Of a DNA stretch of 31,384 bases, positions 1-31,384 are shown piece after piece. The notes beneath the pieces were generated by a model, which did not search any database, had not been told where the DNA came from, and saw only the letters and a program-made list of their open reading frames with translations. Each line of letters begins with the position of its first letter. Position 1 is the stretch's first letter. Location: positions 1 through 31,384 of IMG/VR virus record IMGVR_UViG_3300035698_016670; one strand, 5' to 3'. The DNA comes from a virus. The position numbers were made by a program, and so were the translations under genes.

Positions 1-36
1 AGAACTTTAATTAAACATAAGTTTAATTAAATCTAT

Positions 37-105
37 ATATAATTAAAAAATAATGACTTTATTCCATTTTTTCACTTACATCACACAAACTAAAGATTTG
101 TGTGT
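37..105 (-). mobile_element. IS200/IS605-like end hairpin, inverted copy
   Basis: The stem CACACAAA/TTTGTGTG at 82-89 and 97-104 closes a 7-nt loop that reads TCTTTAG on the minus strand. On the minus strand the hairpin and about 50 nt after it match the region beginning at 31033 on the plus strand: the same loop, the same GATG after the stem, then AAAAATGG, AAAGTCA and TATTTTTTAATTATATATA blocks, while the stem bases differ in a pair-preserving way. Subterminal hairpins with a CTTTAG-type loop are characteristic of IS200/IS605 ends. No transposase is visible; the remainder would lie left of the window. The assignment to this family is inference from pattern memory. Confidence 0.45.
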
Positions 106-549
106 TTTACGTTCAGATATATAAAAATAAAAATTATATGTAAAAAACATGGAATATTTGAACAAACACCAGATAATCATATTAATAAAAAAACTGGTTG
201 TCCTATTTGCAATGAAAGTAAAGGAGAAAAAGAAATAAGAATTATTTTAAATAATTTAAATATTAAATATATAAAACAAAAAACATTTAATAATTGTAAA
301 AATAAAAGAAAATTACCATTTGATTTTTATTTGACTGATTATAATTTGTGTATTGAATTTGATGGAATACAACATTTTAAATCAATTGAATATTTTGGTG
401 GTGAAAAAGTATTAAAAGAAACACAAAAAAGAGATTTAATAAAAAATAATTATTGTAAAGAAAATAATATTAAGTTATTAAGAATTAAATATAATGAGAA
501 TATTTTAAAAAAATTAAAAAAATATAATGAAAAAAATAAAATATTTTAA
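100..549 (+). pseudogene. 5'-truncated Vsr-like/DUF723 homing endonuclease
   Basis: This is the C-terminal part of a free-standing homing endonuclease. It keeps one zinc-binding DUF723-type repeat (C14, H17, C34, C37; motif KKHGIFEQTPDNH) followed by a Vsr/EDxHD-like nuclease core (GEKEI, then FDFYL, then CIEFDGIQHF). The closest relative is the 365-residue gene at 19311-20408, which has four repeats; identical stretches include CNESKGEKEI and KENNIKLLRIKYNENI. Here three and a half repeats are missing, and the reading frame starts at a GTG inside the 3' arm of the hairpin at 82-104. I infer that the element removed the original 5' end. The catalytic residues survive, so residual activity is possible. 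Its last 23 nt overlap the start of the next gene. Confidence 0.7.
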
Positions 550-1645
550 TGATTTTTTAAATGAAGTTTTAATTCATCCTGAATGGATAGAACATTTAGA
601 TAATAAAAACTATATAATTATATCATATAATAAGTATATTTATATTTTAGATGAAAAAAAATTAGAGAAAGAAGATTATTTATTAAAATTTTTAAAAGAA
701 TTAAATAATGAACATATTTTGAAAGAATATTTAGAAAATATAAATTATTATGATTTATTAACTATTATTCGAGAAAAATTACCAAATATTATTATATTTA
801 ATTGGGATTTAAAAAATGGAAATTTAAATAATATAGATTATTATGTTAGTAGTTCAGAATTTAAAATAGATATAAATATATCAAAACAATTTATTGAAAC
901 ATTAAAAGTATTAAGATGGAAATTATTTATTGAATATATTAAATGTTATGAATCATATATTGTTTATGATCAAGAACAAGAAAATACTGAATTGTTACAT
1001 ATTGAAACAGTAATTGAAAATTTTTCAAAAGATATTGAAGTTAGAAAATTACCAAAGAAAATATATCATGGAACATCTACTAGAGTAATTAATGAAATTT
1101 TAAAAATTGGTATTAGACGAAATCAAAAATCTAATTTTAAAAATATTTATAGATTTTGTAAATATTTGTTTTTCACATCATCTATAATTGAAGCAACATT
1201 TTATGCCGATAATAGTGCAAGAAAAACAAAATCTTATCCAGTTATTTTAGAAATTGATTCATCTTGTATAGATATTGATAAAGTTGAAAAAGATTATGAT
1301 TTTTATGTTGATTATATAAATCAGGGAAATGAATATTTTGATGATTTATATAGTAACCAGATATATACTGAATCAGAACCTCAATTAATTCATTTACACA
1401 ATAAATATATTGGTGCAACATATAGAAAATTTAGTTATAAAGCAAATATCTACCCAAAATATATTACTAAAATATATTTTCAAAGTGAAATTAATGGAAA
1501 ATTTGATGATTATGTTGAACAAGATCAATTTGATGATTTTTTAGAAATGGTAGATATGTATAATGATGGGGTTTTTGAAGAAATACCATTAAATTTAGAA
1601 ATATGGGAAGAAGAGAAAAGATATTTAGAAGAAGAAAATGAATGA
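527..1645 (+). CDS. Putative ADP-ribosyltransferase with capsid-targeting-like leader
   Basis: A 372-residue protein. Residues 180-184 read YHGTS, followed by a spaced LFFTSS and an A-x-x-YA segment around residues 214-230. This H-G-T ... [ST] ... Y pattern is typical of the NAD-binding pocket of PARP/Tpt1-like ADP-ribosyltransferases. The C-terminal third is acidic. The N-terminus, MKKIKYFNDFLNE, matches the leader shared by other proteins in the window and the T4 capsid-targeting sequence form, with a possible protease cut after LNE. By analogy with T4 Alt it could be packaged and injected to modify host proteins. The ATG is chosen because it gives the leader; it lies inside the end of the upstream endonuclease remnant. 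The fold assignment is from motifs only, and the catalytic Glu/Gln was not placed with certainty. Confidence 0.55.
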   Translation: MKKIKYFNDFLNEVLIHPEWIEHLDNKNYIIISYNKYIYILDEKKLEKEDYLLKFLKELNNEHILKEYLENINYYDLLTIIREKLPNIIIFNWDLKNGNLNNIDYYVSSSEFKIDINISKQFIETLKVLRWKLFIEYIKCYESYIVYDQEQENTELLHIETVIENFSKDIEVRKLPKKIYHGTSTRVINEILKIGIRRNQKSNFKNIYRFCKYLFFTSSIIEATFYADNSARKTKSYPVILEIDSSCIDIDKVEKDYDFYVDYINQGNEYFDDLYSNQIYTESEPQLIHLHNKYIGATYRKFSYKANIYPKYITKIYFQSEINGKFDDYVEQDQFDDFLEMVDMYNDGVFEEIPLNLEIWEEEKRYLEEENE

Positions 1646-1649
1646 TATT

Positions 1650-1680
1650 TTTGTTAAATAAAATAATTTTTATATCTTTG
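1650..1680 (+). promoter_or_regulatory. Bacteroidota-type promoter
   Basis: TTTG at 1650-1653, a 19-nt spacer, then TATCTTTG at 1673-1680. This is a full match to the primary sigma-factor consensus of Bacteroidota (TTTG, 19-21 nt, TAnnTTTG). It lies 29 nt before the start codon at 1710. Confidence 0.75.
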
Positions 1681-1709
1681 TAAAATTATTAATTTAATCA
1701 AAAATTTTA

Positions 1710-2537
1710 ATGGCAAGAAAACCAAAATTAACTCCAATACAACAATTAAATCTATTAGTTAAAGAACGCACAATTTTAAACGAAGAATTATTTGCACGTG
1801 AAGAAAGAGTTCGAAAATTAACTGAAAAAAGAGATTATGAAATTCTCACCAAAAGATTATTTTATTTTGAAAAAATTTATTTGGATATTCCTATTATCAA
1901 TGTAAATTATGGTATAAGAGATTTTCTATATCCTAAAATAGAATTCAATAATAATCAATATGATTTATGTGCTTTTATTATACAATTATCCACCACAGAT
2001 ATTGTATTAAATTATAGTAATTCATATATGAATTCAATAAAATTATCATTAAAATTGAATACAATTAAATTAAATTATTTAAAAACTATTATAGATAGAT
2101 ATTCAATATTTTATACTGATCTTAAAATGTTTACACTTAAAGTTGAAGTAAAATATAATAGGTTAATAGAAGCTTTTAATATAGATACATTTAAAGAAAA
2201 AATAAAGATATTAAGTGATAAAATAAAAATAATAAATGATGAAAAAATAATATCAGAAGGAATGATTTTTTTATCATCTACACAATATTGGTATAATAAA
2301 ACTGAAGGAATAGATGATGATTATAATAGATATCCATCAGCACAATATAAATATGTTGATGAAATCAGAATATTAAGTGCTACAAAAAATATGGTCACAT
2401 TTTATATAAAAAATACAAATATTACACAACTTTCAAAAAGAAAAGTACATTTAAGAAAATTTATGGAAAGAAGAAATTTTAAATTAACAAAACAAAGTAA
2501 AAGAAAATTAAAATTATTAGAAATTATATATTTTTAA
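1710..2537 (+). CDS. Hypothetical protein, 275 aa
   Basis: Not recognised. The N-terminal 50 residues are basic and helical (MARKPKLTPIQQL, then a Lys/Glu/Arg-rich segment suggesting a short coiled coil). The middle is rich in Asn, Tyr and Ile, and the C-terminus is strongly basic (KLTKQSKRKLKLL), which would suit nucleic-acid contact. It has its own host-type promoter just upstream, so early expression is likely. Its 3' end overlaps the convergent gene at 2524-3069 by 14 nt. No membrane segments are seen. Confidence 0.75.
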   Translation: MARKPKLTPIQQLNLLVKERTILNEELFAREERVRKLTEKRDYEILTKRLFYFEKIYLDIPIINVNYGIRDFLYPKIEFNNNQYDLCAFIIQLSTTDIVLNYSNSYMNSIKLSLKLNTIKLNYLKTIIDRYSIFYTDLKMFTLKVEVKYNRLIEAFNIDTFKEKIKILSDKIKIINDEKIISEGMIFLSSTQYWYNKTEGIDDDYNRYPSAQYKYVDEIRILSATKNMVTFYIKNTNITQLSKRKVHLRKFMERRNFKLTKQSKRKLKLLEIIYF

Positions 2538-3069
2538 AATATTTTTTAGTTTTTAAATAAGTGTTTTTAATTGCTTGGATTCCAAATTTATTTATTTCTC
2601 TAGTACCAATTCCAGCATAATGTTTAGTTAATATTGGAGTATTGCAAATAATAAATTTATCATCATTCCAATAAAACCAATTTTTAATTGTTTGATCATA
2701 AACATACACCTCTTTATGATTATCAATAGCCATTATAATTGACCAACCAGTACCTCCAGAGACTTTATTATTTTTAATAACCCCAATTGCATAAATTGTT
2801 TCTGCATTCTTTACTTGCATCCAATTTCGTGCTAATAGATGCATATAATTATCTATATTAGTTCTTTTTAAAATTTTATTAGCTTTATGAATATTTAAAA
2901 TACCTTCTTGATATTCTTCTTCGGTGATTTCATCTTCTTTTTTTGATAATGGATTTGGTTTTTCATACCAATAGTGATTATGATTATTAAATCCATATTC
3001 TCTACCAATTATATCCCATTGAGAATCAGCTCCTAACGCTCCTCCACTATGATTATAAAATGTATTCAT
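2524..3069 (-). CDS. Circularly permuted YpsA-like SLOG protein
   Basis: A 181-residue protein with the two signature loops of SLOG nucleotide-binding Rossmann proteins in swapped order: HSGGALGADSQWD at residues 7-19 and YAGIGTREIN at 151-160. In ordinary SLOG proteins such as YpsA the glycine-rich AGIGSR strand comes first and SGGAxGAD follows, so this arrangement fits the circularly permuted YpsA (cpYpsA) group. Such proteins are predicted to bind nucleotide or NAD-derived ligands and are often found with NAD- or nucleotide-based conflict systems. No effector domain is attached. It is convergent with the upstream neighbour, and a strong hairpin separates it from the next minus-strand gene, so it probably has its own promoter. 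Confidence 0.65.
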   Translation of the reverse strand: MNTFYNHSGGALGADSQWDIIGREYGFNNHNHYWYEKPNPLSKKEDEITEEEYQEGILNIHKANKILKRTNIDNYMHLLARNWMQVKNAETIYAIGVIKNNKVSGGTGWSIIMAIDNHKEVYVYDQTIKNWFYWNDDKFIICNTPILTKHYAGIGTREINKFGIQAIKNTYLKTKKYFKNI

Positions 3070-3106
3070 AAATTTTATAGAAATATTATGAAAAATAGTT
3101 TACATA

Positions 3107-3135
3107 AAAAAACCAGTATTTAGTACTGGTTTTTT
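3107..3135 (-). terminator. Rho-independent terminator
   Basis: A perfect 12-bp stem, AAAAAACCAGTA (3107-3118) with TACTGGTTTTTT (3124-3135), and a 5-nt loop. It sits directly after the stop of the minus-strand gene ending at 3142. The symmetric A/T tails would let it act in both directions. Confidence 0.8.
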
Positions 3136-3141
3136 AATTAG

Positions 3142-3834
3142 TTATTTTGTTCTTTTGTCAATTATATCTTCAATTTCTTCCCAATCTTCAACAAATTTAT
3201 CATTTTTTAATTTTGTTAATAATTGTTTTGTACTATCTTTAGAAAAATCATATTTTCTATCAGTTTTTCCTTTATCTTCTTTGATATCTTTTGTTGCAGC
3301 TTTTTTTGCTTTTTCTATATCTTCCATATCTAATTTTGATAATTCTTCTTTTTCTTTCTTATCAAATTCAGCAAATCTGTCTATTTTTTTCTTTTTCTCT
3401 TTCTTTTCTTTCTTTTCAGATTTTTCTTCTTTCTTTTCTTCTTTTTTAGGAGTTTCTTTATCTTTTTTAGGGGTCTCTTTTATATCTTCATCTTTAATTT
3501 TAGATGTTTTTATATCTTTTTTCTTTCCACCAATAGTAAATAATGCTTTTTTATTTTTATCAGTACTATCAGTTCTTCCAGTTATTTTATATTTTGTTTT
3601 TCCTGGATCATGAATCATATCATCAGCAACTGTTCGAGCTACTTTTTTTAATTCTTTTTCAGTTATATCTTTATCTTTGAATTTTTTCTCAATAGCAAGA
3701 ATCATATCATATCTACCAAGTTCTTTCATTTTTAATTCACTAATAATGAATGTTGTTGCATCTTTTTCTATTTCTTTTTTTGCAGTTGATTTTGCTGCTT
3801 CATTAAGAATGTCATCAAATCTTTTTATTTTCAT
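3142..3834 (-). CDS. Lys/Glu-rich protein with capsid-targeting-like leader
   Basis: A 230-residue, highly charged protein. The leader MKIKRFDDILNE fits the shared form, with a potential prohead-protease site after LNE at residue 12. Residues about 95-175 are an almost uninterrupted run of Lys, Glu and Asp repeats (EKKEEKSEKKEKK-type), expected to be disordered or a single charged helix. The C-terminus is acidic and basic in patches. The composition resembles phage internal head or DNA-associated proteins, but no fold is recognised. It is transcribed with the gene at 3872-4228 (37-nt gap) and ends at a strong terminator. Long frames on the opposite strand are shadows of the low-complexity coding. 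Confidence 0.8.
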   Translation of the reverse strand: MKIKRFDDILNEAAKSTAKKEIEKDATTFIISELKMKELGRYDMILAIEKKFKDKDITEKELKKVARTVADDMIHDPGKTKYKITGRTDSTDKNKKALFTIGGKKKDIKTSKIKDEDIKETPKKDKETPKKEEKKEEKSEKKEKKEKKKKIDRFAEFDKKEKEELSKLDMEDIEKAKKAATKDIKEDKGKTDRKYDFSKDSTKQLLTKLKNDKFVEDWEEIEDIIDKRTK

Positions 3835-3871
3835 AATTTTGTTATTTTTTTTTATATTATCTTCTTATATA

Positions 3872-4228
3872 TTAAATATATTTTCTTAAAATATTGTAAT
3901 AATCTTCAATAGCATCTAATATAAATTGTGGTTCAGTTCCATGATTATTCATATTTTGTATAGCAAATTGTGATATTTCATGAAAACTTGGAATTCTCCA
4001 AGTCCAACTATCTACCATTTCTCCAACACCTTTATCATAAATAGACATTCTTTTTTCTATATTTTTAAATATTTCTTTATCTTCTGGAATATTTGTGGTA
4101 TTTTTTATTTCTTTTAATTGTTTTATTGCTGTTGCTATTTCATTATGATAATTTCCCATAAAATCATCATAAGTTCCTTCATTTATTAATTTAAAATTTT
4201 CATAATTTTCAATATTTTTCATTTTCAC
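3872..4228 (-). CDS. Hypothetical protein with capsid-targeting-like leader
   Basis: A 118-residue protein, not recognised. The N-terminus (MKMKNIENYENFKLINEG) fits the shared leader, with INE as the candidate protease site at residues 15-17. The rest looks mainly helical and soluble, with an aromatic patch (DSWTWRIPSFHE) near residues 80-91. It is the first gene of a two-gene minus-strand unit with 3142-3834 and is divergent from the topoisomerase gene. A TAATATATAAT motif lies about 12-22 nt upstream of the ATG. Confidence 0.75.
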   Translation of the reverse strand: MKMKNIENYENFKLINEGTYDDFMGNYHNEIATAIKQLKEIKNTTNIPEDKEIFKNIEKRMSIYDKGVGEMVDSWTWRIPSFHEISQFAIQNMNNHGTEPQFILDAIEDYYNILRKYI

Positions 4229-4240
4229 TTATTATTTTTA

Positions 4241-4252
4241 ATTATATATTAA
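4241..4252 (-). promoter_or_regulatory. Candidate phage late-type TATATA promoter motif
   Basis: Reads AATATATAAT on the minus strand, just upstream of the gene starting at 4228. Similar motifs precede the genes at 6162, 20408, 20492 and 24453. The motif resembles T4-type late promoters (TATAAATA), but the region is AT-rich and chance matches are expected. Confidence 0.3.
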
Positions 4253-4311
4253 AAAACAAAAACACTTTTTTAAAATATATAGAAAAACATATAAAAAAAT
4301 AAAACAATAAT

Positions 4312-6102
4312 TTGACTAATAAAACAATAGAAGACAAGTATATAAAACTAACTCATAGAGAACATGTTCTACAAAGACCAGATTCATATATTGGTTCAAC
4401 TGAAACAGAATTAAAAGAAACATTTATTGTTGACGATATTACTGATTTTGAAAATATTAAGTTAAATCCTAAAATAGTTAATTTTAATCCCGGATTTTTA
4501 AAAATATTTGATGAGATTATTGTTAATGCATCAGATCAATTTATCAGAACTGGTAAAGTAAAGTATATCAAAGTAATAGTTGAAAAAGATTTTATTTCTA
4601 TTGAAAATGATGGTCCAGGAATACCTATTGAAATTCATAAAGAACATAAAATCCATGTCCCAGAATTGATTTTTGGATATTTACTAACTTCTTCGAACTA
4701 TGATGATACAGAAGAAAGATTAGTTGGGGGTAAAAATGGGATGGGAGCAACTTTAACAAATATTTATTCTAAATTATTTATTGTTGACACAGCAGATGGT
4801 GAAAAATCTTATAAACAAGAATTCTCAAATAATTTAGAGAAAATAGGAAAACCGAAAATTGGTAAATCAAAAAAGAATTTCACAAAAATAACATATTATC
4901 CTGATTTTGAAAAATTTGGTATGACTGAAATTACTGAAGAAATCCAACAAATCATACTAAAAAGAGTTATTGATGTTGCAGTTTATACAAAAATTAAAAT
5001 TTATTATAATGGTAATTTAATACCAATAAAGAATTTTAATGATTATGTGAAATTGCATACTGATAATGAAATATTTTATCAAGATTTATCAAATGGTTGG
5101 GAAGTTGGTGTATCATCAACAAATATTGAAGAATTTCAACATATTAGTTTAGTGAATGGTATAACTACTTATCAAGGAGGCACTCATGTTAATTTTATTA
5201 CAAATCAAATTGTCAATGAATTAAAAACTCAATTAGAGAAAAAACATAAAAAAGTAATAATTAAACCAAATGATATAAAATCTAAATTATTTATATTTTT
5301 AAATACAAAAATAATTAATCCAGATTTTGATACACAAACAAAAGAAACTTTAAAAACAAGATTAACAAATAAACATATTGGTAATATTCAAGTATCTCAA
5401 AAATTGATAAAATCTATTATGAATTCAGAAATCATAGAAGATATCATGAATTATATTGAAATTAGAGAACATGCTGCATTAAAGAAGTTAAATAATGGTA
5501 AGAAAACTAAGATTCGTATTAGGAAATTAGATGATGCTAATAAAGCTGGAACAACAAAATCATTGGATGCCAGCCTATTTCTTGCAGAAGGGGATTCTGC
5601 AATGAGTACAATTATCACTGGATTTTCTTCAACTGGAAGGGATTATTATGGTGTATTCCCATTGAAAGGAAAACCACTTAATGTTAGAAAATCTACAATG
5701 AAAAAGATTTTAGAGAATGATGAAATAAAGAATATTATATCAGCATTGGGATTAGAATTTGGAAAAGATTATAAAGATTTATCTGACCTAAGATATGGTA
5801 AAGTAGTGTTTGCTGGGGATGCTGATTGTGTAGATGGTGAAACATTAATAAAAACAAAATCTGGTATTAAAAAAATTAAAAATTTAACATATGATGACCA
5901 AGTTTTATCTCATAGCGGAGAATATAAGAGAATTTTAAAGATTATTGAAACAAAAAAAGAAAAATATATTGAGATAAAATATAATAATGAAATATTCAAA
6001 TTTAGTGAGTATCATAAAATGATAGTTCAGAGAGATGGTGATATTGAAATTATATTTGCAAAAGATATGTTGAAAACTGATTTGTTGTTATTAAAAAAAT
6101 AA
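4312..6102 (+). CDS. Type IIA DNA topoisomerase, N-terminal part, fused to N-terminal split-intein half
   Basis: Residues 1-505 are the N-extein: a GHKL ATPase domain (VNASDQ, DGPGIP, GGKNGMGA), a transducer region and a TOPRIM domain with catalytic EGDSA (E426) and the metal-binding D503-A504-D505. Sequence style is that of phage T4 gp39 and eukaryotic/NCLDV topoisomerase II. Immediately after DAD, at Cys506 (nt 5827), the protein turns into an intein: block A (CVDGETLIKTKSG) and block B (FSEYHKMIV, S-x-x-H), and it stops after 91 intein residues. Splicing with the product of 7335-9227 would restore the TOPRIM sequence DADCDGTHIKG. The start is TTG; the in-frame stop at 4300 leaves no upstream ATG, and the leader before KLTHREHVLQRPDSYIGS is the usual length. 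Without splicing the TOPRIM domain is incomplete. Confidence 0.93.
   Translation: MTNKTIEDKYIKLTHREHVLQRPDSYIGSTETELKETFIVDDITDFENIKLNPKIVNFNPGFLKIFDEIIVNASDQFIRTGKVKYIKVIVEKDFISIENDGPGIPIEIHKEHKIHVPELIFGYLLTSSNYDDTEERLVGGKNGMGATLTNIYSKLFIVDTADGEKSYKQEFSNNLEKIGKPKIGKSKKNFTKITYYPDFEKFGMTEITEEIQQIILKRVIDVAVYTKIKIYYNGNLIPIKNFNDYVKLHTDNEIFYQDLSNGWEVGVSSTNIEEFQHISLVNGITTYQGGTHVNFITNQIVNELKTQLEKKHKKVIIKPNDIKSKLFIFLNTKIINPDFDTQTKETLKTRLTNKHIGNIQVSQKLIKSIMNSEIIEDIMNYIEIREHAALKKLNNGKKTKIRIRKLDDANKAGTTKSLDASLFLAEGDSAMSTIITGFSSTGRDYYGVFPLKGKPLNVRKSTMKKILENDEIKNIISALGLEFGKDYKDLSDLRYGKVVFAGDADCVDGETLIKTKSGIKKIKNLTYDDQVLSHSGEYKRILKIIETKKEKYIEIKYNNEIFKFSEYHKMIVQRDGDIEIIFAKDMLKTDLLLLKK
5827..6102 (+). other. 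N-terminal half of split intein (Int-N)
   Basis: 91 codons plus stop. The nucleophile Cys1 is encoded at 5827-5829. Splicing block A is CVDGETLIKTKSGIKKI; block B is around EYHKMIV, with the conserved His in an S-x-x-H setting instead of the common T-x-x-H, followed by FAKDMLKTDLLLL, which matches the usual end of block B. It lies between the second Asp of the TOPRIM D-x-D and the following CDG. Length is close to known Int-N pieces. Confidence 0.9.
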
Positions 6103-6120
6103 AAAAAATGACTTTCATTA

Positions 6121-6132
6121 TTTTATATATAA
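6121..6132 (+). promoter_or_regulatory. Candidate TATATA promoter of the intein-embedded endonuclease
   Basis: TTTTATATATAA, about 30 nt upstream of the ATG at 6162, inside the 59-nt gap after the Int-N stop. It would let the endonuclease be transcribed independently of the topoisomerase. Same motif class as before 20492 and 24453. Confidence 0.35.
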
Positions 6133-6161
6133 GTTATGATATAAAAAATAAAGTAACATAA

Positions 6162-7334
6162 ATGAAAAAGAGAAATTATTGGAATTTAGAAACTTGTAAA
6201 GTAGAAGCCCAAAAATATAAAACCAGAAAAGAATATAGTAAAAAAGCAAAGGGTTCATATGAAAAATCAAGAAAAGAAAAATGGTTAGATGAAATATGTT
6301 TGCATATGAAAAAACCAAAAAAGAAATGGACAAAACAACTTTGTATTAAAAAAATTGAATTGTGTTCTTCAAAAGAAGATTTTTATAATAAGTATAATAC
6401 AGCATATCAATATTGTGTTAGAAATAAACTTTTAGATGAAGTGTGTACATCATTAAAACAAAATTACAAATCAAATGGATTTTGGATATTTGAAGAGTGT
6501 TTAAAAATAGCAAAAAAATGTAAAACAAAAAAAGAATTTAGAAACAAATATACACCATACACAAAATCAGCAAAAAACGGTTGGTTAGAGAGAATATATG
6601 AGGAATGTTCTTTTTTAGATGATTATAATAAAGAATGGATTATATATTCATATTTATTTTCAAACAAGTATGTGTATGTTGGGCTTACAATAAATGAAAA
6701 AAGTAGAAAAAGTAATCATTTATCAAATAGTCCAAAAAGCAGTGTATATAAATTCATAATTAAAAATAATATTAAAAAAGAAAATATTAAATATAAAAAA
6801 GAGAAATCTGGTATAACTGATAAAAAAACAATTAAAAAGTTAGAAGGAAAAATATTACAATCATATTTAGATAAAGGTTATCAAAAAATAAATATTAAAA
6901 AGACAGGTAATCTCGGTGGTGGTATACTTATATGGACAAAAGAAAAATGTTTTGATGTTGCAAGGAAATGTTCAACAAAAAAAGAGTTTAGAGAAATATA
7001 TCAAAGTGCTTATAATAATAGTAGAAAAAATAACTGGATAAATGAAATATATGATTTATTTCGTCCTGAAAATAAATATGATAATATAGATTTATGTAGA
7101 GAAGAATCAAAAAAATATAAAAACAAAACTACATTTAAATTAAAAAATCATAATGCATACAAAACTGCATGTGATAATAATTGGATTGATATGTTTTTTC
7201 CAAAATTTGATTTTTTAGAAAAAGCAATTAAAAACTTCAATAAGACAAAAACAAATAAAGAGTTTAGAGTATTATATCCAAATGATTATGATTATTTTTT
7301 GAGACATAAACTTTTAAAAAAATATAAAAAATAA
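6162..7334 (+). CDS. Free-standing GIY-YIG homing endonuclease with six DNA-binding repeats
   Basis: A 390-residue protein. The GIY-YIG nuclease core occupies about residues 159-245: IIYSYLF and VYVGLT (I161-Y162 ... Y172-V173-G174), R182, H186 and catalytic E228 in KKLEGKIL. It is flanked by three copies before (7-48, 56-97, 108-147) and three after (258-300, 307-346, 351-388) of a roughly 40-residue repeat of the form W-x-x-E-x-C-x(3)-A-x-K-C-x-T-K-K-E-F-R, then Y, ending N-x-W-L-x-E-I. These repeats are common in phage mobile endonucleases and are presumed DNA-binding. The gene lies exactly between the two intein halves: 59 nt after the Int-N stop, and its own stop abuts the ATG of the Int-C gene (TAAATG). 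It presumably cuts intein-free topoisomerase alleles and drives homing of the whole cassette. GIY-YIG enzymes are rare partners for inteins. Confidence 0.88.
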   Translation: MKKRNYWNLETCKVEAQKYKTRKEYSKKAKGSYEKSRKEKWLDEICLHMKKPKKKWTKQLCIKKIELCSSKEDFYNKYNTAYQYCVRNKLLDEVCTSLKQNYKSNGFWIFEECLKIAKKCKTKKEFRNKYTPYTKSAKNGWLERIYEECSFLDDYNKEWIIYSYLFSNKYVYVGLTINEKSRKSNHLSNSPKSSVYKFIIKNNIKKENIKYKKEKSGITDKKTIKKLEGKILQSYLDKGYQKINIKKTGNLGGGILIWTKEKCFDVARKCSTKKEFREIYQSAYNNSRKNNWINEIYDLFRPENKYDNIDLCREESKKYKNKTTFKLKNHNAYKTACDNNWIDMFFPKFDFLEKAIKNFNKTKTNKEFRVLYPNDYDYFLRHKLLKKYKK

Positions 7335-7487
7335 ATGAATATAAACATAGATGATTATTTTTTGGTGTCCCCAGATAGCATAGAAATAAAAAACACAACA
7401 ACAGAATTATATTATGATATTGAAGTTGAAGATGATAATACATTTTATTTAGTTACAAAAAACGATAAATTATTATTAACACATAAT
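7335..7487 (+). other. C-terminal half of split intein (Int-C)
   Basis: 51 residues starting at the ATG. Block F reads YDIEVEDDNTFYLV (residues 27-40) and block G reads LLLTHN (46-51), with the conserved penultimate His and terminal Asn. The next codon, TGT at 7488, gives Cys as the +1 extein nucleophile. It is longer than the 36-residue Int-C of cyanobacterial DnaE inteins, so the break lies further upstream. Together with Int-N it makes a 142-residue mini-intein. Confidence 0.92.
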
Positions 7488-9227
7488 TGTGATGGGACTC
7501 ACATTAAAGGGCTCTTGATAAATCTGTTTGAAAATTACTGGAAATCACTACTGTCATTGGATTTTCTCTATGATTTTGTGACACCTATTGTCAAAATTGA
7601 AAAAGGTAAAAAATCTAAATTCTTCTACAAATTAAATGATTATGATAAATGGAAGAAAACTAACACAACTGGTTGGTTTGTGACATATTACAAAGGTTTA
7701 GGGACAATAGAACCACATGAAATAAAAGAATTTTTTAAAGATATTGATAAATTTTTAATACCATTCCAATATGATAATGACCCACACGATATTGTGGATA
7801 TGGTTTTCAATGAAAAAAGAACAAATGATAGAAAAAATTGGTTGAGTAATTATCAACCAGGTATAGTAGTTGATAAATTTTCTGAAAAAACAACTTATGA
7901 AACATTTTTTAATAAAGAATTTATTGAATTTTCAATGATAGATAATCTTCGCTCAATTCCTTCTGTTGTTGATGGTTTTAAACCAAGTCAAAGAAAAATT
8001 CTCTATACTCTATTTAAAAAGAATTATAAAAATAAAATAAAGGTCAGTCAATGTGCAAGTGACACGGCATCTAATACAGCATATCATCATGGGAATGTTA
8101 GTTTAGAAGGCACAATCATAAATATGGCTCAGGATTTTGTTGGAACAAATAATATAAATTTACTACAACCAAAAGGAGCATTTGGGACACGTTTAAAAGG
8201 TGGTAAAGATGCTGCAAGTTCAAGATATATTTTCACACAATTATCAGAAATATCTACAAATATTTTTAAACCAGATGATAATCAAATTTTAAATTATTTA
8301 AATGATGATGGATTTCCAATTGAACCAGAATATTATGTACCAATTATTCCAATGGTATTAGTTAATGGTGCAGAAGGTATTGGTACAGGTTGGTCAACAA
8401 CAGTCATTAAATATAATCCAGTTGATATTATAAAATATTTAGTTTTTAAATTAAAAAATCAAAAAACAATTAAATTAATTCCATGGTTTAAAAATTTTAA
8501 AGGGAAAGTTTATTTTGATTCTGAAAAATCAAGATGGGTTACACAAGGAATTATAAATAAAAAGAGTAATTCAATATTACATATTAAAGAATTACCAATT
8601 GGAATGTGGAATGATAAATATTATACGATATTAGATGAATTAGAAGATAATAAAATTATTAAAAAATACACTAAAAATGATACTGATATAAAAGTTGACA
8701 TTATTATAACTGTTGATAGAACAAATATGAAAAATATTGAAAAAGATTTAATTAAAATATTTAAATTAGAAACTTATTTTTCTATAAATAATCAAATATT
8801 ATTTGATGCAGATAATAAAATAAAACATTATAAAACAGTAGATGATATTATATCAGACTTTTTAGATATTAGATTAGAATATTATCAAAAAAGAAAAGAT
8901 TTTATTTTAAATAAATTGGAACAAGATAGATTTATGTTAATTAATAAAATGAAATTTATAAATGAAATATTAAAGGGAACATTAACAATTCAAAATAAAA
9001 AACGTCAAGATATTGAAAATAATTTAGAGATATTAAAAATTTCGAAAATAGATAATTCATATGGTTATTTATTAAATATGAGCATATTAACATTAACAAA
9101 TGAAAAATTATTAGAATTAAAAGAAATTTTTAATAAGAAGAAAGAAGAAATAAATATTATTAATAATACATCTATAAAACAAATTTGGTTAAAAGAATTA
9201 AATATCTTATATAAAAAATTAAACTAA
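7335..9227 (+). CDS. C-terminal split-intein half fused to type IIA topoisomerase C-terminal part
   Basis: Residues 1-51 are Int-C; residues 52-630 are the C-extein. This begins CDGTHIKGLLINLF (end of TOPRIM) and continues into the breakage-reunion core: FIEFSMIDNLRSIPSVVDGFKPSQRKILY, then NTAYHHGNVSLEGTIINMAQ, and the active-site Tyr298 in DAASSRYIFTQL (Tyr 752 of the spliced 1,084-residue enzyme). GyrB-like and GyrA-like halves are on one chain, as in eukaryotic and NCLDV topoisomerase II, whereas T4 uses separate subunits. The C-terminus is a coiled-coil/tower-like region ending at the stop, with no long tail. The ATG directly follows the endonuclease stop, suggesting translational coupling. 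Function needs protein trans-splicing with 4312-6102. Confidence 0.93.
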   Translation: MNINIDDYFLVSPDSIEIKNTTTELYYDIEVEDDNTFYLVTKNDKLLLTHNCDGTHIKGLLINLFENYWKSLLSLDFLYDFVTPIVKIEKGKKSKFFYKLNDYDKWKKTNTTGWFVTYYKGLGTIEPHEIKEFFKDIDKFLIPFQYDNDPHDIVDMVFNEKRTNDRKNWLSNYQPGIVVDKFSEKTTYETFFNKEFIEFSMIDNLRSIPSVVDGFKPSQRKILYTLFKKNYKNKIKVSQCASDTASNTAYHHGNVSLEGTIINMAQDFVGTNNINLLQPKGAFGTRLKGGKDAASSRYIFTQLSEISTNIFKPDDNQILNYLNDDGFPIEPEYYVPIIPMVLVNGAEGIGTGWSTTVIKYNPVDIIKYLVFKLKNQKTIKLIPWFKNFKGKVYFDSEKSRWVTQGIINKKSNSILHIKELPIGMWNDKYYTILDELEDNKIIKKYTKNDTDIKVDIIITVDRTNMKNIEKDLIKIFKLETYFSINNQILFDADNKIKHYKTVDDIISDFLDIRLEYYQKRKDFILNKLEQDRFMLINKMKFINEILKGTLTIQNKKRQDIENNLEILKISKIDNSYGYLLNMSILTLTNEKLLELKEIFNKKKEEINIINNTSIKQIWLKELNILYKKLN

Positions 9228-9234
9228 TTTAAAA

Positions 9235-9270
9235 CTGATTTTTTTATTTAATATATAATAAAAAAATCAG
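9235..9270. terminator. Bidirectional hairpin terminator after topoisomerase
   Basis: A perfect 14-bp inverted repeat: CTGATTTTTTTATT (9235-9248) and AATAAAAAAATCAG (9257-9270), with an 8-nt loop. It starts 8 nt after the topoisomerase stop and ends 5 nt before the hemerythrin ATG. The loop region contains TTAATATATAA, so it may also carry a late-type promoter. The G+C content of the stem is low, so termination strength is uncertain. Confidence 0.5.
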
Positions 9271-9275
9271 AAATT

Positions 9276-9644
9276 ATGTTAGATTTTAAATATAAATTAG
9301 GAATTCCAGTTATTGATTATCAACACAAACAATTATTAACAATATTAAATAAATTAGAACAAAAAATATTAAATAAGAAACAATTGCGAAATATAATTTT
9401 ACAACTTAAAGATTGTGCAGTTTATCATTTTAAAACAGAAGAAGAATATTTTAAAAATAATAACTATAAAAATATGAAAGAACATATTCAATTACATAAT
9501 ATATATATACAAACAATAGATTATTATTGTTCTGGTAATAATTATGATCAAAATAAAATTTATACATTTTTATCAACTTGGTTTAAAAAACATGTCCTTA
9601 TTGAAGATAAAAAAATTATTATTAAAGAAACTTTAAAAAAATAA
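9276..9644 (+). CDS. Bacteriohemerythrin (di-iron, O2-binding protein)
   Basis: A 122-residue single-domain hemerythrin. All seven canonical di-iron ligands are present with normal spacing: H17 (IDYQHKQL), H51 and E55 (HFKTEEEYF), H70 and H74 (HIQLH), H106 and D111 (WFKKHVLIED). The length is standard for a bare bacteriohemerythrin. In bacteria these proteins store or deliver oxygen, or act as O2 sensors when fused to signalling domains. The gene is 19 nt upstream of the membrane-anchored PAS protein, and the two probably form one transcription unit. Hemerythrins are unusual in phages, so acquisition from a host is inferred, although base composition matches the neighbours. Confidence 0.9.
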   Translation: MLDFKYKLGIPVIDYQHKQLLTILNKLEQKILNKKQLRNIILQLKDCAVYHFKTEEEYFKNNNYKNMKEHIQLHNIYIQTIDYYCSGNNYDQNKIYTFLSTWFKKHVLIEDKKIIIKETLKK

Positions 9645-9662
9645 AAAAAAACGATATAAATA

Positions 9663-10688
9663 ATGGATGTATTATTAAAATTATTAGAATTTCTTGAAAA
9701 TTTTCCAATTGAATGGAAAATTGTATTTTCTATAATATTTATATTATTATGGTTATTATGGTTTTTTAAAAAACCATTATTTAAATGGATTAAATGTTTA
9801 AAAAATAAAAAAAGAAATAAATATTCTTTTTTAAATCATAAAATATTTTGTGAAAAAACATTTGTTTATCATACTATTAGTATGATAAACGTTGGAGTAC
9901 CAGAGAAATCATATATATTTCGTAGAATATTAAAAAATATGTATGATTCTATATTATATTTTTCTAAAGAATTAATAACAAATGATAAAATTTATAATTT
10001 ATCTAATAATCAATTTTATGCATTAGTAATAAAAAATATTACAAATATAGTAAATGATTATAATGATAAAATATTAAAAGAATTTGGTCAAGAACTTTAT
10101 AATTTAGTTATGGTTCATGAAAAAAAAGGATTTAATATTCATCATGAAAAAACAATACTTTTCATTAAAAATGTAGTAGAAGAAGCATTTGAAAATGATA
10201 ATATTGTTTATTCAACAGTAGAACATAAAATAGATTATTTATTAGATTTATATTGTATTGCTATGAAAATTGCTATGAGTGATGTTGATAAATTATATAA
10301 AAATTTTAATGGAGAATTAGAAAAAATATTAGATTTAGATATAAAAAATGAAGAATATTATCATTTTTTCGCAGAAGCATCAACAGAAGCATTATTTTTT
10401 TCTAAAAATGGAGTTTGTATAGATTGTAATAAAAGAGCCGCAGAAATGTTTGGATATTTAACAGTTAAAGAATTTTTAAAAAATATTGGGATATTTAAAA
10501 TTAATATTATTGATTCTAAATATCATGATTTAGTATCAAAACATATGAAAAATAATCTTTTAGAACCATATGATGCAATTGGTATTAAAAAAAATGGCAC
10601 AACATTTAAAATTTCAATAAGAGCTAAATTAATACCTTTTAAAAATAAAGGAATAGTAAGATCAACCTCAATTATAGATATTTCCTAA
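9663..10688 (+). CDS. Membrane-anchored PAS-domain protein
   Basis: A 341-residue protein. One hydrophobic helix near residues 17-36 (IVFSIIFILLWLLWFF) is followed by basic residues, giving a single N-terminal membrane anchor with the bulk probably cytoplasmic. Residues about 60-230 are helical and unrecognised. Residues about 233-341 are a PAS domain: EASTEALFFSKNGVCIDCNK, AAEMFGY, then GIKKNGTTFKISIRAKLIP. No kinase, GGDEF or other output domain follows, so it is a sensor without visible effector. Adjacent to the hemerythrin, it suggests an oxygen/redox-sensing pair. The last codons are duplicated as an exact 20-bp tandem repeat after the stop. Confidence 0.8.
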   Translation: MDVLLKLLEFLENFPIEWKIVFSIIFILLWLLWFFKKPLFKWIKCLKNKKRNKYSFLNHKIFCEKTFVYHTISMINVGVPEKSYIFRRILKNMYDSILYFSKELITNDKIYNLSNNQFYALVIKNITNIVNDYNDKILKEFGQELYNLVMVHEKKGFNIHHEKTILFIKNVVEEAFENDNIVYSTVEHKIDYLLDLYCIAMKIAMSDVDKLYKNFNGELEKILDLDIKNEEYYHFFAEASTEALFFSKNGVCIDCNKRAAEMFGYLTVKEFLKNIGIFKINIIDSKYHDLVSKHMKNNLLEPYDAIGIKKNGTTFKISIRAKLIPFKNKGIVRSTSIIDIS

Positions 10689-10708
10689 CAATTATAGATA
10701 TTTCCTAA
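10669..10708 (+). repeat. Exact 20-bp tandem duplication spanning the PAS gene stop
   Basis: Two abutting copies of CAATTATAGATATTTCCTAA (10669-10688 and 10689-10708). The first contains the last codons and the stop of the PAS gene. It looks like a recent slippage duplication. Confidence 0.9.
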
Positions 10709-10782
10709 CCATTTTCAATAAAATATTAATAAAATATTAATTATCTTTAAACAATTATAAAAAAAGATATTATAATAATTAA

Positions 10783-11070
10783 ATGAAGTTATTAAAAGAT
10801 TATAATAAAACAATTAAAAAAATTTATGAGTATTTTGATTATACTAGTGGAGATTCAATTTATCCAATAGAAGATTATACAGATTATTTTTGGAAAATAA
10901 CAGATTCAATTATTTATTATTCAGATGATGATGTTAATTTAGATATGGATTTTATAGAAGATGAATTTTTAGAATCTTGTGATGGTGATGATTATGTAAT
11001 GTTTTTAATTAAAGATTCATTAAATTTAGATAATAATTGTTTAATGATTTTTGAAAAATTAAGAGAATAA
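10783..11070 (+). CDS. Small acidic hypothetical protein
   Basis: A 95-residue protein, not recognised. It is strongly acidic from residue 20 on (DYTSGD, YSDDDVNLDMDFIEDEFLESCDGDD) with many Tyr and Phe, which is the composition of DNA-mimic or inhibitor proteins, but this is speculation. The first residues (MKLLKDYNK) faintly resemble the capsid-targeting-like leader but lack the [LI]-N-E end. The stop is followed directly by the ATG of the nucleotide kinase gene (TAAATG), so the two are translationally coupled. Confidence 0.7.
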   Translation: MKLLKDYNKTIKKIYEYFDYTSGDSIYPIEDYTDYFWKITDSIIYYSDDDVNLDMDFIEDEFLESCDGDDYVMFLIKDSLNLDNNCLMIFEKLRE

Positions 11071-11622
11071 ATGATAATTGGGATTAGTGGACAAATTGGA
11101 TCGGGAAAGGACGCAGTAACTAAAAAAATTATTGAAACATTTCCAGAAATGAATTTTAAATCTTATGCTTTTGGATATAATGTTAAAAAAGTTGTATCTT
11201 TGCTCACAGGTGTAAATTTAAAAGTTGTATTATCTCGACAAGGAAAACTAATTTATTTATCCAAATGGGGAATGACTATTGGTGAAATGTTTCAAAAACT
11301 TGCTTCTGATGCAATTAGAGAAAAATTTCATGAAGATGCATGGATAATATCATTATTTAATAATTTGAAAAATGATGAAAATATTATAATAACGGATGTA
11401 AGATTTTTAAATGAAGCAGAATATATTTTAAATCGTGGAGGATATTTAATTAGATTAGTAGGAGATCCAAAAAATATAAATAAAACAGATGAAAGAGATA
11501 ATAACCATTATTCAGAAACAGAATTAGATAATTTTAATAAATTTGATATAATTTATAATAATATACCACCAATAAATAATTTAAATAAATTAATAATGAT
11601 AATAAAGAAGAAATTATTTTAA
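11071..11622 (+). CDS. Deoxynucleoside monophosphate kinase (T4 gp1-like)
   Basis: A 183-residue P-loop kinase. The Walker A sequence is GISGQIGSGKDAV near residues 3-15, followed by FKSYAFGYNVKK, which matches the substrate-binding region of phage T4 gp1-type dNMP kinases. ITDVRFLNEAE near residues 109-119 is the conserved D-V-R-F motif of the family. The enzyme phosphorylates dNMPs to dNDPs for phage DNA synthesis and allows use of modified nucleotides in some phages. Length is somewhat shorter than T4 gp1. It is coupled to the acidic protein upstream. A short piece of this gene (around 11277-11301) is repeated at 11935-11970. Confidence 0.85.
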   Translation: MIIGISGQIGSGKDAVTKKIIETFPEMNFKSYAFGYNVKKVVSLLTGVNLKVVLSRQGKLIYLSKWGMTIGEMFQKLASDAIREKFHEDAWIISLFNNLKNDENIIITDVRFLNEAEYILNRGGYLIRLVGDPKNINKTDERDNNHYSETELDNFNKFDIIYNNIPPINNLNKLIMIIKKKLF

Positions 11623-11651
11623 AATAAAGATGAAAGATAAAAAAATTTATT

Positions 11652-11659
11652 TATCTTTG
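11652..11659 (+). promoter_or_regulatory. Bacteroidota-type -7 box
   Basis: TATCTTTG 29 nt upstream of the ATG at 11689. No TTTG is present at the usual upstream position, so only the -7 element is supported. Confidence 0.6.
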
Positions 11660-11688
11660 CAAGACTATAAATTAAAAAATTTGAAAAT

Positions 11689-11931
11689 ATGAATTATAAT
11701 GAAACAAAAGAAAAATTATTAAATATTAAAGATAAAATTATTAAATTATTAGAAACTCACAATGTTTCAGCGAATAATGAAAATCATATTATAACATCTG
11801 AAATATTGGATTTATTTTATGAAGTGCAACAAAGTGGTAAGTTTATCTGTTTTTCTTGTGGTTCATTGGATTGTAAAAAATTTGATGGTGGAATATTATG
11901 TAATAAATGTTTACATTGGCAATCAGTTTAA
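11689..11931 (+). CDS. Small zinc-finger protein
   Basis: An 80-residue protein. The first 50 residues are helical. Residues 54-75 hold a four-cysteine zinc ribbon: C-F-S-C-G, then C in LDCKKF, then C-N-K-C, the last pair forming a C-x-x-C knuckle (GGILCNKCLHW). Such small ribbon proteins in phages often bind nucleic acid or transcription proteins; no specific role is visible. It is expressed from its own host-type promoter, consistent with early expression. Confidence 0.75.
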   Translation: MNYNETKEKLLNIKDKIIKLLETHNVSANNENHIITSEILDLFYEVQQSGKFICFSCGSLDCKKFDGGILCNKCLHWQSV

Positions 11932-11934
11932 TTA

Positions 11935-11970
11935 TGTTCATTGATGAAATGTTTCAAAAACTTATTTAAA
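11935..11970 (+). repeat. Fragmentary duplicate of the dNMP kinase gene
   Basis: A mini-frame encoding MFIDEMFQKLI, in which GAAATGTTTCAAAAACTT (11946-11963) is identical to 11284-11301 in the kinase gene (TIGEMFQKLA). The flanking bases also agree partly. It is too short to be a gene and is probably a recombination scar. Confidence 0.5.
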
Positions 11971-11998
11971 AAAAACTTTTTATTTAAAATAATTTATT

Positions 11999-12006
11999 TA
12001 TCTTTG
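11999..12006 (+). promoter_or_regulatory. Bacteroidota-type -7 box
   Basis: TATCTTTG followed by CAAAACTG, 86 nt before the ATG at 12093. The surroundings (TTTATTTATCTTTGCAA) are nearly identical to 11646-11661. It would give an mRNA with an unusually long leader of about 80 nt. Confidence 0.6.
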
Positions 12007-12092
12007 CAAAACTGAAGAAATATTAATATCCATTAATGATTATTTAGACGTTATCAAATAAACTTATAAAACTGAGAATAAATTAAAAAAAT

Positions 12093-13688
12093 ATGAAAAT
12101 AAAAGATAAATTTAAAAAAGTACCTGGAATGGGCACTAAAAATATACCTACTATGGTATTAAAAGATTTAATTGTCAGTCAAGAGATTCATGAAAAATTA
12201 TCTGATTGTATAATTGAAATGATTACATCAACAAAGATGCCATATTATGGAGAATTTACACAAGCAATCAATTTTACACAAGCACAAATACCAACATGTG
12301 GAGTAAATGTTACTGATAAAGGAATGAATTTTTATTGGGGTAAAGAATTTATTGAAAATTGTAATAGAAAAGAAGTTTTATTCACAATTATTCATGAAGT
12401 TTTTCACTTAATATTTGATCATCATAAACGTGGTATGGGATACGATAAAAAAATATCAAACCTGGCAGCAGATATGATTATTAACTCTATTATTCATGGT
12501 GAAATGATGATTGCAGAAAATTTAACTAATGTAATTGAAATACCAAAAGATGAATTAGGAAATAATACTTGTGTATTTCTTTCCAAAGATTATCGAGGTG
12601 CGCCAATTTTTGAAGATGTTTATTTTTGGTTAATGGATCAATATAATGATTGGAGAAATAAAAATTCTGATAAATTAGATAAACAAGCAAAAGTTGATAA
12701 AGATGGAAATGTTACTATTAATGGTCAAAAATATTGTGGAAAATGTGGACAAAAAATAGATGGAAAAGATGGAAAAGATGGAAAAGATGGTCAAGAAAGC
12801 GATAAAGAAGGTCAAGGTTCTGGAAAAGATTGTTGTGATAAATGTGGTCAAGAAAAACAAGATGGTCAAGGTTCTGGTCAAGGACAAGGAGAAGGAGAAC
12901 CACAAGATGGTCAAGGTCAAAGTAGTGGTTATGGAAATAATGGTCAATCAGGGGATAAAAGAGAAAATGATGTTGATATGTATCCTGTTGAAAGATTTTT
13001 TGAAAATATTGAATATAATAAAGGTCAAAGTTTTGATATTCATTTTGATGATGATGTTCCAGAAGCAGTTAGAAAACAATGGGTTAATTCACAAATAGAA
13101 AAGTTAAAAGCAAGAGGTTTAGAATCTGGTTCTGTTGAAAAAATTCTAAATAAACTTCAAAAAACAGAAAAAGATTATCTTAAAGAAATTAAAAGAACTA
13201 TTAGTAATGATATATTTGGTTCTAAAAAACAAAAATCTATTACTAAATTGAATAGAAGAGGTATTGAAGGATTAAAAGGACAAAGAAAATACAAAACAAG
13301 AATAAATTGTTTGTTAGATACTTCTGGTTCTATGAGTGGAGATTTTGAAAAAGTATTGTCTTATATATTTCAAAATGATATTGAAATAAATTTAATACAA
13401 GTTGATACTCAAATTCAAGAAGTACTTCATATTAAAAGAAAACGAGATCTTGAAAAAATGAAAATACATGGATTAGGTGGAACAACATTAACTCCAGGAT
13501 TACAATATATTGTGGCTGATAAAAAATTAAATAAATTAAATACTGTAATTCTTACAGATGGTTATACAGATAGTCTTGATATAACAGGAATTAAAGGAAA
13601 AATTTTAGTTTTATCAACAAATACAGAATGTCCATTAGTATATAATTCAAGTAAAATTAAACAAATAATAATTGATAAATCAAAATAA
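12093..13688 (+). CDS. VWA-like metalloprotein (DUF2201-type) partner of MoxR ATPase
   Basis: A 531-residue protein. The N-terminal zinc-peptidase-like domain contains HEVFH (H101-E102 ... H105) and a following LAADMIIN helix, as in DUF2201 proteins. The centre has two Cys pairs (C215/C218 and C248/C251) separated by a Gly-rich, collagen-like stretch (GKDGKDGKDG), then a long Gly/Gln/Ser linker to about residue 290. The C-terminal VWA-like domain has the MIDAS motif DTSGSMSG (D409-T-S-G-S413) and TDG near the end. Proteins of this layout are paired with MoxR AAA+ ATPases, found here at 14515-15777, and act in metal-dependent maturation or disassembly of complexes. Frames on the other strand in 12675-13098 are shadows of the repeat. 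Confidence 0.85.
   Translation: MKIKDKFKKVPGMGTKNIPTMVLKDLIVSQEIHEKLSDCIIEMITSTKMPYYGEFTQAINFTQAQIPTCGVNVTDKGMNFYWGKEFIENCNRKEVLFTIIHEVFHLIFDHHKRGMGYDKKISNLAADMIINSIIHGEMMIAENLTNVIEIPKDELGNNTCVFLSKDYRGAPIFEDVYFWLMDQYNDWRNKNSDKLDKQAKVDKDGNVTINGQKYCGKCGQKIDGKDGKDGKDGQESDKEGQGSGKDCCDKCGQEKQDGQGSGQGQGEGEPQDGQGQSSGYGNNGQSGDKRENDVDMYPVERFFENIEYNKGQSFDIHFDDDVPEAVRKQWVNSQIEKLKARGLESGSVEKILNKLQKTEKDYLKEIKRTISNDIFGSKKQKSITKLNRRGIEGLKGQRKYKTRINCLLDTSGSMSGDFEKVLSYIFQNDIEINLIQVDTQIQEVLHIKRKRDLEKMKIHGLGGTTLTPGLQYIVADKKLNKLNTVILTDGYTDSLDITGIKGKILVLSTNTECPLVYNSSKIKQIIIDKSK
12753..12942 (+). repeat. Gly-rich coding repeats (GKD and GQG units) inside the VWA gene
   Basis: Codon-level repeats of GGAAAAGAT (Gly-Lys-Asp) at about 12763-12790, then many GGTCAAG(GT) units encoding Gly-Gln-Gly. 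This is low-complexity coding, likely a flexible linker between the peptidase-like and VWA domains, interrupting a Cys4 zinc ribbon. Confidence 0.75.
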
Positions 13689-13703
13689 TATAATAAATTA
13701 ATT

Positions 13704-13896
13704 ATGAAAGAAAAAGAAAAATTTTTAGAGTTTCTGAGTACCATGTTTTGGTCTTGGGGAGGATCCACCTGAAGAAATTTTTTGGGCAGGAAATGACCTA
13801 TTAGAATGGTTTGAAGCGGAATACAATAAAAAATTAAATATAAGATTTGATGAAGATAATTATGATGAAGTTGTAGAAGCAATTAAAAATAGTTAA
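13704..13896 (+). pseudogene. Small frameshifted gene (about 63 aa if restored)
   Basis: A frame starting at ATG 13704 reads MKEKEKFLEFLSTM and then soon hits a stop (FWSWGGST*). Skipping one T in the T4 run at 13746-13749 joins it to FGLGEDPPEEIFWAGNDLLE, which continues to a stop at 13894-13896 and looks like a real, acidic protein. Either one T was gained (mutation or base-calling error) or a +1 recoding event is used. It lies between the VWA protein and the acidic protein at 13963, so it may be an extra component of that operon. Confidence 0.6.
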
Positions 13897-13962
13897 AAAA
13901 AATTGAACTTTTCTAAAAAATTAAAATATACAAAATAAATAAAAATAAATAAAATAAAAATT

Positions 13963-14253
13963 ATGAATTTAAATGAATTAAAACAAGTAGAATTGAATAA
14001 TGTTGACAATGTTTCTGAACATGCAGAAAGTGTTTTAACATTAAAAAAGGATGAAATTAGAGAATATTTAGAATTTGCACTTGATACTTTTTATAGTGAT
14101 GACTCTAAAGAAAATTCCGAAACTGTTATTGATTTCTTCAACATTGAAAAATTTAAACCTTTTTATGAAGAAATGTATAATTCAGTAAATGTGAAATCCG
14201 ATAAAATAGACTCAGAAAATGAAGTCGACTCAGATGTAAATGAAACAGAGTAA
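13963..14253 (+). CDS. Small acidic hypothetical protein
   Basis: A 96-residue acidic protein between the VWA and MoxR genes; not recognised. The N-terminus MNLNELKQVELNNVD leads to a helical middle (KKDEIREYLEFALDTFYSDD) and an Asp/Glu/Ser-rich disordered tail ending in DSDVNETE. By position it may be an adaptor or regulator of the MoxR/VWA pair, but nothing in the sequence shows it. Confidence 0.7.
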   Translation: MNLNELKQVELNNVDNVSEHAESVLTLKKDEIREYLEFALDTFYSDDSKENSETVIDFFNIEKFKPFYEEMYNSVNVKSDKIDSENEVDSDVNETE

Positions 14254-14332
14254 TATTTTAGATTTATTTACAAATTTATCTTTAATTTCATTATCAACAC
14301 ATGAAGAAATAAATACAAATTATAAAGAATAA
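14240..14332 (+). CDS. Possible 30-aa small protein
   Basis: ATG at 14240 overlaps the end of the previous gene by 14 nt and gives MKQSNILDLFTNLSLISLST followed by HEEINTNYKE, stopping inside the AT-rich tandem repeats. The overlapping start style matches other gene junctions here, but there is no homology evidence and the frame is short. Confidence 0.25.
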   Translation: MKQSNILDLFTNLSLISLSTHEEINTNYKE

Positions 14333-14436
14333 TTATAAAGAATAATTGTAAAGAATAATTATAAAAAAAAGATAAAAAATAATTATAAAAAATAATTATA
14401 AAAAATAATTATAAAAAAAAAGATAAAAAATAATTG
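14318..14436 (+). repeat. 13-bp AT-rich tandem repeats
   Basis: Units of AATTATAAAGAAT: two exact copies at 14318-14343, a one-base variant at 14344-14356, a 24-nt expanded unit at 14357-14380, two AATTATAAAAAAT copies at 14381-14406, a 25-nt expanded unit at 14407-14431, then a partial unit. It lies just upstream of the MoxR gene promoter. It could be an expanded slippage repeat, protein-binding iterons or part of an origin. Confidence 0.85.
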
Positions 14437-14453
14437 TTTTTAAATTTTTTTAT

Positions 14454-14461
14454 TATCTTTG
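14454..14461 (+). promoter_or_regulatory. Bacteroidota-type -7 box
   Basis: TATCTTTG followed by CAATCTG, 53 nt upstream of the ATG at 14515 and directly after the tandem repeats. The -33 position falls within T-rich sequence without a clear TTTG. Confidence 0.6.
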
Positions 14462-14514
14462 CAATCTGAATAATCATTAAAAAAATTAAAAATAATATAT
14501 AAAAAATTTAATAC

Positions 14515-15777
14515 ATGGAAAAAAAGAAAAAAATAAAATCTGAACAACGAATTTTAACATTTGATGGTAAATTTGATATAACAGATTTAAATGAAAAACA
14601 ATTAAGATATTGGAAAATGATGTATCCTAAATCAGGTGTATTATTTCTGACATCTGAACCAGGAATTGCTAAATCTACATCATTAAGAGAAATGGCAAGT
14701 AAAGTGATTCATGTTGAATCGGGAAAATGTTTAAGATATATTGATTTAAGATTAGCTATGTTAGATGAAACTGATGTTGGGTTATTCCCAGATAAATTCA
14801 AAATAGATATTCCAACTAAAGATGGTAAAACAAGAGAAGCAACTTTTCTTAATCATATCATTCCATATTGGGCTTATTTAGCAAACCAATCACCAACAAT
14901 TATCCACTTTGAAGAATTGAATAGAGCACCATTAGCTGTTAGGAATGCTGCATTACAAATTCTTTTAGAAAGAGAGATTGGTTATGAATTTAAATTTAAA
15001 GATTATGTTATGATGGTGGCAACAGGAAACTTAGGAGATGATGATGGAACTGATGTTGAAGAGTTTGATTCTGCATTAAATGGTCGTTTAATTCATTATA
15101 AACATAAAATGAATTTTGATGAATGGGTAAAATATTATGCAACAGAACATATTCAATCAATTATTGTTAGTTATTTAACTGTTCATACAGATCAATATTA
15201 TCTTGCAAAAAAACAAAGAACTGAAACTGATGTTGCTTATGCAAGTCCTAGAACATGGACATTTTTAAGTGATTATATAACATCTAATTATGGTTTTAAT
15301 GCACGAATATCTACATGGTTTAAAGATGTAGAACAAGTTGCACATGGATATATTGGTGGAGGTGCAGTAGCCTTTATTAGATATTTAAAAGATGTATTAA
15401 AAATTAGTATCAGAGATATTATGGATCGTTATCCACAAATTAAAAGAGAAAATCAAGCAACATTTATTCGTGATAAAAAATCAGAATTATTACATGATTT
15501 AAAAGAAATAAATTTAAAAGATTTGAAAAAAAATCAAATAGAAAATATTATGTTATTTTTACTTGATTTAAGTCCAGATGAAGTTTCAGCATATTTATTA
15601 TGGGTAGTTGATGAAAAATATGAATACGAAACTGACGATAAATTAGATACTAAGAAAAATGAATTTATTTTATCTTTTTTGCAAGATAAAAGATTCGCAA
15701 AGTATCAAAGAACTCTTCTTAACCATGTTCAAGGTGGAGAATCAAAAGATTCTAAAAAAACATTTTGGGATAAATAA
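14515..15777 (+). CDS. MoxR-type AAA+ ATPase
   Basis: A 420-residue ATPase. The Walker A is atypical, SEPGIAKST (residues 47-55, with K53); Walker B is IIHFEELNRAP near 130-140; sensor 1 lies in MMVATGNLGDDDGTD near 165-178; and the arginine-finger region is DSALNGRLIHYKH. The LNRAP and ATGN signatures are those of MoxR ATPases. These remodel or load metals into protein complexes together with VWA partners, here 12093-13688. Residues after 290 form a helical C-terminal region not recognised. It is transcribed from its own -7 box and ends at a hairpin terminator. Phage-encoded MoxR/VWA pairs are known in large phages, but their substrate is not. Confidence 0.85.
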   Translation: MEKKKKIKSEQRILTFDGKFDITDLNEKQLRYWKMMYPKSGVLFLTSEPGIAKSTSLREMASKVIHVESGKCLRYIDLRLAMLDETDVGLFPDKFKIDIPTKDGKTREATFLNHIIPYWAYLANQSPTIIHFEELNRAPLAVRNAALQILLEREIGYEFKFKDYVMMVATGNLGDDDGTDVEEFDSALNGRLIHYKHKMNFDEWVKYYATEHIQSIIVSYLTVHTDQYYLAKKQRTETDVAYASPRTWTFLSDYITSNYGFNARISTWFKDVEQVAHGYIGGGAVAFIRYLKDVLKISIRDIMDRYPQIKRENQATFIRDKKSELLHDLKEINLKDLKKNQIENIMLFLLDLSPDEVSAYLLWVVDEKYEYETDDKLDTKKNEFILSFLQDKRFAKYQRTLLNHVQGGESKDSKKTFWDK

Positions 15778-15798
15778 AATATTGATTAATAATTGAAA

Positions 15799-15837
15799 AA
15801 TAGATATACAATTTTTTTGTGTGTCTATTTTTTTTAA
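15799..15837 (+). terminator. Rho-independent terminator
   Basis: The stem AATAGATATACA (15799-15810) pairs with TGTGTGTCTATT (15818-15829) through ten Watson-Crick and two G-U pairs, and is followed by eight T residues. It lies 22 nt after the MoxR stop. Confidence 0.75.
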
Positions 15838-15914
15838 TTTTTTTAAAAATCTTTATTTTTTTGTGTTTTGGACTACATTTTTACAATATATAGATAAAAA
15901 AAAAGAAGATAATT

Positions 15915-16391
15915 ATGAAGAATAAAGAAATATTTGAATTAAGAGAAGCCTTAAATGATGTAGATTATATTAAAGGTAAAGTGTTTGCATATGCAGTATT
16001 TAAAAATAAAGCTCTTTTAGATGATGAAATTAAAGTATTTGACTCTATTAGAAAAGCACCACATCCAGATTTTCAAAAATATGAAAATGAAAGAACTGCA
16101 CTTTGTCAAATGCATTCAGAAAAAGATGAAGGAGGAAATCCTGTATTAAATTATAATCCAAATGGAACACAATCATTTAAAATTTTAAATCAAGATGATT
16201 TTAAAAAAGATTATGAGAAAATGGTTGAAAATTATACTGAAGTATTAGATGATATGACAAAAAATCAACAAGAATTTAATGAGTTTTTAGAAAAAGATTC
16301 TGAGGTTAGACTTATTAAGATTGAAATGAAAGATTTACCAGATGAAATTACAGCAAAATTTTTAGAAAATATAAAACATATGGTTAAATAA
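15915..16391 (+). CDS. DUF1617-like phage protein
   Basis: A 158-residue helical protein. The pattern of an N-terminal helix, then MHSEKDEGGNPVLNYNPNG, then a DFKKDYEKMVEN helix and a C-terminal DLPDEITAKFLENI segment resembles phage DUF1617 proteins, which are short, virion-region or early proteins without known function. It stands alone between two terminators, so it is probably monocistronic. The gap before it (about 80 nt after the terminator) is AT-rich and contains ACAATATATAGATAAA, a possible late-type promoter. Confidence 0.6.
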   Translation: MKNKEIFELREALNDVDYIKGKVFAYAVFKNKALLDDEIKVFDSIRKAPHPDFQKYENERTALCQMHSEKDEGGNPVLNYNPNGTQSFKILNQDDFKKDYEKMVENYTEVLDDMTKNQQEFNEFLEKDSEVRLIKIEMKDLPDEITAKFLENIKHMVK

Positions 16392-16419
16392 AAATCAATA
16401 ATATTAATGTTTTTTCTTT

Positions 16420-16454
16420 AAATATTCCATCTTTTTAGGTGGAATATTTTTTTT
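16420..16454 (+). terminator. Rho-independent terminator
   Basis: AAATATTCCATC (16420-16431) pairs with GGTGGAATATTT (16438-16449) with one G-U pair and a 6-nt loop, followed by a T-run. It is 28 nt after the stop at 16391. Confidence 0.8.
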
Positions 16455-16469
16455 ATCAAATTTTTTTTG

Positions 16470-16477
16470 TATCTTTG
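16470..16477 (+). promoter_or_regulatory. Bacteroidota-type -7 box
   Basis: TATCTTTG followed by TACTATAA, 23 nt upstream of the ligase-like gene at 16501 and directly downstream of the preceding terminator. Confidence 0.6.
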
Positions 16478-16500
16478 TACTATAATTTAAAAGAAAAACT

Positions 16501-17295
16501 ATGAAAAATTTTATTCCTGAATATTGTCCTGCATGTAATACAAAATTAGTTATTGATTTTGGTAAAAAAAATGATGTTATTAAATTAATGTGTAAAAATC
16601 CAACTTGTAAAGGAGTTATATTAAAAAAATTACAAAAAGGGATTCTTGCCTTAGATATTAGAGGAATTGGTCCATCTACAATAGAAAAATTATTAAATGC
16701 GGGTATTACTCATTCTTATGATTTATTTGATTCAAAAAAATTCAATGAGATAACTTTAGTTAATAGTGGAGAATTTCAAAGAGGACGAGCTTTAGAGAAA
16801 ATTATAATTGCAGTAAAAAATACAAAATCAATTAATATTGAAAAAGCTATTCTTTCATTACAAATAGAGAATATTGGAAAAACATTCTCTAAAAAAATTG
16901 GACAAAAATTATCAGGATTATTTGTAGATTTTGATGGATTAATGTTAGATATTAGAGAAGAATTAAATGATGAAAATTCAGATTTAAATTATTTAATTAA
17001 ATCATCATTACAAAAATTTGAAGAATTTGAAGTTGAATTAATAAAATTTGAAGAAAAAAAAGCAGTAGAATCTAAAAAAATAGATAAAATTATAACAATC
17101 TCTGGATTTGTTGATAGAAAAGAAATAGATTCTGTTCTTGAAGAATTAAATTGGGAATGTAAAACAGAAATTTCTAAAGATTGTAAATTATTAATTGTTT
17201 CTGATAAAAATTTTGTATCTGATAAAATAGTTTTTGCAAAAGAAAATGGAATTAAAATTATGACCTTAGTACAAATTAAAATGTTATTTCTCTAA
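16501..17295 (+). CDS. NAD-dependent DNA ligase C-terminal half (Zn finger, HhH, BRCT)
   Basis: A 264-residue protein matching the C-terminal half of bacterial LigA. It has a Cys4 zinc finger (C9, C12, C31, C36), helix-hairpin-helix segments (LDIRGIGPSTIEKLLNAGI near 52-70, and LQIENIGKTFSKKIG near 118-132) and a C-terminal BRCT domain (about 192-263, starting KIITISGFVDRKEID). The NTase, OB and NAD-binding parts, including the KxDG active site, are absent, and no such gene is in the window. Phage T5 and some other large phages encode NAD ligase as two polypeptides, so this is probably the DNA-binding subunit of a split ligase. It starts a three-gene unit with 17297 and 17574. Confidence 0.85.
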   Translation: MKNFIPEYCPACNTKLVIDFGKKNDVIKLMCKNPTCKGVILKKLQKGILALDIRGIGPSTIEKLLNAGITHSYDLFDSKKFNEITLVNSGEFQRGRALEKIIIAVKNTKSINIEKAILSLQIENIGKTFSKKIGQKLSGLFVDFDGLMLDIREELNDENSDLNYLIKSSLQKFEEFEVELIKFEEKKAVESKKIDKIITISGFVDRKEIDSVLEELNWECKTEISKDCKLLIVSDKNFVSDKIVFAKENGIKIMTLVQIKMLFL

Positions 17296-17296
17296 A

Positions 17297-17581
17297 ATGA
17301 ATAGAACTCTAAAAATTCAAATAAATTCTTTAAAAGAACTTGCAAAAGTAAAAGAATTACTTGGAAACGAACCAATTTTTGATTGGAAAAATGATTATTT
17401 ATCTTTTAATAATTTACATGATGAAATAGTCATAATTTATTTTAGACGTAGTACATCTACAAAACAATATAATTATTGGGATTGGAAATATAGTAGAGAT
17501 ATTGATTTTATAATTAATTATACAACATTTATTAATCTTGTTCGAGAAGAAAAATTTAGAAAAATTTTAGAAAATGAATAG
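17297..17581 (+). CDS. Hypothetical protein, paralogue of next gene
   Basis: A 94-residue protein, not recognised. It begins MNRTLKIQINSLKELAKVKE and ends DIDFIINYTTFINLVREEKF. The following gene shares this plan (start, middle IIYF block, end), so they are tandem duplicates. The start is 1 nt after the ligase stop (TAAAATG); the stop overlaps the ATG of 17574 by 8 nt. It is aromatic- and charge-rich with no membrane segment. Confidence 0.75.
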   Translation: MNRTLKIQINSLKELAKVKELLGNEPIFDWKNDYLSFNNLHDEIVIIYFRRSTSTKQYNYWDWKYSRDIDFIINYTTFINLVREEKFRKILENE

Positions 17582-17918
17582 AAATTTGAAAATTCAAATA
17601 TATTCTTTAAAAGAATATCAAAAAATAAAAGAAATCCTTAGTATTAGTAATGAACCAATATCTAAATGGTATATTGATTTACCAATTTTTAATAATCGAA
17701 TTATTATTTATTTTTATCATAAAAGTGATTGTACAAATAGATATTTTCGGGATAAACGTAATAATAGTTTCCTAACCACTTTTGAGTTAAAACCAGGTGA
17801 TTATGTAGGATGGAATTGGAGATATTATCATAGTTCTGATATTGATTTCTCTATTAGTTATACAACATTTATCAATATTATTCGAGAAAAAAAATTAAAA
17901 AAAATTATTAATAAGTAA
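17574..17918 (+). CDS. Hypothetical protein, paralogue of previous gene
   Basis: A 114-residue protein, not recognised. It shares with 17297-17581 the start MNRNLKIQIYSLKEYQKIKE and the end SSDIDFSISYTTFINIIREKK; an extra 20-residue insert (RDKRNNSFLTTFELKPGDYV) sits in the middle. Its last 11 nt overlap the convergent minus-strand gene ending at 17908. Confidence 0.75.
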   Translation: MNRNLKIQIYSLKEYQKIKEILSISNEPISKWYIDLPIFNNRIIIYFYHKSDCTNRYFRDKRNNSFLTTFELKPGDYVGWNWRYYHSSDIDFSISYTTFINIIREKKLKKIINK

Positions 17919-18557
17919 CTCTATCTGGATATTTAACACCATTTGACTGACAATAATCTTTAATTGCTTTCATAAGTTTTGGCCCAATTTTATTAGGCAA
18001 AACAAAAGTAGGTGGATATGTCCAACCTAAAATTCTTGCCCAGCCCATATTTTCTAATTCTTCATAAGCATAACCATCATCATTCCGTTTTATTTTCTTT
18101 TTTCTTAAATATTGTGAAGCAAAATGATTATGTTTAGCAAATCCAACAATATGTCTTTTACCATCAGGTTCTAACCAAACAGATTTATATTCTTTTTTTG
18201 GTTTTTCAATTTTTTTTTTGGTTTTTCTGATTTTTCAGATTCCTCAGATTCTTCATCTTCAAAAACTAAATCACCGGGAATTGATTTAATTATTTTAATA
18301 TTATGAACAGATTTATCAGTTGATGTGAAATTAATAATTAACCAATCAAAAACAATATCAAATTCAAAAGTTTTATAAATATAATCTACTTTGTCATCTA
18401 ACCAAGTCTTTGCATCATTTAAATTATCAAATGGGGTTCCAGAAAGAATACAATTAAATATAGTTTTTGAAAACTGACCATATTCCATTGATGTTGAATA
18501 GAAAGTTATTTCTGTATTTTTTGAATTTTTATTTTCAAATGTTTTTAAATATTTCAT
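17908..18557 (-). pseudogene. Leader-bearing gene in two frames, broken at an A10 run
   Basis: The uninterrupted frame from 18557 covers 128 residues and ends SEKPKKKLKNQ...NLFG just after an A10 run (minus strand; T10 at 18210-18219). In the -1 frame the coding continues: KIEKPKKEYKSVWLEPDGKR, then HIVGFAKHNHFASQYLRKKK, and a well-formed domain with NMGWARILGWTYPPTFV, ending ...VKYPDRVTY at 17908-17910. Together they make a protein of about 215 residues with an acidic/Lys-Pro linker (EESEKSEKPKKK) at the junction. The cause could be indel, sequencing error, or -1 slippage on the A-run. The leader MKYLKTFENKN is related to the capsid-targeting-like form but lacks LNE. The stop overlaps 17574-17918. 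The gene follows 18560-19330 with 2 nt spacing. Confidence 0.7.
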
Positions 18558-18559
18558 TA

Positions 18560-19330
18560 TTAAATTAATTCTTCTTTTTCATTATATTCTTCAAACCAAT
18601 AATTAAAGAAATAATAATTATTTTTATTAATAATATATTTTTCTTCTTTATATTCAAATACAATATAAGTATTATCATCTTTATCAACATTTGATCCAAC
18701 AACATTAATTATTGAATTTTCAGGTAATAAAAATTTATTTCCCATCTTATCTCTACATATTATACCATCTTTATTTAAATTTAAATATTTTAAGTTCTTG
18801 GGTTTAAACCAATTAGTTAAAATTTGAAATAAATAATTATCTAATTTTAATATATAATTACCATCAATATATGTGAATTGTGAATCAGAAAATAAATCTG
18901 TTTTTAATTCTTCTCTTTCAATCCAGTTAAATTTTTTATAAACTCCAAAAAATTCTTCTTCATTAAATGTAAATGAAATATAAACATCTAATGTTAAATT
19001 TTCATTAGTGTTTATTCTTAATATTTTTAAATTAGTATATAAATCAACATCTTCTAAAAATTGATCATGTTTAATTCCAGTATAACTATTAATAGTGTCT
19101 TTGTATAGATTTTTAATGACACCCATAAGAGTATTTACAAACATTGGTGTTCTGGCATATTGATCGACATAAGGTGAGTCCTGATTCCCATAAATAGATA
19201 ATGATTTATCTACAGCGAATCCATATCCTGGTCCAAGAGGACTTGGACCCATTCCCATTTGAGAGAATTGGTTAAAATCGGAGTAGGATTCATTCAAAAA
19301 TTTAAATTTATTATATTTTAATATTTTCAT
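18560..19330 (-). CDS. Hypothetical protein with capsid-targeting-like leader
   Basis: A 256-residue protein with leader MKILKYNKFKFLNES (candidate cleavage after LNE, residue 14). It is followed by a Gly/Pro-rich segment (MGMGPSPLGPGYGFAVD) and a beta-rich remainder that is not recognised. It could be a virion or internal protein. The start codon lies inside the end of the upstream homing endonuclease gene (20-nt overlap). It is followed 2 nt later by the frameshifted gene. Confidence 0.75.
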   Translation of the reverse strand: MKILKYNKFKFLNESYSDFNQFSQMGMGPSPLGPGYGFAVDKSLSIYGNQDSPYVDQYARTPMFVNTLMGVIKNLYKDTINSYTGIKHDQFLEDVDLYTNLKILRINTNENLTLDVYISFTFNEEEFFGVYKKFNWIEREELKTDLFSDSQFTYIDGNYILKLDNYLFQILTNWFKPKNLKYLNLNKDGIICRDKMGNKFLLPENSIINVVGSNVDKDDNTYIVFEYKEEKYIINKNNYYFFNYWFEEYNEKEELI

Positions 19331-20408
19331 TAAAAAATGTTGTTAATTTTTCATTAATATTTTCATTATATTTAATTCTTAATAATTTAATATTATTTTC
19401 TTTACAGTATATATTTTTTATTTGATCTCGTTTTTGTCTAATTATAAAATCTTTTTCACCACCCCAATATTTAATTGATTTAAAATGTTGTTTGCCATCA
19501 AATTCTACACATATGTTATGAGTTGGTAAATAAAAATCAAATTTTAATTTTTGTTTATATTTACAATTTTCAAATTTTTGTTGTTTATTATGTATTATTT
19601 TATTGTTTATTAAAAATAATGATATTTCTTTTTCTCCTTTACTTTCATTACATTTTTTACAACCTTTTTTAGAAAGATGATTGTTTGGTGTTTGTTCAAA
19701 AATTCCATGAATAGGACAAATTATTTTTACTTTTGTTCTATTATTTTTATAATTAACTATTGAATAATCAAATTTGTTATGATGTGTTTTTGTCGCATTT
19801 AATATAAAATCATTTTGTTTATAATTTTTTGTTTTGCCACATTTCCCACAACCATAACCAAATAAATGATTATTTGGGAGTTGTTCAAAAATTCCATGAA
19901 TAGGGCAAATTATTTTTACTTTCGTTTTACTATTAATATAATTAACTAAAGAATAATCAAATTTATTATTATGTTTTTTTGATGCTTTTAATTTAAATTC
20001 TTTAATATTAGTTATTGGTTTATTAGAACATATTTTACATTCACTACCATTTAAATGATTACTTGGACTTACATTAAATATTCCATGTATAGGACAAATA
20101 ATTTTTATTTTAGTTGAATTATTAATATAATTTACCAATGAATAATCATATTTATTATTATAAATTAATTGAACATTTTTAATAAATTCTTTATTGTATT
20201 TTTTTTGTAGATTTACTTGATTACATTTTGAACAAGCTTGTCCAATTAAGTGTTTTCTTGGAGTTTGTTCAAATTCTCCATGAATAGGACAGATAATTAT
20301 AACTTTAGATTTTGAATTAATGTAATTTACCAATGAATAATTATATTTATTATTATGAACAATATTTGCTTTCAGAATAAATTCTTTGGTAGTTAATTTT
20401 TTTGACAT
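19311..20408 (-). CDS. Vsr-like homing endonuclease with four DUF723-type zinc repeats
   Basis: A 365-residue protein. Four repeats of about 60 residues (7-62, 73-127, 135-190, 199-253) each read F-x-x-[KN]-A-x-x-x-H-x-N-K-[FY]-x-Y-S-x-V-N-Y, then I-I-C-P-I-H-G-x-F, then N-H-L and C-x-x-C. The C-x-x-H ... C-x-x-C set suggests one zinc site per repeat. The C-terminal nuclease core has GEKE (near 258-261), D291 (FDFYLP), E302/D304 and H308 (VEFDGKQHF), as in Vsr-like EDxHD homing enzymes. The gene is free-standing, has a TATATA motif 5 nt before its ATG, and its end overlaps the start of a leader-bearing gene, the same placement as the truncated copy at 100-549. Confidence 0.85.
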   Translation of the reverse strand: MSKKLTTKEFILKANIVHNNKYNYSLVNYINSKSKVIIICPIHGEFEQTPRKHLIGQACSKCNQVNLQKKYNKEFIKNVQLIYNNKYDYSLVNYINNSTKIKIICPIHGIFNVSPSNHLNGSECKICSNKPITNIKEFKLKASKKHNNKFDYSLVNYINSKTKVKIICPIHGIFEQLPNNHLFGYGCGKCGKTKNYKQNDFILNATKTHHNKFDYSIVNYKNNRTKVKIICPIHGIFEQTPNNHLSKKGCKKCNESKGEKEISLFLINNKIIHNKQQKFENCKYKQKLKFDFYLPTHNICVEFDGKQHFKSIKYWGGEKDFIIRQKRDQIKNIYCKENNIKLLRIKYNENINEKLTTFFNENIKI

Positions 20409-20410
20409 AA

Positions 20411-20424
20411 TTTATATATAAAAA
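20411..20424 (-). promoter_or_regulatory. Candidate TATATA motif before the homing endonuclease
   Basis: Reads TTTTTATATATAAA on the minus strand, ending 2 nt before the region of the ATG at 20408. It is very close to the start codon, so if it is a promoter the mRNA would be nearly leaderless. A second copy (TATATATAAAAA) is at about 20437-20449. Confidence 0.25.
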
Positions 20425-20457
20425 AACAAATTGAAATTTTTATATATACTATGATTA

Positions 20458-20472
20458 TTTTTATATATAAAT
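20458..20472 (+). promoter_or_regulatory. Candidate late-type TATATA promoter
   Basis: TTTTTATATATAAAT about 20 nt upstream of the gene at 20492, the first of the probable structural cluster. The same motif occurs before 24453. Confidence 0.35.
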
Positions 20473-20491
20473 AAAAATTTTAGATTAAATT

Positions 20492-20905
20492 ATGGTAAAA
20501 AAGTCAGAGGTATTAAATGGTGTTTATGAATATAAGGGTGATGGAGAATTAATGAGTGATATAAGTACAACAAAACCATTAAAAAAAGTAAGAAAAACTA
20601 AAAAAACTAAAAAAATAAAAATACCAATTGAAAAAAATATTGAAAAAAATATTGGAAAAGTTGTTGAAAAAGTTGATGAAAAAATTGATGAAAAAATTGA
20701 AGAAGTGTTAAGAGAATTAACTGATAAAGAAATATTTAAAAGAATTGCAAAAAGTGGAGAACATTTTTATTTAAAATATAATGGGACAATTATATATGAT
20801 TCAATAAAGAATAAAAATTCTGTATTAATATTTGAAAATGATTCTTTTATGTTAAATGGTATTAAAAATTTATATAAAGGTTTAAATCTAAAAATGAAAA
20901 AATAA
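20492..20905 (+). CDS. Lys-rich hypothetical protein
   Basis: A 137-residue protein, not recognised. Residues 27-75 are a low-complexity basic/acidic region with KxTKKTKK and repeated EKNIEKNIGK and DEKIDEKIEE units; residues 80-137 form a compact-looking domain (ELTDKEIFKRIAKSGEHFYL). It is 1 nt upstream of 20907, so co-translated with the large protein that follows. It is likely a virion or morphogenesis protein by context only. Confidence 0.75.
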   Translation: MVKKSEVLNGVYEYKGDGELMSDISTTKPLKKVRKTKKTKKIKIPIEKNIEKNIGKVVEKVDEKIDEKIEEVLRELTDKEIFKRIAKSGEHFYLKYNGTIIYDSIKNKNSVLIFENDSFMLNGIKNLYKGLNLKMKK

Positions 20906-20906
20906 A

Positions 20907-23294
20907 ATGGAAAATTTTAAAAATATAATTTCACAAGATAATTTTAAATTATTAGGAGAAAAATATAATTCAATAAATGAAAGTATGGATTTCTCAAATC
21001 GTACAGGTTTTAGTCAATCTTTAATAGGTAGAGCAATTAATAAAACTTTTAGTTTTGCTATGAAAAATGTATATAAAAGAAAATTAAGAAAATTAAGTGA
21101 TGAAATTAAAGATGAATATTTAAAAGCTATTGTTGCAACATTTTATGAAATGGGGATAGAAGCTGAAAAATTAGAAGTTGTAAAATCAATAACATTGGAT
21201 GCAATTCAGACAACAATTCAAAAAAATGGAAATACTGAAAACAATATAAAAAAACTTAAAACAAAAATTGATGTTGATGAAAAAATATCAACTTTTTTAG
21301 CACTGCCAGCACATGAAGAAAAAATAAATAAAGAACAACTTATTCAAGGTCAAGAGAAATTAGTAAAAGTTAAAAGATTTAAAAAAGAAAAAAAACAATT
21401 TAAAAAAACATATTCAAATCAGATAACAATGATAAAATCTATAATAAATTATATTAATAAAGATAATTTATCAGATAATGATTTGGCAATGATCTCTTTT
21501 ATTAATAATAAATTATCTACTGAAATTGAGATAATAAAAAAGAATAAATTAGATACAACACCATTAGAAGAATTAAAAAATAAATTAACAGAATTACCAA
21601 GAACAACAAAAACAATATCTGAAGAAGATTATAATAAAAGAATAAATTTAGATAAAAGTTATTTGGGGATAATAAATGATATTATAGATAAAAATCCACA
21701 ATTATCAAAATTTAAGAAAAATTGGAATAAAAGATTATATCCAGATACTAATGATATTAGTCAAATTAAAAAAGAATATAAAAAAATTAAAAATGAAATA
21801 GAAAAACAAGGTATTCAAGTTAATGAAAATATATTATTGGTGGAAGCTGAAACTGGATTAGCAAAAACTCCTCAAAAAACAAACACAAATCTTACACAAA
21901 CATCTAAAGAACAAAGTGATTCACAAAGTGATTCACAAGGGTCACAAATAGCACAAACACCAACGACACAAATAATACAAACACCTGGATCACAAAATGT
22001 ACAAGGACAAACAGAAGAAGTAACAGAAAAAGAAAAAAAAATAACAGATTTGGTAAATGATACAGTAGGAGATACCATTACTAAAACTTCAAGTGATTCA
22101 CCAAAAGTTAAAAAAGCTTTAAACAAATTTGGAAATCTTAAGTATAAAGATTTTGATTTATCAATTTTAGATAATCCAAATAAAATATTAACTGATGCAC
22201 AAATAAAAGAATTTTATTCTAAAGTACGACCAAACGTTAATAAAGAAAGATTAAAAGTTCTTGCATTAGAAGCAGAAATATTATATGATCCAGAATTTGG
22301 TGTAGCAAAAAATGCGGTTTATTCAAGAGTAAATTTCACAACAGTTGATACAGATAAAAAGAAAATAGAACAATATTGGAAAAAATTAATATCACAAGAT
22401 AAAGAAATTTATTTACCATATTTTTCACAAACAGGATCTTTTCCAGAAGATTTAGATCCTATTGCCTTGATTAATAGTGATAAAGCTATGAGAAAATCAT
22501 TTGCAGAGTATAATATTGAAGCAAAAAAAAATATAGCAAATTTTGGTTCTAATGAAATTAATGAAAATCCTTCTCAAAATAAAGCAATAGGTATTGTATT
22601 AAATGGGGATACTGATGATAAATTATATATTTTTGATACAAATAATAATCCACCAAAAAGATTTGGAATGATTTTAAGAACTGTTCCAAAAAATAAAGAA
22701 GATTTATTAACATTCTACCATTTTAAAGGATTATTTGATTTTGATGGATTAATAAAAAAATTACCAAAAGAAAAAGAAGAATTAGATAAATTAACTGATG
22801 ATAAAATAAAAATTTTAGTAGATAAATATTATTTAAATAATTCTCAAACAATAAGAGATTTATATGAAGGTGATGAAGAAAAAATAAATTTAAATATTTT
22901 TCAAACCTTCAGAAAATATGTACAAGGTTATGATAAATCAAAAGGAGGTAAGATGATAACATTATATGTATCAGGTAAAGATAAAATAAATTATGGTAAA
23001 AAACAATTAATGCAAGTTGCCGCATATAATAATAATTTATATGTTATGAAAACAGATGGAAATCAAATAATTGAAACTATACCAATAGAACAAGCTAAAA
23101 ATATGGAATTTAAAAATTTTAATTATGTAGTAGATTTAAAAGAATTATATGGAATTAATAATAAGAAAATTTGGAATAATATTTTGAATAGAGGTGGAGA
23201 TGCAAATAAAGAACATGAGCTGGAAGTTGATATAGAAGAAATCATAAAAAAATATAAAAATGATTTATTACCAATAAGAAATACTAAAAAATAA
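20907..23294 (+). CDS. Large probable structural protein, 795 aa
   Basis: Not recognised. The N-terminus (MENFKNIISQDNFKLLGEKY, then NSINES) contains a stretched version of the shared leader, with possible cut sites after LGE and INE. Residues about 40-300 are Lys-rich and helical. Residues about 315-385 are a Gln/Ser/Thr-rich linker (QTSKEQSDSQSDSQGSQ and repeated QTP/QxxQ units). Residues 390-795 form a more regular region with several Asp/Gly loops (VLNGDTDDKLYIFDTNNNPP). Size, linker and neighbours suggest a packaged or tail-associated protein. Confidence 0.75.
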   Translation: MENFKNIISQDNFKLLGEKYNSINESMDFSNRTGFSQSLIGRAINKTFSFAMKNVYKRKLRKLSDEIKDEYLKAIVATFYEMGIEAEKLEVVKSITLDAIQTTIQKNGNTENNIKKLKTKIDVDEKISTFLALPAHEEKINKEQLIQGQEKLVKVKRFKKEKKQFKKTYSNQITMIKSIINYINKDNLSDNDLAMISFINNKLSTEIEIIKKNKLDTTPLEELKNKLTELPRTTKTISEEDYNKRINLDKSYLGIINDIIDKNPQLSKFKKNWNKRLYPDTNDISQIKKEYKKIKNEIEKQGIQVNENILLVEAETGLAKTPQKTNTNLTQTSKEQSDSQSDSQGSQIAQTPTTQIIQTPGSQNVQGQTEEVTEKEKKITDLVNDTVGDTITKTSSDSPKVKKALNKFGNLKYKDFDLSILDNPNKILTDAQIKEFYSKVRPNVNKERLKVLALEAEILYDPEFGVAKNAVYSRVNFTTVDTDKKKIEQYWKKLISQDKEIYLPYFSQTGSFPEDLDPIALINSDKAMRKSFAEYNIEAKKNIANFGSNEINENPSQNKAIGIVLNGDTDDKLYIFDTNNNPPKRFGMILRTVPKNKEDLLTFYHFKGLFDFDGLIKKLPKEKEELDKLTDDKIKILVDKYYLNNSQTIRDLYEGDEEKINLNIFQTFRKYVQGYDKSKGGKMITLYVSGKDKINYGKKQLMQVAAYNNNLYVMKTDGNQIIETIPIEQAKNMEFKNFNYVVDLKELYGINNKKIWNNILNRGGDANKEHELEVDIEEIIKKYKNDLLPIRNTKK

Positions 23295-23316
23295 CAATAA
23301 AAAAAAATAACAATAA

Positions 23317-23928
23317 ATGAAAAAATTTAATGAATGGAAAAAGTTAAATGAAGACGTTGAAAATTTAAATGATGTAGAAATCCCAATAAAGGATGTAGTA
23401 GATATGTTAGGTTATTCTATTAAGAGTGTTTTAGAAGAGACAGAGAATATTGCAACACAACAACCACAACCACAACAAAATACTATTCAAGGTCAACAAC
23501 AAAAAACTATTCAAGAAAAACCACAACAAAATTCACAAGATTCACAAAATTCACAAAATTCTCAACAAAATGAAGCAGTTGGTCAAGAAAAATACATGGA
23601 AAAAATAGAACATAATTTGCAAGATTTATTCATATATTTAAATAAATATAAAATTAAATATGAATTTACAAATAATGATTTGCATGATACTTATACTCTT
23701 GCAGAAATTAAATTTCCTGATTTAATTAGTTCAGATCAAACAACTCTTCGACCAGAAATAATAGGAAATAATATTAGAGCATATTTAGGACCAAAATTAT
23801 TTAAAATAAATATGATTTTGAAAAAAATAAATAGAAAATCTGAGTCGGGATATGATTTAAGTTTATATGGTACAAAAAAATATTCTTTTATTTCAATTAA
23901 TTTAAAAGAATTTAAAAAAATGTATTAA
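23317..23928 (+). CDS. Gln-rich protein with capsid-targeting-like leader
   Basis: A 203-residue protein. Leader MKKFNEWKKLNED fits the shared form, with a cleavage candidate after LNE (residue 12). Residues about 50-90 are a Gln/Asn/Ser linker (QQPQPQQN, GQQQ, repeated SQN units). The C-terminal 110 residues look folded (IEHNLQDLFIYLNKYKIKYE) but are not recognised. It follows the 795-residue gene by 22 nt and its stop overlaps the convergent gene at 23925 by 4 nt. Confidence 0.75.
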   Translation: MKKFNEWKKLNEDVENLNDVEIPIKDVVDMLGYSIKSVLEETENIATQQPQPQQNTIQGQQQKTIQEKPQQNSQDSQNSQNSQQNEAVGQEKYMEKIEHNLQDLFIYLNKYKIKYEFTNNDLHDTYTLAEIKFPDLISSDQTTLRPEIIGNNIRAYLGPKLFKINMILKKINRKSESGYDLSLYGTKKYSFISINLKEFKKMY

Positions 23929-24332
23929 TAAATTTCTGGTCTAACAGAAATATTTCTTACTTTATTTAATATTGCAGAAATTTCATATTCTTCATTAACA
24001 ATAGTCAATTCAAATTGTTTTTCTAAATAACCATTATAATAATGATTTAACATCCAAGCAATATAATTAGATTTAATATAATCTTCTTTATTTAAGAAGT
24101 ATAATAAATCAATATATAGATTTTCTTTCTCATAAATTAAACCTTCTTTAAGTTTTGCATATAGTAAAGTCATAAATGCATCAGTTATATTTTCAGTGAT
24201 AAGTTTTAAATCAAATTTAGTTAAAGCATTAGCTTTTTTACCATTTTCAATTTTTTGAATTTTATCAAAAATTCTAGTAAGAAAGTTTATTTCTTCTTGA
24301 TTTAAGTATTTAAATTTGTCATCTATATTCAT
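23925..24332 (-). CDS. Hypothetical protein, 135 aa
   Basis: Not recognised; mostly helical and soluble, with no leader. It begins MNIDDKFKYLNQEEINFLTR. It is a single minus-strand gene within the plus-strand structural cluster and has a complete host-type promoter 27 nt upstream, so it is probably expressed early, unlike its neighbours. It is convergent with 23317-23928. Confidence 0.75.
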   Translation of the reverse strand: MNIDDKFKYLNQEEINFLTRIFDKIQKIENGKKANALTKFDLKLITENITDAFMTLLYAKLKEGLIYEKENLYIDLLYFLNKEDYIKSNYIAWMLNHYYNGYLEKQFELTIVNEEYEISAILNKVRNISVRPEIY

Positions 24333-24358
24333 AATTTTCTGTTTTTATTTTTGTTTTA

Positions 24359-24390
24359 CAAAAATACAATTTATTTTTGACATATACAAA
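24359..24390 (-). promoter_or_regulatory. Bacteroidota-type promoter
   Basis: On the minus strand: TTTG (24390-24387), a 20-nt spacer, then TATTTTTG (24366-24359), matching TTTG-N19-21-TAnnTTTG. It drives the gene starting at 24332. Confidence 0.75.
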
Positions 24391-24418
24391 CTTATTTTCA
24401 TTTTTTTTCAATAGATTA

Positions 24419-24432
24419 TATTTTATATATAA
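24419..24432 (+). promoter_or_regulatory. Candidate late-type TATATA promoter
   Basis: TATTTTATATATAA about 20 nt upstream of the ATG at 24453; the same class as before 20492 and 6162. Confidence 0.35.
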
Positions 24433-24452
24433 AAAAAACAAGATTTAAATTT

Positions 24453-24794
24453 ATGAAAACTTTGAAAAAATATAACAAATTTATTAATGAAGATTTAGAA
24501 GATATTAAAGATGATATCGCAACTAATTTAGAAGAATTTGAAAAAGATGATAATGTTGATGATATTGAAGATATTAAAAATGATGTAGATAAACAAGTTG
24601 AATTAATTAATAAAAAGAAAGTTTTAATAGATAACAAATTAAAATTATTAATTGATCAAATTGCATTAATTGATAATGATGATGATAAAAAAATAGTTCA
24701 ACAAAATATTGATAAATTAAAAAAAGATTTAACTAATTTTGATGAAACAATTCAAAGATTAAGTGATCAAAAAAAGACAATAGAAGATAACTAA
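24453..24794 (+). CDS. Coiled-coil protein with capsid-targeting-like leader
   Basis: A 113-residue protein. Leader MKTLKKYNKFINED is the clearest example of the shared form (INE at residues 11-13). The rest is acidic and helical with heptad-like Ile/Leu spacing (VELINKKKVLIDNKLKLLID), predicted to be a coiled coil. The stop overlaps the ATG of the tape-measure-like gene by one base (TAATG), so the two are translationally coupled. A chaperone or scaffold role for the large neighbour is possible. Confidence 0.75.
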   Translation: MKTLKKYNKFINEDLEDIKDDIATNLEEFEKDDNVDDIEDIKNDVDKQVELINKKKVLIDNKLKLLIDQIALIDNDDDKKIVQQNIDKLKKDLTNFDETIQRLSDQKKTIEDN

Positions 24795-27358
24795 TGAGTA
24801 AAGAAAGTGATTTTGTAGATAAATTAACAGATTTTACATCAGCTTTAGAAAATTTAGTGGAAATATTACAGGAACAAATTAAATCTAACCCAAGTGAAGT
24901 TTTCAATAAATTTATGGAGAATATGGATGCTGCATCTATTAAAAATATTGAAGATAGTTTAACAGAAATAAAAGTTGATGTAAAAAATATAAATAAAACA
25001 TCAGAGAAAACTTTGGAGATAGTTAAGGGAATTAAAGATTCTAAAGAAACTGGAATGTTTGGAGAAATTGAGACAGGAACAAATAAAGATAAAGTAATTG
25101 CAGGTGTTAAAACAGTTGTATTAATTGCTGCTGGAGTTCTTGCTATTGGTATGGCTTTCAAAATTGTTGGAGATGTTGATTTTATGTCTGTTGTGAGTTT
25201 AGGTTTAGGTATTATGTTTGTTGCAATGGCATTTTCTAAAGTCGCGTCAATTAAAGATGATAAAGGAAAATCTATGGATATGAAAACTGCCATATTAACA
25301 TCATTAATAATGATAATAATGTCTGGTGCAATTCTTGTTTCTGGTATGTTATTACAATTAATGCCGGAACTTAGTCTTGGAACATTAATTACAATAATTG
25401 GTGTTGGTGCTGGAATGGGATTAGCAACATATTTTTTATTAAAAGGTCTTGGTAAGTTAAAAACAAAAGATTTGGGAATGGCTATATTTGCTCCATTAAT
25501 TTTACCATTAATTGCTCAAGCAATTGTTTGGTCTGGAGAGATTTTACAAGATATGCCATCAATTACTATGGAACAAGTTTTAGGTGCATTAGGTGTTGGT
25601 GTTGCATTGGCCCCTATTGCAATATCATTTGGTTTTATGATGAAAGGGTTGAAAGGTGCTACACCAGTAGAAATTTTGATGGGGAGTGCATCAATAATTC
25701 TTATATCTGCTGCAATAATGATATCATCTTGGATATTATCTGTTGGAAATTATGATGGAAATTATCCAAATTGGAAATGGGGTGCAAGTGTTGGATTATC
25801 AATACTTGCGTTCAGTATTCCAATGATAATTCTTGGAGTATTGGCAATGGCAGGAGTTGGACTACCAGCTTTAGGTTTGGCAATGATAGCAATACCAATG
25901 GTAGTTGCTACAATTGTTATTGCATCATTATTATTACCTCTTGGTTCGTATGAAAAATATCCTAATGCAAGTTGGGCTGCAGGAGTTGGACTTTCAATAT
26001 TAGCATTTGGTATTCCAATGATGCTATTAGGAGTTTTTATTTTTTCAACCTTAGGGTTTGGTTTAGCGATGGTTGTATCAGGTGGTGCGGCAATGTTAAT
26101 TATTGCGACAACAATTGTTGCAGCATCTAAAATATTATCAACTGGTACATATGAAAAATACCCATCTCTTAAATGGTCTCAGGGAGTTGCATTATCAATA
26201 AGATCTTTTTCAGATGTTTTAGCAAAAATGACTGGAATGAGTATTCTTTCAAATATTTTTGGTGGTAATGATGTTGATTTAGAATCTTTTATAATAACTA
26301 TTTCAAAGGCAATGGTTATAGCAGGAAAAGAGTTTCAAGGTGCTGATAACGTATTTGGTGGGAATTTTCCGACAAAAGAATGGGCAGAAGGTGTTGGTGG
26401 TTCAATTATGGCATTTGCATTAGCACTTGAATCACAAGGCAATGAAGGTGGAGTATTTCAAAAATTATTTGGTAAAAAACAAGATTTAAAAACATTCATA
26501 ACAGAAATAGTTGGAGCATTAATTACGGCAGGAGAAAAATTTAAAGATGCAGATAAGGGCACTTTTGGTGGAAATTTTCCAAAAAAAGAATGGGCAGAAG
26601 GTGTTGGAGGTTCAATATTAGCATTTGCCCAAGCTATTAAAGCACTTGATGATGCTGGTGTTGATATAGATGCAGATGATTTATATGATGATGATGGGGC
26701 AATTGCAATAATGTTAGGCTTAGTTAATGGTTTATTTGCAGTTGGAAAACTTTTTAATACTAAAAATAAAGATGGTAATTTCTTTGATGTTTCAACAACA
26801 CCAAATGATGAATGGGTTAAAAATGTATCAAATGCAATAAATATATTTACAAATATTAAACAAGATGGTGTTGATCCATTAGAATTATTTTTTAAAGCAT
26901 TAGATGATTTAACATCAATAAGTTGGAACAGATTAAACAGATTAGATAAAGTTGCAGAAGCAATAAGAAGTTTAAGAATAGAAATTAATAAATTAAATAT
27001 TGATAAAGTAAATTCTTTAATGTCATTAGGTGCTGGTTTTCAATTATTATCATTAGTTGATGAAGAACAATTAGAAAATGTATTAGATGTCATAGATGCT
27101 AAGAAGAAAACAATTACACAAGTTGTAGATAATAATGGTGTTATGAGTGATGTTTTTGATAAATTATTTCACAAAACTGGTACTCAATCAGAACCATCAA
27201 CTTTTGGAGGGCCTACAATAGTTCCTACTGAAGAAAAATCATTTGAAACAATTCTTTTAGAACACGTTGCAAATATTGACACAAATATAGAATCTATGTC
27301 AACTATAACAACAACCGAAAGAGAAGAAGTATTAGATGCTAAAGATGTAGAAGAATAA
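24794..27358 (+). CDS. Large hydrophobic repeat protein, tape-measure-like
   Basis: An 854-residue protein. Residues 1-100 are soluble helix. Residues about 110-480 contain many Gly/Ala/Ile/Leu/Met-rich membrane-type helices. The C-terminal region (700-854) is soluble. A motif recurs with near-constant spacing at about residues 126, 190, 254, 318, 384, 451, 522, 591 and 659; the best copies read YEKYPNASWAAGVGLSILAF and GNFPTKEWAEGVGGSIMAF. Later copies lose hydrophobicity and become soluble. Great length, central hydrophobic helices and internal periodicity are features of tail tape measure proteins, but a membrane-embedded injection protein is an alternative. The antisense frame at 24733-25293 is a shadow. 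Confidence 0.75.
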   Translation: MSKESDFVDKLTDFTSALENLVEILQEQIKSNPSEVFNKFMENMDAASIKNIEDSLTEIKVDVKNINKTSEKTLEIVKGIKDSKETGMFGEIETGTNKDKVIAGVKTVVLIAAGVLAIGMAFKIVGDVDFMSVVSLGLGIMFVAMAFSKVASIKDDKGKSMDMKTAILTSLIMIIMSGAILVSGMLLQLMPELSLGTLITIIGVGAGMGLATYFLLKGLGKLKTKDLGMAIFAPLILPLIAQAIVWSGEILQDMPSITMEQVLGALGVGVALAPIAISFGFMMKGLKGATPVEILMGSASIILISAAIMISSWILSVGNYDGNYPNWKWGASVGLSILAFSIPMIILGVLAMAGVGLPALGLAMIAIPMVVATIVIASLLLPLGSYEKYPNASWAAGVGLSILAFGIPMMLLGVFIFSTLGFGLAMVVSGGAAMLIIATTIVAASKILSTGTYEKYPSLKWSQGVALSIRSFSDVLAKMTGMSILSNIFGGNDVDLESFIITISKAMVIAGKEFQGADNVFGGNFPTKEWAEGVGGSIMAFALALESQGNEGGVFQKLFGKKQDLKTFITEIVGALITAGEKFKDADKGTFGGNFPKKEWAEGVGGSILAFAQAIKALDDAGVDIDADDLYDDDGAIAIMLGLVNGLFAVGKLFNTKNKDGNFFDVSTTPNDEWVKNVSNAINIFTNIKQDGVDPLELFFKALDDLTSISWNRLNRLDKVAEAIRSLRIEINKLNIDKVNSLMSLGAGFQLLSLVDEEQLENVLDVIDAKKKTITQVVDNNGVMSDVFDKLFHKTGTQSEPSTFGGPTIVPTEEKSFETILLEHVANIDTNIESMSTITTTEREEVLDAKDVEE

Positions 27359-27442
27359 AAGTTAAATAAATTCAATAAAATTTAATATTAATAAAAACCT
27401 TTATATTTTTTTAATCTATAAAAAGAAAAATAATAAATCAAA

Positions 27443-27868
27443 TTGTTTAAAAAATATAAATTATTATTTTCTTATATAAAGACAATTAAAAAACATTTGC
27501 CTGATATAAGAAATCATTTTATTTCTAATAATCTTAGAAATACTTTTATTATAAAAGATATGAATATAGATTCCATTTATAGAATTTATACAGTATTAAA
27601 TTTCCCAGAACAAACAATAAATAATATTCAAAAATATGGTTATTATTATATGGATAACGAGACTAAAAAATTTATATCTCAATTAAATACAGAATTAAAA
27701 AAATATGGATTAGATGAATTAGTAGGATTATCAAAAGCAGACCAAATTGGTGAAAATAATATTTTGATTGTTGTTCAATTTAAATTATTAAAAATTGAAA
27801 AAATATATCGAAGATTAATATATTTTCTAATTGCAATAATAATTGGTGCATGTTTATTTTTTATATAA
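27443..27868 (+). CDS. Hypothetical protein with C-terminal membrane anchor
   Basis: A 141-residue protein, not recognised. The N-terminus is basic and aromatic (MFKKYKLLFSYIKTIKKH). Residues about 122-141 (RRLIYFLIAIIIGACLFF) form one C-terminal transmembrane helix preceded by Arg/Lys, making it a tail-anchored protein. The start is TTG at 27443; an ATG at 27561 is the alternative, but the TTG keeps the basic N-terminal helix. It lies after the tape-measure-like gene with an 84-nt AT-rich gap. Confidence 0.65.
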   Translation: MFKKYKLLFSYIKTIKKHLPDIRNHFISNNLRNTFIIKDMNIDSIYRIYTVLNFPEQTINNIQKYGYYYMDNETKKFISQLNTELKKYGLDELVGLSKADQIGENNILIVVQFKLLKIEKIYRRLIYFLIAIIIGACLFFI

Positions 27869-27919
27869 ATATGAAAACTTTAATAAATAATAATAATATA
27901 AAACAAAAAAAATTAAATT

Positions 27920-28387
27920 ATGAAAGAAATAATAAAAAAAGATATTGATAAACAATATCAGGATTTAGCTGATGAATCAGAAGATATTATTGATTTTTTT
28001 AATGAAAGATTATCTCAATTTGCACATCCAATTGATATAAAATTTTATTTTCAATCAAATAGTAAACAAAAAAACCAATTAATTAAAATATCAAAAATAC
28101 CTCTTCAATATGAAGCAATTATAAATTGTGATTTATTAGTACAAATAAACACAGAATATTTTGATGCTTTTTCTACAGATTCAGAGCTTGGTAATATTAA
28201 TGAAATATTATTTGATCAAGAACTAGATAAAATTTCTGTTAATCCAAAAACAGAGAAAATATCTTTAACTGCGCGTAATATTAAAGCAAGCAAAGGAATA
28301 ATTGAAAAATTTTCATATGAAGCAGTTATTAGAGCTGAAGAAATTGAAGAATTATTTGAAGAACAAAAAAAAGAAAATAAAGAATAA
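27920..28387 (+). CDS. Hypothetical protein, 155 aa
   Basis: Not recognised. It has an acidic N-terminal helix (DIDKQYQDLADESEDIIDFF), a beta-rich middle (HPIDIKFYFQSN, YEAIINCDLLVQINTEYFDA) and a charged C-terminal helix ending KEENKE-type. It is followed 24 nt later by 28412-29299 and is probably in the same transcription unit. Confidence 0.75.
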   Translation: MKEIIKKDIDKQYQDLADESEDIIDFFNERLSQFAHPIDIKFYFQSNSKQKNQLIKISKIPLQYEAIINCDLLVQINTEYFDAFSTDSELGNINEILFDQELDKISVNPKTEKISLTARNIKASKGIIEKFSYEAVIRAEEIEELFEEQKKENKE

Positions 28388-28411
28388 TATCAAAAAATAA
28401 AATAAAAAAAT

Positions 28412-29299
28412 ATGACAACAAATAAAAAAAATATAGAAAATACAAAAAATACTAATGAAATTGAAATGGAAGAATTTATTATTGATGAAACAAATGAAAC
28501 AATTGAAACAACTAAACCAAAAAATATTGTAGTTAAATCAAAAGATCCATTAGATGAATTAGTAAACCATGATTTTTCATTAGAAGATGATATAAATATT
28601 AAAGAATATTCAGAGGTAATTTATTTGCTCAATGATAGTAATAAAGAAGCAAAAAAATTTGAAGCAGAAGATATTATAAAAAATATTGGAACAAAATATC
28701 TTGATAAAGAATATCTTGGTAATATTGAAAAAACTATGATGAATATGAAATATTTTCTTAAAAAATATGAAGATACAATTAATTTATCAAATGAAGAAAA
28801 AACAAATTTATTTGCAGTTGGGAAATTTATGAAAAATAATGTTGTTAATGAAGTTTCAAAAATGAAAATTAATTTAACATTTACAATTAAAGAATACAAA
28901 TTTTTATCAAATACTTTTAGAAGTAAGATTCCTTTTAATGGAGATGAAATTTTTAATATGATTGATCTTAATGAAAAATATTTGAAAAAATGGGTTGAAA
29001 TATATAAAAAATTACCAAAACACGAAACAGAATTTGATGTAATAATTGATATTAATAATCTTGTTATGCTTTATCATTTTTTAAATAAATATAGTATAAA
29101 AGGAATCAATGAAGAATTTTATAATTTTGCGACATTATTAGAAAAAATAGCAGAAACTCATAAAGTTTATAATGCATTTGGAGTTTTAATTGAAAGAATC
29201 AATACTGATTATGAACAATGGATTTCAAATATGGGAACTGATGAAAAAGAAGATGAACAACAAAATGAACAACAAAAAGAACAACAAAATGAACAATAA
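28412..29299 (+). CDS. Hypothetical protein, 295 aa
   Basis: Not recognised. The first 45 residues are disordered and rich in Asn, Thr and Glu. Residues 50-270 are helical and soluble (KYLDKEYLGNIEKTMMNMKY, DVIIDINNLVMLYHFLNKYS). The last 20 residues are Gln/Glu repeats (DEQQNEQQKEQQNEQ), a low-complexity tail encoded by repeated GAACAACAAAA units. Its last 11 nt overlap the start of dUTPase. Confidence 0.75.
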   Translation: MTTNKKNIENTKNTNEIEMEEFIIDETNETIETTKPKNIVVKSKDPLDELVNHDFSLEDDINIKEYSEVIYLLNDSNKEAKKFEAEDIIKNIGTKYLDKEYLGNIEKTMMNMKYFLKKYEDTINLSNEEKTNLFAVGKFMKNNVVNEVSKMKINLTFTIKEYKFLSNTFRSKIPFNGDEIFNMIDLNEKYLKKWVEIYKKLPKHETEFDVIIDINNLVMLYHFLNKYSIKGINEEFYNFATLLEKIAETHKVYNAFGVLIERINTDYEQWISNMGTDEKEDEQQNEQQKEQQNEQ

Positions 29300-29762
29300 T
29301 AAATATATATTAAAAAGTAGAGGGTTTGAAATAGTGTCAGATGAACATAGAAAATTTTTAAATGATGATATAAAATTACCATTAAGAGGAAGTAAAATAT
29401 GTGCAGGGTATGATTTTTATACTAATGAAATGATAAGATTACAACCAGGTGAAGAACACGTTTTTTGGACTGATATTAAAGCATATATGTTATCAGATGA
29501 AGTTCTAAAAATACATGTTAGAAGTTCATCCATTTTTAATGGATTAAATTTAAAAAATCAAACTGGAATAATTGATTCAGATTATTTTTCCAATTCTAAA
29601 AATGATGGAAATATTGGAATTTGTTTAAAAAATATTGGAGATTCATATGTTGATGTTTCTAAATATGATAGAATCGCACAAGGTATATTCCATAAATATT
29701 TAGAATCAGATAATTGCAATTCAAATGAAGATAGAAATGGTGGATATGGATCAACAACATAA
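29289..29762 (+). CDS. dut: dUTPase (deoxyuridine 5'-triphosphate nucleotidohydrolase)
   Basis: A 157-residue trimeric-type dUTPase that hydrolyses dUTP to dUMP and PPi, keeping uracil out of phage DNA and feeding dTMP synthesis. All five motifs are present: I AGYDFY (39-44), II RSSS (78-81), III GIIDSDYF (93-100) with the catalytic Asp, IV DRIAQGIF (127-134), V RNGGYGST (149-156). The frame is open upstream to 29190, but that part only shadows the Gln-rich tail of the previous gene; the ATG at 29289 gives normal length and an 11-nt overlap (ATGAACAATAA). Confidence 0.9.
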   Translation: MNNNKYILKSRGFEIVSDEHRKFLNDDIKLPLRGSKICAGYDFYTNEMIRLQPGEEHVFWTDIKAYMLSDEVLKIHVRSSSIFNGLNLKNQTGIIDSDYFSNSKNDGNIGICLKNIGDSYVDVSKYDRIAQGIFHKYLESDNCNSNEDRNGGYGSTT

Positions 29763-29931
29763 TTTATTGAATAAAATAATAAAAGCATCAAATATTATTC
29801 ACAAAGAATACATTAAAGGCTCTACTAATTATATTATTGTAGGTGAACCCCAATCAACTATTTTATATGATTTATTTAAAAAAGAAGAAAGAATTAATAA
29901 ATTTAAAAAAATATTAAATGGAAAATCTTAA
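29746..29931 (+). CDS. Small hypothetical protein
   Basis: A 61-residue protein (MDQQHNLLNKIIKASNIIHK) in a chain of overlapping genes: its start lies in the end of dUTPase and its stop overlaps the next ATG by 14 nt. ATGs at 29725 and 29737 are also possible starts (68 or 64 residues). Not recognised; the GSTNYIIVGEPQSTILYDLF segment suggests a small alpha/beta fold. Confidence 0.55.
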   Translation: MDQQHNLLNKIIKASNIIHKEYIKGSTNYIIVGEPQSTILYDLFKKEERINKFKKILNGKS

Positions 29932-30406
29932 AAAACTTAAAATAAATTCAGGATATGAAGAATTTATGAATGTTTATTGTCATAATATGAAAATAGTTGG
30001 ACCAATGGTGGTTACTAGAGATGTTAAAACAATTTTTATTAAACTGTTGATGTTGTTTCCATTAAAAGATAAAAAATTAAAATATTTTTTATCTTTAGAT
30101 CCAAAAACAAAAGTTGGATATATGTCAAAATATATGATGAAAATTGCAAGACAATTAGAAATTCCTCAAGAAATGATAAAACAATATTATGATGCAAAAG
30201 TAAATTTTAAATTTTATCAATCTTTTGTAGATAAAATAGACAAAAATAGTAAAAATTATGAATATTTAATTGAACAACTTAGATATGAAATTAAACGAGA
30301 TGTTTATAAACGAATTTTACGAGATTCGACAATTGCATTATCATCTACAATATTTCATAGTTTTGATAATATTAGAAAACTTAAATTAGAAAAAATCTTA
30401 AATTAA
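29918..30406 (+). CDS. Hypothetical protein, 162 aa
   Basis: Not recognised. It is basic and helical (LKYFLSLDPKTKVGYMSKYM, IEQLRYEIKRDVYKRILRDS). No leader or membrane segment. It is the last gene of the run of overlapping genes from 28412. The 128-nt gap after it is AT-rich with no gene seen; a TTTTTTATATAAAATATT segment near 30503-30520 may serve the next gene. Confidence 0.7.
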   Translation: MENLKKLKINSGYEEFMNVYCHNMKIVGPMVVTRDVKTIFIKLLMLFPLKDKKLKYFLSLDPKTKVGYMSKYMMKIARQLEIPQEMIKQYYDAKVNFKFYQSFVDKIDKNSKNYEYLIEQLRYEIKRDVYKRILRDSTIALSSTIFHSFDNIRKLKLEKILN

Positions 30407-30534
30407 AATATAAAAAATATAAAAATGAACTGTACTAAATAATAATATGGTAATTCCAAGCATAAAATATAGATATAGAATAGAGCTTACATCTCCATTT
30501 TATATTTTTTATATAAAATATTAATTATAACATT

Positions 30535-30858
30535 ATGAAACAATACACAATTATGTTTAATGGGAAAGAATTTAAAGTTGAATCACGAGAACATGAATTA
30601 ATGTTTTTTTCTATGTGGAAAGCAATTAGACAATCAATACCTGAATTTATTGATGAAGAATATTTTGCTCAATGCAATGATTGGTTTATAAATCCAAATA
30701 AAGCAATTAATGAACAAAAACAGGATAGTGTTTTGAATTGGTATGGGTTAATTAAGAAAAAAAATATAATTAATGAAGATACAGTAATTTTTATTCGCAC
30801 AGTTAAAGCCTGTTATGATTGGGAAAAGAAAAATGATAAATATATATTTGTAATATAA
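30535..30858 (+). CDS. Hypothetical protein, 107 aa
   Basis: Not recognised. It begins MKQYTIMFNGKEFKVESREH, a beta-hairpin-like start, then a Trp/Phe-rich helical body (MWKAIRQSIPEFIDEEYFAQ, NDWFINPNKAI). The ATG follows a short AT-rich leader. It is 21 nt upstream of the next small gene. Confidence 0.7.
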   Translation: MKQYTIMFNGKEFKVESREHELMFFSMWKAIRQSIPEFIDEEYFAQCNDWFINPNKAINEQKQDSVLNWYGLIKKKNIINEDTVIFIRTVKACYDWEKKNDKYIFVI

Positions 30859-30879
30859 AGAAAAATTATTAAACAAGAT

Positions 30880-31047
30880 ATGAAAGAAACACAAGAAATA
30901 TTAATTAAAATGGGATTTGAAAATCTAAAAAATAATGTATGGGATTCTGATTTGTTTGGTATATTTATATTACATAAAGATGCTACACCAAAACAATTAG
31001 CTGCATTTATTTATAAGATTCGTCAAAGAAAACACAGAAGTCTTTAG
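30880..31047 (+). CDS. Small protein, C-terminus supplied by a mobile-element hairpin
   Basis: A 55-residue frame: MKETQEILIKMGFENLKNNV, WDSDLFGIFILHKDA, then TPKQLAAFIYKIRQRKHRSL. The last residues and the TAG stop are encoded inside the hairpin at 31033-31055 (stop in its TCTTTAG loop). The TPKQLAAFIYKI part looks like a genuine helix, so the original protein was probably longer or ended differently before the element inserted. Function unknown. Confidence 0.55.
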   Translation: MKETQEILIKMGFENLKNNVWDSDLFGIFILHKDATPKQLAAFIYKIRQRKHRSL

Positions 31048-31384
31048 CTTCTGTGATGAATTTGACATTCAAAAATGGCAAAAAGTCACTATTTTTTAAT
31101 TATATATATTATAGAAATAGTTTTTAGTTCTTTGATGTAATGATAATATGGTTCTAAATTAAAAACTTAATTTAGGTAAAATCATGAAAAGTGAAGATTA
31201 ATCAACGAATTAATCAATCAAGCCGTAAGGATATGAAATAAGATCCACGACCACTGATAATAATTTAAGATTTTAAAAACTTTAATGGGGGGTTAGGGAC
31301 AATCCCAGCGTAACTTAACGTAAATCATTAGATTAAGCGTGTTGCGTAGAAACACACAAATCTTTAGTTTGTGTGTAGTTCATA
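31030..31384 (+). mobile_element. IS200/IS605-like non-autonomous element or remnant
   Basis: Two hairpins share the loop TCTTTAG: CACAGAAG/CTTCTGTG (31033-31055) and ACACACAAA/TTTGTGTGT (31352-31376, followed by AGTTCATA). IS200/IS605 elements carry similar subterminal hairpins at both ends, with a CTTTAG-type loop and a following GTAGTTCA at the right end. About 300 nt of non-coding, locally GC-richer sequence lies between, with no transposase or TnpB. The first hairpin and about 50 nt downstream match 37-105 in inverse orientation. The element may continue past the window end. No database comparison was possible. Confidence 0.5.
31140..31384 (+). ncRNA. Possible omega-RNA-like or other structured RNA
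   Basis: This segment is richer in G and C than anything around it and has several local pairings: CTAAATT/AATTTAG (about 31154-31175), GGAT/ATCC (about 31229-31245), GGGA/TCCC around GACAATCCC (about 31295-31308), and the terminal 9-bp hairpin at 31352-31376. Placement at the presumed right end of an IS605-like element is where TnpB guide (omega) RNAs lie. GGG...GACAATCCC also resembles a group I intron P4-P5 region, so the identity is open. Confidence 0.3.

What the first reader, a model, noticed from the sequence alone, without database searches (positions are those of the whole stretch)
4312..9227. Topoisomerase gene fractured by a split intein with a free-standing GIY-YIG endonuclease gene in the break
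Seen: the TOPRIM motif D-A-D is followed by a 91-residue Int-N and a stop; a complete GIY-YIG gene follows; the next gene starts with a 51-residue Int-C ending in THN, then CDGTHIKG. The two exteins join into a continuous 1,084-residue type IIA topoisomerase. Known: fractured genes with split inteins flanking endonuclease genes have been described mainly from environmental phage DNA, as I recall with Vsr-like endonucleases. A GIY-YIG partner and a topoisomerase host seem new or rare. The insertion lies within the metal-binding motif, so the phage enzyme depends on trans-splicing.
Basis: partly seen in the sequence, partly recalled or inferred. Interest (0 to 1): 0.92.

Follow-up and report, generated by a model that had tools for sequence, protein, structure and literature searches.

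The report
Split-intein topoisomerase with swappable nuclease genes
A large bacterial virus makes its essential DNA-untangling enzyme as two separate proteins that should join themselves through a split intein, and the gap between the two gene halves is a parking place that different DNA-cutting 'homing' genes have entered, left and replaced one another in during evolution.

Summary
A type IIA topoisomerase is broken between the second and third aspartates of its TOPRIM metal-binding motif (GDAD|CDG) into ExtN-IntN (4312-6102) and IntC-ExtC (7335-9227), with a GIY-YIG-type nuclease gene (6162-7334) between. A second public contig is 100% identical over 15.7 kb. The joined exteins align gap-free with uninterrupted phage topoisomerases. 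The intein's nearest solved relatives include split inteins of the 'fractured gene' class (gp41-1, AceL NrdHF-1).

Extein and intein trees disagree strongly, and close relatives alternate between occupied and empty sites. A second split-intein site (EGD|SA) occurs in the same enzyme family.

Best reading: a mobile split intein that splices in trans while its homing nucleases turn over. The kind of element (fractured gene) is known. The topoisomerase site, GIY-YIG partner, nuclease swapping, antisense nucleases and cargo make it a new variant. Splicing and homing are inferred, not shown.

The parts
4312..5826 (+). N-extein: ATPase (GHKL) domain, transducer and first part of TOPRIM of a single-chain type IIA topoisomerase, ending FAGDAD
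   Evidence: Pfam DNA_gyraseB 2e-20, Toprim 4e-6; gap-free junction with intact homologues
5827..6099 (+). Int-N (91 aa, Cys1, block B His63); stop codon 6100-6102
   Evidence: TIGR01445 E 0.0019; phmmer to gp41-1 6qaz and AceL NrdHF-1 6zgq; invariant C1/H63 in relatives
6103..6161 (+). 59-nt leader of the nuclease gene with promoter-like motif TTTATATATAA at 6122-6132
   Evidence: Motif TTWATATATAA 11 times in window against 1.5 expected; within 70 nt upstream of 7 of 31 genes against 0.4 in shuffles; weak hairpin, z -1.5
6162..7334 (+). Free-standing GIY-YIG-type homing nuclease (390 aa): catalytic domain 6642-6910 flanked by three-helix repeats; stop codon abuts the ATG of the next gene
   Evidence: PF01541 E 0.001; phrog_20046 4e-30; conserved GIY-YIG catalytic positions; helical repeats in AlphaFold model, catalytic domain low confidence
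7335..7487 (+). Int-C (51 aa): block F-like YYDIEVEDDNTF, block G LLLTHN
   Evidence: TIGR01443 17.3 bits against cut-off 15.6; invariant HN|C in relatives
7488..9227 (+). C-extein: CDGTHIKG (third TOPRIM Asp), TOPRIM_C and DNA breakage-reunion domain (GyrA-like)
   Evidence: Pfam DNA_topoisoIV 1e-107, TOPRIM_C 5e-33; eukaryotic-type Top2 structures best in PDB, E 1e-140

Best explanation
This is a mobile split intein in the TOPRIM active site of a large-phage single-chain topoisomerase II, of the 'fractured gene' kind. The two gene halves are translated separately. IntN and IntC associate, Cys1 and Cys+1 carry out the acyl shifts, Asn cyclisation frees the intein, and an unscarred 1,084-aa topoisomerase results (inferred from sequence). 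The gene in the break is a homing nuclease, here GIY-YIG, that should cut uninterrupted topoisomerase alleles of co-infecting phages, so that repair copies IntN-nuclease-IntC into them (inferred). Once split, the intein cannot be dropped without a precise repair event. The nuclease is therefore free to decay, be lost or be replaced while the split intein stays, and the break becomes a reusable docking site for unrelated nucleases and occasional cargo (shown by comparison).
For: Trans-splicing anatomy: gap-free joined exteins against intact homologues; intein profile hits at both halves; nearest solved relatives include split inteins gp41-1 and AceL NrdHF-1; catalytic residues invariant over inteins as little as about 40% identical; codon differences concentrated at third positions. 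Mobility: exteins of occupied loci are not one clade (AU p 0.0012) and the window's nearest rows L004 and L005 are empty. L025/L034/L035/L037 inteins form a 100/100 clade while their exteins reject it (p 4e-60). L025 and L033 exteins are 83% identical but IntN only 36% (intein clade rejected, p 0.0016). L035 against empty L008 drops from 84% to 68% identity within 80 residues of the site (p 8e-6), while L008-L027 does not drop there, the footprint expected of co-conversion. Nuclease turnover at one site: GIY-YIG (window), Vsr-like (L006, L038; model matches 1vsr, probability 1.0), truncated Vsr (L033), scar (L003, 17-nt exact match to L033 nuclease, none of 2,000 shuffles above 15), antisense HNH (L025, L035, L037), antisense CapR/DUF723 (L034), none (L077).
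Against: No splicing or cleavage has been observed. Block B lacks the usual Thr (SEYH here, G in some relatives) and the block F His is absent, so splicing might be slow. The GIY-YIG profile match is below the Pfam cut-off. Phage enzymes can work as unspliced pieces (T4 topoisomerase, Aeh1 NrdA; PMC2988022). The co-conversion dip has no identified donor and could be local adaptation after insertion. The 9-row intein tree has one well-supported branch only.
Confidence: 0.87

Rival explanations
1. Gene in pieces without splicing: the halves assemble non-covalently into an active topoisomerase, and the intein halves are relics or act only as association tails, as with T4 gp39/gp60 (mobA insertion) or Aeh1 NrdA (mobE).
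For: Exact precedent for a phage topoisomerase split by a homing nuclease and still working (PMC2988022). Non-canonical block B and F residues.
Against: Cys1, block B His, HN and Cys+1 are retained in relatives down to about 40% intein identity, and changes fall mostly at third codon positions. A 91-aa tail would end inside the metal-binding loop between two of its aspartates. No occupied locus lacks the intein residues.
Confidence: 0.08
2. A trans-splicing split intein that is no longer mobile: the GIY-YIG gene is an unrelated free-standing nuclease that used the intergenic gap as a neutral site and does not home into topoisomerase.
For: The nuclease varies between loci while the intein persists. 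T4 free-standing nucleases often cut far from their insertion site (PMC2988022). The window's nuclease family has relatives elsewhere in these genomes.
Against: Intein, extein and presence data show repeated movement of the cassette. HNH nucleases track related inteins across distant exteins (L025/L035/L037). This rival could still be true for the window's own nuclease.
Confidence: 0.2
3. Sequencing or assembly artefact, or a degenerate pseudogene.
For: Metagenomic contigs only.
Against: Identical 15.7 kb in a second contig; same architecture in nine diverged loci; no frameshift or stop inside either half.
Confidence: 0.01

Closest known systems
'Fractured genes' (Dassa et al. 2009, NAR 37:2560, PMC2677866; known here from citations and memory, text not held)
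   Same: Conserved DNA-metabolism enzyme broken by a split intein with a free-standing nuclease gene between the halves; environmental phages; Vsr/EDxHD nucleases in several of our relatives; control elements upstream of the nuclease; solved relatives of the intein (gp41-1, AceL NrdHF-1) are of this class.
   Different: Host is topoisomerase II at the TOPRIM DxD motif; GIY-YIG partner; one homologous intein shown with several nuclease families, antisense nucleases, decay states and R-M cargo. Whether topoisomerase or GIY-YIG was among the 26 published loci could not be checked.
T4 topoisomerase genes 60/39 split by mobA (PMC2988022)
   Same: Phage type IIA topoisomerase gene interrupted by a free-standing homing nuclease.
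   Different: No intein; pieces stay separate and assemble non-covalently; HNH nuclease.
Aeromonas phage Aeh1 nrdA-a/mobE/nrdA-b (PMC3653736, PMC2988022)
   Same: Essential phage gene in two pieces around a nuclease gene under its own controls.
   Different: No intein halves; mobE is HNH.
GyrB inteins such as Ssp GyrB (from memory: at EGD|SAGG)
   Same: TOPRIM active-site insertion; the second split site found here (L007, L020: EGD|SA) is the equivalent position.
   Different: Contiguous intein with an internal nuclease domain; the window's site is DAD|C instead.
I-TevI, segB and Aeh1 mobE control by RNA hairpin plus late promoter (PMC2988022, PMC3014915)
   Same: L006 and L038 have a strong hairpin just upstream of or over the nuclease start with an AT-rich promoter-like motif in the loop (z -3.3 and -4.0).
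   Different: Window has the motif but only a weak hairpin; function not tested.

Membership tests
Fractured gene (split intein + free-standing nuclease) | Conserved enzyme gene broken in two, halves jointly covering the whole intact homologue | tested here: met
   1,084-aa join, no gap against intact homologues
Fractured gene (split intein + free-standing nuclease) | Each half carries one intein half with splicing residues | tested here: met
   TIGR01445/TIGR01443, C1, H63, HN, Cys+1
Fractured gene (split intein + free-standing nuclease) | Separate nuclease gene between the halves | tested here: met
   390-aa ORF with GIY-YIG catalytic positions
Fractured gene (split intein + free-standing nuclease) | Protein trans-splicing | not testable with these tools
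   Needs co-expression and mass spectrometry
Fractured gene (split intein + free-standing nuclease) | Homing of the cassette into empty alleles | tested here: inconclusive
   Phylogenetic signs of horizontal movement; no cleavage assay
GIY-YIG homing endonuclease | Catalytic domain recognised by PF01541 | tested here: inconclusive
   E 0.001, 19.8 bits against cut-off 22.6; model of this domain low confidence and no PDB match
GIY-YIG homing endonuclease | Catalytic Tyr, Tyr-x-Gly, Arg, Glu, Asn at I-TevI-like spacing (spacing from memory) | tested here: met
   Y162, Y172, G174, R182, E228, N244 invariant in alignment A6
T4-type split topoisomerase without intein | No intein sequences at the break | tested here: not met
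   Both intein halves present
EDxHD/Vsr-like nuclease (relative L006, not the window) | Vsr fold | tested here: met
   Foldseek top hits 1vsr (probability 1.00, E 0.006) and 1cw0, although overall model confidence is low

The most novel reading that the evidence does not exclude
The break in this topoisomerase is a stable, splice-protected docking site. The split intein makes insertions of any length, in either orientation, harmless to the essential enzyme, so unrelated homing nucleases succeed one another there and cargo, here an EcoRI-type restriction-modification pair, can ride along. The split intein plus its variable interior would then be a composite mobile element rather than an intein with a resident nuclease.
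Probability: 0.5. Interest if true: 0.77.

Novelty: new variant of a known kind. Interest (0 to 1): 0.64.

Why it matters
It gives one homologous split intein, at one residue of one enzyme, caught in most stages of a life cycle: empty site, occupied by each of several unrelated nucleases, nuclease half-deleted, nuclease reduced to a 17-nt scar, and cargo added. That makes two open questions testable: how split inteins persist once their nuclease is gone, and whether nucleases and inteins evolve as separable partners. It also shows why annotation misses these genes: the topoisomerase appears as two fragments with an intervening ORF. Practically, it adds a set of diverged, naturally split inteins with a Cys+1 junction and halves of about 91 and 50 residues.

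Tried and rejected
Assembly artefact: rejected. Naturally separate B and A subunits: rejected, because the break is inside the TOPRIM motif, whereas a true two-subunit form (L009) breaks elsewhere. Readthrough making L003 a contiguous intein: L003 has four in-frame TAA between its halves and TAA ends its other genes, so rejected. TATAAATA (T4 late promoter) in the window: not enriched, 17 against 17 expected; TTWATATATAA is. Structure of the GIY-YIG ORF: flanking helical repeats confident, catalytic domain poor, no PDB match. Close relatives of the window's nuclease in IMG/VR by short-peptide scan: only the twin contig. A gapped local alignment of the L003 scar to the L033 nuclease is not significant (score 23, shuffles reach 25); only the 17-nt exact match is. 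Genome (GTDB) scan: no occupied locus, only distant topoisomerases. Fused IntN-IntC could not be folded because only contiguous translated sequences may be submitted. No group I intron search was run; a trans-split intron was not considered further because intein blocks explain both edges.
Full report
What is there. The window is a 31-kb record of virus DNA with 22% G+C. At 4312-9227 three consecutive genes lie on the + strand. The first encodes 505 residues of a type IIA topoisomerase ending FAGDAD, followed by 91 residues that begin with Cys and match the intein N-terminal profile. The second encodes 390 residues with a GIY-YIG-type catalytic region between helical repeats. The third begins with 51 residues ending LLLTHN, which match the intein C-terminal profile, and continues CDGTHIKG through the rest of the topoisomerase. 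The joined extein is 1,084 aa and is of the eukaryotic-type single-chain kind: the C-extein's best PDB matches are Top2 enzymes at E 1e-140, far above gyrase. The cut falls between the residues equivalent to yeast 528 and 529, because ExtC residue 2 aligns to position 530 of 4gfh. Two of the three metal-binding aspartates are therefore on one chain and the third on the other.

It is real. A second IMG/VR contig is identical over window 488-16224. Scans with the halves and with alignments brought in many homologues. Uninterrupted homologues (L004, L005, L008, L018, L022, L023, L027, L029, L061, L066, L067, L069) read straight through the site, and joined exteins align to the eight of them tested without a single gap at the junction. 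L004 is the nearest, 73% identical over the join.

The same split intein elsewhere. Nine further loci have IntN and, where the contig reaches, IntC at exactly this position: L003, L006, L025, L033, L034, L035, L037, L038 and the very divergent L077, whose topoisomerase is of the two-subunit kind. In the nine loci that were aligned (all but L077), IntN ends at the same residue, within one to three. The contents differ. The window has GIY-YIG. L006 and L038 have a zinc-finger plus Vsr/EDxHD nuclease on the sense strand (model matches E. coli Vsr 1vsr with probability 1.0, although the model is poor overall). L033 has only the C-terminal end of such a nuclease right behind IntN. L003 has a 66-nt gap holding TATTGGCATTGTAATCC, the codons for YWHCNP of the L033 nuclease (17-nt exact match; 2,000 shuffles reach 15 at most). 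L025, L035 and L037 have an HNH nuclease on the opposite strand. L034 has an antisense ORF of CapR/DUF4379/DUF723 repeats, which is the architecture reported for EDxHD/Vsr-like homing nucleases in phage group II introns (PMC12350094). L077 has nothing. L035 carries in addition a D12-class adenine methyltransferase and an EcoRI-family restriction enzyme inside the break.

Movement. On the extein tree the occupied site needs at least five changes. The window sits inside a trio with two empty relatives, and L035 inside one with empty L008 and L027. One clade for all occupied exteins is rejected (AU p 0.0012), and one for L025+L034+L035+L037 is rejected overwhelmingly. Yet those four inteins form a 100/100 clade. 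Conversely L025 and L033 have exteins 83% identical, IntN 36% identical and unrelated nucleases, and the intein data reject them as sisters (p 0.0016). L025 and L034 have inteins 78% identical in IntN but different nucleases. So the intein moves between topoisomerases, and nucleases change within inteins. L035 against its empty relative L008 falls from 84% to 68% identity within 80 residues of the site (p 8e-6), while L008-L027 does not drop there. This is what co-conversion during homing would leave, though the donor is not identified. Empty L061 shares L035's unusual flank ADADCDGNHIRG. The window-L004 pair shows no such dip.

How it most likely works. Shown: anatomy, conservation of splicing residues over inteins down to roughly 40% identity, excess of third-position changes, patchy distribution and tree conflict. 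Inferred: IntN and IntC pair, splice in trans and restore the TOPRIM site; the nuclease cuts empty alleles in mixed infections and repair copies the cassette; after fixation the nuclease decays but the split intein remains because the enzyme needs it. Expression: the nuclease has its own promoter-like motif at 6122-6132, about 30 nt before its ATG. The motif TTWATATATAA is enriched in the window (11 against 1.5 expected) and lies upstream of 7 of 31 genes (0.4 in shuffles). In L006 and L038 the motif is in the loop of a strong hairpin next to the nuclease start (z -3.3, -4.0); in the window the hairpin is weak (z -1.5). T4 I-TevI, segB and Aeh1 mobE are silenced in early transcripts by such hairpins and expressed from a late promoter (PMC2988022, PMC3014915). 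For the sense-strand nucleases of the window, L006, L038, L007 and L020, the IntC ATG overlaps or abuts the nuclease stop, suggesting translational coupling of the second half; this is an inference.

Comparison with the known. The organisation is that of the fractured genes of Dassa et al. 2009, which I could not open and know from citations and memory; PMC3653736 records that nrdA and nrdJ were among their hosts. Single-sequence and profile searches put the window's intein near split inteins of that class. Phage topoisomerase genes split by a nuclease without an intein are known in T4 (mobA, PMC2988022). I found no held paper describing a split-intein topoisomerase with GIY-YIG, nor a split intein with restriction-modification genes inside, but the held library lacks most subscription journals. 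I therefore rate this a new variant of a known kind.

Second site. L007 and L020/L021 have a different split intein in the same enzyme at EGD|SA, with a Vsr-like nuclease (phrog_22677 for L020) and, in L020, a 170-residue IntN with an apparent internal repeat. Two of the large phage contigs with an empty topoisomerase (L018, L024) carry a further split intein half before SLYLSF, probably a DNA polymerase.

Noticed in passing
L035:7331-10936: An EcoRI-family restriction enzyme and a D12 adenine methyltransferase, next to an antisense HNH nuclease, sit inside the split-intein break of the topoisomerase gene.
   Followed up: yes
L020:3553-8785, L007:1-3591: Second split-intein site in the same topoisomerase at EGD|SA with a Vsr-like nuclease; L020 IntN is 170 aa with a second block B-like repeat (NNHLFSIF).
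   Followed up: partly
L049/L050 (344-kb and 348-kb phage contigs of L018/L024): Another split intein C-half (LVHN|SLYLSF) with a 396-aa ORF before it, probably a fractured DNA polymerase gene.
   Followed up: no
L077:4111-6522: The same-site split intein in a very different phage with a two-subunit topoisomerase and no nuclease between the halves; the gyrA-like gene lies antisense next to it.
   Followed up: partly
L061:4516-7866: Empty site but with the rare flank ADADCDGNHIRG shared with occupied L035: possible past occupant or donor background.
   Followed up: no
window 19311-20408 (-) and 100-549 (+): ORFs with DUF723/DUF4379/CapR and DUF559/DUF2726 matches, probably further homing-type nucleases.
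   Followed up: no
window 1673, 11652, 11999, 14454, 16470 (+): TATCTTTGYA occurs 5 times against 0.5 expected, four of them shortly upstream of genes; it resembles the Bacteroidota -7 element TAnnTTTG, suggesting a Bacteroidota host.
   Followed up: partly
window 527-1645 (+): Weak ADP-ribosyltransferase/KptA-like match (PARP fold), phrog_11974.
   Followed up: no
window 16501-17295 (+): Only the C-terminal half of an NAD-dependent DNA ligase (LigA residues ~391-649) as a separate gene.
   Followed up: no
window 12093-13688 and 14515-15777 (+): CobT/VWA-metallopeptidase-like protein followed by a phage AAA ATPase (phrog_1297): possible MoxR-VWA pair.
   Followed up: no
window 9276-10688 (+): Hemerythrin and PAS-domain proteins directly downstream of the topoisomerase, unusual for a phage.
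   Followed up: no
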